From assembly GCA_021732785.1 (NCBI GenBank), contig JAKFUG010000003.1, positions 297,337-361,336 on the forward strand: a stretch of DNA of 64,000 nt. Reading direction: 5' to 3'. The translations under genes were made by a program, and so were the position numbers. This document shows, in pieces, positions 1 to 64,000 of the stretch. The DNA comes from Planctomycetaceae bacterium (GTDB lineage: Bacteria > Planctomycetota > Planctomycetia > Planctomycetales > Planctomycetaceae). The notes under the pieces are model-generated. The model did not search any database. It worked only from the letters and a program-made list of their open reading frames with translations, and was not told the origin of the DNA. Each line of letters starts with the position of its first letter. Position 1 is the first letter of the stretch.

Positions 1-1637
1 GTCACAGCCACCGCGCGTTGTTGCTTGAGATGGGGGAACTGAACGGTCAGTCGATGCGGTTTGCTGAGTTCGATTTCATCGCCCGCTTGCAGCGGATGCC
101 GCTTGATCTTCTTGCCGTTGACGCGGGTGCCATTCCGGCTTTCCAGATCGATGAGCCACCATTGCTGGCCATCGAATTGAAACTCGCAATGGCGGCCGGA
201 AATCGCGGGGTCACGAATTTGCAGATCGCACTCGACGCCGCGACCGATGACGACGCGATCGTTTTGAAGGGGCAGTCGCCCGGAAAATCGGCGGAAATGC
301 AGCACGATTCCCGCGGACCCCGCGCGCGGTGCCTCGTCGGCCCAGCGCATGACCGGACCTTGAATGTCGCGAGGGAAGGGCTCCTGCACCGGCAGACCGA
401 TCATCTCCTCGACGGGGCGGTCGGACCAATCGCCGGCCGGATCGGAAGGGGACGCACCGGTGACTGAACTGGCCCCACCGGGGCGTGCCGTCGAGCGCCC
501 CACCCCCGAGGCCGTCGTCCGGCTGGAAGGCGATTTGGCCAGCCGTTGTTCAATCGCTTTTTTCCGCTCCTTCAGGATCGCCGGAAAATCGAAAGCCGGC
601 ACAAAGGGTTTCGCCCACTTTGACAACGCCGCGGCCGCCTCATCCGCGGAGGCATAGCGGTCCGCAGGATTCGTTTCCAGCAACTTCGAGACGATGGCCG
701 CGATCTCGGGGGGAATCGTGGGGACATAATCCCGAACCGATTTTGGCGACTGATTTCTGATGAGCGTTCGGTCGCGTCCGGCCCAGACGTGAACACCGGT
801 CAGCGCGGCGAACAAGGTCGTTCCCAGGCTGTAGAGATCGGAACGGGCATCTGCTGCCAGGCTGTCGGCAATTTGTTCGGGCGCGGAGAACTCCCAGGTG
901 CCGACACTTTCATGCCCGAAGATCATGGCCAGCGAGAATTCGTCGCCCGTTTCCCCTTCGACAATCATCGACAGCCCAAAATCCAGTAACCGGATTTGTC
1001 CCTGGGGATCGATCAGCACATTTTGGGGTTTGAGATCGCGATGGATAATTCCCTGACGATGGATGTAGCTCAAGCCGATGGCGATCTGCCGGGCAAGTTC
1101 GCACGCTGGTTCGCAGGGTAACCGGCGCTGAATTTGAATCAGTTCCTGAAGATTGGGCCCGGCGACATATTCCATCGCCAGGTAAGGTAAGCCACCCGCC
1201 ATACCCAGGCCGTAGGTCTCCACGATGTTGGGATGATGCAGTCGCAGCCCCGCTTTGGCTTCCTGCTGAAAGCGAGCCAGCATGCCCTGATCGTGCTCGT
1301 AGCCCGGGCGGAGCGCTTTGAGCGCGACGACCTGCCCCGTTCCAGTGTGGACGGCCTGGAAGATCCATCCCATACCGCCGAAGCCGAGTAGATCGACGAT
1401 GCGGTACTGGTCATAAAAGAATCCACGCGACTGCCCCTTCAGCAAACGCTCCGATTGAAACGGCGTCAGCCATTGTCGATGGACTAATTGCTGAAGAATT
1501 GCTGCGGGCGTGGCCGTCCTTTCGGCATGAATCCATCGCTTGACCGCGAGCAGTTGTTCGGGCGTTAAGAGTTGGCTTCCCTGCAGCGCGTCCCACAATG
1601 AGTCGTCTGCCGGTGACTGCACAATTCCCGCTTTCAT
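1..1637 (-). CDS. Ser/Thr protein kinase with C-terminal FHA domain (partial)
   Basis: One frame stays open from an ATG at 1637 through the left edge (about 545 residues visible; the C-terminus is cut off). Residues 20-75 carry the 'LTPEQ... WLTPFQSERLLKGQ' linker typical of planctomycete Hanks-type kinases. The kinase domain spans about 79-345: glycine loop GFGGMG (85-90), ATP lysine K108, catalytic HRDLKPQN (199-206), DFG (219-221) and an APE-like SAPEQ, so it should be active. After a low-complexity linker, an FHA domain shows RG..C.L.I.D, SGRHC and SRNGT..NG, the phosphothreonine-binding signature. It probably phosphorylates Ser/Thr targets and docks phosphoproteins. Host chromosomal gene. 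No strong Shine-Dalgarno was seen, so the exact start is uncertain. Confidence 0.85.
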   Translation of the reverse strand, partial: MKAGIVQSPADDSLWDALQGSQLLTPEQLLAVKRWIHAERTATPAAILQQLVHRQWLTPFQSERLLKGQSRGFFYDQYRIVDLLGFGGMGWIFQAVHTGTGQVVALKALRPGYEHDQGMLARFQQEAKAGLRLHHPNIVETYGLGMAGGLPYLAMEYVAGPNLQELIQIQRRLPCEPACELARQIAIGLSYIHRQGIIHRDLKPQNVLIDPQGQIRLLDFGLSMIVEGETGDEFSLAMIFGHESVGTWEFSAPEQIADSLAADARSDLYSLGTTLFAALTGVHVWAGRDRTLIRNQSPKSVRDYVPTIPPEIAAIVSKLLETNPADRYASADEAAAALSKWAKPFVPAFDFPAILKERKKAIEQRLAKSPSSRTTASGVGRSTARPGGASSVTGASPSDPAGDWSDRPVEEMIGLPVQEPFPRDIQGPVMRWADEAPRAGSAGIVLHFRRFSGRLPLQNDRVVIGRGVECDLQIRDPAISGRHCEFQFDGQQWWLIDLESRNGTRVNGKKIKRHPLQAGDEIELSKPHRLTVQFPHLKQQRAVAV

Positions 1638-1945
1638 TGGAAGGGCCGTCCGGGGATGTCGTGAACACGGTGACCGAAATGGAGTCGATTGGCCCGGCGA
1701 AAAGACGGCGCTGAGATTGCGGCGCTGCACACCCCTCACAATCAGTATTCGGCAGTGATTCCTTCAGGGCAAGAGGTTTATGTTCCAGACGGGGAACTCT
1801 GCGAAGGATTTCGAATGCGAATCGGCGGCTGGCGAGGAAAAGCAAAGCGTCCGAAAGGGCGGCATCGTCGGCCTCAATTGCTTAAACGGTAAGGCCGTGT
1901 GATGATTGTGCCGATGGTACGCCGTTAAATCGGGAGTGTGACGTC

Positions 1946-3142
1946 ATGTCGCGGGGATTTTCCAGACGCCGGTTTCTGGCCTCCTGTTCGCTCGGCGGCG
2001 CATGCCTGGTTCCGCGCCGCGCGGCCATCGGGATGGATGACGATGACCCCGTCGCTTCGTGGAAGCAAGGCGTACGGATTGCCCCGGTGTCGATGACGCC
2101 CGGTCGCCACACGATACATACCTATTATCTGCTCAATCCCGAAAGCCCCGACGGCCGACGGGTCGTCTTTTTCGCATCGCTGGACAAAGCCGGACATGTC
2201 GGGCAGGTAATCGTGCAGGAGCGTGCGACCGGCCGCGAGACGGTGTTGGCGGATGACGTGCATACCGAAGATGCGCACCGTGTCGCATTACAGCAATGGA
2301 CGATGAACGGTGACGCGGTCGCCTATCACGAAGTCGTCAACAAACGCTGGCGTGTCGTGGTGGTTGACGTCGCCACCGGCAGCAAGAAAATCGTTGCGGA
2401 GGATCGTCAGTTGGGTTTCGGGCGCGGTGATGGTCACACGCTGCCGCTCTATGGCTGTCATTGGAACCCCGGGGAACATCGTGATCTGGAACTGTATGAC
2501 ATTGCCACCGGCCAACTCCGAACAGCTTGTCGTATCGCTGATGTCGAACAGCGCTACGGCCATTGGCTGCAAACCGAATTCAAAGGCAAGCCAACTTCAA
2601 TCGCCTTTCCGACGATCAGTCCCGATCACCGCCGGGCCTTCTTCAAAATCGCGGCGGGGGACGGCGGTGACAATTACATGGGCAAGGTCAGCCTGCGGCA
2701 AGGTATCGTCTTCTGCGATCTGGAAACCGGCCGGATCACCAGCATGCGCGAACGCTGGGGGCACCCGGCATGGCATCCCGATGCCGATCACTGGATCGAA
2801 ACGGGGAACATCCTCTTTGACGCCGAAGGCCGCACCACCACGCGGATTCCCAACGTTCCCATCCTCCGCGGGCAACATCTCGCCATCAGTCCCAACGAAA
2901 AACTGTGGGTGCAGGACGGGCTGACGGAATCGCTGGGCGGACCCGCGGGCGAATGGGCCGTGATGGTGGCCGACCTCCGCGGCGATCGATATGAAATCAT
3001 CCAGAAATTTATCGGAAACCAAGGGGCTCGCTCGTGGCGCGTGAACCATCCGCATCCGGTTTTCAGTGCCGACAGTCGCCGGATTTACTTCAACATCAAT
3101 GCGGGTGAGTTCACACAACTGCACGTTGCGGCACTGGCGTAG
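1946..3142 (+). CDS. Tat-exported beta-propeller protein (oligogalacturonate-lyase-like fold)
   Basis: 398 residues. The N-terminus has a twin-arginine-type signal (SRRRFLASCSLGGACL, residues 7-22), predicting export in folded form across the cytoplasmic membrane. The rest is a run of beta-propeller repeats resembling the TolB/oligogalacturonate lyase (PL22) group: 'SPDGRRVVFFAS', 'WTMNGDAVAYH', 'SPDHRRAFFK', 'HPVFSADSRRIYFN'. A GGGAG-like Shine-Dalgarno lies about 9 nt before the ATG. Oligogalacturonate lyase-like proteins with Tat signals are common in Planctomycetes. The catalytic histidines could not be confirmed by eye, so lyase activity is inference. It stands alone between the divergent kinase and the tRNA region and looks like host DNA. 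Confidence 0.75.
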   Translation: MSRGFSRRRFLASCSLGGACLVPRRAAIGMDDDDPVASWKQGVRIAPVSMTPGRHTIHTYYLLNPESPDGRRVVFFASLDKAGHVGQVIVQERATGRETVLADDVHTEDAHRVALQQWTMNGDAVAYHEVVNKRWRVVVVDVATGSKKIVAEDRQLGFGRGDGHTLPLYGCHWNPGEHRDLELYDIATGQLRTACRIADVEQRYGHWLQTEFKGKPTSIAFPTISPDHRRAFFKIAAGDGGDNYMGKVSLRQGIVFCDLETGRITSMRERWGHPAWHPDADHWIETGNILFDAEGRTTTRIPNVPILRGQHLAISPNEKLWVQDGLTESLGGPAGEWAVMVADLRGDRYEIIQKFIGNQGARSWRVNHPHPVFSADSRRIYFNINAGEFTQLHVAALA

Positions 3143-3208
3143 GGCTTCTCTCCGCTGAGTTACGGAAGCGGCGGGAGTTTGGCGCAGCAATGAACGGTGC
3201 GGTGGCGG

Positions 3209-3560
3209 TTACCGGGAATCATGGGGTGATCGCCCATCGGTCACGAGCCGCTTTTCGGTCAAATTCCGGGATCGTGCCGATGTCTCCACCGAGTGGTTTT
3301 GGTTATCCCTGCGGCGCTTGCGGTCTGTCAGAAACTCGTTGACCAGATCGGCAACCGTCAGCCTCTGCCACTTTTGCGGAGAACACCCCCCGCCCATAAT
3401 TCGTCCCGTTCATCCAGTCATTTCGTGAGCGTCCGTTCGCCGTCGGGATCGCCAGCAATTTTGCCGAAGGAGACGAACTTCTGGCGGATCTTTTTGTCTC
3501 ATCTTCCGCGGGCATGTGGGACCGACGAGAAGTCGGGGCGGGGTTTTCTCGGGGCGAACG
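3209..3560 (-). pseudogene. Decayed planctomycete-type tyrosine integrase N-terminus
   Basis: Reading the minus strand from about 3560 gives RKPRPDF..., then KFVSFGKIAGDPDGERTLTK, a TGA stop, LDERDELWAGG, then after a frameshift the segment LTVADLVNEFLTDRKRRRD. This is the conserved N-terminal order of planctomycete phage-type integrases (KPRPDFPL..HA.GRW.KKIRG..YFG...DP..AL..YLDQ.D.L.AGR, then LTV.DLCN.FL..K). There are at least two in-frame stops and one frameshift, and the catalytic domain is absent, so this is a relic. Its position next to tRNA-Ser suggests an earlier element used the same locus. Confidence 0.6.
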
Positions 3561-3612
3561 TTGGTGTAGACTTTGCCACGACACCACCTTGGGTGAGCGC
3601 CTGGTGATGTCA

Positions 3613-3639
3613 GACACCCGGCAGCGAAGGGCGGGTGTC
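3613..3639. terminator. Hairpin, possible terminator
   Basis: A perfect 8-bp inverted repeat (GACACCCG at 3613-3620, CGGGTGTC at 3632-3639) encloses an 11-nt loop in the intergenic stretch before the tRNA. No clear T-run follows on either strand, so termination is only a possibility. The rest of 3143-3737 holds nothing beyond the integrase relic. Confidence 0.3.
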
Positions 3640-3666
3640 ATGTGCTGGAGTTTTAGGACACAGGTG

Positions 3667-5085
3667 TCAGGCTCGGGGGTCAGCCACCGCGGCAACCGGA
3701 ACGTCAAACGACAGAATGTCTTGGAAAATCAGACTTCGGAGAGGTGGCAGAGCGGCCGATTGCACCGGTCTTGAAAACCGGCCTGCCCGCAAGGGTAGCG
3801 GGGGTTCGAATCCCCCTCCCTCCGCTCGTTTTACCGGGGAAATGCCGCTTTTCTTGGGCGTCTTCTGCTTCTTCCCCGGCTTGGAATCCGCTCCGGGTTC
3901 TTCATTCTCACTGCCATCCGGTGCCGCCTTTTGCCCATTTGTGCCCATCGTGCGCCCCAAACTGCGCCCCAATAGAGCCGGAAGCTTCTGCACCTCTTTA
4001 GACTGGTCATTCAGGTCAATGTGCGTGTACCGGGCAGCGGTTAGGACCGGCGTCGAGTGCCGTGCCAGCTTCTGGGCCGTCGTCAGCGGGACGCCGTGCC
4101 GGGCGAGATTCGTGATGTAGGTGTGCCGCAAGGCGTGGAAGTCGGCGAACAGCCCATCCGCGTCCTTATACACCAGCCCCGCCGCCTCGATGTCCTGCCT
4201 CAGAATCTTTCCACCGTACCGGTTCTCCGCCCAATTGCCCGGCCATAAGCGCTCGCCTGCAGGCTTGCCCAATAGCCATGACCGAAGCTCCTCCAGAATC
4301 TCTGCCGGAAGCGGCAGGACATCCGTGCGACGGCGTTTAGAGTATCCGGCCTTCACCGTAACGGTCGGCGGTTCGTCCAACAGCTTCAGGCTCTCCGGCG
4401 TCAGGGAAGCGAGTTCCGAGGCACGCAGCCCCGTGGACAACGCCACGACGTAGAGCATGAACCGCTCCATGCCTGTGAAGGCCAGGATGACCGCAGCGGT
4501 CTTCGTGTGCGTGAGCAGCTTCGAGACCTCATCATCCGACAAAGCCCGGCGGTCGTGTCTGCGATCCACGGCCACATTCAGCGTATCGAGCAGCAGAAGC
4601 GGGTCTTCCCGCAACCGCTTGTGACGGTACAGCCAGCGGGAGAATTGCCGGATCGCCCGCAGATAATGGTTCGATGTCTGGACGCTCAACCCGCCTTTGC
4701 GGAGTTCGGCGAGCTTTTCTTCCACAGCCGCAGCCGCCAGATCAGCAGCCCGGACCACCTTGCATCCGTCGACAATCTGATTGCAGCGATAGACCACGAG
4801 CTCAACCTGATCGGCTGAGACTTCGCGATTCTCCAGCGACTTCCGGAACGCGGCGATGTCTGCCGCAATCCCATCCTGCTCCCGAACCGGCGCGGCCTGC
4901 ATGCCATTGCGGATCATGTCCGCTTCCAGTTCCAGCCTTGCCGCCAGTCGTTGCGTGGCTGTTTTATCGGTGAAGCCTGGAACCTTCTTCAGCTTGCCGC
5001 TGTGGTCGCGGTAGCGGATGTACCACTTCTTGACCTTCTTCACTTTGCCTTCGTGACGGTACGTTGGACGGTAGATCGTCGCCAT
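3667..5085 (-). CDS. int: Tyrosine site-specific recombinase (integrase)
   Basis: The open frame has 472 codons. An N-terminal arm-binding region (1-60) is basic, with AP2-like WYIRYRDHSGK. A SAM-like core-binding domain spans about 75-170. The catalytic domain is 180-360 with all expected residues: R221 (STGLRASEL), H317-x-x-R320 (HALRH), H343 (ARHST) and nucleophile Y353 (ARYTH). The last 52 codons (from about residue 421) lie antisense to the tRNA-Ser and give the familiar GGGFEPPLPLRAG tRNA artefact. In the excised circle the C-terminus would therefore differ. It catalyses integration and excision at the tRNA. The excisionase-like gene ends 4 nt upstream, forming an int-xis operon. Confidence 0.93.
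   Translation of the reverse strand: MATIYRPTYRHEGKVKKVKKWYIRYRDHSGKLKKVPGFTDKTATQRLAARLELEADMIRNGMQAAPVREQDGIAADIAAFRKSLENREVSADQVELVVYRCNQIVDGCKVVRAADLAAAAVEEKLAELRKGGLSVQTSNHYLRAIRQFSRWLYRHKRLREDPLLLLDTLNVAVDRRHDRRALSDDEVSKLLTHTKTAAVILAFTGMERFMLYVVALSTGLRASELASLTPESLKLLDEPPTVTVKAGYSKRRRTDVLPLPAEILEELRSWLLGKPAGERLWPGNWAENRYGGKILRQDIEAAGLVYKDADGLFADFHALRHTYITNLARHGVPLTTAQKLARHSTPVLTAARYTHIDLNDQSKEVQKLPALLGRSLGRTMGTNGQKAAPDGSENEEPGADSKPGKKQKTPKKSGISPVKRAEGGGFEPPLPLRAGRFSRPVQSAALPPLRSLIFQDILSFDVPVAAVADPRA
3738..3824 (+). tRNA. tRNA-Ser (anticodon TGA)
   Basis: An 87-nt gene with the long variable arm of class II serine tRNAs. The acceptor GGAGAGG (3738-3744) faces TCCCTCC (3817-3823). The D-arm is GCAGAGCGGCC, the anticodon stem-loop CCGGTCTTGAAAACCGG places TGA as anticodon, the variable arm is CTGCCCGCAAGGGTAGC, and the T-arm is GGGGGTTCGAATCCCCC. 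CCA is not encoded. The acceptor has one A-C mismatch and a G-T pair, an oddity that could reflect replacement of the original 3' end by element sequence on integration. This gene is the integration target of the element to its right. Confidence 0.9.
3738..3826. other. Candidate attL within tRNA-Ser
   Basis: The tyrosine integrase gene is convergent with the tRNA 3' end and its reading frame overlaps the tRNA, the classical layout for tRNA-targeting elements. The crossover segment is most likely in the anticodon-loop to T-arm part of the gene. A second copy of the T-arm/acceptor sequence was looked for by eye near the right edge (60-64 kb) and not seen, so the exact core is undefined. Confidence 0.5.
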
Positions 5086-5088
5086 GTT

Positions 5089-5292
5089 TTAGCGTTTCCT
5101 TTCGGGGACCGGGCACCCTCGCTCGATCCAGTTCGAGATTATACGCACGCTCCAGCGGATCGATCGGCCAAGCCGGATCGGATCGGGTACTGCACCCTCG
5201 CTCTTGAGCCGCCAAAAACTCCGCATCGACAGCCGCAACATCGCGGCCACTTCCTTCGCCGTCAGCAAGACTGACGCAGCTTCAACTGTCAT
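5089..5292 (-). CDS. xis: Excisionase/AlpA-like HTH DNA-binding protein
   Basis: 67 residues from the ATG at 5292, which overlaps the upstream stop by ATGA; a longer start at 5310 is possible. The sequence 'LLTAKEVAAMLRLSMRSFWRLKSEGAVPDPIRLGRSIRWSVRIISNWIERG' is the MerR-type winged helix of AlpA/Xis proteins: helix-turn-helix, a wing with 'P.PIRLGRSIRW', then W..W-type closing helix. Such proteins bend attachment-site DNA and favour excision, or regulate the integrase. It sits directly upstream of int in the same operon, which fits a recombination directionality factor. Confidence 0.85.
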   Translation of the reverse strand: MTVEAASVLLTAKEVAAMLRLSMRSFWRLKSEGAVPDPIRLGRSIRWSVRIISNWIERGCPVPERKR

Positions 5293-5435
5293 TTCGCCAA
5301 CCTCCACCACGGCGGGAGAATTCGCTCAGGCGACCGCACCCGCTTGCCGCAACGGGGGCATCGCATCACCCTGAGTTTGCCAAACCATTTCGCCATGCAA
5401 CGGAGGCAGGCGAAGTACCAAGGTCGTTGATCCAT
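5289..5435 (-). CDS. Small zinc-ribbon protein
   Basis: 48 residues from the ATG at 5435, chosen because AAGGAG stands 8 nt upstream; a longer frame to 5513 lacks this. Two cysteine pairs (C..C in YFACLRC and C..C in MRCPRCGKRV) form a treble-clef/zinc-ribbon candidate. The C-terminus is basic and aromatic (ILPPWWRLAK). It is translationally coupled to the xis-like gene (ATGA), so it is probably an accessory of excision/integration or its regulation. No family recognised. Confidence 0.6.
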   Translation of the reverse strand: MDQRPWYFACLRCMAKWFGKLRVMRCPRCGKRVRSPERILPPWWRLAK

Positions 5436-5481
5436 CGCCTGCACTCCTTGAAATGACGGGGCATCGCGCCACTGAATCGAA

Positions 5482-6228
5482 TCAGGCTTGAGTCCGCAGA
5501 ATTCCCCACCCACCTCGCACCAGCCTCAGGAAGACAAAGCGGCGCTTCGGATTGCTCAGCATCCAGTAGGCAAGCACTGCGAACGCCAGGAAGATGAGGC
5601 CGCACAATCCGGTGATCGTCCCTAGCGTTTGCCCTAGCAATACCGCTGGAATCTCGGCGACCGGACGCACGGCATTTTCGGCCACGACTCCCACCAGCTT
5701 GGACGAGCCATCAAGGAATTCCTTCGGTGACGTGACGAACGTCGTCAGCGTCGCACCGACCGCCAAAGCCCCCTTGTTCTTCCAGATGAAGTCACAAGCC
5801 GCGTCCCCGTGCTGCCGTACCACATCGAGCATCGCAGGCTTGAGCGTGCCGTCCTTGGCCATCATCGCCAGCCGACGCCCATTCTGTTCGGAGACATGCG
5901 TTAGTGCCTTGGCACCGGTCTCGCCGAATGCCTCGACCACCTCCTCTCCGACCTTGCCATGCCGCAACAGAGCGCGTGCCCCGTCATCTCCGTACCTCGA
6001 TACGATCTTCATCGCACTTGGACGCGTCAGAAACTCAGCCCCTTCCTTGGCAGCGGTCCCGACCATACGTCGGCCCAGTCGCTCCGCCCCTTCCTCGGCG
6101 ACCTCCTTACCGAGTTTGCGTCCCGAATACTCAATCACCTCCTGCAGCAGCTTGCCGCCGACGCCCGCTTGGGCCATGTTGATCGTCGTCAGCGTCAGGC
6201 AAACACAGCACATCAACTCTCGACACAT
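5482..6228 (-). CDS. Exported/membrane protein of unknown function
   Basis: 248 residues from the ATG at 6228, which has AGGAG 7 nt upstream (a longer frame to 6288 does not). The N-terminus MCRELMCCVCLTLTTINMAQA looks like a signal peptide. The middle is Gly/Ala/charged (GKEVAEEGAERLGRRMVG..., repeated 'G.GA.AL' motifs) and probably helical. The C-terminus has a strong membrane segment (about 213-232, TITGLCGLIFLAFAVLAYWML) followed by a basic tail. It lies in the minus-strand series with the coupling ATPase, suggesting an envelope role in DNA transfer, but the function is unknown. Confidence 0.65.
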   Translation of the reverse strand: MCRELMCCVCLTLTTINMAQAGVGGKLLQEVIEYSGRKLGKEVAEEGAERLGRRMVGTAAKEGAEFLTRPSAMKIVSRYGDDGARALLRHGKVGEEVVEAFGETGAKALTHVSEQNGRRLAMMAKDGTLKPAMLDVVRQHGDAACDFIWKNKGALAVGATLTTFVTSPKEFLDGSSKLVGVVAENAVRPVAEIPAVLLGQTLGTITGLCGLIFLAFAVLAYWMLSNPKRRFVFLRLVRGGWGILRTQA

Positions 6229-6304
6229 CGCATTTCTCCTTTGAAGGTGCGCCCCGACTGGAGACGCAAGGGAAGGTGACGGGCACACGAGCGCCCGCCG
6301 TGAA

Positions 6305-7252
6305 TCAGGGAGCCAGCGTCAGCACCGCATTGCGAATAGCGGTGCCACGGGTCTTTCCGCGTTCGGCGGAGTACGCACGAAGGCGAGGCATCAAGCCAGG
6401 TGCCTTCTCGTTGCCGTCGAGGATCAGGCGTTCGAGGTCGTACAGATGCGAATTGAGCTGCTTCGCCAACTCGCCCGCTGGGTCATAGACCTGGTTGTAA
6501 ATCTCGGTCACGATGGCATCGACGATCAGTCCGACCAGCACACCGACGCCGAACGTCACCGTGCCGCTGGCAGCGCCCGTCCCGAGGATGCCGGATGAGG
6601 TTGCCAGTTGAATTGTGGCCTGAGCCAAAATCTCCCCGGCAATCCAACTTGCCAGCTCTCGACCGAAAGCGGCCTTCAGGTCCCCTTGTGCCGAGTTCAT
6701 CGCATCACGCAGTGCGCCCTCCAGCACCTTGGCAAGTGCCGCACGGTCTACTGCGGGGCCGATTGAAGTTGCGGGGAAGCTCGCGAGATCGGCTTCGAGC
6801 CGAACCAGCATCTGCGATTCGACTTCTTCAACGTGCCGAAGGTACGACGCCACGACACTCTCAACCACCGCGTCGAGTTCCTGCTCAGTGAAAACGGTTG
6901 CGTCGAACCGTTCCTTGAGAAACGCGGGATGTTCACTTCGCGACGTGATAAAGTCCTTGACGAGCTTCCATTTGCTCGACCAGCCAAGGACATCTTCCGC
7001 ATACCCACGCGTCCGCATTCGGGCCGACGTAAAGAATTTTCTGATGGGGGCGACCTGATCGTCCATCTTTCCGACGCTTTCCGACTCGGCCCAGCGGAGT
7101 TGCCGGTTCACAGCCCGCGAGGGGAAATCCGGAACTCCCGCCCACTGCATCAAGTCCTCTTCCATACCAACCAGGAACGCGCCACCGATCGTCGCAGCGA
7201 CCATGCCGACCAGAATCCCCATCGTTGCGCAGAGCTTCAGTTTCCATTTCAT
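6305..7252 (-). CDS. Membrane-anchored protein of unknown function
   Basis: 315 residues from the ATG at 7252 (GGAGA 7 nt upstream). An N-terminal signal-anchor (MKWKLKLCATMGILVGMVAATIGGAFLVG) is followed by a long, charged, largely helical region. A hydrophobic hairpin-like segment lies at about 215-265 (ASWIAGEILAQATIQLATSSG..., VTFGVGVLVGLIVDAIVTEIYNQVYDP). It is probably an inner-membrane protein with a large soluble domain. It precedes the other exported protein in the same transcript direction. No family assigned. Confidence 0.6.
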   Translation of the reverse strand: MKWKLKLCATMGILVGMVAATIGGAFLVGMEEDLMQWAGVPDFPSRAVNRQLRWAESESVGKMDDQVAPIRKFFTSARMRTRGYAEDVLGWSSKWKLVKDFITSRSEHPAFLKERFDATVFTEQELDAVVESVVASYLRHVEEVESQMLVRLEADLASFPATSIGPAVDRAALAKVLEGALRDAMNSAQGDLKAAFGRELASWIAGEILAQATIQLATSSGILGTGAASGTVTFGVGVLVGLIVDAIVTEIYNQVYDPAGELAKQLNSHLYDLERLILDGNEKAPGLMPRLRAYSAERGKTRGTAIRNAVLTLAP

Positions 7253-7326
7253 CGCTAGTTCTCCAGACATTGATTGACTCGTGCCAAGCCCCGGCGGCGA
7301 CATACCGCCGGGGCACTTCGCGACCG

Positions 7327-7509
7327 CTACCGTTCCGGTTCCCTCTCAGGTTGCTTCTGTTTGTAGACTTCCTGCGCGGTCAGGTTTCCCGGCAGGCCGG
7401 GTTCCTCCACAGGCTTGACACTGTCGGGAAATGCGGGCAGCACCTGCGCCAGTTCCTTCGCACCGGCACGCATCCACGCTTGCAGACTTCCTTCGCCGAT
7501 CTTGCTCAT
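7327..7509 (-). CDS. Small conserved-context protein, unknown
   Basis: 60 residues, Pro/Glu/Lys-rich, with no membrane segment. Its ATG overlaps the stop of the upstream membrane protein by 4 nt (ATGA), which supports it being translated. No recognised domain. Likely an accessory of the membrane protein encoded just upstream. Confidence 0.5.
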   Translation of the reverse strand: MSKIGEGSLQAWMRAGAKELAQVLPAFPDSVKPVEEPGLPGNLTAQEVYKQKQPEREPER

Positions 7510-8090
7510 CTCACGCCTTTCAGTCTTCGGAACCCTCCGGCGAGTTCAGCGCCGTAGAGTTCGGCATCGAACATCTCTTCCGCCGCGATACGCTCGTGGC
7601 GAAGCTGATCCATACGGTTCATTCCCATACACGCACCGGCCAGTGCGAAGGTCACTCCCGGCATGGGCAGCAACCACGCGACCGCCACACCGAAGGCGGC
7701 CACGCAGAACGGCTCCAGCCAGAGCTTCACGGTGTCTTCCGACCATCCCGTTGAGTCGCACAGACGCGGCCAACCGTTGTACTGGCTGTGTTCGAGGTCG
7801 AATTTCCGCCGCCTGCGGACGATGTCGATGTGCTGCATTACCCACGCGGCAATCACCGCGTAGCCGAGCCAGTACATGACCATGAATTCGGCGTTGCTGG
7901 TGCATCCCTGAGTGATGAACACGAGCAGCAACATCGCGGTAAAGAACCGCATCCCGTTCAGATACTTCGCTCCCATGCGGCGATGGGTGAAGACCTGCGC
8001 GACCGAGGCCATTCCCTGACGGATCACCATGAACCCCGTCTCGAATGTATCCCGCCAGCGAATATCGCTTGCCTCTTGAACCTTCGACAT
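7506..8090 (-). CDS. Membrane protein adjacent to coupling ATPase
   Basis: 194 residues. Hydrophobic segments lie at about 48-66 (FFTAMLLLVFITQGC), 70-88 (MVMYWLGYAVIAAWVM) and 130-160 (FCVAAFGVAVAWLLPMPGVTFALAGACMG), predicting 3-4 membrane passes. It starts 4 nt after the VirD4/TraG-like ATPase stop and is coupled to the small gene downstream. By position it may anchor the ATPase, which itself lacks an N-terminal membrane domain. That role is inferred from context; no family is recognised. Confidence 0.65.
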   Translation of the reverse strand: MSKVQEASDIRWRDTFETGFMVIRQGMASVAQVFTHRRMGAKYLNGMRFFTAMLLLVFITQGCTSNAEFMVMYWLGYAVIAAWVMQHIDIVRRRRKFDLEHSQYNGWPRLCDSTGWSEDTVKLWLEPFCVAAFGVAVAWLLPMPGVTFALAGACMGMNRMDQLRHERIAAEEMFDAELYGAELAGGFRRLKGVR

Positions 8091-8093
8091 GAT

Positions 8094-9548
8094 TCAGCCT
8101 TTCTGCTGGAAATTTGCGAACAGGTAGTTGTCGCCAGTGGATGGAAAGATTCGTCCGTTCTGAAACACCAGCCCTTCAACGATTCCGCCGTTGATATGGC
8201 CTCCCTTCTTCAGCGTGGTCATCTCCGAGGGCATGACTTTGAAGTCCATATGCTCGGAGACACTGCTGCTTGCATGACCGCCCGGTCTTTCATTCGTGGG
8301 ATCAGGACGCTCATGCGGCATTGATGTGCTATGCAGCAGCTTCAACTTTTTGCCGATCAACTCGGACGCGTAGTTGTTCGTCGTGATGTCACTATTCGCG
8401 TGAAAAATCTTTGTGCCGAGGACTCCCAAAAGGGCGTCGGTCGAAGACTTCCCCGCCTGTTCGCCGCCCATTGCGGCGTAATACATCGGCAGGTTCTGAC
8501 ACAGATAAACCGTCGCGCACCGCGACGATCTCGCCGTGCTTTGAAACAAGCTGTCGTAGGTTGTGACGAAGTTGGCGGCTTCGTCTGCCCACAGGAACAC
8601 AGGCCGCGTCGTCCGCCTGCGCTCCGTCGCTCTCTGGAACAGGAACTTCCACACCACCTGCACGTACTGCCCGAGTTCGTTCCACTCTTTCACCGACATG
8701 TTGATGACGATGATCTTGCCGTCCTGGGCAGCGTCCGGCGTGACGTTCGTCGTGGTGCTGAGCAGCGTCCGCATTACTCCCCGGTTGAAGCAGTCGATGA
8801 TCCCGGTGAATGTGCTGACGATGATCGACCGGGTCTTTTCCGCCAGTGCCGGAAACTCGGCGAGCCAATAGCGAACTATCAGTCGAAAATCATGCTCCTC
8901 CTCTTCTGTTTTTGACCTTCTGCGACCGGCTTCCAGCAGCGAATAGAGCGTGCTGCGTTTTTGCCATTCCTCGGTGGAAGCCTCTTCCAGTGACTGCGGT
9001 GCGTCGGTCACCAGTTCGTAAAGCAAGGGCACGCTGACCCGACCCAACCCGATGACCAACGCCCCGATGCCGTTCCTGAGCAACTGCTTGTACGAGCGCT
9101 TCCAATACTGGTCGCCCTCGTTCTTCTCACCTCCACGGCGGTCAGCAACTTCGCTGACAACCGTGAAGAGATTGACCAGGTTTTCGGTAGCGCCAGCACC
9201 TCCGGGCTGGCTCAGTTCGTAGTCGAGGAAGTTGAATCGCCACTGCTCACCGGGGCCGAAGAGGATCAGGTCATCCTTCCTGCCCGTCTCCTCGCACATC
9301 CTCACCCACATCTGGTATTCGTCGGGCTTGGTCGTCATCACCAAGCCTCCCCAACCCTGAGTGAGGAAGCTTCGGGCAATCAGGTCGCCACTCCCGGTGG
9401 TTTTTCCCGAGCCGTTCCCGCCGAGAATGCTGGTTCCTTCAAACGCATCCCGCTTTGACCAGGGGATGTTGGGGCCGAACGTGCAAAGCCCCTCATCCAT
9501 GTCATCCCCGCTTCCCTCCGGGGGCTTCTTCTGCTTCTTCCAAAACAT
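8094..9548 (-). CDS. VirD4/TraG/TraD-like type IV coupling ATPase
   Basis: 484 residues. Walker A is GGNGSGKT (43-50) in the context 'GTSILGGNGSGKTTGSGDLIARSFL'. 'GGLVMTTKPDEYQMW' follows, as in TraG/VirD4 proteins. Walker B is VFLWADEAANF (about 318-328), then 'SRCATVYLCQNLPMYYA', the TraM-recognition/TraD C-terminal signature. An AAGGAG Shine-Dalgarno lies 9 nt before the ATG. Coupling proteins pump relaxase-bound DNA toward a transfer channel. The usual N-terminal transmembrane hairpin is missing; the downstream membrane protein may supply it. A TrwC-type relaxase is present at 25-27.6 kb, but no VirB/Tra channel genes are visible. Confidence 0.85.
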   Translation of the reverse strand: MFWKKQKKPPEGSGDDMDEGLCTFGPNIPWSKRDAFEGTSILGGNGSGKTTGSGDLIARSFLTQGWGGLVMTTKPDEYQMWVRMCEETGRKDDLILFGPGEQWRFNFLDYELSQPGGAGATENLVNLFTVVSEVADRRGGEKNEGDQYWKRSYKQLLRNGIGALVIGLGRVSVPLLYELVTDAPQSLEEASTEEWQKRSTLYSLLEAGRRRSKTEEEEHDFRLIVRYWLAEFPALAEKTRSIIVSTFTGIIDCFNRGVMRTLLSTTTNVTPDAAQDGKIIVINMSVKEWNELGQYVQVVWKFLFQRATERRRTTRPVFLWADEAANFVTTYDSLFQSTARSSRCATVYLCQNLPMYYAAMGGEQAGKSSTDALLGVLGTKIFHANSDITTNNYASELIGKKLKLLHSTSMPHERPDPTNERPGGHASSSVSEHMDFKVMPSEMTTLKKGGHINGGIVEGLVFQNGRIFPSTGDNYLFANFQQKG

Positions 9549-9588
9549 TTGACATGGCTCCTTTTCTGTGGCTTGATCGTTAAGTGGC

Positions 9589-9671
9589 GAGGCAGGGGTT
9601 TGGAGACAGACAGCAGCACCACTTCGCGCCTTCTTCTGCTGTCTGCCGCGTTGCGAACGCGCCCCTGCCTC
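9589..9671. other. Nested inverted repeats (three-way-junction structure)
   Basis: Three perfect inverted repeats are nested in the gap between the coupling ATPase and parB. The outer arms are GAGGCAGGGG (9589-9598) and CCCCTGCCTC (9662-9671). The inner arms are CAGACAGCAG (9607-9616) and CTGCTGTCTG (9636-9645). A third hairpin CGCGTT/AACGCG occupies 9647-9661. They would fold as a closed three-way junction in RNA or as a cruciform. It could be a terminator region for parB, a structured RNA, an origin of transfer or a partition site. Confidence 0.55.
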
Positions 9672-9696
9672 TAGCTCCCTTGATTTGCTTTCCCGC

Positions 9697-10509
9697 TTAG
9701 GCGGGGGTTTTTGCCAAGTCGCTCATCATCTTCACGAACGTCCCGACCTCGACCCCTTGCGTGCGTGCCTTGCGGGCAGCCGACAGCAGATCCACGAGCG
9801 TGTTGATGAAGTCATCCAGCGAACCGATGACGCCCTGCACGGTGACGGCACGATCCCCGGAAAGCTTCGCGGTCACCCGCTTGAGCAGTTCGGTGGTCTC
9901 GGTCTTTCGGCGGGTTCGCTTCACGGCCCCGGCAATCTCATCCCGCGTCGCACCAGATACGGCTCGCTGGGCGAGTTCCATCTGGAGAACCGGGTCATCG
10001 ACCTTCGAAAGTTCGTATGCCTTGGCCGGGGAGATTTTGCCCGCACGGATGTCCGTCTTCACCTGATCCGGCAGGCGGAGCATCGCGAGGCACTTCGTCA
10101 CGCTATGAGGCTTCAGGTTCAGCCGCGCCCCGGCTTCCACACCGTTCAAGCCGTGAGTCGTCATCACGTCCTGAACCGCCTCGGCGAGATCCAGAGGGGC
10201 AAGTTGCTCCCGCAGTTCGTTTTCGATGATGGCGATTTCCGCCGCTGTCAGGTCGTCCGCCGTTATCGGGATGCAGGGAAATTTGGTCACCCCGGCGCAC
10301 CGCCCCTGTGTCAGTCTTCGCTGCCCCGCGATAAGCTGAAATCGCTTCTCGATCTCTTTCACGAGCAGCGGCGTGAAAATGCCGTGCGTCTTGATCGACT
10401 GGCAGAGGTTGAAATCCGCCTCTTCGCTGTGCTGCTTGCGTGGCTGGCGTGGGTTCGGATCGATCAGGTTCTCCGCCACGAAGATGATCTGCTGCTTCTG
10501 GTCGTTCAT
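9697..10509 (-). CDS. parB: ParB/RepB-like partition protein
   Basis: 270 residues. The N-terminal ParB/Srx domain contains 'LIDPNPRQPRK', 'THGIFTPLLV' and the nucleotide-binding box 'LIAGQRRLTQG' (59-70; the canonical form is GERR). A ParB-type helix-turn-helix lies at about 105-150 ('LDLAEAVQDVMTTHGLNGVEAGARLNLKPHSVTKCLAML'). No ParA ATPase is visible in the window, so it may act as a nucleoid-type adaptor or transcription regulator rather than a full partition system. It is divergent from the XRE gene across a 117-nt promoter region. Confidence 0.85.
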   Translation of the reverse strand: MNDQKQQIIFVAENLIDPNPRQPRKQHSEEADFNLCQSIKTHGIFTPLLVKEIEKRFQLIAGQRRLTQGRCAGVTKFPCIPITADDLTAAEIAIIENELREQLAPLDLAEAVQDVMTTHGLNGVEAGARLNLKPHSVTKCLAMLRLPDQVKTDIRAGKISPAKAYELSKVDDPVLQMELAQRAVSGATRDEIAGAVKRTRRKTETTELLKRVTAKLSGDRAVTVQGVIGSLDDFINTLVDLLSAARKARTQGVEVGTFVKMMSDLAKTPA

Positions 10510-10531
10510 GGGCTGCCTTTCTGGTAAGATC

Positions 10532-10546
10532 CTGCGTCAGTCGCAG
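10532..10546. promoter_or_regulatory. Candidate operator between parB and XRE gene
   Basis: A perfect inverted repeat CTGCG-TCAGT-CGCAG lies in the 117-nt divergent intergenic region, close to the parB start. A ParB- or XRE-type regulator could bind here. No confident -35/-10 pair was identified. Confidence 0.35.
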
Positions 10547-10626
10547 TCAGGTGCTGCGTTCAACTGACACGAGGGATTCTTCCAGAAAACGCCTAAGAGA
10601 CCAGACGCGTAGAACTTCAGTTACAC

Positions 10627-11373
10627 ATGAGTAAAACGCGCCCAAAATCAGAGCAGCCGAAACCTTCCGGGCGATCCGTTATTGCTGACAAGGAAGCCGT
10701 CCGCGGTCTGCGAAAGCGGGCCGGGCAAACTCAGGAAGACTTCGCACCTGCAATGGACATCGGGCTTGCGACGCTCCAAAAGATGGAAAGCGGAAAGCCG
10801 GTTGACATCAAGTCTGTGCAATGGCTGGCTGACAATGCGGGCGTCTCATACGACTCTCTCATGCCCGCCGTGCCGCAGAGCGCTGGCATCACACATGCGG
10901 CACTGCACTTTGCCAACACCGATGATCCGCAGCTTATTCCCGCGCTAATGGATCGCCTCGCGGAATTGATCCGCAAGAGGCATGAAATCTACATCATCGC
11001 AATCGCGCCAGATCACAGCCTCATGGTCGAGGCGGCATTTCATGACGACGACATGGTGGCGACCGTCAATGAATTCGCATACGGCCAATTTGCGGAACTC
11101 GGGGTCGATGCAATCACCGTTTACGGTATTCCGTTTGGATTGCCGGAGCCTTTCGTCCCACGCGAGCCGGTGCAAGGTAAGCCGCTTCCACATCCTGTGA
11201 GTCCCGATGGGGCCATACGCTCCATGCGTCAGCAGGAAGATTATCAGGATCGCTATAAGGTCTATTACGCCATCCTCGCCCTTCATCAAGAGGGCCGACT
11301 CGAAGTCTTTATCAATGCTGATGGCGCATGGATTCTGAAGGCAACCGTGCCTGTATCTGTGCCTGTCGCCTGA
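10627..11373 (+). CDS. XRE-family HTH regulator with unknown C-terminal domain
   Basis: 248 residues. The N-terminus (about 22-75) is a Cro/C1-type helix-turn-helix: 'EAVRGLRKRAGQTQEDFAPAMDIGLATLQKMESGKPVDIKSVQWLADNAGVSYDSLM'. The C-terminal 150 residues form an alpha/beta domain ('RLAELIRKRHEIYIIAIAPDHSLMVEAAFHDDDMVATVNEFAYGQFAELGV... YYAILALHQEGRLEVFINADGAWIL') that is not recognised; it could sense a ligand or mediate oligomerisation. It is divergent from parB and likely controls this border. Confidence 0.75.
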   Translation: MSKTRPKSEQPKPSGRSVIADKEAVRGLRKRAGQTQEDFAPAMDIGLATLQKMESGKPVDIKSVQWLADNAGVSYDSLMPAVPQSAGITHAALHFANTDDPQLIPALMDRLAELIRKRHEIYIIAIAPDHSLMVEAAFHDDDMVATVNEFAYGQFAELGVDAITVYGIPFGLPEPFVPREPVQGKPLPHPVSPDGAIRSMRQQEDYQDRYKVYYAILALHQEGRLEVFINADGAWILKATVPVSVPVA

Positions 11374-11413
11374 CTTCTCCTCCCCATTCGCCGCAGCCCG
11401 ATCACGTCCTTTG

Positions 11414-11454
11414 TTGGCAAGCTGAAGCCCCCGCCGTGCCACGCAAGCTGCCAA
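11414..11454. repeat. Imperfect inverted repeat in the gap after the XRE gene
   Basis: TTGGCAAGCT (11414-11423) faces AGCTGCCAA (11446-11454), a stem with one bulge. The 210-nt gap 11374-11583 has several further short GC-rich palindromes (for example CATTGC/GCAATG near 11538-11557) and ends in a strong Shine-Dalgarno (AAAGGAG) for the next gene. It may hold a terminator and a promoter; nothing firmer is visible. Confidence 0.3.
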
Positions 11455-11583
11455 GGCCGCTTTCCTGAAGTAGGAAGCCTTCGGCCTTTCGCTTGCCCGG
11501 TTCGCTTCGCCACGGACTGAGGGAGCTTCGGTCGCATTGCCACAGGCCGCAATGGGCGGTCGGCAACATAAAGGAGAAACATC

Positions 11584-11850
11584 ATGGCAATTCCCGCACA
11601 CAAGATTCGCAACGGCGTTCTGCAAGTGACGATTTGGCGTAATACCACGGACAACGGCAAAGTCTGGTACAGCGTCAATACATCCCGTTCATACAAGGCT
11701 GGTGATGACGGTTGGAGACAATCCGACTCACTCAACACCGATGACTTGCTGCCGATGGCGAAACTGCTCGATCAGGCACACACCTGGATCACTCGTCAGG
11801 CGAAGCCTCGCAAGGGCGAAGAAGTCGTTGCGGATGATACCGCAGCGTGA
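11584..11850 (+). CDS. Small conserved element protein, unknown
   Basis: 88 residues with a strong upstream AAAGGAG. The pattern 'KIRNGVLQVTIWRNTTDNGKVWYSVNTSRSYKAGDDGWRQSDSLNTDDLLPMAKLLDQAHTWI' (beta strands then a helix) is seen in small plasmid/integrative-element proteins, often annotated hypothetical. The strand-rich first half followed by an amphipathic helix resembles PC4-like single-stranded DNA-binding folds, but that is only a resemblance. Its position just ahead of the methylase-helicase suggests a DNA-processing accessory. Confidence 0.6.
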   Translation: MAIPAHKIRNGVLQVTIWRNTTDNGKVWYSVNTSRSYKAGDDGWRQSDSLNTDDLLPMAKLLDQAHTWITRQAKPRKGEEVVADDTAA

Positions 11851-11860
11851 TAACGAGAAA

Positions 11861-11884
11861 GGCCAGTGGTTCACGCCACTGGCC
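11861..11884. terminator. Strong hairpin between two small genes
   Basis: A perfect 9-bp stem GGCCAGTGG (11861-11869) / CCACTGGCC (11876-11884) has a 6-nt loop. The downstream sequence is TCCCTTC rather than a T-run, so it may be a weak terminator or an mRNA-stabilising/translation-control hairpin just upstream of the next ribosome-binding site. Confidence 0.45.
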
Positions 11885-11916
11885 TCCCTTCAACCCTCAT
11901 GATGGAGCATGAGATC

Positions 11917-12297
11917 ATGAACACAGAATCACAGATCACCGCCTGCGTCAACGACGCATTACCACAGCCGAATGAGAATGGCGTCTACACGAAGTATCAG
12001 ACCGAAGCCATCGCCCGCCATAATCGCTCTCACGCATCAGTTGAAATCGCCCGCTGCACTGACGGTCGATACCGCTTTTCAGTGGGTGTTACCTACAGCT
12101 ACGGAGGATTCAGCGGCCCTATCACCGACAAGGGCGAGGGCTTTGAGCACTATGACGACGCACGCCGGGCCGGTGTTGCCGAACTACTCAAGCGATTCCC
12201 AAAGCCTTGGCCTTCCGACCCACATAGCGTCCATGCCGAACTGGAGATCATGCGAAAGCAAGTAGCGGAATGTATCCGCCAACCAACGCTGTTTTAG
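11917..12297 (+). CDS. Hypothetical protein upstream of methylase-helicase
   Basis: 126 residues from the ATG at 11917 (GGAG about 9 nt upstream); in-frame ATGs at 11899 and 11902 are alternatives. It has 'YQTEAIARHNRSHASVEIARCTDGRYRFSVGVTYSYGGFSGPITDKGEGFEHYDDARRAGVAELLKRFP', a mixed alpha/beta small domain with no recognised family. It ends 4 nt before the methylase-helicase gene and is probably co-translated with it. Confidence 0.6.
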   Translation: MNTESQITACVNDALPQPNENGVYTKYQTEAIARHNRSHASVEIARCTDGRYRFSVGVTYSYGGFSGPITDKGEGFEHYDDARRAGVAELLKRFPKPWPSDPHSVHAELEIMRKQVAECIRQPTLF

Positions 12298-12301
12298 TCT
12301 T

Positions 12302-15300
12302 ATGAAGAATCGCCCAGCATGGAAGCAAGCGAGCTTCGATTTCTCCGCACCGCCCTCCGATGATCCGCCAGTTCAAACCGTCCCCGTTCAGAACGGCGTC
12401 AGTCACGCGGCCCGCCTGAAACGGAAGGGACAGCTTCGGCTCTTCGACTCCGAGCCTCCGCCTCAAGTTCTTGAGTCTGCACCGCCTGCGGATTCAAAAC
12501 CGGCCTGCACCACCTGCACCCCGCGCGTCGCACCTGCTGAGTTCTCCAGCGGTCTCGTTGCCAAAGCCCGCGACATCATCGCCGCCATCCGCACGCTGAA
12601 GCGGATTGAACAGGAAGCACGCCCGGCAACCGCTGAGGAAAAGACCGCCCTCTCCCGCTTCTGCGGCTTCGGTCCGGTGGCCACTCACATCTTCACTGAT
12701 CCACTCACGGGGAAGTTCAAGGATGGATCGTGGCAAGCCATTGGCGCCGAGCTTCGGGAACTCCTCACAGACGAGGAATACGACAGCGCCAAGCGGACGA
12801 CCTTCAACGCATTCTACACGGCCCCGGTCGTGATGCGGGCAATGCACGATGCCCTGAGCCGTTTCGGCGTGCCATCCTCTGCGACCGTGCTTGAGCCTGG
12901 TTGCGGGATCGGTCGCTTTGCCTCATGTGCCCCCGACGGCATGCACTTCATTGGCGTGGAACTCGACAGCCTCTCAGCGAGGATCGCGAAGGCGCTTCAC
13001 CCAGACCACGACATCCGCAACGAGAATTTCCGCGACTCGAAGATTCCCCAACTGGATGCCGTCATTGGCAACGTCCCGTTTGCTGACATCAAACTCGACT
13101 GGAAGGGAACTCGGTATTCCCTGCACGATTACTTCTTCGCGAAGTCCGTCGACGCCCTGAAGCCCGGTGGCGTGCTGGCGCTGGTGACATCGCACTTCAC
13201 GATGGACAAGCAGAACGCAGCCATTCGCGACCACCTCAGTTCACAGGCTGACTTCCTCGGGGCGATCCGCCTCCCGTCCGACGCCTTTAAGACCGAAGGC
13301 ACGGCGGTTGTGACCGACATCATCTTCCTGCGGAAGCGCGGACCCGACCAACCGGAAAACCACGTCGATTACGAATGGAAGGAAACGGCTCCACTGTCCG
13401 TCGAAGATTCCTTCGTGACGGTCAATCGGTACTTCATCAACCACCCCGAAATGGTTCTGGGGAACTGGTCACTGAAGGACACCATGTACGGCGGCGAAGG
13501 CTTCAGCATCACGAGCGACGGCGATCTCGGCGAGCACCTTCAGCGTTCGCTTCAACTGCTGCCTCAAAGCCACCAAGTAAAGCCCGCAACTCCCCAAGTA
13601 AAAGGGGTCACTCACCAAATAAGCCCCAAGTTCGTTCCACCACCGCAGGAACGCCATGTCTCTGAGGGCAGCTTCTTCGTCGATCACCACATCATCTACC
13701 AGATGGTCAATGGCCGGGGTGAACCCGTCGTTTACGGCGGGACGAAACTGACATCCAACGGGACCATGACCGGCAGACGGCTGGCGTCCCTCATCCAGCT
13801 TCGCGATCAAGCCCGCCGCGTGCTTCAGTCCCAGAACGAGGACTGGCCCGAAGAGAACCGCATCGAATCCCGAACGGCCCTCAACCTCACATACGACCAT
13901 TTCGTGAAGGCATACGGGGCGATCAACAAGACGACCCTGAGCGACACGAAGGATGGATCGACCATTCGTCGGATGCCGAACCTGGTGAAATTCCGGGAAG
14001 ACCCGGACGCCATGCTGGTGATGTCGCTTGAGGAGTACGACGAGGCCACGGACAAGGCTGAGAAGGCGACGATCATGAAACGCGACGTGGTGGGCAAGAC
14101 CCCGCCCGTCACCTCAGTGAAGTCCGCCGAGGAAGGCTTGCTTGTCAGCCTGAATGAACATGGCCGGATCGACCTGCCGTTCATGTCCGCGATCTACAAG
14201 AAGCCCGAAGCCGACATCATCGAGGAACTCGGCAGTCTAATTTACCTCGATCCAGAGACGAAGGAATGGGAGACCGCCGACTCATACCTGTCGGGCACGG
14301 TGCGGGACAAGCTGAAGGCCGCTGACGCCGCCGGACCGGAATTCGCTCGCAATGCTGACGCACTTAGAAAGGTGCAACCCGAGGACGTGTTGCCCGGTGA
14401 CATCGACGCCAATCTCGGCGCGCCGTGGATTCCGCCCGAGGACATCCAGGCATTTGCCGCCGAACTCTTCGGAGTCGCACCCCAGCATATCCCCGTGTCG
14501 TATCTGAAGAAGGACGCCCTATGGACGGTCGAGGCGAGCCACTCCGCAGAGCGATCCGTCCCGGCGACAGCGGATTACGGCACGCCCCGAGCGAATGGCA
14601 CCACGCTGTTCGAACAGGCGTTGAACATGAAGTCCCCGGTCATCTACGACCCCGATCCCAACGACAGCGAAAAGCGCGTCGTGAATCCCACGGAAACACT
14701 CGCCGCGAAGGAGAAGCAAAAGCTCATCAAGGAGAAGTTCAAGGCATGGGCGTTTGCAGATCCCGACCGGAGCGAACGCCTGGTGCGGCTTTATAACGAT
14801 GCTTTCAACAACCTCCGGCCCCGCCTCTTCGACGGATCGCACTTGACGTTTCCGGGGATGAATCCGGCCATCACGCTTAGGCCACATCAAACCGCAGCCG
14901 TCTGGCGTTGTATGGTCGCGGGCAACACCTTACTTGCACACGCCGTCGGGGCGGGCAAGACCAATGTGTGTGTCGCCGCAGCGATGAAGATGAAGCAAAC
15001 GGGCCTGATAAAGAAGCCAATGTGCGTGGTTCCCAACCACATGCTGGAACAATTCTCCCGCGAATGGTTGCAGCTTTATCCGAACGCCAAGCTGCTGATC
15101 GCCGGGAAAGAGGACTTCACGAAAGAGCGTAGGAAGTTGCTCACCGCAAAAATTGCGACCGGCGATTGGGATGGAATCATCGTAACCCACAGTTCATTTG
15201 AACGAATCGGCATGTCCGACGAATATCAGGAACGCTTCCTGCGGGAACAAATCGCGGAGTATTCGGACCTTCTGATCGAACATGCGGGCAAGAAATCGTC

Positions 15301-18300
15301 AAACCGCAACATCGTGAAACAGCTCGAAAAACAGAAGGCGAACAGGGAGCAGAAGCTGAAAGACCTACTCGCGGAAGACAAGAAAGACGAAGGTCTCGTG
15401 TTCGATGAGCTTGGTGTAGATCAGGTTTTCATTGACGAATGCTTCACATATGGAACGCTCGTTGAAACCGACCAAGGACAGATTCCCATCGGGCGTATCG
15501 TCAACGAACGCCTGTGCGTGAATATAAAATCCTTGAATCCTGCAACAGGTGCGCTAGAGTGGAAACCCGTCGTTAACTGGTTCGCGAACAAGCGTCGCGG
15601 ACATCTGATAGAGGTTTCCCATGAACATGGATCGTTCATCTGCACACCAAACCACAAGCTCTGGATCGCTGGCCACGGATACCGGAAAGCTGGCGACCTC
15701 GCAGGGAATGAGACCCTGCTTGTTCTGCAAGAAGGACTTTACTCCGAACTCCGCCAAGGCCGGGCCGAAGCCGAAACATTGCTCCCCGGAATGCAAAGCA
15801 TTCGACAGCACGGTCACGAAGCAATGTGCGACGTGCGCGACGGACTTCACGTACATTGTGAGCAGTCCGGTAATGGATGCGAAGAGGCCCCGGAAGTTCT
15901 GCAGCGTGTCTTGCAAAATGAAGACGCAGCACGCGAACCCTCATTCGCACGGCCTGTGGAAACAGGCGATGCAGCAGACTTGGGAAAATCCGCCGCACAA
16001 AGGGCGACCGAATCCCGGTTCGTCCGCTTGGATGACGGACAACAACCCGATGAAACGGCCAGAGGTGAGAGCAAAGCAATCGGCGGCATTGCGAGCCATC
16101 GGGCATCGGCCCAAGATCAGAGGCGGCAATGGCCATCTATCGCCCTGCGAAATGCTTCTCGCGGATCGAACCGGGATGCAGACAGCCTTTGCAATCATCA
16201 CCAGACCCATCCGGGATCAGGTGCCGGGCGTGCCGAGACACTACAAGGCCGACCTTGCCGATCCGATCAGGATGCTTGTGGTCGAGGTGGACGGGAACAC
16301 GCACAACAACCCGAAAGCTCGCGAGCGGGATACCCGGAAAGACAAAGCCCTATCACTTCTCGGGTGGTCGGTGTTGCGATTCTCGAACCGGGACGTGATG
16401 GAGAATACCGATTCAGTGGTCGCGACCATTCAATCGTTTACGACATCGAAGTAGCCGACAACCACAACTACTTCGCCAACGGCACGCTGGTCTCCAACTG
16501 CCAAGCGTACAAGAACCTCGAAACCCCGACGAAGATGGATCGTGTCGCCGGTATTCAGACAGGCGGCAGCGAACGCGCATTCGACGTCTACATGAAAGCC
16601 CGCTATCTCGACCAGCAGCATGCGGGGCATGGCATTGTCGGAGCGTCTGGCACGCCGATCAGCAATTCGATGGTCGAGATGTACACAATGCAGCGGTACT
16701 TCGATCCCGCTGGGCTCCGGGCGCGAGGCATCGAGCACTTTGACGCATGGGCCGCGACGTTCGGCGAGGTCGTTGAAAGCATGGAAATTTCGCCGGACGG
16801 GAAGTCACTCCGCCCCCGCTCCCGCTTCGCAAAGTTCGTCAACCTCCCAGAACTTCAGCAGATGTTCCGGGCATTCTCCGATGTCCAAACCGCTGAAATG
16901 CTCAACCTGCCCCGGCCAAAACTCGCTGGTGGGAAGCCGCAGACCATCGCCTGCCCGATGTCGGATGACCAAGCAGCCATCCAACAAGAGCTGGTCGAGC
17001 GTTACGAAAAGCTCCGTTCACAAAAGGTCGATCCCCGCGTCGACAACGCGTTGAACATCACCACCGATGGCCGGAAGCTGGCACTCGATGCCCGGATGAT
17101 CGACGGCGGCGCGGCGCTGTCGCCTGAATCAAAGATCAATAGGTTAGTAGAAAACGTCCTCGAAATCGGCCAAAACTCCGCAGCGGCGCGCGGGACGCAG
17201 ATGATTTTCTGTGACATGGGCGTCCATCCGACCGCATGGGGATTCTCCGCATATGACGAAATCACCCGCAAGTTGATTCAAGAGGGCATCCCCGCTTCGC
17301 AGATCGCGAACATCGGCGACGCCGATACCGACGCCAAGAAACAGGTTCTCTTCCAGAAGGTTCGCCAAGGGGCGGTCAGAGTGCTGCTCGGTTCCACGCA
17401 GAAGATGGGCACCGGCACCAACGTGCAGAAGCGGCTGATTGCCCTGCATCATCTGGATGCACCGTGGAAGCCGGCCGAGGTCGAACAGCGTGACGGACGA
17501 ATACTCCGCCAGGGTAACGACAACCCCGAGATTCAGATTTTCCGCTATGTCACCGAGGGTTCATTTGACGCCTACATGTGGCAGGCTCTTGAGACGAAAG
17601 CGAAATTCATCGCTCAGGTGATGAGCGGCGAGAACACCGCCCGCAAAGCCGAAGACGTTGGCGGGCAGGAACTGAGCTATGCCGAGGTGAAGGCCATCGC
17701 TTCAGGAAATCCCGCCGTGCTAACGCTGGCGGAGACCGACGCGGAACTCAAGCGGCTGTCCATCCTCAAGAAGAACCATTCCGACGAGCAGTTCCTTGCC
17801 CGCAGGAACATCAGGGATTTGCCGGGGACGATCAAACGCCTGACTGACCGTGTGGCGAATATGTCGGCCGACGCGGAAACCATCGAAACCACGAACGATT
17901 CACCCCTGATGATCGGTGGGCGCCGGGTGGCTCATGGGGATGAAGTCGAAGTGCTGGGCGGGAAGCTCGAAACCCTGCCTGAGAAGGTGTCGGAAAACCG
18001 CCAGATTCCGCTGGGCAAATATTACGGGCTGGAATTCGGGATCATTCTCCATCCCCACTTCACGCCGGATGCGTACCTCGAAGGGCGTTCGCACCGGGAG
18101 GCGATGCTATCCAAGAACGCTGGCCCGCGTGCCGTGCTGAATGCACTGGCGAGGATTGCGGATTCTTACCGCAGTGAAATCACCACCAGCGAACGAGACC
18201 TTGAGCTGGCTAAATCACAACTCTCCGACTTCGAACAGCGACTCGGCCGGAAGTTCGAACATGAGGCGTACATGACGGAACTGACCACCCTGCGGGATCA

Positions 18301-18520
18301 ACTTCGTACAGGGTTGTCCGAGGCTCCCAAAGAGGGAATGCCCACCGTCTCTGATATTGCCGGCCAGATCAAGGTGTTGAAGTCGTCACAGGCTGTTGAG
18401 GCCGCACCGGAACGTGAAGCCGTGAGGGTTTCAGCGGAAGAACCTGTCACGGCGCGTATCAAGAGGCAGATGGAGCAGCCGGATTATGAGCCAGTCGCAG
18501 CCACCGGAAGGGCGATTTAG
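12302..18520 (+). CDS. Giant N6-adenine methylase / SNF2 helicase, interrupted by an intein
   Basis: 2072 codons (1719 after intein removal). An N-terminal gamma-class N6-methylase fold has SAM motif I EPGCGIGRF (198-206) and a motif IV variant NVPF (257-260) in place of NPPF. An SF2/SNF2 ATPase begins near 865 ('LRPHQTAAVWRCM'), with Walker A AVGAGKT (881-887), a DExx box split by the intein (DE at 1045-1046, then CQ), motif III GASGTPISNS, and motifs V-VI 'GSTQKMGTGTNVQKR... EQRDGRILRQGN' (around 1728). The C-terminus is coiled-coil-like. This methylase-helicase architecture occurs on plasmids, integrative elements and phages (DarB-like) and is thought to protect incoming DNA from restriction. 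Catalysis by the NVPF variant is uncertain. Confidence 0.9.
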   Translation: MKNRPAWKQASFDFSAPPSDDPPVQTVPVQNGVSHAARLKRKGQLRLFDSEPPPQVLESAPPADSKPACTTCTPRVAPAEFSSGLVAKARDIIAAIRTLKRIEQEARPATAEEKTALSRFCGFGPVATHIFTDPLTGKFKDGSWQAIGAELRELLTDEEYDSAKRTTFNAFYTAPVVMRAMHDALSRFGVPSSATVLEPGCGIGRFASCAPDGMHFIGVELDSLSARIAKALHPDHDIRNENFRDSKIPQLDAVIGNVPFADIKLDWKGTRYSLHDYFFAKSVDALKPGGVLALVTSHFTMDKQNAAIRDHLSSQADFLGAIRLPSDAFKTEGTAVVTDIIFLRKRGPDQPENHVDYEWKETAPLSVEDSFVTVNRYFINHPEMVLGNWSLKDTMYGGEGFSITSDGDLGEHLQRSLQLLPQSHQVKPATPQVKGVTHQISPKFVPPPQERHVSEGSFFVDHHIIYQMVNGRGEPVVYGGTKLTSNGTMTGRRLASLIQLRDQARRVLQSQNEDWPEENRIESRTALNLTYDHFVKAYGAINKTTLSDTKDGSTIRRMPNLVKFREDPDAMLVMSLEEYDEATDKAEKATIMKRDVVGKTPPVTSVKSAEEGLLVSLNEHGRIDLPFMSAIYKKPEADIIEELGSLIYLDPETKEWETADSYLSGTVRDKLKAADAAGPEFARNADALRKVQPEDVLPGDIDANLGAPWIPPEDIQAFAAELFGVAPQHIPVSYLKKDALWTVEASHSAERSVPATADYGTPRANGTTLFEQALNMKSPVIYDPDPNDSEKRVVNPTETLAAKEKQKLIKEKFKAWAFADPDRSERLVRLYNDAFNNLRPRLFDGSHLTFPGMNPAITLRPHQTAAVWRCMVAGNTLLAHAVGAGKTNVCVAAAMKMKQTGLIKKPMCVVPNHMLEQFSREWLQLYPNAKLLIAGKEDFTKERRKLLTAKIATGDWDGIIVTHSSFERIGMSDEYQERFLREQIAEYSDLLIEHAGKKSSNRNIVKQLEKQKANREQKLKDLLAEDKKDEGLVFDELGVDQVFIDECFTYGTLVETDQGQIPIGRIVNERLCVNIKSLNPATGALEWKPVVNWFANKRRGHLIEVSHEHGSFICTPNHKLWIAGHGYRKAGDLAGNETLLVLQEGLYSELRQGRAEAETLLPGMQSIRQHGHEAMCDVRDGLHVHCEQSGNGCEEAPEVLQRVLQNEDAAREPSFARPVETGDAADLGKSAAQRATESRFVRLDDGQQPDETARGESKAIGGIASHRASAQDQRRQWPSIALRNASRGSNRDADSLCNHHQTHPGSGAGRAETLQGRPCRSDQDACGRGGREHAQQPESSRAGYPERQSPITSRVVGVAILEPGRDGEYRFSGRDHSIVYDIEVADNHNYFANGTLVSNCQAYKNLETPTKMDRVAGIQTGGSERAFDVYMKARYLDQQHAGHGIVGASGTPISNSMVEMYTMQRYFDPAGLRARGIEHFDAWAATFGEVVESMEISPDGKSLRPRSRFAKFVNLPELQQMFRAFSDVQTAEMLNLPRPKLAGGKPQTIACPMSDDQAAIQQELVERYEKLRSQKVDPRVDNALNITTDGRKLALDARMIDGGAALSPESKINRLVENVLEIGQNSAAARGTQMIFCDMGVHPTAWGFSAYDEITRKLIQEGIPASQIANIGDADTDAKKQVLFQKVRQGAVRVLLGSTQKMGTGTNVQKRLIALHHLDAPWKPAEVEQRDGRILRQGNDNPEIQIFRYVTEGSFDAYMWQALETKAKFIAQVMSGENTARKAEDVGGQELSYAEVKAIASGNPAVLTLAETDAELKRLSILKKNHSDEQFLARRNIRDLPGTIKRLTDRVANMSADAETIETTNDSPLMIGGRRVAHGDEVEVLGGKLETLPEKVSENRQIPLGKYYGLEFGIILHPHFTPDAYLEGRSHREAMLSKNAGPRAVLNALARIADSYRSEITTSERDLELAKSQLSDFEQRLGRKFEHEAYMTELTTLRDQLRTGLSEAPKEGMPTVSDIAGQIKVLKSSQAVEAAPEREAVRVSAEEPVTARIKRQMEQPDYEPVAATGRAI
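15440..16498 (+). mobile_element. Intein inserted in the helicase DExx box (353 residues)
   Basis: It starts at Cys1 (codon 15440-15442) with block A 'CFTYGTLVETDQGQIPIGRI'. Block B is 'GSFICTPNHKLWIAG' with the TxxH histidine. The C-terminal blocks are 'IVYDIEVADNHNYFANG' (F) and 'TLVSN' (G). The last residue is Asn (16496-16498) and the first C-extein residue is Cys (16499). The penultimate residue is Ser rather than the usual His. Joining the exteins gives VFIDE-CQAYKNL, the intact helicase motif II. In frame, the central part has no recognisable endonuclease and is Gln/Arg/Glu/Gly-rich; the endonuclease lies in another frame (15621-16454). Confidence 0.92.
15621..16454 (+). CDS. Homing endonuclease nested out of frame inside the intein (EDxHD/Vsr-like)
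   Basis: 277 codons in a different frame from the host protein. Two zinc knuckles come first: C33-C36...C54-C58 and C69-C72...C94-C98. A NUMOD3-like 'NNPMKRPEVRAKQSAALR' follows (141-158). The C-terminal nuclease core has E177 (SPCEMLL), D211 (KADLADPIRMLVVEVDG), E222/D224, H228 (NTHN) and D237/D241, then 'ALSLLGWSVLRFSNRDV', matching the Vsr-like EDxHD family known from I-Bth0305I-type homing endonucleases. GAGG lies 6 nt before the ATG; an internal ATG at 15708 would skip the overlap with intein block B. The stop lies inside the codons for the intein C-terminal motif. It is predicted to cleave the intein-less DExx-box site. Confidence 0.88.
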   Translation: MNMDRSSAHQTTSSGSLATDTGKLATSQGMRPCLFCKKDFTPNSAKAGPKPKHCSPECKAFDSTVTKQCATCATDFTYIVSSPVMDAKRPRKFCSVSCKMKTQHANPHSHGLWKQAMQQTWENPPHKGRPNPGSSAWMTDNNPMKRPEVRAKQSAALRAIGHRPKIRGGNGHLSPCEMLLADRTGMQTAFAIITRPIRDQVPGVPRHYKADLADPIRMLVVEVDGNTHNNPKARERDTRKDKALSLLGWSVLRFSNRDVMENTDSVVATIQSFTTSK

Positions 18521-18705
18521 GGGCGATCCGGCTTCGCCGTCGCGTGCTTCCGGGGTTCCGTGCTATCGCACCGGCTTTGCCGCCCGTCCGCCCGCTATCG
18601 CGCTCCGCCATTCGCTTCGCTCATAAGGAAGTGGCTCGGCATGACAAGTAAGGTATTTGCTCGGTTTTGCACCACTCATTTTTCTTTCATCACATGCAAT
18701 AAAGC

Positions 18706-18717
18706 TGTTGACCGAAG
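18706..18717 (+). promoter_or_regulatory. Shared motif/promoter upstream of small-gene operon 1
   Basis: TGTTGACCGAAG, containing a -35-like TTGACC, lies 78 nt before the ATG at 18784. The same 12-mer occurs 76 nt before the first gene of the second small-gene operon (20912-20923). A related AATAAAG.TGTTGAC sequence lies ahead of the HTH gene at 32852. The remainder of the gap 18521-18783 shows no gene. Confidence 0.5.
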
Positions 18718-18783
18718 TAAACAGGTATGGCACTGTCAATTCATGGGCGGCAATGAAGCTGTCCGACAAGGAATGGAGTCCTT

Positions 18784-19173
18784 ATGGGAGATCGTGCATT
18801 AGTTATTTTCACTGACGGTAAAGAAGTTTCGCCGACGGTTTATTTGCATTGGAGTGGTGATCGAGTTCCCGCTTTGCTTGATGAGTTGAAAGTGCTCATG
18901 ACTGGCCGCGAAGGCGATGTGAGCTATTCCGCTGCTCGCTTCATTGGCATCTGCCACGCCTCGATTGACGGCAACCTTTCGCTGGGCTGCTGGAACACCG
19001 ACGACGGTATCGCTGAAGCTGCGAAATCGGTTATCGGCGCTCCGGTTAGCGTTCACGCCTCGCTCTTGAAGAGCCATTCTCATGGCGACGCGGGTTGTAT
19101 CGTGGTGAATGTCAATGACCACGCCTGGAAGGCATTCGGCGGATACCTCGCAACCCGCGAGGTGGCAGCATGA
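18784..19173 (+). CDS. Hypothetical protein, first gene of small-gene operon 1
   Basis: 129 residues: 'MGDRALVIFTDGKEVSPTVYLHWSGDRVPALLDELKVLM', a beta-rich start, then 'GDVSYSAARFIGICHASIDGNLSLGCWN'. The layout is like phage proteins that begin with 'RA.V.F.......P..YLHW.G', but no function is known. Its stop overlaps the next start (ATGA), so the operon is translationally coupled. The promoter motif lies 78 nt upstream. Confidence 0.65.
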   Translation: MGDRALVIFTDGKEVSPTVYLHWSGDRVPALLDELKVLMTGREGDVSYSAARFIGICHASIDGNLSLGCWNTDDGIAEAAKSVIGAPVSVHASLLKSHSHGDAGCIVVNVNDHAWKAFGGYLATREVAA

Positions 19174-19523
19174 GCGCGCACACGCCGGGGCCGTGGGACA
19201 TAAACGGATTCAATCTGACTCAGGTAATCCGCATTCAAGACGGACCGAATCGCCAAGGTCAAACATTCCTTGACGGACGCCATCAGGAAACGATAGCAAA
19301 TTGTGGCAAAGACCATGAAGCTCCAATCGAAGAACGGATCGCTAACGCCCGTCTCATCGCCGCAGCTCCCGACTTGCTGGAAGCTCTAGAGGCGTTAGCG
19401 GGCTTGGAAGTGAAAGGCCACGCGCTGCTTGATCGCTTGCAGTTCTCCGAATCCGGTCGCGCACTTTCCGCACAAATAACCGCCGCAATCGCCAAAGCCC
19501 GGCATGGGGGCGATCATGCATAA
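19170..19523 (+). CDS. HTPGPW-type phage protein (copy 1)
   Basis: 117 residues. It has the widely distributed phage signature: N-terminal 'HTPGPW', then 'RIANARLIAAAPDLLEALEALAGL', with a C-terminal helix 'AQITAAIAKA'. The function of this family is unknown. A paralogue lies at 21703-22005 in the second operon. It overlaps both neighbours by short stretches, as in compact phage early operons. Confidence 0.75.
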   Translation: MSAHTPGPWDINGFNLTQVIRIQDGPNRQGQTFLDGRHQETIANCGKDHEAPIEERIANARLIAAAPDLLEALEALAGLEVKGHALLDRLQFSESGRALSAQITAAIAKARHGGDHA

Positions 19524-19917
19524 CTGCTCTAAATGCAAAGCCGCGATTGCTCCCACCGCTCACCAGATAAGCAAAAGCGATTTCATTTGCTTACCCTGCA
19601 ATCGTATTCGGCAGGCAGAGTGGAGATTGAAACGTAAGGAACTGGGCAGTCCTGTGGCATCGACAAAGATGCCGACCGACTATTGGGCAAATTATCGAAG
19701 CCAACCGCTAGAGGCTCGAAAGAGGAAGATACGCCGCCTCACCAGGGCTGCGCTGTTGCGTGGCGAGATCGACCGCCAACCGTGTCGAGACTGTGGTTCG
19801 ACCGATTCTGAGGCTCATCATGTCACCTATGACACGCCATTTAACATTGTGTGGCTGTGTAGACCTCACCACCATGCCGAACACCGCGCTTTGAGAGCGA
19901 AAGGTCTGGCAATATGA
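19516..19917 (+). CDS. HNH endonuclease-like zinc protein
   Basis: 133 residues from the ATG at 19516 (purine-rich GGGGG just upstream). An N-terminal zinc ribbon has C..C pairs (NCSKCKAAI, CLPCNRIRQAEWRLK). The C-terminus has 'QPCRDCGSTDSEAHHVTYDTPFNIVWLCRPHHHAEH', which matches the HNH/zinc pattern C..C...HH...N..LC..HH. It may be a homing or DNA-processing nuclease. The nuclease call rests on the motif alone. Confidence 0.65.
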   Translation: MHNCSKCKAAIAPTAHQISKSDFICLPCNRIRQAEWRLKRKELGSPVASTKMPTDYWANYRSQPLEARKRKIRRLTRAALLRGEIDRQPCRDCGSTDSEAHHVTYDTPFNIVWLCRPHHHAEHRALRAKGLAI

Positions 19918-20120
19918 CTGCCGCCGCGTTTTACAAGCTGGCGCTCGCTTTATGGGGCGAGGACTGGCGGCCACGACTTGCAGCCTTACTGGCTGAGCAT
20001 GGCCACCACCAGACCCGCCAAACGGTCTGGAACTGGCGAAAGGGCCATCGCGCCGTGCCGCAGCACGTCGCTGACATCCTGCTGGCCGAGAAGGCCAAAC
20101 GCAGGAAACCCGCCGCTTAG
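19914..20120 (+). CDS. Small HTH DNA-binding protein (copy 1)
   Basis: 68 residues: 'YKLALALWGEDWRPRLAALLAEHGHHQTRQTVWNWRKGHRAVPQHVADILLAEKAKRR', a Cro-like helix-turn-helix with the 'TV.NW..G...VP..VA..L' recognition helix. It is coupled to the HNH-like gene by ATGA. A paralogue at 21488-21706 ('TVRRWVSGEVAVPAGVAALL') sits in operon 2. Probably a regulator of one of the small-gene operons. Confidence 0.65.
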   Translation: MTAAAFYKLALALWGEDWRPRLAALLAEHGHHQTRQTVWNWRKGHRAVPQHVADILLAEKAKRRKPAA

Positions 20121-20202
20121 CCACTTTTGCTTGCGCCTCTTGTCCGACCGCGCTAACTTCGGTCCGCCCAATGACGGGCAGAAATAGCGAAAGGACACGA
20201 CA

Positions 20203-20685
20203 ATGGCATCACGCGCACGCAAACTCCCGGCCGCTTCGGCTGACGAAAACACCGAGGCAAACGACAACGGCTCCGCCGTCGCGGTTTCCGCCCAGCAGAC
20301 TGATCAGCGTGAGCTGGCCGGCTTGAAGAAGATGCTCGCCGACGCGAAGGCGAAGAGCGACCGTGAAAAAGCGGCTCAGGATGTCGTCTTCGAGCGTGGC
20401 CTGAATCGCGACCAGCGCGAGGAAAAGATCATCGGACTGGGTTACAGCCCGACGCAAGCCGCCCACATCATGATGGACAAGGACACGGAAGATCAGCACG
20501 GCAACCCGGAAATCAAGCCGGGCTTCACTCGCGAACACCGCATCGCGACCGCCCGCAATCTCCGTTCGCTTGAAGCATCGGTGAAGCGTCAGGAATCCAA
20601 AATGGGTACCGAGCACACGGGACGCGAAGAAGCCCGCCGCGAACAGGACGGCCAGGACGCAGGGAACGAAGGTCGCACTTACTAG
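20203..20685 (+). CDS. Hypothetical charged helical protein
   Basis: 160 residues, Ala/Glu/Lys/Arg/Asp-rich, mostly predicted helix and coiled coil ('ELAGLKKMLADAKAKSDREKAAQDVVFERGLNRDQREEKIIGLGYSPTQAAHIMMDKD'). No recognised domain. An AAAGGA Shine-Dalgarno is upstream. It is the last gene of operon 1 before an intrinsic terminator at 20857. Confidence 0.6.
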   Translation: MASRARKLPAASADENTEANDNGSAVAVSAQQTDQRELAGLKKMLADAKAKSDREKAAQDVVFERGLNRDQREEKIIGLGYSPTQAAHIMMDKDTEDQHGNPEIKPGFTREHRIATARNLRSLEASVKRQESKMGTEHTGREEARREQDGQDAGNEGRTY

Positions 20686-20856
20686 CCGCCCCCGCCCTCC
20701 GGCCTCAGGCTCTACAGAAGCAGGGTGGGCGGGCTCGCTCCACCTTCAGCTCTCTGGGTCCGGGCGCACTCCCATTTTACCGGCATCCATGCCGGGATGG
20801 GTCGCTTGCCCCCGAACCCGACGAGCCGAAGGTGAAGACGGAAGCACGGAATTGAT

Positions 20857-20885
20857 GGCCAAGGGTTATGCCCCTTGGCCTTTTT
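20857..20885 (+). terminator. Rho-independent terminator
   Basis: Stem GGCCAAGGG (20857-20865) / CCCTTGGCC (20872-20880), small loop, then TTTTT (20881-20885). It ends small-gene operon 1. The gap 20686-20987 holds this terminator and the promoter motif of operon 2 and shows no gene. Confidence 0.85.
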
Positions 20886-20911
20886 CGTTCCGCTTCACTG
20901 CTGAAGAAACT

Positions 20912-20923
20912 TGTTGACCGAAG
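20912..20923 (+). promoter_or_regulatory. Shared motif/promoter upstream of small-gene operon 2
   Basis: TGTTGACCGAAG is identical to the 12-mer at 18706-18717 and lies 76 nt before the ATG at 20988, directly after the terminator of operon 1. It probably contains the -35 element and a shared operator. Confidence 0.5.
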
Positions 20924-20987
20924 GTTTCGACTGGGGCATTCTGCCCTGACGCATGGGCAATGAAGTCCGGCGAACTTGCGAGGACCT

Positions 20988-21488
20988 ATGGGATGCGACA
21001 TCCATCTATTTATTGAGTACAGGAACCCCGGCAATAGCTCCTGGAGCAACCTTGGAGCACAGTTTCGGCTTGGACGCCATTACGGTGTGTTTTCTTCACT
21101 TGCAGACGTCCGCAATTATGGCGGCCAGATTACGCCGGTAGACGCGCCCCGAGGTGTGCCTTCGGACATCGGCTATCGGACGAGAGACGATTACCACTAT
21201 TTCGTTTGCGAGACCCCCAGCGCAGACGGGAAGGAAGTAACGCGCGAGCTAGCGCTTCGATGGGTGGAAAACGGAAGCAGCACGTGGGCGGGGGATTTCC
21301 ACATTACTGATCCCGATGCCCATAGTGGAACTTGGCTCACGCCAGATGAGTACGAGCGAGCGATCAACTTTACCCTGGAAGGTAAAGTCATCCGAGACAC
21401 TGAGGATTACAAAGCGGTGCTGGCAGCTATGCGGTCGCTGGAACAATCTGGCTTCGAAGTTCGCACCGTGTTCTGGTTCGACAACTGA
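20988..21488 (+). CDS. Phage protein of unknown function, first gene of operon 2
   Basis: 166 residues from the ATG at 20988 (GAGGACCT just upstream); the frame opens at 20976. It begins 'MGCDIHLFIEYRN', a start seen in many phage hypothetical proteins. It then has 'FRLGRHYGVFSSLADVRNY...YHYFVCETPSADGKEVTRELALRWVENGSSTW... PDEHS-like' alpha/beta segments. The function is unknown. The stop touches the start of the next gene. Confidence 0.65.
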   Translation: MGCDIHLFIEYRNPGNSSWSNLGAQFRLGRHYGVFSSLADVRNYGGQITPVDAPRGVPSDIGYRTRDDYHYFVCETPSADGKEVTRELALRWVENGSSTWAGDFHITDPDAHSGTWLTPDEYERAINFTLEGKVIRDTEDYKAVLAAMRSLEQSGFEVRTVFWFDN

Positions 21489-21706
21489 TGACCGCCACCG
21501 AACTCCGCACCCTCTGCGAAACGATCTACGGGAAGGGCTGGCAGACAAAGCTGGCCCGCTCCCTTCATCGCGGTGACGGCAAGACCGTCAACCCCCGTAC
21601 CGTGCGCCGCTGGGTATCCGGCGAAGTCGCCGTGCCCGCAGGTGTCGCCGCGCTGTTGCGGATGATGTCGAAACTCAACAACAAGGAAAGGACTGCCCCT
21701 CTATGA
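21488..21706 (+). CDS. Small HTH DNA-binding protein (copy 2)
   Basis: 72 residues: 'LCETIYGKGWQTKLARSLHRGDGKTVNPRTVRRWVSGEVAVPAGVAALLRMM'. It parallels the protein at 19914 (GW..KLA..L, TV..W..G...VP..VA.LL), so the two operons carry paralogous regulators. Overlaps the HTPGPW gene downstream by 4 nt. Confidence 0.65.
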   Translation: MTATELRTLCETIYGKGWQTKLARSLHRGDGKTVNPRTVRRWVSGEVAVPAGVAALLRMMSKLNNKERTAPL

Positions 21707-22005
21707 CCAATAATGCAGAGCACACACCCGGACCGTGGAGCCTCACGAGAACCCCCAAGGGCCACAGGATGCGAGTAAGCGGGTTTGGCTGGGGTCATTT
21801 TGCCAAGGTTGTCGTTCGTATGGATGGTGAAGATGAGGATCAGAGCGAAGGCATAGCTAACGCCAACCTGATCGCCGCCGCGCCTGACCTGCTGGAGGCA
21901 CTGAATGAACTGGTGGTCGCACGAAATTCGGGAAAGCAGCCATCAGTTCGCATGTGGGACAAAGCAAAAACGGCCATCGCTAAAGCGACGGGGCTTTCCG
22001 CATGA
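21703..22005 (+). CDS. HTPGPW-type phage protein (copy 2)
   Basis: 100 residues: 'EHTPGPWSLTRTPKGHRMRVSGFG... EGIANANLIAAAPDLLEALNELV... KAKTAIAKATG'. It is a paralogue of 19170-19523 with the same N-terminal HTPGPW and C-terminal 'ANLIAAAPDLLEAL' motifs. The function is unknown. ATGA coupling on both sides. Confidence 0.75.
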   Translation: MTNNAEHTPGPWSLTRTPKGHRMRVSGFGWGHFAKVVVRMDGEDEDQSEGIANANLIAAAPDLLEALNELVVARNSGKQPSVRMWDKAKTAIAKATGLSA

Positions 22006-22490
22006 CCTCCACCTTCACACCCGAGAGGCTCCGCACGCTCCTCGCCACCCAGGCCGAGTGTGAACGCCGCGACCGTACCATCCCGGACGGAACGGGGAAC
22101 CATGTATGCAACGCCCTTCGGGATGTCGCAGTGGAACTTGCCCGCGAGTTGCTGGCGATGAAGGAGCTATCGGGGTGGCAGCCGATCGACACCGCCCCGA
22201 AGGATGGAACTTATGTGATTGTTCGACAGGCAGGCGTGCTTGAGCCGAGCATGACGATTTGCTCCTTCGATAAAGAATGGGGAGAGCACGGCTGGTGGAT
22301 GTGCTGCGACGGAAAGAACCCCGAGCTGCCCCTTCGCGGCCCCTGTCCATCTGAATGGATGCCGCTGCCGAATCCGCCCCGCTCCGACGAGCCAGTGACC
22401 ATCGACGCCTTCAGCGGTCAGTTGCGACCGTACCATCGGGACGCTGTTCAATCGGCCCTCGATGGTGAGCCGACGAGTGAGGGCGCATGA
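22002..22490 (+). CDS. Phage protein with DUF551-like region
   Basis: 162 residues. The central 'SGWQPIDTAPKDGTYVIVRQAG... EWMPLPNPP' is the DUF551-type motif (WQPI.TAPKDG ... W.PLP..P) common in phage early regions. An N-terminal helix 'LLATQAECERRDRTIPDGTGNHVCNALRDVAVELARELLAM' precedes it. The biochemical function is unknown. Coupled by ATGA to its neighbours. Confidence 0.7.
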   Translation: MTSTFTPERLRTLLATQAECERRDRTIPDGTGNHVCNALRDVAVELARELLAMKELSGWQPIDTAPKDGTYVIVRQAGVLEPSMTICSFDKEWGEHGWWMCCDGKNPELPLRGPCPSEWMPLPNPPRSDEPVTIDAFSGQLRPYHRDAVQSALDGEPTSEGA

Positions 22491-22942
22491 GGCCAGACTC
22501 CCCGAAGTATGTCTTCCTCGACATTGACGGCGTGATGAAACCGGGCCGCAGCTACTTCTGTCCGAAGAGTGCGAACTCCATGAACAGCGGATTTGATCCA
22601 CTGGCCGTCGCCGCGATCAATCGACTCTGTGCCAAAACCGGTGCAGTCATCGTGTTCAATACCACGTGGAACCGATTGAACATGGTCGATATTGCCAACG
22701 CCGAAGGCATCACCGCGCCAATTGCCGGAAAGACGAGATACCCCGAATTGCACGATCGCCTGAAGGCGATTCGGCTGTGGTTGGAAGACAACCCCGCAGC
22801 GGAATGGGTTGCACTCGACGACTGTCCTATCGCTGACCAACGAGCGATTCTCATCGAGCCGGAAAACGGGATCACCACACAGAACTATCGCGATGCCTGC
22901 CGTCTTCTGGGCCAACCAGATCCTTTCATGTTGCTCCTATGA
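22487..22942 (+). CDS. HAD-like phosphatase domain protein
   Basis: 151 residues. The N-terminus 'KYVFLDIDGVMKPGR' is the HAD motif I (DxD). 'VIVFNTTWN' is motif II-like (S/T), and 'EWVALDDCPI' with a later acidic pair is motif III/IV-like (DD). It belongs to the short HAD group found in phages ('FLD.DGV......'). The substrate is unknown; a 5'-nucleotide or DNA-end phosphatase is possible but not shown. Last gene of operon 2; convergent with the cyclase-like gene 22 nt away. Confidence 0.75.
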   Translation: MRPDSPKYVFLDIDGVMKPGRSYFCPKSANSMNSGFDPLAVAAINRLCAKTGAVIVFNTTWNRLNMVDIANAEGITAPIAGKTRYPELHDRLKAIRLWLEDNPAAEWVALDDCPIADQRAILIEPENGITTQNYRDACRLLGQPDPFMLLL

Positions 22943-22964
22943 CGACCTCGCTCACCGAACCCGT

Positions 22965-24419
22965 CTACTCCGGGAAGATATTGAACATCCCGTCCTCCGA
23001 GACGACCACGATCAGGCTTTCCGGATGAGCATTGGAATACCGCAGCACCGCGTTATAGCGGGCGCCGCGTGCCGGGTTCTCCTTCTTGCCGACCGTGCCA
23101 TCAAGGATCAGCCCCACGCCGTGGCACACGCCCTGTAGATCGACCATGATCGCCCCATCAATTGAGATCGCCCCTTTCAGAGCTTCTGCATTAAAGTCGA
23201 ACGGCTTGATCCCGACCTTCCCGGCAAGGCGGTCGCACTCGCCTGCCGCCCCTTTCGTGATGACGACGACTGCCCCGTGATGAGCCTTCACGGCAATGTT
23301 GATGACATCACACAGAATTCCCACATTGGGCTCGCTGCCGAAGTGCTTGGCGAGCGCGGCCCGAACCACGGCTAGATCCACCGGGGGACGCGGTAGGCTG
23401 GGATTGCCGTACCGGACATCCATCAATGGCTTGTCGAGATGCGACATCTGCCAGTGGTGATGGCCCAGGAACTCGATCGTGCAAATGTCCATCTGGGAAG
23501 GGTCGTACTTCTTGTCGTCGAACTTCCCGAGCCCCCAGACATATCGCGAGTCGCACAGTATCGACAATCCGCCGCTGCACATTTCGAGCACCTTCCGCAC
23601 ACGGCGGTGAACATTCACCAGCATAGGGAGCTTGTACTCAATGACAGTCTCCACGCCCTCGTGAGCCCTGTCGGCGACGATCATGCCGCCTAAGCCTTCA
23701 CGCTGCTCGTACGGGTACGACGCGATGGTGTTGATCGCATCGAACAACTTCAGGGTGCCGCGCAACTGGATGTCTAATGCGGAGAACCGTTTCCCGGCCC
23801 AACTGTGCATCCGGAGGAAAAACTCACCCGCGATGCGGAGGGTCTGCTGGGGATCGAATGGCTCGTACAGGTAAGCCCGCCCCGGATTTCGCTTATCCAA
23901 CTCTTCCGCGAACTGGTTGAGGACGGCCTCAATCGCTCCGAACTGGAGCGACGGCCATCGCCCGCGATCCCTGAAAACATCCATCGAGACAGAGGGATAA
24001 CGCATGATGTCGGCCTCGCTGAAGACCACAACCAGCGCGATCGCTTTTCCGTCAACTTCAACAGTGGGAGATACCGAGACGAGCTTGCCCTGACCGGCGA
24101 GGGCCAAGTTGGCCGCGTCACGAAGCGCACGCCACCAATCACCACACTGCAAGTCATAAGCCTGGAACGCCCGATGCCAGTCGTCGCCTTTGAGGTCGGC
24201 GTCAGGATGCTCAGGCAGTTCATCAGGCGCCGTAAACTTGTCGTGAGTGTCCCATTCTACCAGCAGGCTGTCGTCGGGCAGAACCGCGAGACCGTTGACG
24301 TCCATTCCAACGATGGAGACCTGAAACTCGATCTTGCAGTGCAATAGGGCGAGGACATCCGTCAGGTGCTTTTCGCACGCGGCAAGGATCTGTTTTTCGA
24401 ATCGAAGAATCTGGTGCAT
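22965..24419 (-). CDS. Predicted diadenylate cyclase-fold (DisA_N) protein with N-terminal sensor region
   Basis: 484 residues from the ATG at 24419 (GAGGG upstream; a TTG at 24434 would add 5). The last ~130 residues follow the DAC fold in order: 'VINIAVKAHHGAVVVITKG' (as in LA..A...HGALIVI), 'FDFNAEALKGAISIDGAIMVDLQGVCHGVGLIL' with the DGA motif (421-423), then 'NPARGARYNAVLRYSNAHPESLIVVVSEDGMFNIF'. Canonical cyclases have G-T-R-H-R at the last site; here it is G-A-R-Y-N (452-456), similar to non-canonical sensor-fused DAC clades. The first ~350 residues are an unrecognised alpha/beta region. It would make c-di-AMP or a related dinucleotide; activity is unproven. In the relaxase operon. Confidence 0.7.
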   Translation of the reverse strand: MHQILRFEKQILAACEKHLTDVLALLHCKIEFQVSIVGMDVNGLAVLPDDSLLVEWDTHDKFTAPDELPEHPDADLKGDDWHRAFQAYDLQCGDWWRALRDAANLALAGQGKLVSVSPTVEVDGKAIALVVVFSEADIMRYPSVSMDVFRDRGRWPSLQFGAIEAVLNQFAEELDKRNPGRAYLYEPFDPQQTLRIAGEFFLRMHSWAGKRFSALDIQLRGTLKLFDAINTIASYPYEQREGLGGMIVADRAHEGVETVIEYKLPMLVNVHRRVRKVLEMCSGGLSILCDSRYVWGLGKFDDKKYDPSQMDICTIEFLGHHHWQMSHLDKPLMDVRYGNPSLPRPPVDLAVVRAALAKHFGSEPNVGILCDVINIAVKAHHGAVVVITKGAAGECDRLAGKVGIKPFDFNAEALKGAISIDGAIMVDLQGVCHGVGLILDGTVGKKENPARGARYNAVLRYSNAHPESLIVVVSEDGMFNIFPE

Positions 24420-24464
24420 GACGGCCCTCGGCAAATGGCGAAAACCTTCATTATACCGTGCCGG

Positions 24465-24926
24465 TCAATTGCCGTCCTGAGTTTCCTCGCGAACCTCGGT
24501 GATCTCGATGGCCTCGACCACGGCTTCGCCATCGCCAAGAGCTGCACCCTGCATTTGCTCGATCTCCTGAACGAGGAAGCACGCCTTGGTTTTGAGTGCT
24601 GTCCATAGGCTCTTGCGTTCGCTGGCTTGGAACAGCGACTTGCCCTTGATCGCCACCAGCCACATCGTGCCGTGGGCGTCACACGCCTTGAAGCGGATCT
24701 CCGTCGGGCTGGCCATCCACATGGGGTTGATGCCGTACCACTCGAAGACGACTCGCTCCGCCTGGTGCGGTTCGACCCCGCTGCCTTTGAGCCGGATCAG
24801 TTCGAGTGTTCCCTCGATCTGCTTCGACTGGCGAATATGGTGGTAACACCGATTCTTGACTGGCTCCTCATCCTTCTGCGCCGGGATGTCGCCGGGCTTG
24901 CGTAGGAAGGCGTTAAGATCGTTCAT
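24465..24926 (-). CDS. Hypothetical protein between relaxase and cyclase-like gene
   Basis: 153 residues: 'NRCYHHIRQSKQIEGTLELIRLKGSGVEPHQAERVVFEWYGINPMWMASPTEIRFKACDAHGTMWLVAIKGKSLFQASERKSLWTALKTKACFLVQEIEQ', an alpha/beta fold with no recognised family. The start overlaps the relaxase stop by 14 nt and the gene ends 45 nt before the cyclase-like start, so the three form one transcript. It could be a partner of either neighbour. Confidence 0.6.
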   Translation of the reverse strand: MNDLNAFLRKPGDIPAQKDEEPVKNRCYHHIRQSKQIEGTLELIRLKGSGVEPHQAERVVFEWYGINPMWMASPTEIRFKACDAHGTMWLVAIKGKSLFQASERKSLWTALKTKACFLVQEIEQMQGAALGDGEAVVEAIEITEVREETQDGN

Positions 24927-27612
24927 ATGAAGGTGTCCTTTCTGGAGGAAGCTGCATCAATTCCTGTGCTCTGTCAATCACGTACTTCTTCATCTTGCTC
25001 ATGCGGTCGCGGAGCTTCCGCTTCCATTTCTTCGGGAACAGGTCATGTGCCGCGGCTTTCGGCTGCGACCGCTGAATTTCGACCTTCAATGCCTCTTTGT
25101 CGTCGGTAAAGATCAACGCCTGTTGCCGGCCGCGCGAGGCGGAGACGTAGAACTGCTCCCGGTTGGTCGCGGGGAATGACTCCGCCGACTGGCCGATGAT
25201 GACCCGGTCAACGGTCTTGCCCTGTGCGGCGTGCGAGGTGGTGACGTACCCGTGGGTGAAATGCCGGAAATCCCCAGGCACCTCCCATTTGTTGGTCAGG
25301 ACGATCCCTCCCTTCGGGGTGAATCCGGCGACCTCATAGACCGAGCCGTTATTGAGCCGGTTGCCATCAGTGCTTTTACCGTTCTGGGTGATCCGCAGCA
25401 GGTCGCCCGGTGCCACTGCAAGTTGATCCTCCCGGAATGCCCCGAACTTCCCCAGCACGACGCCGGGTTCCTGCTCGTGGCGGCGAGCGTCTTTCACCTG
25501 GGCCGAAGTCCAGTTGAGATTGGTGAGCGTGGAGAACTGCCGCTCCACCCCGATCTTCCCCGCAGCTTTCAGCCCCTGCCGGATTTCCGCCGTGATCCGG
25601 TTGCCCTCCGAATGCGTTGGGCTGACCACAAGTGCGGACTCGCCAGCACCCACGGCCCCGATATACGCGGCCGCGAGGTGGCGATACCTGTCGGCATCGT
25701 TCACCTCAAGCACCCAGCCCAGTTGGTCGAGCTTGTCAAAGCCCTTGGCCAGGTCGCCCTTTTCGATGGATTTCACCGCGTCCTTGTACATGCCCTTCTG
25801 GCGTTTGATGTCCGTCAACTCTGCGGGTTTCAATCCGGCGTAGTCCTGCAGGATTCGCAGCGGCGCACCCCGTGCCGGGCTGGCGTGCTGCTTGCCATCA
25901 CCGCTCAAGACGATCCTCGCATCGACTCGCTTCGCCACGTCGAACAGGCGAGCCATGTCGCGGGAGCCGATCAAGCCGGACTCATCCACCCAGATGACAC
26001 CGCCCTCGGCGTCGTCCTGCATGTCCTGATCCTGAAGGAACTTCGCCAGCGTATCAGCGGCCTCGAAGCCTTCCGACCGCAGCACCCCACGGCTCGCTTC
26101 AGCGGATGGCGCCAGCACCGTCACGGGAGCATCAATGCCCGAGATAGCGGCCTGCATCATGGTCGTCTTGCCCGTACCGGCACCGCCACGAACCAAAGTC
26201 ACACGGTCGCGGGAGTTCCAGACATGCCAACATGCCGCTTGCTGTTCTGGGGAAAGGTGTAGGACAGGTTCAATCGACTTCAGTTTTGAACCTGTCGCAT
26301 TCTCCTGTTGTCGTTCAGGCGAAGGTGTGGCAGGGTGTTCCTTGCTGAGTACAGCAGGGTTGCTTCGCTCGATCTGATCTTCGGGTGTGAAGCCTCGCTG
26401 GGGACTCGCGAGCCCAGCAAGTGGCCGCATGGTTCCTCTGCCCTCACGGGCGAAGGCGATCATGCGGCTTTCTTCTTCGAGCACCCCTTTTGTGCTGGCG
26501 AGGATGTCGCTATCCACATTCGTGGTGAAGAGCCCGGCAACCCTCGACTGCTTCGCCACGCCCTCGGGCAGCACCGATCCGAATCCATGCCGCAGGGCTT
26601 CCATCAGTACCCGCTTTTCCGGCAGGACGCTCGTCCGTTCAAAGCAGTGATCGACAGCGAAGGCAACGGACGCCTGAGTGCGATCCTCGATCATACCGTT
26701 GACGTCAACGACATGATCAGCGGCCTTTCGTGTGACCTCATTGAGTGCCGCCTTGTCGGTCTTAGTCAGCCGACTGACCCAATAGTCCCGCAGGTCATCA
26801 TGGGTCATGTCTTTTTGCTTGTTCTTACGGGAGGTTGCTCCGAGTTTGGCTTTTGCCTTCGGGTCTTTCACGCCCAGTTTCTCGGCGAGCTGCTCGACCT
26901 CGGCAGTCCGGCGGGAGAACGAATCGCGGAGCTTTTGCGACACGCCGTCGACCTCCCAGAAGCGACCCTTCTTGCTCACCCCGTACCCGAGTTCGGCCAT
27001 GCGGTGCGATAGCCGGGAGTGAAACGCGGCCTCCCAGTAATACCCATCACGCTTCAGGTCGCCGAACTGGCCCGCCTTCCATCGCCGCTCCGACTTGTCG
27101 TAGGTCACATTGAACGTCACCACATGCCGGTGCAGTTGCGGATCGGGCAGACCATCCGGCCCCGGACGGGTCTCGAAATGGGTGAAGCCAGCATGAGCCA
27201 AGTTGCCGGTCACACGGTCGTATTCAGCCCCACCTTTACGGACACGAGTCTTCGCCTCGCGCTCGATGTCACGCATAGTCTCATCAATGGATGCCTCGAA
27301 TGCCTGGAGGATTCGCTCATCACGGGAGAACTCATAGAGCAGGCTGACCGACTTCGGGGCCGAGAAGGTGAAGTCATACGCCACGCGCCGTTTGTCATTC
27401 ATGCGGGCGGTGAGCTGCTTGCCAGTCCGGGGATCGAGGTTGTCGGCGAGCGACTCGAATGACTTCCAGTCCACGGCGCCAGACAGCCCGAGCAGTTCAG
27501 CACCCTTGCCGCCCCATCGCCCGTCGGACTCCACGCCATCAACATAATAGTCGGACGACTTGAAGTAGCCCTTCACGGCATCGGCTGAGGTGCAGGTGTG
27601 GATGGTCAGCAT
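24913..27612 (-). CDS. TrwC/MobF-type conjugative relaxase-helicase
   Basis: 899 residues. The N-terminal relaxase has candidate catalytic tyrosines Y22/Y23 (SSDYYVDG) and the HUH metal motif 'HFETRPGPDGLPDPQLHRHVVTFN' (H145, H161, H163). It is followed by an SF1/RecD-like helicase with Walker A GGAGTGKT (about 472-479), DExx 'GVIWVDESGLIG', 'LSGDGKQHASPARG', and a UvrD-like C-terminus 'FTHGYVTTSHAAQGKTVDRVIIGQSA.... FYVSASRGRQ'. It should nick an origin of transfer, stay covalently bound and unwind the DNA. Together with the coupling ATPase it makes the element mobilizable. It is unusual beside a full phage structural module. Confidence 0.93.
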   Translation of the reverse strand: MLTIHTCTSADAVKGYFKSSDYYVDGVESDGRWGGKGAELLGLSGAVDWKSFESLADNLDPRTGKQLTARMNDKRRVAYDFTFSAPKSVSLLYEFSRDERILQAFEASIDETMRDIEREAKTRVRKGGAEYDRVTGNLAHAGFTHFETRPGPDGLPDPQLHRHVVTFNVTYDKSERRWKAGQFGDLKRDGYYWEAAFHSRLSHRMAELGYGVSKKGRFWEVDGVSQKLRDSFSRRTAEVEQLAEKLGVKDPKAKAKLGATSRKNKQKDMTHDDLRDYWVSRLTKTDKAALNEVTRKAADHVVDVNGMIEDRTQASVAFAVDHCFERTSVLPEKRVLMEALRHGFGSVLPEGVAKQSRVAGLFTTNVDSDILASTKGVLEEESRMIAFAREGRGTMRPLAGLASPQRGFTPEDQIERSNPAVLSKEHPATPSPERQQENATGSKLKSIEPVLHLSPEQQAACWHVWNSRDRVTLVRGGAGTGKTTMMQAAISGIDAPVTVLAPSAEASRGVLRSEGFEAADTLAKFLQDQDMQDDAEGGVIWVDESGLIGSRDMARLFDVAKRVDARIVLSGDGKQHASPARGAPLRILQDYAGLKPAELTDIKRQKGMYKDAVKSIEKGDLAKGFDKLDQLGWVLEVNDADRYRHLAAAYIGAVGAGESALVVSPTHSEGNRITAEIRQGLKAAGKIGVERQFSTLTNLNWTSAQVKDARRHEQEPGVVLGKFGAFREDQLAVAPGDLLRITQNGKSTDGNRLNNGSVYEVAGFTPKGGIVLTNKWEVPGDFRHFTHGYVTTSHAAQGKTVDRVIIGQSAESFPATNREQFYVSASRGRQQALIFTDDKEALKVEIQRSQPKAAAHDLFPKKWKRKLRDRMSKMKKYVIDRAQELMQLPPERTPSYERS

Positions 27613-27656
27613 TGGTGGCCACTATAGCGCGGGGAATGGGGAGCGCAACAATTTGC

Positions 27657-27714
27657 TTGCAGCGACGCACGAAGCGTCCTACGAATAAAGGCGGCCCGTT
27701 TGCAGCGAGCCGCC
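27657..27714. repeat. Repeats in relaxase upstream region (possible oriT)
   Basis: The 132-nt gap between the relaxase and the HNH-AP2 gene contains direct repeats TTGCAGCGA (27657-27665 and 27700-27708), a hairpin GACGC-ACGAA-GCGTC (27664-27678), and a GGCGGC...GCCGCC stem (27690-27695/27709-27714). MobF origins of transfer are often beside the relaxase operon and contain such repeats. The identification is speculative. Confidence 0.3.
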
Positions 27715-27744
27715 TCTTATCAACCGCTATGGGAGTAGCGATTC

Positions 27745-28407
27745 ATGGCGACCATATCACAAGATTCAAATAGCGCAACGCCTTCTGCGGAGAACTCCCG
27801 CGAATGGCTTGCCCTCATGGACGACGATTTCACGGACTCGGTGTGCATGCTGCTCCCGAAGGGACAAGCGACGCTCGTTGACGTATGGGCGTTCGATCTC
27901 TTCGCGGTTGTTCCGTGGAAGACAACCGGCCGCACGATCATGTACATCGAGTGGTTTCCGGTTCGTTACATCCCCGGCTATTTCGGAAAGTGTGGGAAGG
28001 GGAAGCGGCGGGTTGGCGGAAGCAAAAAGGTCTACCTCCTTCACCGGGACATTCATTCCTATGCAAACCCGTGTGACCGCCGAAAGATGGACAAGCATTG
28101 GAAAGCGAAGCGGACGTCGCACCACATCGACCACATCAATAGGAACCCGTGGGACAATCGAGCCGCGAACCTCCGACTGGCGACCCCGAGCCAGAACGCT
28201 CAGAACAAGGCGAAATGCAAACAGCCGAAGAGCAGCCGGTATAAGGGCGTGTCCAAGACGGCGAACGGAAAGTGGATGGCGAACATCAAGGTCGATGGCA
28301 ACCATTTCTACCTCGGAGCTTTCGATGATGAGGTCAAGGCCGCTGAGGCCTACAACGCATTCGTACGCAAAAACTGCCCAGAGTTCGGCTACCTCAATCC
28401 GCTGTAG
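27745..28407 (+). CDS. HNH endonuclease with C-terminal AP2 DNA-binding domain
   Basis: 220 residues. The HNH core is 'VYLLHRDIH... SHHIDHINRNPWDNRAANLRLATPSQNAQNK' (about 95-155). The AP2 domain 'SRYKGVSKTANGKWMANIKVDGNHFYLGAFDDEVKAAEAYNAF' (about 160-212) recognises DNA. This is the usual architecture of free-standing phage homing endonucleases. It sits alone between two minus-strand operons, as expected for an invading selfish gene. No intron boundary was seen around it. Confidence 0.9.
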   Translation: MATISQDSNSATPSAENSREWLALMDDDFTDSVCMLLPKGQATLVDVWAFDLFAVVPWKTTGRTIMYIEWFPVRYIPGYFGKCGKGKRRVGGSKKVYLLHRDIHSYANPCDRRKMDKHWKAKRTSHHIDHINRNPWDNRAANLRLATPSQNAQNKAKCKQPKSSRYKGVSKTANGKWMANIKVDGNHFYLGAFDDEVKAAEAYNAFVRKNCPEFGYLNPL

Positions 28408-28654
28408 CCGAGAGTGACAGCTACGGGTGGCCCCGCTTTAAAATTAACCAGACTCCTCCCCTAATCACGATTAGGAAAAGTTGCGCCGGGCACGGCACTT
28501 TTGACGTCGTCTTTTCGATTTCCGTCGACCCTTCTGACGCATGATTCGCGTCGGTCATGGCACGATCCTACGCTCGTCATTTCCACGGTCAACGACTTTT
28601 GCGCGCACGTCACCTCGCGTCGCACTTTGTCACAAAATTGCAGTGACGATCGAT

Positions 28655-28918
28655 CTACCTGGTAGCCTTTGCTCCGGCGCCAGCACGGCATCTATCGGCC
28701 CACATGGGCGAGCGGTCGCGGATCATTCCGGCCATCTCGGCGTACAGCTCGTCGTGGGTGGTGGCATGCAGGCGGAGCAATGCGGCGGCGATTGCGTCGT
28801 GTTCGGAGTCCGGTTCTTGCCGCTGTCGCGGTGGCCGGCGGACGAACTCTCGCCAGTTCATCGACTTCGTGTCGGGGCTTCCCCCAGGTGAGCGATGTGT
28901 CTCATGGATCAACCCCAT
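28655..28918 (-). CDS. Hypothetical protein, end of recombination operon
   Basis: 87 residues from the ATG at 28918 (ATG at 28927 is also possible). 'MNWREFVRRPPRQRQEPDSEHDAIAAALLRLHATTHDELYAEMAGMIRDRSPMWADRCRAGAGAKATR' is a charged, helical, phage-like small protein. It follows the 213-residue gene by 34 nt. No family. The 247-nt gap 28408-28654 to the next gene shows no gene; a terminator was not identified. Confidence 0.45.
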   Translation of the reverse strand: MGLIHETHRSPGGSPDTKSMNWREFVRRPPRQRQEPDSEHDAIAAALLRLHATTHDELYAEMAGMIRDRSPMWADRCRAGAGAKATR

Positions 28919-28951
28919 AGCGCACATCGGAGAGGGGTGCAAGCGGAAAGG

Positions 28952-29593
28952 TCACGCTCCTGTCGTTGGTTTTGCGGTGTGACGGTTTAACCCCACGCCA
29001 TTCGCCCATCTCGGTGGGCATTTGGTGATGGTGCGACCTTGCTCATCGATGTAGGTCGTGGTCTGCGCCTCATCAACAGCGAGTTCATCAGCATCCTTCT
29101 TTGGCTTGCCGCCGCCGTGCCCCCAGCCTGGATTCCCCCTTTTCGGCTTCTTCTTGAATGGAATCTTGTGGTAGAGGCACAACTGATAGGTCGCATTCCT
29201 TTTGCGGTCGATGATCGCGGCCATCTCGTCGAGCGTCTTTTCGCCATTCAAGGCGCGCAGGAGATCAACTGGTCTATCCCCGGCGACGGTCGGTTCGTCA
29301 ATGGCTTTGCACCTGTCCGTGACAGTTGGGCGACTCGCTGACATGACGAGGTTAGTGGCGCTATCAGCAGGCTCCTCATCCCTGCGGGCAGGAACCCCCT
29401 CGGAATCTGAATTGGGCTCTGTCACTTCGACGCCAGATGGCGAATGCAACTGAATAGTCTGTCTCGCTTCAATGACCGTCTGTTCGGTGAGGGAGGCGAG
29501 TTCCGCCAGGGCTTCTCGTACCTTCTTGGGGGCATTGCTCGATTGGGCGAGTATCCACCCCTCGACGATTCCTAACCAATAACCCGGCGTCAT
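28952..29593 (-). CDS. Hypothetical protein with CPP-W tail motif (copy 1)
   Basis: 213 residues. The middle resembles an HTH: 'LLRALNGEKTLDEMAAIIDRKRNATYQLCLYHKIPFKKKPKRG' (wing-less, plant-regulator-like). The C-terminus is 'RTITKCPPRWANGVGLNRHTAKPTTG', shared with the neighbour at 29590. The N-terminus is helical. Start overlaps the upstream gene by ATGA. It could be a DNA-binding protein of the early operon; the CPP tail is of unknown meaning. Confidence 0.6.
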   Translation of the reverse strand: MTPGYWLGIVEGWILAQSSNAPKKVREALAELASLTEQTVIEARQTIQLHSPSGVEVTEPNSDSEGVPARRDEEPADSATNLVMSASRPTVTDRCKAIDEPTVAGDRPVDLLRALNGEKTLDEMAAIIDRKRNATYQLCLYHKIPFKKKPKRGNPGWGHGGGKPKKDADELAVDEAQTTTYIDEQGRTITKCPPRWANGVGLNRHTAKPTTGA

Positions 29594-29871
29594 CCTTTAC
29601 CTCTTGGCTTTGCGGTGTACTTCCCCGGCCCCACTCCACCAGCCCAGCAGGGCGGGCACTGCGTTATCGTTCCATCGAACGGCTTCGCGGGCTTCGGCTC
29701 TTTGGGGGCCTTCACCCGCTTCCGCCTGCCGCACGGTGGGATGTTGTGCTTCTTGCGGAACATTGCCACGGTCGATCTGTTGATGCCGTATGTGTCCGCG
29801 ATTTCTTGGTCGGTTTCGGTCTTCGCCCGCAGGCGGACGATTGAGATGTCGCGTTCCCGCAGTACCGTCAC
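29590..29871 (-). CDS. Small HTH protein with CPP-W tail motif (copy 2)
   Basis: 93 residues with a GTG start overlapping the upstream stop (GTGA). The N-terminal HTH 'ISIVRLRAKTETDQEIADTYGINRSTVAMFRKKHNIPPCGRRKR' resembles the resolvase/recombinase-type homeodomain. The tail 'GTITQCPPCWAGGVGPGKYTAKPRGKG' is nearly the same as in the next gene. Probably a phage early regulator or DNA-binding protein. Confidence 0.65.
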   Translation of the reverse strand: MTVLRERDISIVRLRAKTETDQEIADTYGINRSTVAMFRKKHNIPPCGRRKRVKAPKEPKPAKPFDGTITQCPPCWAGGVGPGKYTAKPRGKG

Positions 29872-30029
29872 AGATCATGCCTGTCGTACTGCTTCATGGC
29901 CTTCGCTTTCTCGTACGCAGCGATCACCCCGCGCGCGGCCTTCACATAGTCAGGCCATGCGGTTTCCGGCATACAGTCGGCAACGGCCATCGCCCTGGCG
30001 GCGGCTTCGAGTTCCGCACTCACTGCCAT
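29868..30029 (-). CDS. Small hypothetical protein
   Basis: 53 residues from the ATG at 30029 (GGGAG 6 nt upstream): 'MAVSAELEAAARAMAVADCMPETAWPDYVKAARGVIAAYEKAKAMKQYDRHDL'. It is a helical protein of the kind common in phage early operons ('A.A...W..Y...A...I.AYE.A'). Overlaps both neighbours. Unknown function. Confidence 0.55.
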   Translation of the reverse strand: MAVSAELEAAARAMAVADCMPETAWPDYVKAARGVIAAYEKAKAMKQYDRHDL

Positions 30030-30112
30030 GCCATGCTCCCGGCGCGGGCCGCCACGAACACCAGCATCATGAACAGCCACTTGGCGAATGCCGCATCAAA
30101 ATCCAGTCTCAT
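30020..30112 (-). CDS. 30-residue membrane micro-protein
   Basis: ATG at 30112 overlaps the upstream stop (ATGA) and the stop at 30020 overlaps the next gene. The translation MRLDFDAAFAKWLFMMLVFV plus a short tail predicts a single transmembrane segment. It is too short for standard gene calling, but the coupling on both sides supports it. Function unknown. Confidence 0.45.
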   Translation of the reverse strand: MRLDFDAAFAKWLFMMLVFVAARAGSMAWQ

Positions 30113-30321
30113 GCCTTCGACCCTCCCTTGCCCATCAAGACGTACCGGGCACGAGTGCCCGATCCGATGGGTTCCTTTATCGTGCTTATCACGAATCCGT
30201 CCTGTCGCAAATCGAAAATGCGAGCGCCGAGACGGAAACCTCTGGGGAAGTCATCGAAGGTGATGCCATTCCGCTTCGCGGCATTCAGGCGTGCCAGCAC
30301 GCTCTCACAGGCCGCGTTCAT
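30109..30321 (-). CDS. Small winged-helix-like phage protein
   Basis: 70 residues from the ATG at 30321, which overlaps the stop of the 53-residue gene upstream. 'VLARLNAAKRNGITFDDFPRGFRLGARIFDLRQDGFVISTIKEPIGSGTRARYVLMG' is the phage helix-turn-helix domain (…ITP.DA......RL.ARI.DLR..G..I....) widespread in temperate-phage early regions. It probably binds DNA. Confidence 0.7.
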   Translation of the reverse strand: MNAACESVLARLNAAKRNGITFDDFPRGFRLGARIFDLRQDGFVISTIKEPIGSGTRARYVLMGKGGSKA

Positions 30322-30479
30322 GCGGCTAACTCCGCACGCCCGGCTGCGCACAGGTGCTTTGCAAGGTGTTCCGGAACCGCGATCCGTTCCCCGGCCTTCA
30401 ACTGGATAACGTCAGGGCCATAGGCAGACGCCCACCCTGTGACATTCGGGATGATTTCGACCAGTTTGAACTGTGGCAT
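30318..30479 (-). CDS. 53-residue hypothetical protein
   Basis: ATG at 30479 with GGAG 5 nt upstream; the stop overlaps the next start by ATGA. The product begins MPQFKLVEIIPNVTGWASAY and continues with 'DVIQLKAGERIAVPEHLAKHLCAAGRAEL', a beta-rich domain with a 'G..I.VP..LA..L..AG.A' pattern often seen at the ends of phage head or early proteins (rho-N/FI-like). No function assigned. It is missed by longer length cut-offs. Confidence 0.6.
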   Translation of the reverse strand: MPQFKLVEIIPNVTGWASAYGPDVIQLKAGERIAVPEHLAKHLCAAGRAELAA

Positions 30480-30494
30480 AACGACTCCATTCGG

Positions 30495-30923
30495 TTAGAG
30501 GGTTTCATTGGGTAGTCCTATCGCAATTCCCAATACCTCGACCGCCCATGCCCGCACACGCTCAAGGTAGGCTTCCATTTCCATCGTCGTCAGGCCGGCA
30601 GTCGAGGCGACGGCTTCCAGAATCTCACCGTCGGGGGTGACGATCTTCCGCTTGAGCTTGCCGACATGCTGCTTGAGGTAAGAATGCACGTCTTCGGAAT
30701 CCACCGCATTGCCCGCTTCGCGGAACTCGGCGAGTATGGGCGGAATCACCACACCGAAATAGTAGGCATTCTGGTTGCGGCTGCGGCGACGCTTCACCTC
30801 CTTGATCGAGATGAACACGCTCTTGCCGTTGAACGCACGGATGGTCTGCCCGATTCGCTTCGCGGTCGCCTCGGGGAGTTTCCCATCAGTCACCAGTCCG
30901 GTGAATTCAATGGCCTGGCTCAT
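30495..30923 (-). CDS. NinB-like recombination protein
   Basis: 142 residues: 'AKRIGQTIRAFNGKSVFISIKEVKRRRSRNQNAYYFGVVIPPILAEFREAGNAVDSEDVHSYLKQHVGKLKRKIVTPDGEILEAVASTAGLTTMEMEAYLERVRAWAVEVLGI'. The 'K..RS..QN.YY.GVV.P.I' core and C-terminal helices match the NinB/DUF-type phage recombination proteins, single-stranded-DNA binding factors that act with annealases. ATGA overlap with the Gp157-like gene upstream and context with ERF support this. Confidence 0.75.
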   Translation of the reverse strand: MSQAIEFTGLVTDGKLPEATAKRIGQTIRAFNGKSVFISIKEVKRRRSRNQNAYYFGVVIPPILAEFREAGNAVDSEDVHSYLKQHVGKLKRKIVTPDGEILEAVASTAGLTTMEMEAYLERVRAWAVEVLGIAIGLPNETL

Positions 30924-31411
30924 TTCCGGCGAACCGTCAAAGATGTTCCCCCGTTGCCCATCACCACGCCGGGCACGACTTCCCCGTCACGGATGGCGGC
31001 GTTCACCGCGGAGCGGTCAACCCGTCGCTCAACCTTGAAGAACCTCTCGGGGAGTACCGTCTCATCAATGACGGCGATACCGGGTTTCAACGAGGTGAGC
31101 GATACGGTCGCCTCCGGCCTGCGGAGAGACTTTTCCCCCGTGGCCTCGACTGCGGACTGCAACAGGCTGCGGAGCCTGTCGCGGCGTCCTTTGCTGGCAT
31201 TCAGGCGGGCTTGCAGCCCGTCTATCCGTTCCTCGACGGCGGCGGCGAATCCGTCCTCGTCCCCGATCTTGCCCAGGAGCCAATCGAGAATGCCGAAGAT
31301 GTCGGTTTCTCCTTCCAACGTGTCGCGGATGGTTTCCTGGTCGTCCGTCAGTTGAGCCAGTTCCTCCCGAATGCGGTTGGCGATGGCGATGTGGTCAACG
31401 ATGTTTCCCAT
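30920..31411 (-). CDS. Siphovirus Gp157-like protein
   Basis: 163 residues from the ATG at 31411 (GGGGG upstream). The coiled-coil N-terminus 'ANRIREELAQLTDDQETIRDTLEGETDIFGILDWLLGKI' and 'ARLNASKGRRDRLRSLLQSAVEATGEKSLRRPEATVSLTSLKPGIAVIDETVLPERFFKVERRVDRSAVNAAIRDGEVVPGVVMGNGGTSLTVR' match the Gp157 family (first described in a Streptococcus siphovirus). The family is common next to phage recombinases; its role is unclear. Sits between ERF and NinB-like genes. Confidence 0.85.
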   Translation of the reverse strand: MGNIVDHIAIANRIREELAQLTDDQETIRDTLEGETDIFGILDWLLGKIGDEDGFAAAVEERIDGLQARLNASKGRRDRLRSLLQSAVEATGEKSLRRPEATVSLTSLKPGIAVIDETVLPERFFKVERRVDRSAVNAAIRDGEVVPGVVMGNGGTSLTVRRK

Positions 31412-31424
31412 GACAGCCCCCCCA

Positions 31425-32129
31425 TTAATACGGGATGCCGTCGTCGAGAGCCGGATGGCCCTTCGGCGGTGCGTTATCCATGATTGCATTCACCGCTTCG
31501 CGGGTGACTCCGGGCTTGTCTTTCTTGTCCACAATGCCCTTGAGAACGGCCATCTGCTTGTCGCTCGGAAGTTTCGTGTTGTTGCCGTACTTCGCGATTC
31601 GCTCATGCTGATCCGTCACGAACTTTCGCTCGAAGTCATTGAGTCCCTGCATGGCGTGAGCCTGAGCGACCATCGCCTTAAATGCGGCTACTTCTTCGGA
31701 CGGTTCGGCATTAGACGGTGTTGCATTGGAAGCAAGGCCACTTCCCTCGTTGCCATCATCATCTTCTCCCTCGGCGGCGACTCCGGCGATTGCGGCCAAC
31801 GAGTATCGACGAGCATAGGTCATCGCGGAGCCAAATCCCTGCGGCGTTTCCTGCGTCGGCTTCACCGGATAGAACGAGCGAATCCATTGCCCGTCTTTAT
31901 GGGCAAGGGTCGTTACCAGCACGACACCGCCATTCTCCAGCATTGTCGTCTGCATGTATGCGAGTCCGTTATCGGAAAGCGCCTTCCTCAAGGCGGTGAC
32001 GATCTCGGCAAGGTCGGCATAGTTCGACCTGAAATGGGAATTCACTGCACCCTTCTTCGCGTGTTCCATTTGTCCCTGTGCCTTGGCAAGAGCTTCGGCC
32101 AGTTCGTTGATGTTTTCAGTTTGTTGCAT
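31425..32129 (-). CDS. erf: ERF-family single-strand annealing protein
   Basis: 234 residues from the ATG at 32129 (GGAGG 5 nt upstream; further in-frame starts lie at 32132 and 32141). The conserved ERF core is present: 'NINELAEALAKAQGQMEHAKKGAVNSHFRSNYADLAEIVTALRKALSDNGLAYMQT... QETPQGFGSAMTYARRYSLAAIAGVAAEGEDDDG'. ERF proteins (P22 Erf-like) form rings that anneal complementary strands, serving phage genome circularisation and recombination. C-terminal tail is a linker plus a small helical module. Confidence 0.9.
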   Translation of the reverse strand: MQQTENINELAEALAKAQGQMEHAKKGAVNSHFRSNYADLAEIVTALRKALSDNGLAYMQTTMLENGGVVLVTTLAHKDGQWIRSFYPVKPTQETPQGFGSAMTYARRYSLAAIAGVAAEGEDDDGNEGSGLASNATPSNAEPSEEVAAFKAMVAQAHAMQGLNDFERKFVTDQHERIAKYGNNTKLPSDKQMAVLKGIVDKKDKPGVTREAVNAIMDNAPPKGHPALDDGIPY

Positions 32130-32155
32130 CATGTCCTCCATTACATATTTAGTTG

Positions 32156-32392
32156 TTATTTGCTTTGACCGAGCAGCGAGTCCCAGATGTCCGGGCTTTT
32201 CGCTGCGGCCATGAACGCCTTCGCATCGCTGTTCTTCGATTCCACCGCCTCAATCCTGCGGGCAGCGGAGTGCGACATCATGCTGAAGGCAGCCGTGAAG
32301 CCAGCCATGAATGACACGGCCACGAGTGCGATCAGGTCGGAGCGGGTGAGCTTCGCCTTGCGACGAGCGGGCATTGAGTTGACCTTCCTCAT
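32156..32392 (-). CDS. Small membrane protein
   Basis: 78 residues. A basic N-terminus (MRKVNSMPARRKAKLTR) is followed by one membrane segment (LIALVAVSFMAGFTAAFSMMS, about 20-40) and a soluble, helical C-terminus. ATGA overlap with the gene upstream. The ATG at residue 7 is an alternative start. Function unknown. Confidence 0.6.
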   Translation of the reverse strand: MRKVNSMPARRKAKLTRSDLIALVAVSFMAGFTAAFSMMSHSAARRIEAVESKNSDAKAFMAAAKSPDIWDSLLGQSK

Positions 32393-32724
32393 ATGCCAGC
32401 TCCCAGATCATGACCAAAAATGCGCTTGAACTCAGAGCGGTATTTCGCATCAAAGTCATTGCAGCAATCTTGGATGATTTCAGCTTGCGATAGCGTGATT
32501 TCATTAAACCGTTCCGGCTGCGTCGCGGGGTTCAACGGCACACGGTTTTCGGTCGTCTTGCGGGCGGAACCCTCAATGTCATCGACCACAACTGCGAATC
32601 CATCGCGCAGGAACCTGCACGCTAAACTCTCGGCCACCTCATATTCTTTTCCTGCGGTGAAGTAGTTGACATTGAACCCGTCCTCGCATCCGTAACGGGT
32701 GGTAAGCATCTTGATCTTCTTCAT
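32389..32724 (-). CDS. Hypothetical protein, first gene of the leftward phage operon
   Basis: 111 residues from the ATG at 32724 (TGGAG 6 nt upstream). The N-terminal half 'MKKIKMLTTRYGCEDGFNVNYFTAGKEYEVAESLACRFLRDGFAVVVDD' is a small beta domain seen in phage proteins ('Y..G..Y.V.E.LA..F...G.A'). The C-terminal half is charged and helical. First gene of the minus-strand recombination operon, expressed from the operator region at 32.76-32.84 kb. Function unknown. Confidence 0.65.
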   Translation of the reverse strand: MKKIKMLTTRYGCEDGFNVNYFTAGKEYEVAESLACRFLRDGFAVVVDDIEGSARKTTENRVPLNPATQPERFNEITLSQAEIIQDCCNDFDAKYRSEFKRIFGHDLGAGI

Positions 32725-32759
32725 AACGAACTCCATTTCGTTGTTGTGAGCAGACCATA

Positions 32760-32770
32760 CGCAAAATGCG
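32760..32770. promoter_or_regulatory. Operator copy 1 (CGCAAAATGCG)
   Basis: Palindrome CGCA-AAA-TGCG in the divergent intergenic region, on the side of the leftward operon, just upstream of its first gene. An identical 11-mer lies at 32827-32837. Confidence 0.6.
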
Positions 32771-32815
32771 GAACTCGCGCCAGAACTTTATTTGCACCTC
32801 ACGTCAATAAAGTTG

Positions 32816-32846
32816 TTGACAGGTTCCGCAAAATGCGGGCTAGATA
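32816..32846 (+). promoter_or_regulatory. Rightward promoter with embedded operator copy 2
   Basis: A -35 TTGACA (32816-32821) and a -10-like TAGATA (32841-32846) flank the palindrome CCGCAAAATGCGG (32826-32838), so a repressor bound there would block RNA polymerase. The spacer is long (19 nt). The likely transcription start falls on or next to the ATG at 32852, so the transcript may be leaderless, as for lambda cI from PRM. Confidence 0.6.
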
Positions 32847-32851
32847 TGCCC

Positions 32852-33058
32852 ATGAGCATCGCAAGCAAAATCATCGACGGAAAAATGGGCGGCACCTCGG
32901 CAGCGGCATCGCTGCTGAATATCGGAGTCTCGACCGTTGACTCATGGAAGCGTCGCAACAGCATTCCCGCAAAGTGGCAGCAGAAGATCGTTGACGCGAC
33001 CCGCGAATCACAGAAGCCGGTGGTCTATGAAGACTTCTTCCGGCGCGAGCGTCGCTGA
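32852..33058 (+). CDS. Small HTH repressor-like protein (carph-isopro type)
   Basis: 68 residues from the ATG at 32852: 'ASKIIDGKMGGTSAAASLLNIGVSTVDSWKRRNSIPAKWQQKIVDATRE' is a Cro/YdaS-like helix-turn-helix. The 'V.TV.SWK.R.SIPA.W...I..A' pattern is that of small prophage regulators (carph-isopro group). Its promoter carries one of two identical palindromes and the divergent operon carries the other, so it is probably an autoregulating switch protein. Confidence 0.75.
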   Translation: MSIASKIIDGKMGGTSAAASLLNIGVSTVDSWKRRNSIPAKWQQKIVDATRESQKPVVYEDFFRRERR

Positions 33059-33445
33059 ATGGATCGGTTGTTCGACAAGCTCCAATGCCTCGACGGGTTC
33101 AGTCTGACCGTGCCGTTTCCGCCATCCGTGAACGGCCTGTACGACGGCGGCAAAAAAACGAAGCGGCGGTTCAAGAGCGACCGCTATCAGAATTGGTTGA
33201 AAGCTGCGGGCTACACCCTGCTGGCGCAGAAGCGGGAGCGTTTCCCCGGCCCGATTCGTGTGCTTTATGAGTTCTCGCCCCCTTCGGACGGACGGACGCG
33301 GGATGTTTTCAATTACGAAAAACCGGTTTCCGACCTGCTGGTCGCCCATCGAATCATCCGTGACGACAGCCAGATCGTGGAAGGAACCGTTCGCTGGGTA
33401 TCCGGCGAACCCGGTGTGCGAATCACGATCAAGGAGTGCCCATGA
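33059..33445 (+). CDS. rusA: RusA-like Holliday junction resolvase
   Basis: 128 residues: 'LTVPFPPSVNGLYDGGKKTKRRFKSDRYQNWLKAAGYTLLAQKRERFPGPIRVLYEFSPPSDGRTRDVFNYEKPVSDLLVAHRIIRDDSQIVEGTVRWV'. The RusA signature is visible: 'P.S.N.LY', the metal-binding D in 'RTRDVFNYEKPVSDLL' and the DD of 'IIRDDSQI'. It resolves branched DNA during phage recombination or before packaging. Starts right after the repressor-like gene stop. Confidence 0.9.
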   Translation: MDRLFDKLQCLDGFSLTVPFPPSVNGLYDGGKKTKRRFKSDRYQNWLKAAGYTLLAQKRERFPGPIRVLYEFSPPSDGRTRDVFNYEKPVSDLLVAHRIIRDDSQIVEGTVRWVSGEPGVRITIKECP

Positions 33446-33885
33446 CAAAAGTCGAATACATCCGGTCCGAATTCACGAGGGAGAATCAGGCCGAACTCTG
33501 GATGCACGTCAACGACGGATTGACTGCCTCGCAGATCGCCGAAGAAATGGGCAAGCCGTACTCGACGATCACCTTCTGGTGTGAACGCCTTAATCTTGAG
33601 CCGAGGAAGATGACCCGCAAGGAAATCGACGCCCGGCATCGGGCACGTCAGGCCGTGCCAAAGCAGAAGATGATTCAGCCCATCGAGCGTGCCACGCAGA
33701 AACCCAATCCGATGCAGGAAGCAGAGCTCTACCTTGGGAAAAAGCGATTGCAAGAACGGAACGGCCAGTATTACCTCGACGGACGACCGACCGGCCTGAA
33801 TGGCATCATCCGGGCGACAAACACCATCTTGAAAGCGAATGGGTCGCCCCAGTTGGACGCTAACCCCGCATGGGTAGTTTCATGA
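33442..33885 (+). CDS. HTH DNA-binding protein
   Basis: 147 residues from the ATG at 33442 (AAGGAG 7 nt upstream, ATGA overlap with rusA). The N-terminal HTH is 'QAELWMHVNDGLTASQIAEEMGKPYSTITFWCERLNLEPRKMTRKEIDARHRARQ'. The C-terminus has 'LYLGKKRLQERNGQYYLDGRPTGLNGIIRATNTILKANGSPQL', a segment resembling small DNA-binding modules in phages. Possibly a late regulator; no family assigned. Confidence 0.6.
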   Translation: MTKVEYIRSEFTRENQAELWMHVNDGLTASQIAEEMGKPYSTITFWCERLNLEPRKMTRKEIDARHRARQAVPKQKMIQPIERATQKPNPMQEAELYLGKKRLQERNGQYYLDGRPTGLNGIIRATNTILKANGSPQLDANPAWVVS

Positions 33886-34019
33886 AGCCCCTCGACTTCA
33901 TCCACCGCATGGCCCTATACGCGATGATCGTCGTGGTGATGTTCCCGCTGCTCAGCCTGGCGTGCGTCACGGTCGTGTCGTTCTTCACCGGTTTCTATCT
34001 GGGAGTGACCGGACAATGA
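33882..34019 (+). CDS. 45-residue membrane micro-protein
   Basis: ATG at 33882 and TGA at 34017-34019, with ATGA overlaps on both sides, which is strong support for translation. The product begins MKPLDFIHRMALYAMIVVVM and continues as an unbroken hydrophobic run 'FPLLSLACVTVVSFFTGFYLG', giving one or two membrane segments. Function unknown; too short for usual gene callers. Confidence 0.6.
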   Translation: MKPLDFIHRMALYAMIVVVMFPLLSLACVTVVSFFTGFYLGVTGQ

Positions 34020-34222
34020 CCAACGCGTGCTCATTCTGCGAAATGCCGGAAACGCTGGTGACCGAAGGCGGCAAGACCTTCTGGCGAAATGAGGTCGGTA
34101 CGGCATTCATCTGTGAAGGTTGTGTTTCATGGGTCGTGGCGAAGGTCGCCCAGCAGAAGCAGGCCCGTCCGATTGCCGTCATCAGAGACGAGATCGCGTG
34201 CCGGGCGGGAGAAACAGCATGA
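34016..34222 (+). CDS. Stand-alone ClpX-type zinc-finger protein
   Basis: 68 residues from the ATG at 34016. 'NACSFCEMPETLVTEGGKTFWRNEVGTAFICEGCVSWVVAKVAQQK' matches the C4 zinc-binding domain of ClpX (CSFC...L......YIC..C...), without any ATPase domain. In ClpX this domain dimerises and recruits substrates or adaptors, so a phage copy could interfere with or redirect the host ClpXP protease; this is inference. Coupled by ATGA to both neighbours. Confidence 0.7.
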   Translation: MTNACSFCEMPETLVTEGGKTFWRNEVGTAFICEGCVSWVVAKVAQQKQARPIAVIRDEIACRAGETA

Positions 34223-34338
34223 TCGAGGAACGCCTTGGATTCGCGGCCAGCACCTTCATGATCGGAGCGATGCTCTTCGGGTTCATGGCCATGTCTGGAT
34301 TGTTGCGTGAACTGGAGAGCAAGGAGAGGGAGCGATGA
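34219..34338 (+). CDS. 39-residue membrane micro-protein
   Basis: ATG at 34219 to TGA at 34336-34338, with ATGA overlaps at both ends. One membrane segment (AASTFMIGAMLFGFMAMSGLL), then a charged tail (RELESKERER). Unknown function; its conserved coupling suggests it is real. Confidence 0.55.
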   Translation: MIEERLGFAASTFMIGAMLFGFMAMSGLLRELESKERER

Positions 34339-35096
34339 AAGACCTTATCGAAGCCATAGCAACCGAAAAGCTACAACTCGACATGCTCGATCATATTTGG
34401 CTAAGGCGTGACCGCGTGTTGGAAATTATTGCAGAGCACGCAGTCAAGCCGTTTGCGGAGATGGTGGAATCTTTGGAAGCACGGGCCGCCAAGCTAGAAG
34501 AACACTCGCATGTACCGGTTGCTTTCAAGCCAGAAGCATGGAAGCCCGCTATGGAATTTCCATCAAGCTTTGATTTGAAGCGCTGTCACTCAAGGGTTGG
34601 CATAAGGTCAGATGTGAAGCCTCCCGTTGGAACGCATGTCGTTAAAGCAGCCCTAACGCTGCTTGAGAAATTGGGGGAATTGCTGCTACCGGGCACTGAC
34701 CATTGCCCACATTGCACCGATTGGGAACAGGCTGTCGAAGCCTCAAAGGCGATCATCCAGAAACACGAGGCGCTGGGGGTGGATGTCCCCTGCAAAAACT
34801 GCGAGGGTAGCGGTTGCGTGTATGGCTCTCAAACAGCGTGCTGCGGGAATTTCACTGCTCATGGCGAATGTCGCCAATCATGTGTTGTGGAAGAGCAGAC
34901 AAAAGAGATATGCCCTGAGTGTAATGGCGTAGGCCATCGCCGCACCCCGAAAGCGCTAACGCCCGCGCAGAAGGTGGAATTAGTGCGGGAAATGTCGAAA
35001 GCGGCTGCTGCTGAAGATAGACGTGCGCCATTCTCAGGGAGACCAATGAACGCCGCCCTCGCCATCGCAGAAAAACGCTTGCTTGGAAAGGAGTGA
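34335..35096 (+). CDS. Hypothetical protein with DnaJ-like cysteine motifs
   Basis: 253 residues. The N-terminal half is helical ('AEMVESLEARAAKLEEHSHV'). The C-terminal part has zinc motifs: 'CPHCTD', 'CKNCEGSGCVYGSQTACC', 'CPECNGVGHRR', two of them close to the DnaJ CxxCxGxG repeat. The sequence ends in a helix with 'AEDRRAPFSGRPMNAALAIAEKRLLG'. Similar cysteine-rich DnaJ-like proteins occur in phages. Function unknown. Confidence 0.6.
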   Translation: MKDLIEAIATEKLQLDMLDHIWLRRDRVLEIIAEHAVKPFAEMVESLEARAAKLEEHSHVPVAFKPEAWKPAMEFPSSFDLKRCHSRVGIRSDVKPPVGTHVVKAALTLLEKLGELLLPGTDHCPHCTDWEQAVEASKAIIQKHEALGVDVPCKNCEGSGCVYGSQTACCGNFTAHGECRQSCVVEEQTKEICPECNGVGHRRTPKALTPAQKVELVREMSKAAAAEDRRAPFSGRPMNAALAIAEKRLLGKE

Positions 35097-35100
35097 GGGT

Positions 35101-35295
35101 ATGCTGATTTTCTTTTCTATTATTGTTTTGGTTGCAGCGGTCTTTATTCACGCGGTCATAACACAGGATATTCCTGACACGGATATGCCCTCCCAGAAGG
35201 AAGCCTGCATTATGTGCAATGGCGCTGTTACCAGAAAGAATCAATCAAAATACTGGCATAAACCATGCCATGAATGGTGTGAAACGTATTACTAG
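35101..35295 (+). CDS. Small membrane-anchored cysteine protein
   Basis: 64 residues from the ATG at 35101 (GGAG upstream). One membrane segment (MLIFFSIIVLVAAVFIHAVI) is followed by 'EACIMCNGAVTRKNQSKYWHKPCHEWC', a C..C....C...C zinc-like knuckle. Unknown function. Confidence 0.5.
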   Translation: MLIFFSIIVLVAAVFIHAVITQDIPDTDMPSQKEACIMCNGAVTRKNQSKYWHKPCHEWCETYY

Positions 35296-35322
35296 CATGA
35301 CAACGCAGCAAAGGGCCACCCC

Positions 35323-35523
35323 ATGAATAACCCCACTTCCGCGCTTAGCGTTATCACGACCGCCGCTGTTGTTGCAATGGTTGCCCTTGCCGCGACCGAC
35401 TACTTATCCCTTGTGTTGCCGCGTTCCGAATGGGAATGCGTGGTTTTTGATCTTGGCGACAAGCAACAAGGCATCAAGCCAAACTGCTCGCAATACGCTA
35501 GGAAGAAAGGACTCAGCCAATGA
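35323..35523 (+). CDS. Small membrane protein
   Basis: 66 residues. One hydrophobic segment (ALSVITTAAVVAMVALAATDYLSLVL) is followed by a short soluble tail with two cysteines. Coupled to the next gene by ATGA. No recognised family. Confidence 0.5.
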   Translation: MNNPTSALSVITTAAVVAMVALAATDYLSLVLPRSEWECVVFDLGDKQQGIKPNCSQYARKKGLSQ

Positions 35524-35858
35524 CCGATAACCCCGCGCCCCCGATGGATGAATGCCGTAAAGCGTTTGAGGCTGACTGTGCGAAGAATGATGTCTGCAAT
35601 ATTCGCCATCGGAAATGCCCCGATCAATATCAGCTTTATGAAACGCAATTACGTTGGATGGGCTTTCAATCAGCTTGGCAAACCCGCACACCACCAGCGC
35701 AGGAGCTTACGGTTGATGAGCGTGAAAAGATCATCGGGAAAATCCAGAATGAATATGCCGACAAGCAGGGAAAATACCGCGATATGTCAATCAGAACAGT
35801 CGTTGAAGCCTATGAAGGCGCACTCAAAGCCGCTGGATGCAAGATTGTGAAGGCGTGA
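35520..35858 (+). CDS. Hypothetical phage protein
   Basis: 112 residues: 'MDECRKAFEADCAKN... QYQLYETQLRWMGFQSAWQTR... LTVDEREKIIGKIQNEYADKQGKYRDMSIRTVVEAYEGALKAAG'. The 'A.F......A.......YE....A.W.GF.SAW' pattern is widespread in phage early regions; function unknown. Overlaps the preceding gene by ATGA. Confidence 0.55.
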   Translation: MTDNPAPPMDECRKAFEADCAKNDVCNIRHRKCPDQYQLYETQLRWMGFQSAWQTRTPPAQELTVDEREKIIGKIQNEYADKQGKYRDMSIRTVVEAYEGALKAAGCKIVKA

Positions 35859-35862
35859 GACC

Positions 35863-36261
35863 ATGAACCTCACCGGCCAGCAACCATACCAGAAGGGCCA
35901 GAAGCGTCGGCGGCAGTTGACCGAGGACGAACGCCTCGACAAAGAGTACCGTGCATGGGCGCGACTGCAGCCGAGCTGCATCTCGGGTCAGTTCTCCGAA
36001 TGGAAGAATGGCGTTGGCATGTGCATCGCCGCCCATGTCCGAGATTCGGAAAACTCAGGTACCTCGTACAAGCCGCTGTTCTCAGCGGTGTCGCTCACCG
36101 ACGCCGAACACCGGTTCCAGCATCAGCACGGCGAGGCTGCGTGCCTGAACGAGTTTTCGATGTCAGTCGGTGCGTACACGGAGTTCCGGGCGAGAGAATG
36201 GTTCAAAGAACAGGCCGCCAAGAGTCTGGCAAAATGGAAGAAGCTGCGAGGGTTTGCATGA
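35863..36261 (+). CDS. DUF968-like HNH-type nuclease candidate
   Basis: 132 residues: 'YRAWARLQPSCISGQ...NGVGMCIAAHVRDSENSGTSYKPLFSAVSLTDAEHRFQHQHGEAACL'. The spacing C..C..AHVR...G..YKP......LT..EH...HQ.GE is that of the phage DUF968/HNH-like group found with recombination genes. Could be a structure-specific nuclease; the catalytic assignment is inferred. Confidence 0.6.
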   Translation: MNLTGQQPYQKGQKRRRQLTEDERLDKEYRAWARLQPSCISGQFSEWKNGVGMCIAAHVRDSENSGTSYKPLFSAVSLTDAEHRFQHQHGEAACLNEFSMSVGAYTEFRAREWFKEQAAKSLAKWKKLRGFA

Positions 36262-36650
36262 GCCCGTTTCAAACAGTGCTGACCGAACTTGAGAGGATGA
36301 TCCCCCGAATGCTGCGGGAACAGCGGTTCTACCTGACCTCGACCGGAATCATTCAGGTCTGGCTGGGCCGGGGCTTTGATCCGGGGATGGACATCTTGCC
36401 GACGGTCAAATCTGTGCTGGCGAAGAACCCCAGCTTTGGCACTCTCGAATACTTCACTCCCGCCATCGAGGCCGCGTACACGCGCCGGAAGGAATCGGAG
36501 CCGACCAATCGGCCGGGTTCACCCGCGTCCGACGAGCTGAAAGCCTTGCACATCGCCAAAGTGAAGGCGAAGTACAAGAACATCGTCATGCCATCGGAAT
36601 TTGCGTGGCTGGAGCAATACGAAGCCGTCCACGGGCCGGTCGCGATATGA
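36258..36650 (+). CDS. Hypothetical phage protein
   Basis: 130 residues from the ATG at 36258 (ATGA overlap with the gene before). 'MSPFQTVLTELERMIPRMLREQRFYLTSTGIIQVWLGRGFDPGMDILPTVKSVLAKNPSFGTLEYFTPAIEAAY' is helical, then the C-terminal 'ALHIAKVKAKYKNIVMPSEFAWLEQYE'. No family recognised. Last gene of the RusA operon. Confidence 0.55.
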   Translation: MSPFQTVLTELERMIPRMLREQRFYLTSTGIIQVWLGRGFDPGMDILPTVKSVLAKNPSFGTLEYFTPAIEAAYTRRKESEPTNRPGSPASDELKALHIAKVKAKYKNIVMPSEFAWLEQYEAVHGPVAI

Positions 36651-36693
36651 ATCCGATTGCCAACGTGATGGAACTATGATTTAGAAGAAGGAA

Positions 36694-36722
36694 GCCCCGC
36701 CGGACTGACATCCTGACGGGGC
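36694..36722. terminator. Hairpin after the RusA operon
   Basis: Stem GCCCCG (36694-36699) / CGGGGC (36717-36722) just past the operon end. No T-run, so termination is uncertain. The stretch 36651-37139 (489 nt) otherwise shows no gene. It becomes AT-rich near 37100-37135 and probably contains the promoter for the following genes. Confidence 0.4.
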
Positions 36723-37139
36723 AAGCTTGAAATCGTGTTAGGGGCACGCCAAGCGTCTGTACCACTGCCACATTCGGCAGGTTCGGTCAAGCAGATTTCA
36801 TCCCCGGATCGACACACACGTTTATACGTCCACGATTCTCGGTTGGGCGTGTGTGACTGAATGGGGCAACAACGGGATGTTTCGGGATGGCTCCCACGAG
36901 TGAGACTCACGCGAAAGCGGGAGCACCCTCGCCGAACAGGCCGCGAGCCTGAATAGGTGCTCTGCCGGTGACGCACGCGGGCGATCACGGTTGGCCTAAG
37001 CTGGGGTGATGCCGTGTGGCATGCTCGACCGGTCAAGGGAGTGCCCCTCGCTGTCCTCAGCGGGTAGGGTACTCTTTTGGCCATCAACCGAGGATCAAAC
37101 CATGCAGCATATTGATAAATAGTAAGAAAGTAGAGGTGT

Positions 37140-37592
37140 ATGAAGTATCTGTGGAGAAAGAAAAAGAAGAAGGGGTGCTATCACATCGGGACGAATATCG
37201 GAACTCTTTGCCGACTCGAAAACAGCACAGCGTTTCGTACCGTCGACATGAGCTCTGAAACACCCCCACCGAATCGAAGCTTGTGTGCGAACTGTGCGTC
37301 AGTAAGCGACATGCCATACGCTGCCCCGATACCGCAAACCAGAGGCCGAGCTCGCAAATCGTTTTACAGCACGCGTGAATGGCGAACGCTGCGATACGAG
37401 ATACTGAAGATGTCAGGCGGCGAGTGCAGTCTCTGCGGAACGCCATCGGGAGACGGCGTGTCTCTGTGCGTCGATCACATCAAGCCAATCAAGACCCACC
37501 CGCACCTGAAGCTTGATCCCAAGAACCTTCAAGTTCTCTGCAATTCATGCAACCTTGGAAAGGGAAGCTGGGACACCACTGATTGGCGATAA
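37140..37592 (+). CDS. HNH endonuclease adjacent to terminase genes
   Basis: 150 codons from the ATG at 37140 (GAGG 3 nt upstream); the ATG at 37248 would remove a poorly structured N-terminus. The C-terminal domain 'FYSTREWRTLRYEILKMSGGECSLCGTPSGDGVSLCVDHIKPIKTHPHLKLDPKNLQVLCNSCNLGKGSWDTTDW' has the complete C..C...DH..P...N.Q.LC..CN..K pattern. HNH proteins of this type next to TerS/TerL assist terminase cleavage during packaging in HK97-like and other phages. Confidence 0.85.
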   Translation: MKYLWRKKKKKGCYHIGTNIGTLCRLENSTAFRTVDMSSETPPPNRSLCANCASVSDMPYAAPIPQTRGRARKSFYSTREWRTLRYEILKMSGGECSLCGTPSGDGVSLCVDHIKPIKTHPHLKLDPKNLQVLCNSCNLGKGSWDTTDWR

Positions 37593-37660
37593 AGCTTGCC
37601 CGATTCTCGGTGCCGTGCTACGTGTAAATAATCCATATGTTTAAGCATCGCGGGGCATAA

Positions 37661-38146
37661 ATGCAGCATCAGGACGAACGTCCCGACCACCTCATCACCC
37701 CGGAGCGAGCTGCGAAGGGGGATGTTGAATACTCCGTTAATGGCAGAGGTCACATCGACCGAGCTCAGGTCACTGGCGGGACATGGCTCTACTGGCTGCG
37801 CGACAACCGCATCATCGACAATTTCGACGTGGCGAACGGTGAGTGGTTCCGGAACATGCACGATGCTTACTCCAACCGTCAGGGCATCCGCACATCCGGC
37901 TCACACCGTGACGGCGATACGGAAAGCTCACTGGCGGACGATTACGTGAAGCTGGTCATCATCATCCGGGCGGCTGTATTCCGCGACATCGAGACATGCT
38001 GCACCGAGGCGCTCAATCCCCGCCGCGTGCAGATGATGTGGCTGAGCCGTGGTCGCTGGAGCAGTGCATTCTCCCGGTTGGACTCCGCACTGGGAGATTT
38101 GAGGGAACGCAAGAAAGTGCTTGCGCCATCGGATAACCCGTGCTAG
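37661..38146 (+). CDS. Hypothetical protein upstream of TerS
   Basis: 161 residues: 'LITPERAAKGDVEYSVNGRGHIDRAQVTGGTWLYWLRDNRIIDNFDVANGEWFRNMHDAYSNRQGIRTSG... DDYVKLVIIIRAAVFRDIETCCTEALNPRRVQMMWLSRGRWSSAFSRLDSALGDL'. The layout (two helical segments, 'ERA..GD...') resembles phage proteins placed between HNH and TerS genes. Function unknown. Confidence 0.6.
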   Translation: MQHQDERPDHLITPERAAKGDVEYSVNGRGHIDRAQVTGGTWLYWLRDNRIIDNFDVANGEWFRNMHDAYSNRQGIRTSGSHRDGDTESSLADDYVKLVIIIRAAVFRDIETCCTEALNPRRVQMMWLSRGRWSSAFSRLDSALGDLRERKKVLAPSDNPC

Positions 38147-38187
38147 TGTCAATCCGCTGACACCAGAAGTGTGTCCAGAGATTGGCC

Positions 38188-38586
38188 ATGACAGCCCTGA
38201 CCCCCAAGCAAGAGAAATTCGCTCAGAAGTACATCGAGATCGGTAACGCCGCCGAGGCATATCGCCTTGCCTACGACGCGGAGAACATGAAGCCGGTCAC
38301 GATCCGCAGGAAAGCGGCTGAGTTGCTTGAGCACGGCAATGTTTCGGCTCACATACGCGCGTTGCAGGAAGTCCACCGCGAGCGCCACAAGGTGACCATC
38401 GACTCGATCACCGAAGAATTGGACCAGTCCCGCACGGCAGCGAGCGCCGACAAGCAGCATTCCGCCGCAATCGCGGCAAGTCTTGGTAAAGCGAAGCTCC
38501 ACGGCTTGATCGCCGATAAGCCCCCCGTCGAGGTCAACATCGCAGGCACGGTGAGCATCTACCTGCCGAAGAACGGCAGAAAATAG
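38188..38586 (+). CDS. terS: Terminase small subunit
   Basis: 132 residues from the ATG at 38188: 'LTPKQEKFAQKYIEIGNAAEAYRLAYDAENMKPVTIRRKAAELLEHGNVSAHIRALQEVHRERHKVTIDSITEELDQSRTAASADKQHSAAIAASLGKAKLHGLIADK'. The N-terminal HTH is the Terminase_2 family signature ('LT.KQ..F...Y...GNA..AY..AY'). It recognises packaging-site DNA and regulates TerL, the next gene. Confidence 0.9.
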   Translation: MTALTPKQEKFAQKYIEIGNAAEAYRLAYDAENMKPVTIRRKAAELLEHGNVSAHIRALQEVHRERHKVTIDSITEELDQSRTAASADKQHSAAIAASLGKAKLHGLIADKPPVEVNIAGTVSIYLPKNGRK

Positions 38587-38591
38587 GCCGC

Positions 38592-39944
38592 GTGGAGATT
38601 CGTCCACAGCCAGGCCCACAGGAAACATTCCTCGCCACGTCCGCCGACATCGCCGTCTATGGTGGTGCAGCCGGTGGCGGGAAGACATGGGCGCTCCTGC
38701 TGGAGCCGCTCCGTCACATCGACAACCAGAACTTTGGTGCCGTCATCTTCCGCCGCAACAGCGTGCAGGTGAGAAACGAGGGCGGTCTCTGGGACGAAAG
38801 CACAAAGGTTTACCCGCTCCTTGGCGCGGCTCCGCAGGAATCAATCCTGCAGTGGAAGTTCCCCAAGGGTGCCAAGCTGAAATTCGCTCATCTTGAGCAC
38901 GAGAAGAACAAGCACGACTGGCAGGGTTCTCAGATTCCGTTCATCGGATTCGACGAGCTGACCCACTTCAGCCGGGCACAATTCATTTACATGCTGTCCC
39001 GCAATCGCTCGACCTGCGGTGTGTCCCCTTACATCCGTGCGACCTGCAACCCCGATGCGGATAGCTGGGTCGCTGGCTTCATTGAATGGTACATCGATCA
39101 GGACACAGGCTACGCCATCCCCGAGCGGAGCGGCGTCGTCCGGTTTTTCACCAATCGGGATGATGTGCTGGTCTGGGGTGATTCGCGGGAAGAACTGCTG
39201 GAGCGGTATCCCGACCTGACGCATCACGACATCAAGTCGTTCACGTTCATCGTGGCCGACATCTTCGACAACAAGATTCTGCTAGAGAAAGACCCCGGTT
39301 ATCTGGGGAATTTGAAGGCAATGTCCGTGGTTGAGCGCGAACGGTTGCTCAAGGGCAACTGGAAGATTCGCCCATCCGCCGGGCTCTATTTCAAGCGGTC
39401 CGACTTTGAGATCGTGGACGCGGTTCCTGTCGCGACCAGAAGGGTTCGCTGTTGGGATTTAGCCGCAACCGAGGCCGAAGAGGGCAAGGAGCCTGATTGG
39501 ACCGTCGGCGTCAAAGGCAGTCGTGACCAGCACGGCACCATCTACATCGAGCACGTCGAACGAATGCAGGGCAATCCCGAGCGGGTTGAAACCACGGTCG
39601 TCAACACCGCGGTGGCCGATGGTGTATCGACCGTCATCAGGCTTCCTGAAGACCCCGGACAGGCCGGGAAGGCGCAAGCCAGACATTTCACACGGAAGCT
39701 CATCGGCTTCATCGTCAAAACCAAACGAGTGACAGGCAGCAAAGTGACCAGAGCATCCCCGGCATCCGCACAGGCAGGCGCGGGGAACATCAAGGTACTT
39801 CGTGCCCCCTGGAATGAGGCGTTCTTCGCTGAGTTGGAGAACTTCCCCAGCCCGAAAGCAAAGGACGATCAAGTCGACGCACTTTCCGACGTGATCGACG
39901 AACTGGCATTCCCTGACGCCAAACCGCAAATCCGGTCGCTCTGA
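38592..39944 (+). CDS. terL: Terminase large subunit
   Basis: 450 residues, GTG start. ATPase: Walker A GGAAGGGKT (24-32), 'FRRNSVQVRNEGGLWDE', Walker B IPFIGFDE (115-122), coupling motif 'ATCNPDADSWV'. Nuclease: 'RCWDLAATEAEEGKEPDWTVGVKG' with the first metal-binding Asp, and 'DDQVDALSDVIDELA' near the C-terminus with the last Asp pair. It is the packaging motor and genome cutter. Stop and portal start overlap by one base. Confidence 0.95.
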   Translation: MEIRPQPGPQETFLATSADIAVYGGAAGGGKTWALLLEPLRHIDNQNFGAVIFRRNSVQVRNEGGLWDESTKVYPLLGAAPQESILQWKFPKGAKLKFAHLEHEKNKHDWQGSQIPFIGFDELTHFSRAQFIYMLSRNRSTCGVSPYIRATCNPDADSWVAGFIEWYIDQDTGYAIPERSGVVRFFTNRDDVLVWGDSREELLERYPDLTHHDIKSFTFIVADIFDNKILLEKDPGYLGNLKAMSVVERERLLKGNWKIRPSAGLYFKRSDFEIVDAVPVATRRVRCWDLAATEAEEGKEPDWTVGVKGSRDQHGTIYIEHVERMQGNPERVETTVVNTAVADGVSTVIRLPEDPGQAGKAQARHFTRKLIGFIVKTKRVTGSKVTRASPASAQAGAGNIKVLRAPWNEAFFAELENFPSPKAKDDQVDALSDVIDELAFPDAKPQIRSL

Positions 39945-41266
39945 TGTGGCCGTGGTCGAGGAAGTCAGTCACCCAACTTGAACGGAAGAGTTCTACGTAT
40001 TTCGTGGCCACTGGTCCGGGTCGTGCCGCGCTGACGGGTGCGGAATACAACAAGCTGGCGAAGGATGGATACGCCGAGGCGCTGATCGCGTTCTCGTGCA
40101 TCAACCTGATTGCGAGTGCCGCGGCATCGGTCGAACCCACGCTTTACCGGGAAACCGGGAAGAAGCTGGAGAAGGTCGAAGAACGTCACGAGCTGACGAA
40201 GCTGCTGCGCAATCCGAACCCCGCCCAGTCGGGCCGGGAGTTCATCCAGTATCTGGTGAGCTACCACCGCCTCTGCGGCAACGCGTACATCTTCGGCAAC
40301 GGCATCGATCCCAGCCGGGCAAAGGGCAAGCTCCCCACGGAGCTGCAACTGCTCAATCCGGGCATGGTGAAGATCAGCGCGGGGGAGACCTATTTCCCCA
40401 AGCGGTACGAATACAAGCCGAACCCGAATCAGACCATCATCTACGAGGTTGATCAGATCACCGGCAAATCGGCGGTGCTGCACCTCAAGACGTTCAATCC
40501 GCTGAATACTCTGTACGGGATGAGCCCGCTGAACCCGGCGGCCCTGAGCGTGGACATCCACACGGGTGGCCAGCGGTGGAACCTCGGCCTTCTCAATAAC
40601 GGGGCGCGACCCTCGGGTGCGCTCGTTGTTGGAAACGGCAAGGAGGGAGCCCCCACGGTACTCGGCGATGAGCAGTACACCCGCCTGAAGCAGATGATCG
40701 ACGAGCGATTTGTCAGCGGCACGAATGCCGGCAAGCCCATGCTGCTCGAAGGCGGCCTCGACTGGAAGGAAATGTCCCTCAATCCGAAGGACATGGATTT
40801 CCACGAGGGCAAGAACAGCGCAGCCCGTGACATCGCATTGTCATTCGGCGTGCCGCCCATGTTGCTCGGCATTCCCGGCGACAACACATATTCGAATATG
40901 CAGGAAGCGAAGGTCGCATTCTGGACCGACACCGTGCTCCCGATTCTGGGGAACGTGTATGACGGGTTCAACCGCTGGCTGACACCGCTTTCGGGCGATG
41001 ACCTCTATGTCTGGTACGACGAGGAGACAATCCCCGCACTGGAGCCACTGAGGAAAGCGAAGTCCGACCGCATCAACACCGCGACCTATCTGACCATCGA
41101 CGAGAAGCGTCGGGCAATGGGTCACGACGACTACGAACCGTCCGACTCACCCGGTGGTGTGCTACTGGTGCAATCCACGAGCACCCCGCTGGAAATGGTG
41201 GGCATGGCTCCGCTGCCAGATCCACAGCCCGATCCGAACGCGGACGATCCGCAGGCCGATGTCTAA
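39944..41266 (+). CDS. Portal protein (HK97 family)
   Basis: 440 residues: 'ALIAFSCINLIASAAASVEPTLYRETGKKLEKVEERHELTKLLRNPNPAQSGREFIQYLVSYHRLCGNAYIFGNG', later 'LYGMSPLNPAALSVDIH', 'NLGLLNNGARPSGALVV', 'NSAARDIALSFGVPPMLLGIPGDNTYSNMQEAKVAFWTDTVLP'. These are hallmark phage-portal (HK97/SPP1-like) segments. Forms the dodecameric DNA channel at the head vertex. Confidence 0.94.
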   Translation: MWPWSRKSVTQLERKSSTYFVATGPGRAALTGAEYNKLAKDGYAEALIAFSCINLIASAAASVEPTLYRETGKKLEKVEERHELTKLLRNPNPAQSGREFIQYLVSYHRLCGNAYIFGNGIDPSRAKGKLPTELQLLNPGMVKISAGETYFPKRYEYKPNPNQTIIYEVDQITGKSAVLHLKTFNPLNTLYGMSPLNPAALSVDIHTGGQRWNLGLLNNGARPSGALVVGNGKEGAPTVLGDEQYTRLKQMIDERFVSGTNAGKPMLLEGGLDWKEMSLNPKDMDFHEGKNSAARDIALSFGVPPMLLGIPGDNTYSNMQEAKVAFWTDTVLPILGNVYDGFNRWLTPLSGDDLYVWYDEETIPALEPLRKAKSDRINTATYLTIDEKRRAMGHDDYEPSDSPGGVLLVQSTSTPLEMVGMAPLPDPQPDPNADDPQADV

Positions 41267-41978
41267 GTTCCTGGATGCGATGACGCACTTCGAGCGTCGT
41301 CTGATGGTGAAGGTGGGCCGGTCCCGCAACGCCATGCTGAGCCAGGCTGCCTCCGCCTATCCAGCATTCCACGATATACCGCAGTGGATCACGACCCTGC
41401 ACCGCGACCGCATCGAGCGGGAGTTGAAGGCCCATTACGCGGCGGTCATTCCCTACTTCGGCACGCTGGCGCTGTCACAGATCAAGCGACGGAAGAGCGA
41501 GAAGAAAAGCTACGAGTCGCTTGTCTCCCGGTGGATCGCCCGCGAGGCGGTCCGCAAAGCCCGGATGATTACCGACACCGACCGCGATTCCGTTCGCGAT
41601 GTCATCAAGAATGGTTTCGAAGACGGGTTAGGCGTATCAGAAATTGCCCGCAACATCCGCAGGGTGTCGGATTCAACCGCCCGCCGTTCGCTGACCGTGG
41701 CCCGTACCGAGACACATGCAGCCGCGACGTTCGGCAGTGTGGAAAGCGTCCGGGAAGCCGAGCAGGAGCTTGGCGTGAAGATGCTGAAGCGGTGGTTGCC
41801 CACGAGGGACGACCGCACGCGGCCAGATCACCTGGCGATGGAAAACCACCCAGCAATTCCGCTGGATGAGAAGTTCAACGTCGGCGGATCGCTGATGGAT
41901 CGCCCAGGCGACCCGAGTGCGCCTGCCGAGCAGGTCATCAACTGCCGATGCGCGCTGATTTACGAGGAGGCCGAATGA
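41259..41978 (+). CDS. Head morphogenesis protein (SPP1 gp7 / Mu F-like)
   Basis: 239 residues from the ATG at 41259. 'TDTDRDSVRDVIKNGFEDGLGVSEIARNIRR... ARTETHAAATFGSVESVREAEQELGVKMLKRWLPTRDDRTRPDHLAMENHPAIPLDEKFNVGGSLMDRPGDPSAPAEQVINCRCALIYE' is the Phage_Mu_F/gp7 fold ('RTET...A', 'W....D..TR..H......P.D..F...G......PGD.......NCRC'). Minor capsid protein that links portal and head. Overlaps the portal end. Confidence 0.93.
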   Translation: MSKFLDAMTHFERRLMVKVGRSRNAMLSQAASAYPAFHDIPQWITTLHRDRIERELKAHYAAVIPYFGTLALSQIKRRKSEKKSYESLVSRWIAREAVRKARMITDTDRDSVRDVIKNGFEDGLGVSEIARNIRRVSDSTARRSLTVARTETHAAATFGSVESVREAEQELGVKMLKRWLPTRDDRTRPDHLAMENHPAIPLDEKFNVGGSLMDRPGDPSAPAEQVINCRCALIYEEAE

Positions 41979-42307
41979 GTCTGTGTGATCGCTGCATATC
42001 ACCCGGTGCTTGCTGCAAGAAGCTTCGCCTGTATCGCGAGTCGGGTGAGGCAGTCACCTTCTGGCTTGATGAGCCTATTGAAGAGCAGCTTTCTAAAGAC
42101 GAATTGCCGTTCAAGCCTCTGGACTTGGTCGTCGAATGCACCGACTCAGAAACCGGCAGAAAGTACGGCGTTTTCGATTTCATGTGCCCGAAGCTTCGGC
42201 CCGATGGCCGGTGCGGGGACTATGAAAACAGGCCGGACCTGTGCCGCCGCTTCGAACCGGGAAGCGGACCGCTATGCGTGCATTATCAAGCTGAACCTGC
42301 GCTGTGA
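41975..42307 (+). CDS. YkgJ-like cysteine-cluster protein
   Basis: 110 residues from the ATG at 41975 (ATGA overlap with the head gene). The cysteine set 'CDRCISPGACCKKLRL ... FDFMCPKLRPDGRCGDYENRPDLCRRFEPG' follows the YkgJ family layout (C..C...CC ... C.....G.C..Y..RP..C), predicted to bind zinc or an iron-sulfur cluster. Unusual within a capsid operon; role unknown. Confidence 0.75.
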   Translation: MSLCDRCISPGACCKKLRLYRESGEAVTFWLDEPIEEQLSKDELPFKPLDLVVECTDSETGRKYGVFDFMCPKLRPDGRCGDYENRPDLCRRFEPGSGPLCVHYQAEPAL

Positions 42308-42501
42308 GCCGCATCACCGCACAGGACGGCAACGTCATCGCTGCCGACTTTGGGCGTCGGGACTGCCTCGGCCTGAACGTCACGTTCAAGTCGGACATTC
42401 TCTACTTCGACGGGCATGTATGCCTCGTGCGCGTCATCGCGTCACTGGACGGCCAGCCCTTTATGACAAAGCACTTCATGGAAGAAGCGCCAACGGATTA
42501 A
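42304..42501 (+). CDS. Small hypothetical protein
   Basis: 65 residues with a GTG start overlapping the previous stop (GTGA): 'SRITAQDGNVIAADFGRRDCLGLNVTFKSDILYFDGHVCLVRVIASLDGQPFMTKHFMEEAPTD'. A beta-rich small protein, possibly a head accessory. No family. Confidence 0.5.
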   Translation: MSRITAQDGNVIAADFGRRDCLGLNVTFKSDILYFDGHVCLVRVIASLDGQPFMTKHFMEEAPTD

Positions 42502-42517
42502 CCACACGGATGTGAAC

Positions 42518-43141
42518 ATGACATACAAGCACGTCAACCTGACCGAGTTCGAGGTCAAGTTCGAAGACAGCGGCGCTGCACGAATCGAAGGCTATGCGTC
42601 CGTGTTCGGCAATGTTGATTCAGACAACGACATCGTTCTGCCCGGCGCGTTCAAAGACTCGATCGGGAAACGTCTGCCGAAAATGCTGTACCAGCACAAG
42701 CAGGACAAGATTCCCGGTATTTGGGAGCGTGCGGCCGAGGACTCGAAGGGCCTCATCATGGTCGGCAAGACCCTCAATACCTCTTTGGGCCGTGACACGG
42801 CTGAGGAGGTGCGAAGCGGTGCGCTCGACACCATGAGCATCGGCTATGTCGCCCGCAAGGCATCGTTCGACAAAGCGAAGTCGATTCGCTCGCTGATTGA
42901 CGTGAATCTTTATGAGGTGTCGCTGGTTACGTTCCCCTCGAACGACCAAGCGATCATCACCCGAGTGAAGTCCGCCCATGACACGGAGCGCGACTTCGAA
43001 GACTTCCTGCGAGAGGCAGGATACAGCCGCGACGCCGCAAAGATCATCACGGCGCGTGGATTCAAAGCACTCAATGTCCAGCGAGAGGCTGGCTGCGAGG
43101 ACGAAGCCACTCTCACACGTTTGTTTAACCAATTCGCATAG
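42518..43141 (+). CDS. HK97-type prohead protease
   Basis: 207 residues from the ATG at 42518 (a GTG at 42512 is the longer frame). 'GAARIEGYASVFGNVDSDNDIVLPGAFKDSIGKRLPKMLYQHKQDKIPGIWERAAEDSKGLIMVGKTL... EEVRSGALDTMSIGYVARKA... INLYEVSLVTFPSNDQAIITRVKS' is the Peptidase U35/S78 family, with H (YQHK) and S (MSIGY) as likely catalytic residues. Processes the scaffold part of the capsid protein downstream. Confidence 0.94.
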   Translation: MTYKHVNLTEFEVKFEDSGAARIEGYASVFGNVDSDNDIVLPGAFKDSIGKRLPKMLYQHKQDKIPGIWERAAEDSKGLIMVGKTLNTSLGRDTAEEVRSGALDTMSIGYVARKASFDKAKSIRSLIDVNLYEVSLVTFPSNDQAIITRVKSAHDTERDFEDFLREAGYSRDAAKIITARGFKALNVQREAGCEDEATLTRLFNQFA

Positions 43142-43150
43142 GACATTTAT

Positions 43151-44494
43151 ATGGAACACAAAAGCAACGGAATGCAGACTAAGGACAAGGACCCGTCCGG
43201 CGATCTGACGAAATCGGTTGAAAAGGCCCTTGAGGCATTCAACGAATACAAAGGCATGGTCGAGGGCTTCGATAAGAAGCTGAAGGACATCGCTCCGCAA
43301 CTCGACGCATTCGACAAAGCCAAACTCGAAAAGATCGAGAAATCGGTTGGTGATGCAATCGAGCTTTCCCAAAAGGAAGCCGGTGCTCGCAAGCTTTCGG
43401 AAGACAACCAGAAGGCGCTCGAAGCTGAAATCACCGCACTGAAGACCGCGTTCAATCGCGCTCCCGGTGCTGGCTCTGGCGACAACGAGAAGGAATACGC
43501 CCTCAAGCGTAAGGAAGCCTTCAACCGCTTCGCCAAGAAGGCCGGCAACCAGAACAAGACCTACTTCGACGAGTTCGTCGCCGACACCAAGGACGAGGCC
43601 GAGAAGAAAGCCCTGTCCACCGGCTCGAATCCCGATGGTGGTTATCTCGTCATGCCGGAAATGGGCGGCATCATCCAGACCCGTATTTACGAGTCGTCCC
43701 CGATCCGCCAGTTGGCGAGCCAGATCAATGTCGGCACCGACACCTACGAGTATATCCTCGACAACGGCGAGGCTGATGGTGAATGGGTTGGCGAACTGCA
43801 GGCTCCCACCACCGAAACCACGCCGCAACTCGGCAAACTCGCGATCACCGTCCATGAACTCGCTGCGAAGCCCAAAGCATCGCAGAAGATGATCGACGAC
43901 GGCATCATCGACGTGGAGGGCTGGTTGTCCGGCAAAGTGGCCGACATCTTCGCCCGCAAGGAAGCAACCGCTTTCGTGTCTGGCAATGGCATCAACAAGC
44001 CTCGCGGCTTGCTGGGCTATTCGGCGGGCACTGATCTTGCCGCACAGCAGATCGAGCAGGTGGTTTCCGGTGCGGCGGCGGCCTTCACTTACGATGGCCT
44101 GGTCAACCTCCAGAACTCACTGAAGGAAGACTATCAGGCGAACGCCTCGTTCATCATCAAGCGTGCCACCAACGCATCCCTGATGACGCTCAAGGACGGT
44201 GTCGGTCACCCCATCTTCAACCTGATGTTCGACAAGAACGTCGGCCTCCGCCCGACCCTGATGGGTCAGCCGGTGTACTTCGGGAACGACATCCCCGCCG
44301 TGCAGGCTGGCGCTCTCTCGATGATCTACGGCGACATCCGCCGCGCGTACGTCATCTGCGACCGCATCGGTCTGCGTGTCCTGCGCGACCCGTACACCGA
44401 CAAACCGAACGTGATTTTCTACACCACGAAGCGCGTCGGCGGTGCCGTCGTCAACTTCGAAGCCGTGAAGATTCAGAAGATCGCAGCCGCATAA
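43151..44494 (+). CDS. HK97-fold major capsid protein
   Basis: 447 residues. An N-terminal delta/scaffold coiled coil (about 1-110: 'VEKALEAFNEYKGMVEGFDKKLKDIAPQ...') would be removed by the prohead protease. The shell domain begins 'STGSNPDGGYLVMPEMGGIIQTRIYESSPIRQLASQINVGTDTYEYI' and continues 'ITVHELAAKPKASQKMIDDGIIDVEGWLSGKVADIFARKEATAFVSGNGINKPRGLL', the HK97 gp5 signature. Forms the icosahedral shell. Followed by a strong hairpin. Confidence 0.96.
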   Translation: MEHKSNGMQTKDKDPSGDLTKSVEKALEAFNEYKGMVEGFDKKLKDIAPQLDAFDKAKLEKIEKSVGDAIELSQKEAGARKLSEDNQKALEAEITALKTAFNRAPGAGSGDNEKEYALKRKEAFNRFAKKAGNQNKTYFDEFVADTKDEAEKKALSTGSNPDGGYLVMPEMGGIIQTRIYESSPIRQLASQINVGTDTYEYILDNGEADGEWVGELQAPTTETTPQLGKLAITVHELAAKPKASQKMIDDGIIDVEGWLSGKVADIFARKEATAFVSGNGINKPRGLLGYSAGTDLAAQQIEQVVSGAAAAFTYDGLVNLQNSLKEDYQANASFIIKRATNASLMTLKDGVGHPIFNLMFDKNVGLRPTLMGQPVYFGNDIPAVQAGALSMIYGDIRRAYVICDRIGLRVLRDPYTDKPNVIFYTTKRVGGAVVNFEAVKIQKIAAA

Positions 44495-44502
44495 CTCGAT
44501 TC

Positions 44503-44526
44503 AGGAGGCGGTGAAAGCCGCCTCCT
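44503..44526. terminator. Perfect hairpin after the capsid gene
   Basis: AGGAGGCGG (44503-44511) / CCGCCTCCT (44518-44526), 9 bp with a TGAAAG loop, starting 9 nt after the capsid stop. No T-run follows. It probably protects the 3' end of capsid mRNA or attenuates read-through. Confidence 0.6.
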
Positions 44527-44552
44527 GCACAACATAAACTAGGAGACATCCA

Positions 44553-44978
44553 ATGAAAGACTTATTCAACGAACTCAAGTTCGTCACGCTCTGGGACCCG
44601 ATTGACCTCGGAACCGGCAACACCCCCAAGGTGAGTGCGATCATTGACCTGCAAGGGTTCAATTCTTGCGTATTGCACTTCGCGTATGGCTCCATCGCCG
44701 ACACGGATGCGACCTTCACCCTGCTGATTGAGGATGGTGATGATTCCGCACTCGGCGATAATGCCGCAGTTGCCGACATCTACCTGAATGGCACGGAAGC
44801 AGGCGCGACCCCGCTTTTCTCGAACGACAACACGGGATTCAAGATCGGCTACACCGGGAACAAGCGTTACCTTCGGGCGACACTGACCCCGGCAAACAAC
44901 ACCGGCGCGATTCTGACCTCCGCCGTTGCGGTTCTCGGCCATGCGGCCGCTGCGCCTCAATCGACGCAGGCCGTCTAA
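44553..44978 (+). CDS. Head-associated protein, unknown
   Basis: 141 residues with AGGAG upstream: 'MKDLFNELKFVTLWDPIDLGTGNTPKVSAIIDLQGFNSCVLHFAYGSIADTDATFTLLIEDGDDSALGDNAAVADIYLNGTEAGATPLFSNDNTGFKIGYTGNKRYLRATLTPANNTGAILTSAVAVLGHA'. The 'DLQGF.S..V.......G.....F....E.GDDSAL.D...V' pattern is common immediately after capsid genes in siphophages (decoration-like/head protein). Function uncertain. Confidence 0.7.
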   Translation: MKDLFNELKFVTLWDPIDLGTGNTPKVSAIIDLQGFNSCVLHFAYGSIADTDATFTLLIEDGDDSALGDNAAVADIYLNGTEAGATPLFSNDNTGFKIGYTGNKRYLRATLTPANNTGAILTSAVAVLGHAAAAPQSTQAV

Positions 44979-44988
44979 GCAACTTCGG

Positions 44989-45018
44989 GGCGGGGCTTCG
45001 GCTCCGCCTCGCTCTTTT
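44989..45018 (+). terminator. Terminator-like hairpin with TTCG tetraloop
   Basis: Stem GGCGGGGC (44989-44996) / GCTCCGCC (45001-45008) closed by TTCG, followed by a pyrimidine tract with TTTT at 45015-45018. Looks like an intrinsic, probably leaky, terminator between head genes. Confidence 0.55.
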
Positions 45019-45032
45019 CCCAAGGAGGGGAC

Positions 45033-45551
45033 ATGACCAATACCTCGAAAGTCTACAACAATGACGGCGACAATCTCGTCGTAGAAGCGGGCGGCTCGCT
45101 CGATTGCGCTCTCGGCACCCGCAAAAGCGGTGGCATCGCCATGAGCGACACCAAATGGGTCGATGTGACCTGCACCGCGACGCTGCTCGACGCATCGACC
45201 GGTACGGGCAAGGTGAATGTCATCTCCGCCGGACTTGCGACTGACCAGTACAAGGTGCGCGATGTTCGCCTTGTTGGCGGCGGCACGAACTTCGGCGCAG
45301 GCGGCGACCGTTTGCTGAGTCTGACCGACGGCACCACGGTTTACACGACCGTCGCGAATGCCGACCTCGAATCAGCTCCTGCCGCAACGCTGCCTTGGGG
45401 CAACGCAAAGGTTCCGTTCCTCACCGGCGTGAGCGACACGGCGACCGCCGCAGGTGCTGCGCTTTACTTCCAGTACAGCGGCGGCACCCCCGGCACCCCG
45501 CACACCACGGGTTCAATCAAGTTCAGCGTTTGCGTGGAGAAGGTCGCATGA
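45033..45551 (+). CDS. DUF2190-like head decoration protein candidate
   Basis: 172 residues after AAGGAGG: 'KVYNNDGDNLVVEAGGSLDCALGTRKSGGIAMSDTKWVDVTCTATLLDASTGTGKVNVISAGLATDQYKVRDVRLVGGGTNFGAGGDRLLSLTDGTTVYTTVANADLES'. Beta-rich with Gly turns, as in trimeric decoration or head-fibre proteins. The assignment is by position and composition; no catalytic motif. Confidence 0.55.
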   Translation: MTNTSKVYNNDGDNLVVEAGGSLDCALGTRKSGGIAMSDTKWVDVTCTATLLDASTGTGKVNVISAGLATDQYKVRDVRLVGGGTNFGAGGDRLLSLTDGTTVYTTVANADLESAPAATLPWGNAKVPFLTGVSDTATAAGAALYFQYSGGTPGTPHTTGSIKFSVCVEKVA

Positions 45552-45895
45552 GTAAGCAATATCGCATCCTGAAAACCTTCAAGGGTTCTCAGAACGGCCT
45601 CGACAGCCATGAGTTCGTGGCGGGCGAAATCCGTCCGATCTCCGATCACCTGGCATCAGCGGTTGCTGGCGCTGGTTACATCGAAGAGGTGACTGAGGCC
45701 AAGGCTCCGGCTGAGCGCGAAACGAAAGTCGTGACTCCCGCTGAAACCAAGGTTGTTGTCCCCGCCGAGGTGAAAGCATCTCAAGCTGAGATTGACGCGA
45801 TGGACTTCAAGGCCCTCAAGGTCGAGGCGAAGCTTCGCGGCATCAAGATTTTCGGGCTGAGCGAAGCAAAACTTCGCATCGCACTGGCGGAGTAG
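45548..45895 (+). CDS. Head protein with C-terminal SAP/rho-N-like helices
   Basis: 115 residues from the ATG at 45548 (ATGA overlap with the gene before). The N-terminus 'QYRILKTFKGSQNGLDSHEFVAGEIRPISDHLASAVAGAGYIEEV' is a small beta domain seen in phage head-tail accessory proteins. A low-complexity linker (ETKVVTPAETKVVVPAE) is followed by 'EIDAMDFKALKVEAKLRGIKIFGLSEAKLRIALAE', close to a HeH/SAP DNA-binding helix pair. Possibly a DNA-end or connector accessory. Confidence 0.6.
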   Translation: MSKQYRILKTFKGSQNGLDSHEFVAGEIRPISDHLASAVAGAGYIEEVTEAKAPAERETKVVTPAETKVVVPAEVKASQAEIDAMDFKALKVEAKLRGIKIFGLSEAKLRIALAE

Positions 45896-45898
45896 CAC

Positions 45899-46243
45899 AT
45901 GCTCCCCACCGATTTTCAATCGAGCCTCTGTCTGACAAACGTCACCATCGCGAGCGGACAGACCGAATCGTCTGAAGCCGATCTCGGCGGGACGACCCTC
46001 GTCGGCATCCTGCTCGCCACCATGACCAGCACGGCCATGACCTTCAAAGCCGCTCTCACGGGTGGCGGTACGTCTGTGATCATGAAGGACGGTGCAGGGA
46101 ACTCGATCAGCAAGACCATTGCCTCAAACCAGTTCATCGCGATCGATCCCACCCTCTTCCGTGGCGCTCGTTTTCTGAAAGTGGTCGGTGGTTCGGCCGA
46201 GGGCGCTGACCGCACCGTCACGTTGGTTAGCAAGCCGATCTGA
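45899..46243 (+). CDS. Structural protein, unknown
   Basis: 114 residues: 'SLCLTNVTIASGQTESSEADLGGTTLVGILLATMTSTAMTFKAALTGGGTSVIMKDGAGNSISKTIASNQFIAIDPTLFRGARFLKVVGGSAEGADRTVTLVSKPI'. The pattern is that of small phage beta-sandwich proteins ('G.....I.....FT......F..S.DG......V......I.LDP..F.G.RFIK...G.....A...I.L..RP') that sit between capsid and connector genes. Stop overlaps the next start. Confidence 0.6.
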   Translation: MLPTDFQSSLCLTNVTIASGQTESSEADLGGTTLVGILLATMTSTAMTFKAALTGGGTSVIMKDGAGNSISKTIASNQFIAIDPTLFRGARFLKVVGGSAEGADRTVTLVSKPI

Positions 46244-46866
46244 TGCGCTCCTCTCTCACCCTCGTCACCCGGCCCACGCTTGAGCCGGTGACGCTGGCTG
46301 AGTTGAAGCTGGCTGCCCGAATTGACGGTGAGGATGAAGACCCGCTTCTGCAGGTTTACATCGCCACCGCCCGCGAAGCCGCTGAGGTGTACACGAAACG
46401 AGCATTCCTGACCCAGACATGGCGGATGACGTTCGACCTGCCCGCCAGCGGGTTGGACTGTGAGCTTGGGGACGGTGTGTACGACCTGCCGATTACGGCG
46501 TTATACGGCGGCTTGCCACGGGTTATCCCGCTGCTTCGCCCCCAGATCCTGACCATCGCGTCGGTGAAGACCTACGACACGGACAACACCGAAACCACGT
46601 TTTCCAGCGACAACTACACGCTGGACACCGCAGGCGGGCGGTTGATCCTCAAGAACACCGCATCCTGGCCGAGCAATCTCCGCCAGCAAGCCGCAATCGT
46701 CATCGAGTACACGGCGGGTTACGGTCCCACAGTCAACACGACCCCGCAGGCGATCCGCACCGCGATCATGATGCACGCCCAGCGGATGTACGACAGCCGC
46801 ATCATGTGCGAACTGCCCGAAGACTGCCAACGCCTGCTCAGGCCCTATCGCATCATGGATATGTGA
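46243..46866 (+). CDS. Head-tail connector (gp6-like)
   Basis: 207 residues. 'TRPTLEPVTLAELKLAARIDGEDEDPLLQVYIATAREAAEVYTKRAFLTQTWRMTFDLP' is the conserved connector N-terminus ('P....VTL.E.K..LRID...ED..L...I..AR...E..T.R.L'). 'AIRTAIMMHAQRMYDSR' is the C-terminal helix. It forms the ring below the portal where the tail attaches. Confidence 0.9.
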   Translation: MRSSLTLVTRPTLEPVTLAELKLAARIDGEDEDPLLQVYIATAREAAEVYTKRAFLTQTWRMTFDLPASGLDCELGDGVYDLPITALYGGLPRVIPLLRPQILTIASVKTYDTDNTETTFSSDNYTLDTAGGRLILKNTASWPSNLRQQAAIVIEYTAGYGPTVNTTPQAIRTAIMMHAQRMYDSRIMCELPEDCQRLLRPYRIMDM

Positions 46867-47204
46867 TGGCCTGCGGCGATTACCAGCCCGGCAAGATGAA
46901 ACACAAGGTTTCGCTCCAGCAGGTGAGTCAGGTCACTGACTCGCAGGGCGGATACACGGAATCATGGGCCACTATCGCCACGCTTTGGGCGTCCATTGAA
47001 CCCGCCAAGGGCTACGAGAAATATCAGGCGATGCGAATCGACACGCCTGTCAGCCACAAGGTGATGCTGCGCTACAACAGCGCCGTCACCACCGCGAAAC
47101 GCCTGCTCTACGGCTCGCGGGTGTTCGAGATCAAGGAGTGCATCAACGTCGATGAGGCAAACGCCTTTTTGCGGCTGATGTGCGTTGAAATAACCACCAG
47201 TTAA
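46866..47204 (+). CDS. Head-tail adaptor/stopper
   Basis: 112 residues from the ATG at 46866 (one-base overlap with the connector stop). 'CGDYQPGKMKHKVSLQQVSQVTDSQGGYTESWATIATLWASIEPAKGYEKYQAMRIDTPVSHKVMLRYNSAVTTAKRLLYGSRVFEIKECINVDEANAFLRLMCVE' is the SPP1 gp16 / phage head-tail joining family (G..R..V.L.....T.D..GG....W......WA.I.P..G.E....). Seals the connector after packaging. Confidence 0.9.
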   Translation: MACGDYQPGKMKHKVSLQQVSQVTDSQGGYTESWATIATLWASIEPAKGYEKYQAMRIDTPVSHKVMLRYNSAVTTAKRLLYGSRVFEIKECINVDEANAFLRLMCVEITTS

Positions 47205-47214
47205 AGAGGACGAC

Positions 47215-47541
47215 ATGCAGACTCAAAGCGCCGGCATCGTAGCACCCGGCAATCCCGTGGCCTCCCTCAATGCGGGTAGCCACACGGTAACGATCATCTC
47301 CGCACGCGGGGAAAACGACGGTCTGCTCGATGGCGAGGGCAATCCCGCCGTCAGCGAGAATCAGGAGATCATCCTTGAATATCCGGATGGTTTCAGGAAG
47401 ACGCATCAGGTCGCCAATCGCGAAGACCTGCTTGTCCGCATGACCGCAACCCTGCGTGGACGCTACGGCGTGGAGACCGTCACCTTCGTGACCGTTCCCG
47501 AGTCGCTTGAGGCGGAACAGCAGATCACGGTTGAGGTGTAG
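47215..47541 (+). CDS. Hypothetical virion-module protein
   Basis: 108 residues: 'SAGIVAPGNPVASLNAGSHTVTIISARGENDGLLDGEGNPAVSENQEIILEYPDGFRKTHQVANREDLLVRMTATLRGRYGVETVTFVTVPESLEAEQQITVEV'. Beta-rich with no cysteine. It lies in the head-tail series between adaptor and fibre-like genes. Function unknown. Confidence 0.5.
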   Translation: MQTQSAGIVAPGNPVASLNAGSHTVTIISARGENDGLLDGEGNPAVSENQEIILEYPDGFRKTHQVANREDLLVRMTATLRGRYGVETVTFVTVPESLEAEQQITVEV

Positions 47542-47544
47542 CAC

Positions 47545-47949
47545 ATGGCAAACAACCTCAAATATGCCGTCACGATGAAGAACGCCAAGCTGGACGCCAT
47601 CACTTCGGCCATCGGTGCCAGCGGCCTGCTTCGCATCTACAGCGGCACCCAGCCTACAAACCCGGACACGGCCCTTGCGGGTAACACCCTACTTGCTGAA
47701 CTGGCTCTCTCCGCGACCTTTGCGGCTGGTGCATCGAGCGGCGTCCTGACGGCGAGTTCCATCACCGCAGACAGCAGTGCCGACAATACCGGCACCGCGA
47801 CATTCTTTACCCTCACCACGTCCGGCGGCACTCGCAAAATCGACGGCACGGTCGGCACGTCCGGCTCGGACCTCAACCTGAACACCACATCCATCGTTTC
47901 GGGAGCGCAGGTCTCGGTTAGCGCCCTGACCATCACCAGCGGCAATTAA
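47545..47949 (+). CDS. Structural protein, Thr/Ser/Ala-rich
   Basis: 134 residues: 'NNLKYAVTMKNAKLDAITSAIGASGLLRIYSGTQPTNPDTALAGNTLLAELALSATFAAGASSGVLTASSITADSSADNTGTATFFTLTTSGGTRKIDGTVGTSGSDLNLNTTSIVSGAQVSVSALTITSGN'. The 'A..DA....A.I...G..G.LRIY.G..P......' pattern is frequent in phage virion genes (a tail-fibre or collar-like beta sandwich). Function unassigned. Confidence 0.6.
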   Translation: MANNLKYAVTMKNAKLDAITSAIGASGLLRIYSGTQPTNPDTALAGNTLLAELALSATFAAGASSGVLTASSITADSSADNTGTATFFTLTTSGGTRKIDGTVGTSGSDLNLNTTSIVSGAQVSVSALTITSGN

Positions 47950-47954
47950 CCTGA

Positions 47955-49688
47955 ATGCCCATCGCAAACCCTACCAAGTGGTATTGCGGTTCGACGAAAT
48001 GGTCGGCGATCACCGCGTGGGCAACGGGTGCTTCAATCTCCGCCGGGGCTTTGCGTCGCCAGAATGCGACACCCACGGTTAACAATGAACGTGTGTTCGT
48101 CGCCATCGTCGCCGGTACAACCCACGCGACGACGGAACCCACATGGATTCTGACCAAGGGCGCGAAAACCACTGACAACACCGTGACTTGGCAGGAATGC
48201 ACAGGCCAACCGGGAATTAACGGGGATACGACGAACAGCCCGGTTTGGGCTGCATCTCAGGCCGCGACTCTCGGCCAGATCATCTACGTCTCTTCAAACG
48301 GCTCGCTTCAAATCTGCACGACCGCAGGGACGACCAAATCAGCGCCCGCTCCGTCCTTCAGTGCCACGGCGGGGACGACCACCGCAGACAACACTGCAAC
48401 GTGGACGTCCCTCGGCCTTGCGAGTGGATTCGGGGCATGGGCAGCACCGCATTCACGGATCAAGAACGCCGAGACCGCCACATGGATGGCGAACGGCGAC
48501 ACTTGCTGGATCTCGGATAACCACGCTGAAACCGCTGCGGCAGCATTGTCGATGTACACGACAGGCGCGGCGAATCTGCCGAAATACTTCATCTGCGTCG
48601 ATGACGCCACGGCCCCGCCGACGGCAGTCGCCACCACGGCGACCGTCACCACGACGGGAGCTAATACGATCACTCTCGGTTCCGCTTCGGGCTACCAGTA
48701 CAGCTACGGAATCACCTTTTCGGCTGGCTCCGGCGCGGTCGCGAGTCGTGTGCTATGCGGAAACAATGTTGGATATTTCGAGAATTGCACCTTCGCCTTT
48801 CCCGGCACCAGCGGTTCGACGACGGGCAACATCAATTCGGGTGGAGGTAACTACAACGTCTTCAAGAACTGCTCGTGGACGTTCGGGGCGACCAGCTACC
48901 AGCTTTCCTTCCGAGGCGGGAGGGCGGAGATCATCAACGGTACGTTCGCAGCCACTGGCTCCGTACCCACCACACTTTTCACCGCTGACAGCGGCAATGC
49001 GGCAATTGCGGTAGTGCGGGATTCCGACCTGTCGAATATCAGCGGTGCGCTGATGACGGTCACGCAGGCGGGCAATACATGGCTTGAGGTTCTGAACTGC
49101 AAGGTTCATGCGTCGGTATCCCTGACGACTGGCACCGCATCCGGTCCGGCGAACAACGGCGTCCGGATGCACAATTGCAGCAGCACCACGCCGAACTATG
49201 TAATTCGCAACGGTTTCTACGAGGGTACGCTCACCCACGAGACGACGACGGTCAACAACGCTGGCGCGACCGATGGAACCCAGCGGGTTAGCTGGAAGGT
49301 AATCACGGCTTCGACCGTCGTGTTCCCCTCACCGTTCGCTGTGGAGCAGATCATCCAGTGGCAAGACACCACGGGCGGCAGCAAGACGGCAACCGTCGAG
49401 ATCGCAGGCGCGGGAACGCTTACAAATGCCGAAATTTGGATGGAACTTGAGTATCCCGGAAGTTCAGCGACTCCAATCGGCTCCGTTGTGAGTTCGCGTG
49501 TCGCGGATTTACTGGCCACGCCGAGCAACGTCACGTCGAGCGCGGCATCGTGGGGCGGTTCTCCCGCCGTGACCCAGAAGCTTCAAGTCACCTTTACCCC
49601 GCAGATGAAGGGGCCGATCAAGGCTCGCATCTACATCTCGAAACCAAGCACAACGGTTTATATCGATCCGCTTATCACGGTAACGTAA
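47955..49688 (+). CDS. Large virion protein with probable beta-helix region
   Basis: 577 residues, Thr/Ser/Gly-rich. The start 'KWYCGSTKWSAITAWATGASISAGALRRQNATPTVNNERVFVAIVAGTTHATTEPTW' holds carbohydrate-binding-like segments that repeat near 90-150. The middle has rungs such as 'FENCTFAFPGT', 'NVFKNCSWTFGA', 'AEIINGTFAATG', 'LEVLNCKVHASVSL', 'VRMHNCSSTTPNYVIRNGFYEG', typical of right-handed parallel beta-helix proteins. Probably an appendage or side fibre. Unusually placed in the connector module. Confidence 0.6.
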   Translation: MPIANPTKWYCGSTKWSAITAWATGASISAGALRRQNATPTVNNERVFVAIVAGTTHATTEPTWILTKGAKTTDNTVTWQECTGQPGINGDTTNSPVWAASQAATLGQIIYVSSNGSLQICTTAGTTKSAPAPSFSATAGTTTADNTATWTSLGLASGFGAWAAPHSRIKNAETATWMANGDTCWISDNHAETAAAALSMYTTGAANLPKYFICVDDATAPPTAVATTATVTTTGANTITLGSASGYQYSYGITFSAGSGAVASRVLCGNNVGYFENCTFAFPGTSGSTTGNINSGGGNYNVFKNCSWTFGATSYQLSFRGGRAEIINGTFAATGSVPTTLFTADSGNAAIAVVRDSDLSNISGALMTVTQAGNTWLEVLNCKVHASVSLTTGTASGPANNGVRMHNCSSTTPNYVIRNGFYEGTLTHETTTVNNAGATDGTQRVSWKVITASTVVFPSPFAVEQIIQWQDTTGGSKTATVEIAGAGTLTNAEIWMELEYPGSSATPIGSVVSSRVADLLATPSNVTSSAASWGGSPAVTQKLQVTFTPQMKGPIKARIYISKPSTTVYIDPLITVT

Positions 49689-49689
49689 A

Positions 49690-50919
49690 ATGGCCCGGCA
49701 ATTCCTGATTCCGGGCCTTGGCTACGTCAACGAGTCAGCGGCCAGCCAGTACCTGATCGCGGGTCTTGGCTATCTGAATGACACGACCTCTTCCAATTCC
49801 GTCAGCGGCAGCGGGGCGGTCACTGAAGCAGCCGACACCACGGCGGTAACCGGAACCGAGACTTTCACCGGCACCGTAGCGGTAGCCGAAGCGAATGATT
49901 CGGCATCGGCCTCCGGGACTTCGACAACCTCTACGTCGGGTTCGTCCGCCATCACCGAGGCGGCGGATAGCTTCTCTGCCACGGGTGCGGAGACCTTCAC
50001 CGGCTCTGCGGCTGTAACCGAAACGGGAGATACCTCAAGCGGTAGCGGTACGGAGCGTTTTACTGGCTCCAGCGCTGTTACAGAGGCAAACGACAGTACA
50101 TCGGCTACTGGTGCGCAAACCGTCACCGGAACGGCTGGAGTCACCGAATCAGGGGACACATCCGCAGCATCGGGCACGCTCATTTTCACGGGCAGCACCG
50201 CGATCACGGAATCGAACGACACGGCAGCGGCTTCGGGCAAGCTGACCATCACTGGATCGGCTACGCCCTCCGAGGCGAACGACACGGCGGCCGGCAGCGG
50301 CACAATCACTTTCACCGGCACTTCGGGAGTTTCGGAGGCCGGGGATTCGGCAAGCGGTTCTGGCCTCGCGGGCATTCGTGGCACGGCAACGGCCACAGAA
50401 GACAATGACACGGCTGCGGCATCTGGAACACTTCAGGTTTCCGGCACAGCGTCAGTTTCAGAGGACTCCGATTCTGCCGCAGCCTCCGGGTTGGCGGGGA
50501 TTCGGGGTGCAGCAGTCCTGACGGAAGTCGCGGACACCGCTGCATCGAGCGGCACACTACTTATTACGGGCACGGTCGGCCTCACGGAAACGGGCGACTC
50601 GGCATCCGCCGAGGGTTCAATCTTCGTCAGTTCGGCGGAGTTGTTCGAAGCCGACGATTCGGCGTCCGGCAGCGGGCTTCTCACGCTGGTGGGCACCGCG
50701 GCACTGATCGAGGCATCCGACACGTCCAGCGGGTCGGCGGTTCTTGTTCTCCCGCCTCCAGCCTCACGAATCTTCGTGGTCGGGGCTGAGAATCGGCAAG
50801 CCACGGTATCGGAGCAAGATCGAACCACGGCCATTTCGACCCGCACGTCACTGACGGTTTCGGCGAGTCCGAGGGTCACGGTCGTCGCGTCACAAACAAG
50901 GTCAACAACGGTTAGCTAG
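49690..50919 (+). CDS. Virion protein built of fifteen 21-residue repeats
   Basis: 409 residues. Residues 1-32 contain two 'L I P/A GLGY[VL]N[ED]' segments. Residues about 40-357 are 15 tandem degenerate repeats of 21 residues, consensus G[ST]xxVTEAxDTxxASGTxTfT, with invariant Glu-7 and Asp-10. This Asp/Glu/Gly/Thr periodicity suggests a beta-solenoid or calcium-binding surface. The C-terminus (about 358-409) is non-repetitive and ends 'RTSLTVSASPRVTVVASQTRSTTVS'. Directly followed by a fibre-tail adaptor-like gene. Likely surface-exposed. Confidence 0.7.
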   Translation: MARQFLIPGLGYVNESAASQYLIAGLGYLNDTTSSNSVSGSGAVTEAADTTAVTGTETFTGTVAVAEANDSASASGTSTTSTSGSSAITEAADSFSATGAETFTGSAAVTETGDTSSGSGTERFTGSSAVTEANDSTSATGAQTVTGTAGVTESGDTSAASGTLIFTGSTAITESNDTAAASGKLTITGSATPSEANDTAAGSGTITFTGTSGVSEAGDSASGSGLAGIRGTATATEDNDTAAASGTLQVSGTASVSEDSDSAAASGLAGIRGAAVLTEVADTAASSGTLLITGTVGLTETGDSASAEGSIFVSSAELFEADDSASGSGLLTLVGTAALIEASDTSSGSAVLVLPPPASRIFVVGAENRQATVSEQDRTTAISTRTSLTVSASPRVTVVASQTRSTTVS

Positions 50920-51189
50920 ATGTCTGAATGGTATCTCAAAGACCCAAACGAGGTGTTGGATTACCAGATCGACTGGGCCGACTTCCTCGCGGCTGACACG
51001 ATAGTCACCTCTTCATGGTCGGCTGAATCAGGAATCACGGTCGATGGGAGTTCCAATACCACCACGACCGCCACCGTCATCCTCAGCGGTGGGACTGCTG
51101 GCAATCGCTATGTCGTGACCAACCGTATTGTCACCGCTGGGGGCCGCACGTCCGACCGAAGCCTCACGTTTACCGTCGCGGCCAAGTAG
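50920..51189 (+). CDS. Fibre-tail adaptor-like protein
   Basis: 89 residues: 'WYLKDPNEVLDYQIDWADFLAADTIVTSSWSAESGITVDGSSNTTTTATVILSGGTAGNRYVVTNRIVTAGGRTSDRSLTFTVAAK'. The pattern 'KDP.....Y..DW...L..DTI..S.W......' with 'S......V.LSGG..G..Y.V.N.I.T..GR..DRS....V' is the common phage fibre-tail adaptor (Ig-like) family. Starts on the base after the repeat-gene stop. Confidence 0.8.
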   Translation: MSEWYLKDPNEVLDYQIDWADFLAADTIVTSSWSAESGITVDGSSNTTTTATVILSGGTAGNRYVVTNRIVTAGGRTSDRSLTFTVAAK

Positions 51190-51726
51190 ATGGATTTCAG
51201 CTTCAAAGTCGAGGGATTCGACCAACTGACGGCGAAGATGCAGGTCACCACGAAGCTCATTCAGGCCGAAGTCAACAAGGCGCTCTACGCTTCTGCCCAG
51301 CATGTTGTGAAAGAGGTCAAGCAGAGCCTCAGAGACGGGAACAAATCGGGCCGCATTTACAACCGCCGCAGCACAGGCAAGATTCGCGGGAATGCGGTCG
51401 CATTTGTAAATGGGAAGGTCGAACGTCAGGGGGCTTTCCGGGGTGGCTTTCATCGCGCCTCGGCCGCCGGCGAGGCACCGGCTTCAGACACAGGCAGGCT
51501 CATCAACAGCGTTATCGCACGCTTCAATCGCATCGCGGGCAATGAGGCATTCGTTTACATCCCCAACAGCTTGGTTAAGTACGCCAAGATGCTGGAGTTC
51601 GGCACATCAAAGATGGCGGCGCGCCCATTCTTCTACCCGGCATTTGAACGGTCAAAGGAATTCATCCAGAAGCGACTTAATCAGGCGGTGTCGTTAGCAA
51701 TCGCCGCAGCGGCGAAAAAGAAATGA
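51190..51726 (+). CDS. HK97 gp10-like tail completion protein
   Basis: 178 residues: 'FKVEGFDQLTAKMQVTTKLIQAEVNKALYASAQHVVKEVKQSLRDGNKSGRIYNR... AFRGGFHRASAAGEAPASDTGRLINSVIARFN... NSLVKYAKMLEFGTSKMAARPFFYPAFERSKEFIQKRL'. The 'GL..L...', 'SG..Y', 'HRASA.GE.PA.DTG.L..S', 'YA..LEFGTSKM.ARPF..PA' sequence is diagnostic of the HK97 gp10 family that completes the neck/tail junction. Confidence 0.9.
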   Translation: MDFSFKVEGFDQLTAKMQVTTKLIQAEVNKALYASAQHVVKEVKQSLRDGNKSGRIYNRRSTGKIRGNAVAFVNGKVERQGAFRGGFHRASAAGEAPASDTGRLINSVIARFNRIAGNEAFVYIPNSLVKYAKMLEFGTSKMAARPFFYPAFERSKEFIQKRLNQAVSLAIAAAAKKK

Positions 51727-52136
51727 CGCTGGCCTCGAACGCTCTGCAAAAGGCGATCTATGACCGCCTCACGTCCCAACTCGGGGTAAGTCCCAAAGTC
51801 TATGACTTCGTCCCGCAGGCCGCCATTTACCCGTATGTGGTGATCGGCGATGTCACGTCTCTCCCTTGGGACACCAAGACAGAAGACGGCCAGGAGTTCA
51901 CGGTCACCATCCACGCTTTCGACAAAGGGGCGGGCAAAAAGTCAGTGCAGGCCATCGCGGAGAACATCTACGCGGCCCTGCATCAGAAGGAATCAAACAT
52001 CGCACCCACCGGTAACACGGTGATCCTCTGCCGGTGCGAGTTCAGCGAAGCATTCCAAGACCCGACACCGGAAGGCCAGTCGGACCATTATTTCCACGCG
52101 GTACAGCGGTATCGCGTGCTCACGCAAAACAACTGA
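51723..52136 (+). CDS. DUF3168-like tail terminator
   Basis: 137 residues: 'LQKAIYDRLTSQLGVSPKVYDFVPQAAIYPYVVIGDVTSLPWDTKTEDGQEFTVTIHAFDKGAGKKSVQAIAENIYAALHQKES... ILCRCEFSEAFQDPTPEGQSDHYFHAVQRYRVLTQN'. This is the DUF3168 / tail-terminator family (..YD..P......PYV.IG......D..T..G.E....IH......G...V..I...I...L). ATGA overlap with the gp10-like gene. Confidence 0.9.
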   Translation: MTLASNALQKAIYDRLTSQLGVSPKVYDFVPQAAIYPYVVIGDVTSLPWDTKTEDGQEFTVTIHAFDKGAGKKSVQAIAENIYAALHQKESNIAPTGNTVILCRCEFSEAFQDPTPEGQSDHYFHAVQRYRVLTQNN

Positions 52137-52158
52137 AGCCAAGGAGGGCTTATCTTGA

Positions 52159-52563
52159 ATGGCAGCACAAAAAGGACGTCTTCATCTCTTGAAACTGGGT
52201 GCGAGCGGGGTGGGCGGCACCGTTGCCGGGCTGCGTAACCTTCGCAAGGCTCTTACCAACGAATCGGTGGACATCACGAACAAGGATTCAGGCGGTTGGC
52301 GTACCCTGCTTGAAGGGGCGGGTACTCAGTCCGTTGATATTTCTGCTGACGGTATCGCGAGCGATGGCGCCACCTACGAGACGCTGAAGGGCTATGCCAA
52401 TGCCAACAGCATCAACACGTTTCAGATCATTGGTCCGGATAACGACGCCTACGAGGGTTCGTTCCAGATCACCAGCTTCGAGGAAGCCAGCTCATACAAC
52501 GATGAGCTGAAGTTCTCGATCACGCTGCAATCGTCTGGCGCAATCACGCCGACTGAAGTTTAA
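52159..52563 (+). CDS. Major tail (tube) protein
   Basis: 134 residues after AAGGAGGG: 'AAQKGRLHLLKLGASGVGGTVAGLRNLRKALTNESVDITNKDSGGWRTLLEGAGTQSVDISADGIASDGATYETLKGYANANSINTFQIIGPDNDAYEGSFQITSFEEASSYNDELKFSITLQSSGAITPT'. 'G....L......G....V.G.R......N....D.T..DS.GWR..L.GAG..S..IS..G......' and 'G.F....FE......E....S.TL.SSG' are the TP901-1/GTA-type tail tube signatures. Polymerises into the tail tube. Confidence 0.92.
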   Translation: MAAQKGRLHLLKLGASGVGGTVAGLRNLRKALTNESVDITNKDSGGWRTLLEGAGTQSVDISADGIASDGATYETLKGYANANSINTFQIIGPDNDAYEGSFQITSFEEASSYNDELKFSITLQSSGAITPTEV

Positions 52564-52573
52564 GAGGTAGATC

Positions 52574-52936
52574 ATGGGAACACTCTCAGTTCAAAACTCC
52601 GTCTTCGGTGGACTCAATGCCGTGCTGGGCGCCGCCTCAACCGCCGACAAGTTCAACAACGATGGCAAGCTGACCTGGCTATTGTTCGTGAATGGCAACG
52701 CATCGGCCCGCACTCTCACGATTGCAGCCAACGACGCGGACAAGCCCGGCTTCGGCACCATCGTTACCCCGGATACGGTCGTGACACTTCCCGGCAGCGG
52801 CACCAATGGCGGCCTCGCGGTCGTCGGCCCGTTCCCGGCTGATCGCTTTAACGACAGCAACGGGCAGGTGAATTACACGCTCGACACCGCCACCGGCATG
52901 ACCGTCGCGGCGATCAAGCTCACGCCGTATAGCTGA
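52574..52936 (+). CDS. Tail-module protein, unknown
   Basis: 120 residues: 'LSVQNSVFGGLNAVLGAASTADKFNNDGKLTWLLFVNGNASARTLTIAANDADKPGFGTIVTPDTVVTLPGSGTNGGLAVVGPFPADRFNDSNGQVNYTLDTATGMTVAAIKL'. This resembles the small phage beta-sandwich seen elsewhere in the virion module ('F.NDG...L...N.......T.....P......V....G....GPF....FND..G.V......'). Possibly a tube decoration or head protein. Confidence 0.6.
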   Translation: MGTLSVQNSVFGGLNAVLGAASTADKFNNDGKLTWLLFVNGNASARTLTIAANDADKPGFGTIVTPDTVVTLPGSGTNGGLAVVGPFPADRFNDSNGQVNYTLDTATGMTVAAIKLTPYS

Positions 52937-52937
52937 T

Positions 52938-53360
52938 ATGACCTACACCCCATCAAGGCCCATCTATCCCATTCCCTTCAACGGCTCGGTTTACGAGGTC
53001 GAGGGCACTTTCGAGTGCATTGAGGCCGTGGAACGGGCATTCAAGGAGAGCTTTGCCGTCCTCATGGTCAAAGCCGTGGATGGCTTCCCCATCAGCGACA
53101 TGGCGAAGCTGCTACACGCCATCCTCTCCAGTAACGGTGAGAGGCTGACAATTCCAGAGGTCGGCACGGCACTGCTCGAACTGGGCGTGGCAAGTCCGGC
53201 ATACACCGCGCTCGCCCTGCATGTTCATGCCTTCATGCGGCTTTCGCTCAGTCCACCAGCCGACCGCGAACAGGTGCGCAAAGACATGGGGGAGATGATC
53301 GGGAAGGCAGTGACACCTTCCCCTGGCGAAACCTCAAACAATACTGCCTCGGCGTCCTGA
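52938..53360 (+). CDS. Tail assembly chaperone, upstream frame (gpG-like)
   Basis: 140 residues: 'FNGSVYEVEGTFECIEAVERAFKESFAVLMVKAVDGFPISDMAKLLHAILSSNGERLTIPEVGTALLELGVASPAYTALALHVHAFMRLSL'. This is the GTA gp10/'gene transfer agent family tail chaperone' layout. It lies between the tube protein and the tape measure, the usual chaperone position. Near its 3' end a second frame opens (see 53324-53533), so a longer fusion is probably made by ribosomal slippage. Confidence 0.8.
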   Translation: MTYTPSRPIYPIPFNGSVYEVEGTFECIEAVERAFKESFAVLMVKAVDGFPISDMAKLLHAILSSNGERLTIPEVGTALLELGVASPAYTALALHVHAFMRLSLSPPADREQVRKDMGEMIGKAVTPSPGETSNNTASAS

Positions 53361-53533
53361 ACTGGACGCCCGCTGAATTCTGGCGTGCCACACTCTGGGA
53401 CGCGCTCGAAGCGATCGAAGGCAATCTGATTAGCAAGGGCATCAAGAAACCCGCCGACCGATTCCCCACTTTGGATGAGGTGAAGCAACGCGATAGGGAA
53501 TACACAGAATGGCAACGCTCGAAGAACTCGTAG
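53324..53533 (+). CDS. Tail assembly chaperone, -1 frame extension (gpT-like)
   Basis: In the -1 frame the sequence reads 'WRNLKQYCLGVLNWTPAEFWRATLWDALEAIEGN...FPTLDEVKQRDREYTEWQRSKNS', matching the small GTA-type tail chaperone ('W.......GVL...P..FW..T......A..G'). No ATG or strong GTG/TTG start precedes it in frame and it overlaps the preceding gene. A slip on CCCCT (53320-53324, reading TCC CCT as CCC then TGG) would fuse it to the upstream chaperone, as in the lambda G-GT system. Overlaps the tape-measure start. Confidence 0.6.
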   Translation, partial: WRNLKQYCLGVLNWTPAEFWRATLWDALEAIEGNLISKGIKKPADRFPTLDEVKQRDREYTEWQRSKNS

Positions 53534-55137
53534 TTCGCATCAAGGCGGACGCGAGCCAGCTTGAGCGTGAGATGAAGAAAGCTCAAAACGTCGTGCAGCA
53601 AAGCACGACAAGCATGAGCACTTCTGCAGCCAAGCTCACCGGCCAGTTTCGTGACCTTTTGCCCGCACTCACCGTTGCCACAGTTGTCGCCTTCGGCAAG
53701 AGTGCCTTTCATGCGGCGGATCAGTTGAACGATCTGGCACTTCAGACGGGCTTCGCTGCCAGCACGCTGTCCGCGCTTGAGCTTCCACTGATCCAGTCGG
53801 GCGGCAGCGTGGATGCCTTTGCCGCATCCATCGGGATCATGAACAACAATCTTGCTGACGCGCAGGATAATGACGGCCTCGTGAATACCTTTAACGACCT
53901 CGGGCTGTCTATTGCCAAGTTGCAGCGAATGAAGCCTGACGAGGCGTTTTACGCCATCGCTCAGTCGCTCTCTAAAGTTGACGACCAATTCAAGCAGACC
54001 AGCATGGGCCGCGATATTTTCGGTAGAGGATTCAAGAATATCCAACCGCTGATTAAGGAAGCTGGCGGCGACCTCGCTGCGTTCACTGAGAACATCAAGA
54101 AGAACGGTGAGGCCTTAACCGATGAACAGCTCAAACGAGTCGATCAATTCGGAGATCAGTGGGCAGCATCCGTCAAAAAATTACAAAACGCGATGGTCGA
54201 GGCCACTCCCGCCCTTCAGCTCTATCTGGATGGATTGACGGGGATAACCAATCTCCCCGCGAACTCAGTCGAGGTGGGTCGTCAAATCGGTGGTGCGATA
54301 AGAGATTCGGGGCTTCCCGATGGTGCGTCTAGGCGTCGCCCGACTGTCTTGACCGACGAGCAGGCTGCGGCGGTGTTTGCGGGCGCTCTCGACAAAGGTA
54401 AATCATCGGGAACCAATGTCCTGAAATCCCAGTCCGACGCACAAGCGAAGGCAAAGAAGTCCATCGATGATTACATCCGGTCACTGGAGCAGGAAAACAT
54501 TTTGCTCGGCGCGAACGAGGATGAACGCGAAGGACTGAAGGCCCTGTACGAGGCAGAGAAGATCGCCCGCGACGGCAACATCAAACTCAGCGATGAAGAA
54601 CGTCAAAAGATCGAGCAACTCGCCGATGCGAACAAGAAGCTCGGTGAGGCAATGGAGGAATCCAAACGCTTCGCCAAGGAGTTGCACGATCAGCTTTCGG
54701 AAGGTTTGGCGGACGCCATTCTCGACTTCGACAGCGCCAGCGACGCGGCAGCGAACTTCGCGAAGCAGATTGCCAAGACGATCATCCAGAAGAAAATCAC
54801 AGGCCCTCTCGCCGATGCCATCGTTGGCGGAATCGACACGTCCGGGCTATTCGGCGGCTTCTTCGCTGATGGCGGCAGTCCTCCCGTCGGCGTGCCGTCC
54901 ATCGTCGGTGAGCGTGGCCCTGAAATCTTCGTCCCGAACGTCGCAGGAACCGTCATCCCGAACCACCAACTCGGCGGCGGTGGCCAGACCTTCATTCAGA
55001 ACAACAGTTTCGCATCGGGCGTCACGCGAGCGGAACTCCAGGCCGTATTACCTGCTGTCGCATCCGCAGCCAAGAACATGGTGTTCAGCGATATGCAGCG
55101 CGGTGGCAGTGCGTCGAAGATCGCGGGAGTGCGATAG
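53509..55137 (+). CDS. Tail tape measure protein (short)
   Basis: 542 residues. N-terminus 'LEELVVRIKADASQLEREMKKAQNVVQQSTTSMSTSAAKLTGQFRDLLPALTVATVVAFGKSAFHAADQLNDLALQTGFAASTLSALELPLIQSGGSVDAFAASIGIMNNNLADA' is the tape-measure/lambda H-type start. It then has helical repeats, and a C-terminal 'ADAILDFDSASDAAANFAKQIAKTIIQKKITGPLADAIVGG... FADGGSPPVGVPSIVGERGPEIFVPNVAGTVIPNHQLGGG'. The short length (542) predicts a short tail (about 80 nm at 0.15 nm per residue), close to GTA-like particles. Confidence 0.92.
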   Translation: MATLEELVVRIKADASQLEREMKKAQNVVQQSTTSMSTSAAKLTGQFRDLLPALTVATVVAFGKSAFHAADQLNDLALQTGFAASTLSALELPLIQSGGSVDAFAASIGIMNNNLADAQDNDGLVNTFNDLGLSIAKLQRMKPDEAFYAIAQSLSKVDDQFKQTSMGRDIFGRGFKNIQPLIKEAGGDLAAFTENIKKNGEALTDEQLKRVDQFGDQWAASVKKLQNAMVEATPALQLYLDGLTGITNLPANSVEVGRQIGGAIRDSGLPDGASRRRPTVLTDEQAAAVFAGALDKGKSSGTNVLKSQSDAQAKAKKSIDDYIRSLEQENILLGANEDEREGLKALYEAEKIARDGNIKLSDEERQKIEQLADANKKLGEAMEESKRFAKELHDQLSEGLADAILDFDSASDAAANFAKQIAKTIIQKKITGPLADAIVGGIDTSGLFGGFFADGGSPPVGVPSIVGERGPEIFVPNVAGTVIPNHQLGGGGQTFIQNNSFASGVTRAELQAVLPAVASAAKNMVFSDMQRGGSASKIAGVR

Positions 55138-55740
55138 ATGACGATCAATATGCCCTCCAGCACCCGGATGACTGATTCCTCGTTCTTCCTCGAAACCAAC
55201 ACTCAGACATTTACCAGCCCGCTCAACCGTGCCACGCAGAAACTCGAATTGCCCGGCCAGCGGTGGCGGTTCAACTGGAGTCTTCCGAAGCTCAATCGCG
55301 CGCAATACGCCGTGTGGAAAGCCTTCATCCTCCAGTTGAAGGGACGCACCAACACCTTCACAGCGTCCGATCCCGACTGGCAAAACAATCTCGGCCTGTG
55401 GACCGGAACACCTCTTGTCAAAGGGGCTGGGCAGACCGGTAATAGCCTCATCATCGATAACTGCACAGCGAGCAAATCGGACTGGGGGAAAGCGGGGGAC
55501 TACTTCAACTGCGGTTCCGGCCTTTATTGCTTGACCGCTCCATGCAGCACCAATGGCAGCGGCGAGACGACGCTCCAATTTGAACCACCGATGTACACTG
55601 CTCCCGCCGACAACGCCCCCATCACCTGCAATCCGGCCACAGTCGAGATGACGCTTCAGATCGATGACGCGGGCGAATGGCCCAGCGATGCGAACGGCAC
55701 CTACGCCGCTAAATCCTTTTCTGCGGTGCAAGACCTGTGA
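55138..55740 (+). CDS. Distal tail/baseplate protein
   Basis: 200 residues: 'SSTRMTDSSFFLETNTQTFTSPLNRATQKLELPGQRWRFNWSLPKLNRAQYAVWKAFILQLKGRTNTFTASDPDW', then a beta-rich C-terminus. 'F.SPL....Q..ELPG..W.......P.....A..W.AF...L.GR...F...DPD' is a common baseplate gene following the tape measure in GTA-like/siphophage tails. The middle contains a carbohydrate-binding-like segment. Its stop overlaps the next gene by GTGA. Confidence 0.75.
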   Translation: MTINMPSSTRMTDSSFFLETNTQTFTSPLNRATQKLELPGQRWRFNWSLPKLNRAQYAVWKAFILQLKGRTNTFTASDPDWQNNLGLWTGTPLVKGAGQTGNSLIIDNCTASKSDWGKAGDYFNCGSGLYCLTAPCSTNGSGETTLQFEPPMYTAPADNAPITCNPATVEMTLQIDDAGEWPSDANGTYAAKSFSAVQDL

Positions 55741-56303
55741 GCAGGGGAATGGATGCCTCCAATGAGGCGGCTGTCGCGGCCAAAGTGGTGGCGTCGATCC
55801 ACTTCGCTGACCTCGATTTCTCAAGCGGTCATGTCCGTGTTCATACCGGCCTCGGCACGATCTCTTGGGGCGGCTACGACTGGCTCGGAGTCGGCAGTTT
55901 CGGCACCGTTGACGGGCTGGAGGAAAGCGCGGAACTGGAACGCAAGACCGTCACCTACACGCTTTCAGGCATCCCCAACGACCTAATCAGTGTCGTTCTC
56001 AACGAGGACTATCAAGGACGAAGTGCGAAGATTTACCTCGGCTTTTTTAGCAGCATAACCGCTCAACTTGTCGCAGACCCTGAGTTGCTCGATTCGGGCA
56101 AGATGGATGTCTCCGATACCGATGAGGGCGATACCTGCACCGTCACCATCACGGCGGAAAGCCGCGTTGCCGCATGGAGCAGGACACAGGAGCGCCGCTA
56201 CACCGACGCCGAGCAGCAAGCCCAGTATCCCGGTGACAAGGGTTTAGAGTTCATCAGCCAGGCCGCACAGAAGGAAGTTGCGTGGGGCCGCAAGTCGCTA
56301 TGA
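55737..56303 (+). CDS. Baseplate hub-like protein (DUF2163-type)
   Basis: 188 residues with a GTG start (ATG at 55749 also possible). 'VASIHFADLDFSSGHVRVHTGLGTISWGGYDWLGVGSFGTVDGLEESAELERKTVTYTLSGIPNDLISVVLNEDYQGRSAKIYLGFFSS... VTITAESRVAAWSRTQERRYTDAEQQAQYPGDKGLEFISQAAQKEVAWG'. 'R.YTDA.QQ..YPGD.G......A......WG' is the GTA-like baseplate hub C-terminus. Confidence 0.85.
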   Translation: MSRGMDASNEAAVAAKVVASIHFADLDFSSGHVRVHTGLGTISWGGYDWLGVGSFGTVDGLEESAELERKTVTYTLSGIPNDLISVVLNEDYQGRSAKIYLGFFSSITAQLVADPELLDSGKMDVSDTDEGDTCTVTITAESRVAAWSRTQERRYTDAEQQAQYPGDKGLEFISQAAQKEVAWGRKSL

Positions 56304-56695
56304 AGCGTGAAGGCTGGGAACGCTTCCTGAATGATTATCTCGCCGCTTCCCAAACCCTGCCCTTCGAGTGGGGGGTATCGGATTGCTGCCTCTGGGTGGC
56401 ACGGTACGCGGATGGCGTCAGCGGAAGCAACCACGCCCTTGAATGGCAAGGACAATACGACACAGAGGAAGGCGCACGGTCAGTCATGACGGCAAGAGGA
56501 TTCAGTTGCCCGGCCGAGATCGCCGATGCTTACCGTCCTCGCAAGGACATCAAATACATCGGGCGTGGCGACATCGTCGAGCACCCGACCGGGGCGCTCG
56601 GGATCTGTGCCGGACGCAAGAGCTACTTCATGAAGGCCGGCGCGGGTCTGGTGGGTTTCGACACCCTGAAATGCACCGCCGCGTGGGGGGTCTGA
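56300..56695 (+). CDS. DUF6950/NlpC-P60-like tail peptidase candidate
   Basis: 131 residues from the ATG at 56300 (ATGA overlap). 'GWERFLNDYLAASQTLPFEWGVSDCCLWVARYADGVSGSNHALEWQGQYDTEEGARSVMTARGFS... GDIVEHPTGALGICAGRKSYFMKAGAGLVGFDTLKCTAAWGV'. The motif 'PF.WG..DC..W.A....' places a candidate catalytic Cys (DCC) and the later segment replaces the His region; GTA gp14-type peptidases have this order. Probably cuts peptidoglycan at the tail tip. Confidence 0.8.
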   Translation: MKREGWERFLNDYLAASQTLPFEWGVSDCCLWVARYADGVSGSNHALEWQGQYDTEEGARSVMTARGFSCPAEIADAYRPRKDIKYIGRGDIVEHPTGALGICAGRKSYFMKAGAGLVGFDTLKCTAAWGV

Positions 56696-56696
56696 C

Positions 56697-58817
56697 ATGC
56701 CACCAGTCGCAGTAGCGGTCGCCGCCTCGGCTGCCGGAGCGGCAGCGGCTGGCGCTGTCACCGCAGGGTTCATCACGACATTCGGTGTGACCAGCCTCCT
56801 TGGTGCCCAGATCGTTTACGGCGTCACTTCAGCAGTCGTGGCTTTCGGTATCAATACCGCTGGTGGTGCCTTACTCTCCAAGAAGCCGAAGAAGCCGGGC
56901 GCAGCTGCAACGAACGCTGGTGCCGACCTCCAACAGGGCATCAAGCAGGTAGTCCGCCTCTCGGATGACACCTACAAGCTGATCTACGGTCGCGCCCGCG
57001 TGGGCGGCACGCTGGCATACATCGAGGCGTCGAGCAGCGGCCCCGACTCAAGCGGTACGACGCAGACTGGCGACAACCTGTTTCTGCACATGGTCATCAT
57101 CCATGCCGGGCACGAGGTCACCAGCTTTGACGAGCTTTACCTGAATGACGACCGGGTTACCGTGGATGCAAACGGCTTCGTCCAGACCGAGCCGTATCTC
57201 AAGGACGGCAAATCCTACGTCCGCATCAAGCACCATTATGGCTACGACACCCAGACGGCGGACGCTGATCTGGTCATGGAGGGGCCGAACTGGACGGTGA
57301 ATCACCGCCTTCGCGGGCTGGCCTACACCTACGTTCGTCTGCAATGGAACTCGGAGATTTTCACCAACGGCATTCCGACCTTCAACGCGGTCATCAAGGG
57401 CAAGAAGGTTTACGACCCTCGCGCCATCAATGTGGATTACGGCAGCGTAGCCGAGGCAGTCGCGGAAACCGTCGATGATGGATCAGTGGCCAGCACCGTC
57501 ACGGTCATCGTGGATGACGGCAGCGTTGCGGATTCGGCTTCTTCATACGGCTGGACCGACAACGCCGCGCTCTGCATTCGCGATTATCTGTCCTCACGCG
57601 ACCCGGCGGGCGTGCCTTACGGGTTTGGCGCGACGGATGAAGAGGTCAACGATACCTACACCATCGCCGCGGCGAACATCTGCGACGAGTTCTTCACGAA
57701 GCTCGATGCCTCGACGATCAAGCGATACACGATCAACGGAGTCGTGGACACCGCCGCAACGCCCATCGACAACCTGGAGAGCATGATTACCGCCCTCGCG
57801 GGTGCGGTGACAAACCCCAAGGGCCAGTTCCGCATTCATGCCGGGGCATACGACACGCCTGAAAGCGACGTCATTGACGAGTCTTGGCTCGCCGGACGTA
57901 TCAGGTCACGCAACCGCATCCAGCGTCAGGACCTGTTCAACGCCGTGCGTGGCAAATTCATTAATCCGGACAAGGACTGGCAAAAGGACGATTTCCCGCA
58001 GCTCGTCAGCCCCGACTACGAGGCCCAGGACAACGGGGAGCGAATCTACACCGACATCGAACTACCCTACACCACAGACGCCGAGGCCGCCCAGCGCATC
58101 GCGAAGATCGCCCAAAGGAAGGGCCGCGAGCAGATTTCCGTCACTATGGCCCTCAACTATCGGGCGCTGCAATTCACGGTCTGGGACAACGTCAAAGTCA
58201 CGAACGCAACGCGAGGCTGGAGCGAGAAGGTTTTTCGCATCGTGCGGCTTTCCTTCGACCTGAATGCTGGTGTCGTTCTCGACCTGCGGGAAGAGAACTC
58301 CGCATCCTATGACTGGAACACCAGCGACGCCGAAGCCATCGCATCGGCACCGGACACAAACCTGCCGAACGCCTTCGACGTCACCGTGCCGGACAACGTC
58401 CGGTACAACTCGCGCGCCGTGGATACCGCTGGCGGCGACATGATTTACAACCTCGTCCTCTCGTGGGATGAGCACGGCAACGCCTTCGTTCGCAACGGTG
58501 GGCAATTCGAGATTCAATTCAAGCTCTCGGCGGACACGGCTTGGCGGCCTTCATTCTTCGTCGGCGGCGCGCTCACCACCTCTGACATCGTCAGCAGTTC
58601 AGTGAACGTCAGCTATGACCTGCGGATTCGCGCGATCAACATGCTGGGCCGACCTTCCAACTGGATCACGCTCGCCAACGCCATCGTTGGCACATCGGGC
58701 GGCGTCACAGTCTCGAACGATTGGGGTAACTGGACGGTAGGCCCAGGCCCGACAGCCGATTGGGGCGATTGGACAACACCACCTTCAGTTACTGATGACT
58801 GGGGTTACTTCAGCTAG
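56697..58817 (+). CDS. Tail tip / host-specificity protein (J-like)
   Basis: 706 residues. N-terminal hydrophobic Ala/Gly segment (1-60) 'AVAVAASAAGAAAAGAVTAGFITTFG... FGINTAGGALLSKKPKKPG', then 'QVVRLSDDTYKLIYGRARVGGTLAYIEASS... DNLFLHMVIIHAGHEVTSFDELYLNDDRV'. The C-terminal half has tip attachment and fibronectin-like segments ('LVLSWDEHGNAFVRNGGQFEIQFKLSADTAWRPSFFV') and ends in repeated 'DWGNW/DWGDW/DDWGYF' motifs. It is the central tail-tip protein that contacts the host; the final DWG repeats are a curious feature. Confidence 0.85.
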   Translation: MPPVAVAVAASAAGAAAAGAVTAGFITTFGVTSLLGAQIVYGVTSAVVAFGINTAGGALLSKKPKKPGAAATNAGADLQQGIKQVVRLSDDTYKLIYGRARVGGTLAYIEASSSGPDSSGTTQTGDNLFLHMVIIHAGHEVTSFDELYLNDDRVTVDANGFVQTEPYLKDGKSYVRIKHHYGYDTQTADADLVMEGPNWTVNHRLRGLAYTYVRLQWNSEIFTNGIPTFNAVIKGKKVYDPRAINVDYGSVAEAVAETVDDGSVASTVTVIVDDGSVADSASSYGWTDNAALCIRDYLSSRDPAGVPYGFGATDEEVNDTYTIAAANICDEFFTKLDASTIKRYTINGVVDTAATPIDNLESMITALAGAVTNPKGQFRIHAGAYDTPESDVIDESWLAGRIRSRNRIQRQDLFNAVRGKFINPDKDWQKDDFPQLVSPDYEAQDNGERIYTDIELPYTTDAEAAQRIAKIAQRKGREQISVTMALNYRALQFTVWDNVKVTNATRGWSEKVFRIVRLSFDLNAGVVLDLREENSASYDWNTSDAEAIASAPDTNLPNAFDVTVPDNVRYNSRAVDTAGGDMIYNLVLSWDEHGNAFVRNGGQFEIQFKLSADTAWRPSFFVGGALTTSDIVSSSVNVSYDLRIRAINMLGRPSNWITLANAIVGTSGGVTVSNDWGNWTVGPGPTADWGDWTTPPSVTDDWGYFS

Positions 58818-58822
58818 GGGAT

Positions 58823-59872
58823 ATGACAACCACACAAACACAGCTTCGGCGTGACACCGCTGCGAATCTCGCGCTCGCGACGCCCGCCGTCGGAGAAGTC
58901 GGGGTCAACACCACTGACGGCAATCTCGTCCTTGGCGATGGGGCAACCGCTGGCGGTCTCGTTCAGGCCAGTGCCAAGGCCGTCCAGAATAATTCGCACA
59001 CCTACGCGACCGCTGGCGGGACGGCCAATGTCATCACTCTGACCCTGGCGCCATCCATCGGCTCCTATTCCGCCGGTCAGGAGTTTCAGTTCAAGGCATC
59101 CGCGAACAACTCAGGCGCAACGACGCTCAACGTCAATGGGAAGGGTGCCAAGAATATCTACAAGATGAGTTCCGGCACGCTTGGCGCTCTCGCGTCCGGT
59201 GACATCATTTCCGGTGCCATCTACACCGTCAGATACGACGGCACGCAGTTCCAGCTCCAATCCGCGGTTTCAGGCGGCGTCGTCCGAGTCACTCAGCAAA
59301 TTTTCACTGGCGCCGGCACATACACACCATCCGCCGGGATGCTGCATTGCATCGTCGAAGTTCTCGGTGCCGGTGGTGGTGGCGGCAGCGCTAACAACAC
59401 CAACATGGGCGGCGGTGGCGGCGGGGCGGGCGCGTTTGGGAAAAGTTGGCTCACCTCGGCACAAATCGGTGCTTCTCAAGTAGTGACGATCGGCTCAGCC
59501 GGTTCTGCGGGGGCGGGTTCGGCAGGCGGTAACGGCGGAACCAGCAGCCTCGGTTCGCTCATTTCCTGCGCAGGCGGTAACGGGGGCGCGCGCGGGACTT
59601 CGACCGCATCTTTTGCGGGTGGTACTGGCGGAACGGCATCGAACGCTGAGCTTCTCGTTTCGGGTGCGAATGGCTGCCCCAGCGTGGGAAGTGCATTCGG
59701 TGGAGCGGGAGCGAACAGCCCATACGGTGCTGGTGCTGCCGCGACTCTTACCGCCGCATCAGGTGCTGCCGGGCTTGGCTATGGCTCCGGCGGTGCGGGC
59801 GGCTTCGGGGCGAACGGCGGCGGTGCAGGCACAGCGGGCCTGATCGTCATCACAGAATTCTGTTCGGTATAG
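58823..59872 (+). CDS. Tail fibre with Mtd_N-like start and Gly-rich tip
   Basis: 349 residues. The N-terminus 'QTQLRRDTAANLALATPAVGEVGVNTTDGNLVLGDGATAGG' is the Mtd_N-type module (major tropism determinant N-terminal-like, common in phage fibres). The centre has phage fibre beta-repeats. The C-terminal ~150 residues are extremely glycine-rich (GAGGGGG..., GGGGGGAGAFG, SGGAGGFGANGGGAG), probably a polyglycine-II receptor-binding sandwich. A shorter paralogue follows. No reverse transcriptase or template repeat was seen, so not a diversity-generating system. Confidence 0.8.
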   Translation: MTTTQTQLRRDTAANLALATPAVGEVGVNTTDGNLVLGDGATAGGLVQASAKAVQNNSHTYATAGGTANVITLTLAPSIGSYSAGQEFQFKASANNSGATTLNVNGKGAKNIYKMSSGTLGALASGDIISGAIYTVRYDGTQFQLQSAVSGGVVRVTQQIFTGAGTYTPSAGMLHCIVEVLGAGGGGGSANNTNMGGGGGGAGAFGKSWLTSAQIGASQVVTIGSAGSAGAGSAGGNGGTSSLGSLISCAGGNGGARGTSTASFAGGTGGTASNAELLVSGANGCPSVGSAFGGAGANSPYGAGAAATLTAASGAAGLGYGSGGAGGFGANGGGAGTAGLIVITEFCSV

Positions 59873-59881
59873 GGAGTCCTT

Positions 59882-60415
59882 ATGTCCACACAACGACAAC
59901 TTCGACGCGGCACGACCGCTGAAGTAAATGCGATGACGCCTGCCATTGGTGAACTCGTCATGGATACAACGCTGGGCCAGCTTTGCCTCGGCGACGGTGT
60001 GACCGCCGGCGGCATCAAGCTTCCGTATAAAGAGGTCGGAAACTGGACCCCGGTTCTTACGCTCGGCGGTGCGACAACGGGCATCACATACACGACCCAA
60101 TCTGGGAAATACCACAGAGAGGGAGACCTTGTCACCGTATGGTGCGACATGGTCTTGTCGAGCAAGGGATCGGCCACCGGTTCCGCGGCGATCACGGGGC
60201 TTCCGTTTGCGAACGGACTCGGCATCAACGCTTATGAGTATGCTCAGCCAGACGCCCTCGCGAGCTTCACCGGGTATCAACTTGGCGTGCTCATGCAGAA
60301 CGGAGCGACCTCGGTTCTGCCGCGTAAGAACAAGGATGGTGCCGACAGCCAGATAACCGACACGAATTTCAACAACACTTCCGTCATTCGCTTCCGGATT
60401 GAGTACAGGGTATAG
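59882..60415 (+). CDS. Second tail fibre with Mtd_N-like start
   Basis: 177 residues: 'MSTQRQLRRGTTAEVNAMTPAIGELVMDTTLGQLCLGDGVTAGGIKL' (same module as the gene before), then 'GNWTPVLTLGGATTGITYTTQSGKYHREGDLVTVWCDMVLSSKGSATGSAAITGLPF', the phage fibre collar-like domain. Likely shares an attachment point with the first fibre or forms an alternative. Confidence 0.8.
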   Translation: MSTQRQLRRGTTAEVNAMTPAIGELVMDTTLGQLCLGDGVTAGGIKLPYKEVGNWTPVLTLGGATTGITYTTQSGKYHREGDLVTVWCDMVLSSKGSATGSAAITGLPFANGLGINAYEYAQPDALASFTGYQLGVLMQNGATSVLPRKNKDGADSQITDTNFNNTSVIRFRIEYRV

Positions 60416-60417
60416 CC

Positions 60418-60633
60418 ATGATCGACATCATCGAACCGCTTCCGACCGGCGTTATTCAAGTGCGACGAACCACAACCGAAGTCATCAATGGCCGCCCCGA
60501 GCGAACGCATTTTCGCTGGACGCTCGCCCCTGGCCAAGACATCAGCGATCAAGACCCGGCTGTGCAGGCGGTGTGCGACGAAGTCTGGACGCCTGAAGTC
60601 ATCGCTGCATACGAGCAGAGCCAGGCCGAGTGA
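60418..60633 (+). CDS. Small tail-associated protein
   Basis: 71 residues: 'MIDIIEPLPTGVIQVRRTTTEVINGRPERTHFRWTLAPGQDISDQDPAVQAVCDEVWTPEVIAAYEQSQAE'. The pattern 'G...VR..T......G......Y.R..L.PG.D.S.....V.......WT..V..AY' is frequently found after phage tail fibres, probably a fibre chaperone or accessory. Overlaps the next gene. Confidence 0.65.
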   Translation: MIDIIEPLPTGVIQVRRTTTEVINGRPERTHFRWTLAPGQDISDQDPAVQAVCDEVWTPEVIAAYEQSQAE

Positions 60634-61199
60634 TGTTCGCCTCAACCGCCCTCATCCTGATTGGCGGTTTTGCTCTGGTGAATTACTACCGGGGCCGCAG
60701 GCTGTTCCATCCGCGCAGCCTCGTGAACGCCCTGATGGCCTGCTTCTTCTTCGCCCTGTTCGCTCAGATCGCCCTTGAAGGCAGTCACACCTACTGGCAG
60801 ACCTTCGTCGGAATGGCCGTGTGGCTTCGCCTCGAAGGCTGGGGGCTGTACTTCTCCGCCTTCCACGGTCGGTGGAACCGCGCAGAATCCGAAGTGCGGT
60901 TGATCGACTGGATCGGCTTCCGACTCGTGCCGTGGATCGGGCCGGACGATCTTCGCTCGAATCGCGCACGCGGCACACTCTGTATGTCGCTGCGTGGGTT
61001 GTTCATCCTCCCGCTGTTCGGACTGCTCTTCGGTTTGAGCGTCCCAGCTTTGATGTTCGGTGCAGCCGCTGGCCTCACGCAGGGGATCATCTATGGGGCA
61101 ATGCGTTTTGTCCCCGAGGAACGAGCCGTGGAAACCGCCGAACCTATCACTGCGGGCGTCTTCGGAGCGTTCATCGCGACACTCAATTTAATGCTCTAG
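60633..61199 (+). CDS. Membrane protein in the lysis region
   Basis: 188 residues from the ATG at 60633 (a GTG at 60630 adds one). 'FASTALILIGGFALVNYYRGRR', 'LVNALMACFFFALFAQIALEGS', 'YWQTFVGMAVWLRLEGWGLYFSAF', 'LFILPLFGLLFGLSVPALMFGAAAGLTQGIIYGAM' and a final 'AGVFGAFIATLNLML' give about 5 membrane segments. It could be an accessory or holin-like protein; size is large for a holin. Confidence 0.6.
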   Translation: MFASTALILIGGFALVNYYRGRRLFHPRSLVNALMACFFFALFAQIALEGSHTYWQTFVGMAVWLRLEGWGLYFSAFHGRWNRAESEVRLIDWIGFRLVPWIGPDDLRSNRARGTLCMSLRGLFILPLFGLLFGLSVPALMFGAAAGLTQGIIYGAMRFVPEERAVETAEPITAGVFGAFIATLNLML

Positions 61200-61202
61200 C
61201 TA

Positions 61203-61526
61203 ATGGAAACCCCGATGTCAGATATTCCCGAACTTGGCCTCTTTCAATGGATCATTGGCGGCATCGTCGCTGGCGGCCTCGCCGTCGCTGCGTACCTCAA
61301 TGGGCGGATCAACGGTGTGACTGAGGAAGTTTCAGGGAACGAACTCGATCTGGCAAAGCTTCGCCTGCATGTTTCTGAAAACTACAGCACGAAGGAAGAA
61401 ACGAGGACCATTCAGGCGCAAAACACCCATTCACTCGACCGGCTTCACAGCAGGATCGATGACGTTGACAAGAACCTCAAGGAGATGCCGCAGATGATCG
61501 TCGGGCTACTGAAGGGGAAGTTATGA
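61203..61526 (+). CDS. Small membrane/coiled-coil protein (holin-like candidate)
   Basis: 107 residues (ATG at 61215 also possible). One membrane segment 'LFQWIIGGIVAGGLAVAAYLNG', then a coiled coil with heptad Leu/Ile ('TRTIQAQNTHSLDRLHSRIDDVDKNLKEMPQMIVGLLKG'). It overlaps the endolysin start, so it may be a holin or an anchoring accessory; evidence is positional. Confidence 0.55.
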   Translation: METPMSDIPELGLFQWIIGGIVAGGLAVAAYLNGRINGVTEEVSGNELDLAKLRLHVSENYSTKEETRTIQAQNTHSLDRLHSRIDDVDKNLKEMPQMIVGLLKGKL

Positions 61527-61981
61527 CATCGACCAGCAGGGATGGCGTCGACCTCATCAAGCAGTTCGAGGGGCTTCGTCTTGAACCATATTTGTGCGCC
61601 GCCGGTGTCCCAACCATCGGTTATGGGCATACGCGGGGCGTGACGATGAAGAGCCGCCGCATCAGCCAGGAGCAGGCAGACGATTACCTTCGCCGCGACC
61701 TGCTCGACGCCGAGCGTGCCGTCCAGCACTTCGTCACTGTTGCGATGAACGACAACCAGTTCGCCGCCCTCGTCTCGTTCGTTTTCAACGTGGGCCTCAG
61801 CAACTTCCTCGCCTCAACACTCCGCAAGAAGCTCAACGCCGGGGAGTATCTCGAAGCTGCGTCCGAGTTCCAGAAATGGGTCTATGCCGGGAAGAAGCGA
61901 ATCCCCGGCCTGGTCAATCGTCGTGCGGCTGAAAAAGCGCTGTTCCTCAAGCCCGTTCTCGTTCAAACCTCAAAGGAGTAA
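61523..61981 (+). CDS. Endolysin, GH24 lysozyme
   Basis: 152 residues. 'LIKQFEGLRLEPYLCAAGVPTIGYGHTRGV' holds the catalytic E16, C25 and T31. The T4 lysozyme triad is E-D-T; here Cys replaces Asp, as in the P21/R21-like endolysin group. 'FVFNVGLSNFLASTLRKKLNAGEYLEAASEFQKWVYAGKKRIPGLVNRRAAEKALFL' closes the fold. No signal peptide, so a holin is needed. Cleaves murein; consistent with planctomycetes having peptidoglycan. Confidence 0.93.
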   Translation: MTSTSRDGVDLIKQFEGLRLEPYLCAAGVPTIGYGHTRGVTMKSRRISQEQADDYLRRDLLDAERAVQHFVTVAMNDNQFAALVSFVFNVGLSNFLASTLRKKLNAGEYLEAASEFQKWVYAGKKRIPGLVNRRAAEKALFLKPVLVQTSKE

Positions 61982-61986
61982 CCCTC

Positions 61987-62175
61987 ATGGAATCCATCTG
62001 CTTTACCTCGACTGAATCCATTGCCGCAGTCGTCGGCATGGTCGTTACTGGTGCCAGCGCCCTCGCGAACTTCATTCCGGCCCCGGACAAAATCAGCAAC
62101 AAGGCCCTGCGTGTGGTCAGCCGCGTCGTGCATTTCGTGGCTGTGGACATCACGACCGCCGCGAAAAGCAAGTGA
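61987..62175 (+). CDS. Small hydrophobic protein (holin candidate)
   Basis: 62 residues after AAAGGAG: 'MESICFTSTESIAAVVGMVVTGASALANFIPAPDKISNKALRVVSRVVHFVAVDITTAAKSK'. One or two hydrophobic stretches with an amphipathic second helix; it sits between the endolysin and the spanin genes as holins or anti-holins often do. Stop overlaps the spanin GTG. Confidence 0.55.
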   Translation: MESICFTSTESIAAVVGMVVTGASALANFIPAPDKISNKALRVVSRVVHFVAVDITTAAKSK

Positions 62176-62393
62176 CGTATTTATATGTCACGCTCGCATT
62201 CCTCGGCATGGCTGCAATCGCAATCCTCATCTGGACGCTCAGACAGGAAGCCCGGCTTGCAGGTGAAACCAAGGCCCAGCTTCGCCAAGCACAGGACGCC
62301 ATCAGGAAGACCCGCACCGAGGCGGAGATTCTTGCACGTCCTGCTCGCAGCAAGCCTGATGTTCTTGCCATCCTGCGCGACCACGCCGAGTAA
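62172..62393 (+). CDS. Rz: Inner-membrane spanin (Rz-like)
   Basis: 73 residues with a GTG start overlapping the previous stop (GTGA). One N-terminal membrane anchor 'YLYVTLAFLGMAAIAILIWTL' followed by a coiled coil '[33 protein letters not shown]', the Rz layout. The outer-membrane partner is encoded in another frame overlapping its 3' end (62332-62532). The pair disrupts the outer membrane at lysis. Confidence 0.75.
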   Translation: MTYLYVTLAFLGMAAIAILIWTLRQEARLAGETKAQLRQAQDAIRKTRTEAEILARPARSKPDVLAILRDHAE

Positions 62394-62532
62394 CGGGTAC
62401 TGCCCTGTTCCCATCTGGCCGGACAAATGCGCTGTGGCGTGGCTTGCCGCGACGAAGACGCCCGCGTGCGTGGACGACTGGCTCGACCGGGTGACACGTC
62501 AGCAGGAAACGATTGAAAAGCTATGCCGATAA
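62332..62532 (+). CDS. Rz1: Outer-membrane spanin lipoprotein (Rz1-like)
   Basis: 66 residues, overlapping the Rz-like gene in a different frame. TTG start at 62332 with GGCGGAG upstream gives [20 protein letters not shown], a lipoprotein signal with lipobox cysteine at residue 15. The mature part is short and Pro/Cys-containing ('[20 protein letters not shown]...'). Overlapping Rz/Rz1 frames are the classical arrangement in lambda-like phages. The lipoprotein implies a diderm host. Confidence 0.75.
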
Positions 62533-63078
62533 GCAGCGTTTCGTAACTCGCCTGTTGGCGTTTTGCTCTTTTCTCGTGGCCCAGCGACAGTTCGACGGTT
62601 CGTAGTTCCCGTCGTTATCCATTCGCTCCAGGGTCAGGTGAGGGGCGGGCTTTCTCCCCATATCAGCGATGAATGCTTCGAACTTTTCCCACTCTTTGCA
62701 AACGGTAATACCGCGGCCACCGTAATTATGGTACGAGACGTCATCAGGCCTCTTACACCGACCGAGCATATTCCCCCATGCCCGGTATTCGGATGATTGC
62801 TTCCGATTCACGCAATGGTCATGAATGGTTGAAGCGCGCCGCGCGGCGTCTTTTTGCAGGCAACCGCAACTTTTCTTCGCTCCGGAATGGAGCTTCGCTC
62901 CCATCGCAATGGTCTCTTTGCCGCAATCGCACAAGCATCGCCAGAGAATGGCGGTGTTCTTTGCGCGACCGGCAAACCCAAGCACTGTGAGTCGATGGAA
63001 CTTCTTTCCAGTGCAGTCGAGAAATCTAGGCCCCTGTTGGTGCTCCCGATTGATCTTCGTGTATTTACTGCCGCTCAT
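62521..63078 (-). CDS. HNH homing endonuclease-like protein
   Basis: 185 residues. The N-terminus has cysteine motifs '[59 protein letters not shown]' (zinc-binding), followed by '[80 protein letters not shown]', matching the phage HNH-associated group ('Y..WG.M..RC......Y..YGGRGI.VC..W..F..F..DMG..P....LER.DN.G.Y.P.NCRWAT..EQ..N'). Free-standing on the opposite strand at the end of the lysis module. Confidence 0.88.
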
Positions 63079-63196
63079 AACCGTGCCGAGTTGTTAATCC
63101 TCGGCGACTTTGCATCAACGTGCGATTTGAGTCAACAATAAAGCACGCCATTGAGGCAAACTGCTGGCAGTCACATTCAGCGGTCCGCCCGGGCAC

Positions 63197-63873
63197 TCAC
63201 TTGGGCGATGTCCGCTTTTTCGCTGGCTTGGGGAGGTCATCAGACTCTTCAACCAAGCGTGCCAGCATTTCGTCAGCGTTGTCGAAAGTCTCTGGCTGCA
63301 CATTCCCGACGCGGAACCGCAGCAAGGTCCAGCCTCCATCCTCCTGCTTCTGGTAGTTCCGGTCGTATTTGTCCGGAGTCACGAGCGCGATCTTCAACGG
63401 AGCAGGAGCCGTCAGAAGCTTAGAGCGCAGCTTGTCTTCCAAGATGAATCGTCCGGTGGGGTCGATCGCCCAAACCGTGCCGCGCACCCACCAGAGAAAA
63501 TCGGGATAAAACGTCGATGACGACCCGCACTTGATGGGTAACGGAATGCCATAGCCCACACGCACTTTGTTGCGTGCCCAGACATGCTCATCGAACTTGT
63601 CGAGGGCTTTAGCCATTTCCAATTCGGGATTGTTGAACGAGCGCGAGTCATATTGCGGATGTGCGGCGTTCTTGAATGCCTTCGGCACGCCTTGTCCCGG
63701 CTGGTATGGCCCGACCGTATACTCTGCGTTATCAGGATCGACCATAATGCCGAGACAAACACGCTCTTCGTATTCACGGACCACTGTGTTGGCGAGTGTT
63801 TTGTAATGCTCCAAAGCCTTGGACTTATAGCATCCGAGCCGCTCCAGCTTCTTATTCGAAAAGACTGTCGGGG
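63197..63873 (-). pseudogene. Type III restriction endonuclease subunit C-terminal fragment
   Basis: The frame continues into the element at the right without its own start. Visible 'NKKLERLGCYKSKALEHYKTLANTVVREYEERVCLGIMVDPDNAEYTVGPYQPGQGVPKAFKNAAHPQYDSRSFNNPELEMAKALDKFDEHVWARNKVRVGYGIPLPIKCGSSSTFYPDFLWWVRGTVWAIDPTGRFILEDKLRSKLL' matches the C-terminal PD-(D/E)xK domain of Res subunits (FYPDF.WW, 'AIDPTG..IL..K'). The helicase part is missing, replaced by IS66-like DNA at about 63874, so it is a disrupted gene. The 118-nt gap 63079-63196 shows no gene. Confidence 0.65.
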
Positions 63874-64000
63874 GTAACCGTTCACGGGTCGGTGCGGAGT
63901 GAGGGAGCGTGTTGGTTGTGGAAATGGGCGGTGACGGCTTGGGTGACGAACTCGAAGACGTGGCGTTGTTGCTGGCGGCAGGTTTCGATGGTGGTCAGCA
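63874..64000 (-). mobile_element. IS66-like element end with transposase C-terminus (partial)
   Basis: On the minus strand, the last 39 codons of a transposase read 'LTTIETCRQQQRHVFEFVTQAVTAHFHNQHAPSLRTDP' and stop at 63882-63884, the characteristic IS66 TnpC tail ('LTV..T.RQQ.R.V...L......HL....APSL'). The stop is followed by ACGGTTAC, so an inverted-repeat-like GTAACCGTTCACGG begins at 63874. The element enters from the right edge and interrupts the restriction gene. Confidence 0.65.

Follow-up and report, generated by a model that had tools for sequence, protein, structure and literature searches.

An intein with a predicted homing endonuclease overprinted in its +1 frame at the DExx box of a helicase gene

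Introduction

In canonical inteins, the endonuclease is encoded in frame with the splicing domain. A second arrangement, the fractured gene, was reportedly described by Dassa et al. in 2009, with a free-standing Vsr-like nuclease located between the halves of a split intein. The EDxHD, or Vsr-like, homing endonucleases share the motif E-D-x-H-D.

I-Bth0305I (3r3p) is an EDxHD homing endonuclease of a group I intron, and its family is described in PMC3943268. I-Bth0305I is intron-borne and without overprinting, and its N-terminal half is unlike that of the nuclease described here. Nucleases in a second frame are known from the ShiLan paper, which reports out-of-frame HNH nucleases in phage methylases; the authors found no splicing element of an intein or intron. 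A later genome note adds one further out-of-frame HNH insert. For overlapping frames in actinobacteriophages, the ShiLan paper cites Gosselin et al. (bioRxiv 10.1101/2025.01.02.630785) and Gorbalenya 1998. Gosselin et al. treat actinobacteriophage inteins of non-canonical architecture. Phage phi673, which is compared below, is also an actinobacteriophage, and the preprint may already report single cases of the overprinted layout.

Here, a window of 64,000 nucleotides of a Planctomycetaceae genome was analysed. We consider it very likely that an intein in this window carries a predicted homing endonuclease overprinted in the +1 frame across its middle, one DNA segment encoding two proteins and spreading as a cassette. 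The HINT splicing domain, the usual position of the nuclease and the presumed mobility at the DNA level are shared with canonical LAGLIDADG or HNH inteins, whereas the nuclease is encoded in the +1 frame as a protein of its own and is not an in-frame domain of the intein. The layout of fractured genes is seen in 6 of the 157 groups of relatives listed; in contrast to those split halves, 147 groups listed have one intein chain with an overprinted nuclease. The ShiLan inserts are likewise patchy, contain zinc fingers and hide a nuclease in another frame of an insertion that leaves the host frame open. However, they are of the HNH type and occur in a few phages, whereas the present kind has a Vsr-like nuclease, a true intein, at least 147 groups and a measured avoidance of stop codons. 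The intein and the Vsr-like homing-type nuclease are each of a known kind, and we could not find their combination described. The literature searched, which left Dassa 2009, Gorbalenya 1998 and the Gosselin preprint outside its scope, gave no description of an overprinted nuclease inside an intein, and absence from print is not claimed.

If this reading is true, the arrangement is a third intein architecture besides in-frame and split nucleases, in which splicing and cutting share one piece of DNA and are physically tied to each other, yet reside in separate proteins. It would serve as an experiment in gene overlap that nature has replicated, with a sharp and checkable rule (NNT is never followed by AA, AG or GA), and as a possible route to the origin of split inteins. 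It would also mean that homing endonucleases are hidden by single-frame annotation.

Results and discussion

The intein and its host gene

The host frame shows no break anywhere along its 2072 residues. The features in this frame are as follows.

12302-18520 (+): host gene, N6-methylase and superfamily-2 helicase with an intein, 2072 aa (single open frame, profile matches)
15440-16498 (+): intein, 353 aa, splitting the DExx box between IDE and CQAYKN (motifs, NCBIfam models, relatives)
15440-15736 (+): splicing domain, N-terminal part, residues 1-99, predicted folded (pLDDT block means 83-97)
15737-16339 (+): linker in the intein frame, residues 100-300, a shadow of the nuclease that is predicted to be disordered (block means of pLDDT about 39-54)
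16340-16498 (+): splicing domain, C-terminal part, residues 301-353, with blocks F and G (pLDDT block means 90, 83, 62, 96, 96 and 95)

The intein has Cys1, TPNH as the TxxH motif, block F (VYDIEVADNHNYFANG), the terminal Asn and the +1 Cys; the penultimate residue is Ser in place of the usual His. The NCBIfam models intein_Nterm (34.8 bits, cut-off 24.5) and intein_Cterm (27.7, cut-off 15.6) are passed, and Pfam Intein_splicing stays under its cut-off (31.8 against 35.8) when the intein is searched alone. The splicing domain is assigned to the HINT fold. As both halves lie in one ORF, this is not a fractured intein. These results agree with the first-pass annotation, which had proposed from the letters a contiguous intein with its splicing blocks and an open host frame.

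At the insertion place, intein-less relatives have (V/I)F(I/V)DEAH/QxxKN, mostly VFIDEAHYFKN or similar. This pattern is matched by 83 of the 91 protein matches P0041-P0131 and not by the other 8.

The nested nuclease

A second gene lies in the frame one base after the intein frame (+1).

15621-16454 (+): nested out-of-frame endonuclease gene, 277 aa (ORF, domain matches)
15611-15615 (+): predicted Shine-Dalgarno sequence GAGGT, 5-base spacer to the ATG at 15621 (sequence)
15717-15794 (+): first zinc ribbon, CxxC...CxxxC (sequence)
15825-15914 (+): second zinc ribbon, CxxC...CxxxC, like ribosomal L24e / FCS-type (sequence, family comparison)
16134-16451 (+): predicted catalytic domain, Vsr / I-Bth0305I / DUF559 fold (profile and fold comparison)

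The C-terminal part of the product matches DUF559 (9.2e-13) and also MTES_1575, the latter under the model cut-off. The fold comparison assigns the catalytic domain to the I-Bth0305I / Vsr fold, with a Foldseek E of only 0.014. Among 62 aligned nuclease members, D182, D195, H199 and D208 are invariant and E193 is nearly so; these residues may correspond to those of E-D-x-H-D. It had been proposed that a Vsr/EDxHD-like nuclease occupies another frame and has a Shine-Dalgarno sequence and an ATG of its own, and the lack of family matches had been named as grounds for giving it up; the ORF, the family matches and GAGGT now bear the proposal out. The nuclease is not in frame with the splicing domain, as it would be in a canonical intein, and the locus is not of the ShiLan type, an HNH nuclease without a splicing domain.

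Relatives and the frame offset

The protein search with the nuclease gave 11 matches, nine of them at 42-65% identity. With the host region as the query, the inteins P0013-P0021 align end to end, linker included, at 37-51%. A scan of genome contigs gave two loci. Three scans of viral contigs found 211, 233 and at least 258 relatives, and the best 80 were taken from each. Among named phages, 40 records have a nuclease match, and 9 were examined in full. At E up to 1e-20, the nuclease is found in 2 of 392 genomes of the phylum, one of them being the genome that contains the window. Thus, the element is rare in genomes of the phylum and commoner in phage contigs. Six plasmid records match the DUF559 part only, and none covers 80% of the query.

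The scans share some contigs; grouping at 90% identity removes the repeats, and the class of a group is that of its representative. L002, another DUF559 match in the same genome, was dropped, and so was the window copy (L001) after the first count with the frame left free. Among the 252 pooled relatives listed, 231 have a contiguous intein with an open frame, 14 are fractured, 4 are without an intein and with stops, and 3 (L025, L208 and L214) lack one half, which lies beyond the contig end, and have an open intein frame. At 90% nuclease identity, the 157 groups listed comprise 147 contiguous, 6 fractured and 4 free-standing ones. At 50%, 61 of the 65 groups listed are contiguous and 4 are free-standing.

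When the frame was left free, the first count found N-terminal intein blocks in 77 of 84 relatives and C-terminal blocks in 76 of 84, and the later scans with L103 found at least one intein half in 156 of 160; the offset was identical throughout. Rebuilt models, with the frame imposed by a filter, found N-terminal blocks in 92 of 92 and C-terminal blocks in 91 of 92. An in-frame nuclease among homologues, which would have spoken for a frameshift in the window copy, occurs in 0 of the 248 relatives listed with at least one half, the frame being imposed in part by the filter. As judged from these relatives, the double-frame layout recurs in at least 147 distinct groups listed and is a widespread design, not an accident of one sequence.

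In all 40 phage records, the feature annotated beneath the nuclease match is given as a hypothetical protein, as a P-loop or coil protein, or as a helicase. The 9 records examined list no separate nuclease gene at the locus.

Stop codons in the intein frame

Over 210 aligned codons, the window nuclease leaves 0 stops in the intein frame, against 6.0 expected from synonymous shuffles, and 0 of 2000 shuffles reached 0. Chance is not negligible from the window locus alone, because the unrelated ORF 47955-49688 has a shifted open run of 275 codons. The relatives settle this point, with 0 stops in 147 of the 147 contiguous groups listed, where 1154 are expected. For the expectation, synonymous codons were shuffled within each gene, which never gave fewer than 2.2 stops per group on average. 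The third frame of the same 147 groups carries 2013 stops against 1880 expected; therefore, stops are not avoided in general. In the six fractured groups listed, 158 intein-frame stops are found (166.2 expected), and in the four free-standing ones 59 (59.7 expected). Therefore, openness goes with the location in a contiguous intein, without exception in the sample listed. The earlier suggestion that one DNA segment serves two proteins is supported; both frames are open and free of stops among the contiguous relatives listed.

The avoidance is visible in codon choice. Among pyrimidine-ending codons of the contiguous groups listed, T is used in 0 of 2119 before AA, AG or GA and in 4944 of 8542 elsewhere. 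The corresponding values are 158/203 and 265/335 in the fractured groups listed, and 59/111 and 153/266 in the free-standing ones. The +1 offset is permissive, because every stop in the intein frame depends on a T at the third position of a nuclease codon, and any NNT codon can be turned into NNC without a change of amino acid. The other same-strand frame allows no such escape where Met is followed by K, N, T, I or M; the stop formed there cannot be silenced, and at least one such pair is present in 130 of the 147 nucleases listed. A single ancestral event could also have fixed the offset, and both causes may have acted together.

Translation of the nuclease

The GAGGT before the ATG at 15621 is built from the Glu-Val codons of the intein. 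A second ATG at 15708 opens the zinc-ribbon part and has no Shine-Dalgarno match. In the 65 contiguous groups compared, a Shine-Dalgarno match of at least 4 precedes 45 of 150 ATGs of the upstream part in the nuclease frame, against 13 of 129 in the other frames (P 5e-5); with a match of at least 5, the numbers are 23 and 4 (P 0.0005). Inside the nuclease, a match of at least 4 is found before 65 of 428 ATGs in its own frame and before 56 of 241 in the others. A start with a match of at least 4 is present in 46 of the 65 groups and absent in 19. Thus, separate initiation is likely yet not universal.

The 19 groups would also fit another origin of the product, +1 ribosomal frameshifting from the intein frame, which would give a fusion of the intein N-terminal part and the nuclease with no start of its own. 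In the window, as in many relatives, the nuclease ORF reaches upstream into block B. The enrichment of preceded ATGs in the nuclease frame and the GAGGT-5-ATG of the window speak against it, and we regard frameshifting as unlikely. With a start of its own, translation of the nuclease would be uncoupled from splicing.

Insertion sites and mobility

In 146 of the 147 contiguous groups listed, the intein Cys comes within three residues after a DE at the insertion site. Ten host ORFs were scanned; four match ATPases of the clamp-loader type, four match helicase or SNF2 families, and two match the intein only. The latter type is exemplified by L042 and L075, where the overprinted intein is at the DE site and the host protein has no other Pfam match.

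Three pairs of phages have occupied and empty alleles. The flanks of phi673 and phi674 are 99.7% and 97.7% identical (300 bases on each side). Phage phi673 has 302 extra codons exactly after ITDE, where phi674 has ITDE-VHH. Exact empty sites were also found for CP-T1 (353 extra codons) in VchM-138 and for 159E43-1b (300 extra codons) in 142E35-1, both pairs having A as the +1 residue when the site is empty and C when it is occupied. Judged from these alignments, the element is precisely present or absent at the DExx box between near-identical phages. K391 and K389 were considered as a fourth pair and rejected, as K389 holds a different intein of 150 aa.

Within one Vibrio phage family, three states were observed. 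K391 has an overprinted intein of 356 aa; K389 and K459 (L097 and L098) have the nuclease-free 150-aa intein at the same site; and in phages 1.024, 1.251 and 1.023 the helicase gene is 1635 bases, the length expected without an intein. Among 47 Vibrio phage records with the 5' part of the helicase gene, 25 are in the list of nuclease matches and 22 are not. Five of the 22 were examined; two have the short intein and three have the gene of empty length.

The short intein shows that splicing needs no nuclease, and the overprinted nuclease might be a decaying passenger that no longer homes and is retained because it is not cleanly removable. Such decay is quite improbable in view of the strong protein-level constraint on the nuclease frame (see below), the catalytic-type residues that are invariant across 62 aligned members, and the patchy presence among near-identical phages.

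Two free-standing nucleases of the same family lie directly upstream of helicase ORFs, with overlap at the level of the ORFs: L151 (2977-3660; helicase ORF 3560-5266) and L205 (2860-3501; ORF 3470-5128). No intein match is found in the two helicase ORFs, and the nucleases perhaps adjoin their own target gene. Around the four free-standing nucleases, no group I intron is matched in Rfam at the gathering score.

Constraint on the two frames

In every compared pair of relatives with at least 10 differences, the third codon position of the nuclease varies most, and the linker identity is below the nuclease identity; the compared pairs share members and are not independent. Selection only in the intein frame, which had been named as a refuting outcome, is contradicted by the fast third positions of the nuclease. 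By this measure, protein-level selection sits on the nuclease frame, and the linker is a predicted-disordered shadow held open, except at the doubly constrained 3' end. The shadow-like character of the linker had been noticed at first reading, and it holds with the predicted disorder and the lower conservation.

The exception is the following stretch.

16340-16454 (+): end of the nuclease core (LGWSVLRFSN...) over the first C-terminal intein strand and the start of block F, doubly constrained (diversity, pLDDT)

Synonymous diversity over the C-terminal splicing strands is 0.78 of the expectation (32 columns), against 0.97 in the comparison columns (149 columns; P 2.4e-10). With stop-risk codons excluded, the values are 0.73 (25 columns) and 0.98 (129 columns; P 1.1e-6). 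As read from this diversity, the 3' end of the nuclease is constrained in both products simultaneously.

The linker itself might be a functional domain and the nuclease frame accidental, since P0013-P0021 are alignable over the whole intein. However, that identity is imposed by the nuclease, whose fast third positions are the first positions of the linker; the linker is predicted to be disordered and is less conserved, and the nuclease has known families and the invariant D/D/H/D set. A functional in-frame linker was rejected as very improbable on codon-position variation and predicted disorder. That the nuclease is really in frame, as in canonical inteins, and that two sequencing errors or indels shift the window copy, can be practically dismissed, because the offset is identical without an imposed frame and present in independently isolated phages, and the stop rule is strict across the contiguous groups listed.

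Mechanism and evolution

We propose that translation that stays in the host frame would make the host enzyme, from which the intein is predicted to splice itself out, and that a separate start within the intein would likely yield the endonuclease. The endonuclease would cut those copies of the host gene that lack the intein, and the whole cassette would spread. The intein frame is kept stop-free by the choice of the third base, with no T where TAA, TAG or TGA would form. For the window element, we infer splicing, the separate start, cutting and homing.

The first-pass annotation had regarded the locus as an intermediate, in which a free-standing endonuclease invaded a mini-intein. This part is not supported; the layout is a stable design, to which 147 of the 157 groups listed belong at 90% identity and 61 of the 65 listed at 50%. 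In a tree of 69 sequences with a midpoint root, four fractured groups form one clade (100/98), and its sister is contiguous (96/82). With this rooting, the tree suggests that contiguous overprinted inteins gave rise to fractured ones, and not the reverse. Distances of the nuclease and of the splicing domain are correlated over 65 groups (rho 0.33; 0 of 2000 permutations as high), and the two have a partly shared history.

We lean slightly towards a wider reading, in which the loci form a whole class of mobile inteins that occupy the DExx box in helicases of phages and in other ATPases. In this class, the nuclease would be overprinted in the only same-strand frame in which intein-frame stops are always removable by silent third-base changes. 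The class would be old and stable, a catalytic core and a splicing strand would share one tract, and split inteins would arise on relaxation of the stop rule.

The surrounding element

Other features of the window lie at 3667-5085 (-), 3738-3825 (+), 8094-9548 (-), 24913-27612 (-), 38592-41266 (+) and 56697-59872 (+). The surrounding element has an integrase overlapping a tRNA-Ser gene, a TraG/TraD-like coupling protein, a TrwC relaxase and a terminase, a portal and tail genes, and parts of phage and conjugation type are intermixed. No direct repeat of at least 40 bases is present in 58000-62500. The tail-region protein 58823-59872 (+) has the Mtd N-terminal domain, as in targets of diversity-generating retroelements. 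Shadow ORFs are found at 25231-26262 (343 aa, within 24913-27612) and, as the same-strand run mentioned above, in 47955-49688; thus, long alternative frames occur by chance in the G+C-rich DNA of the window.
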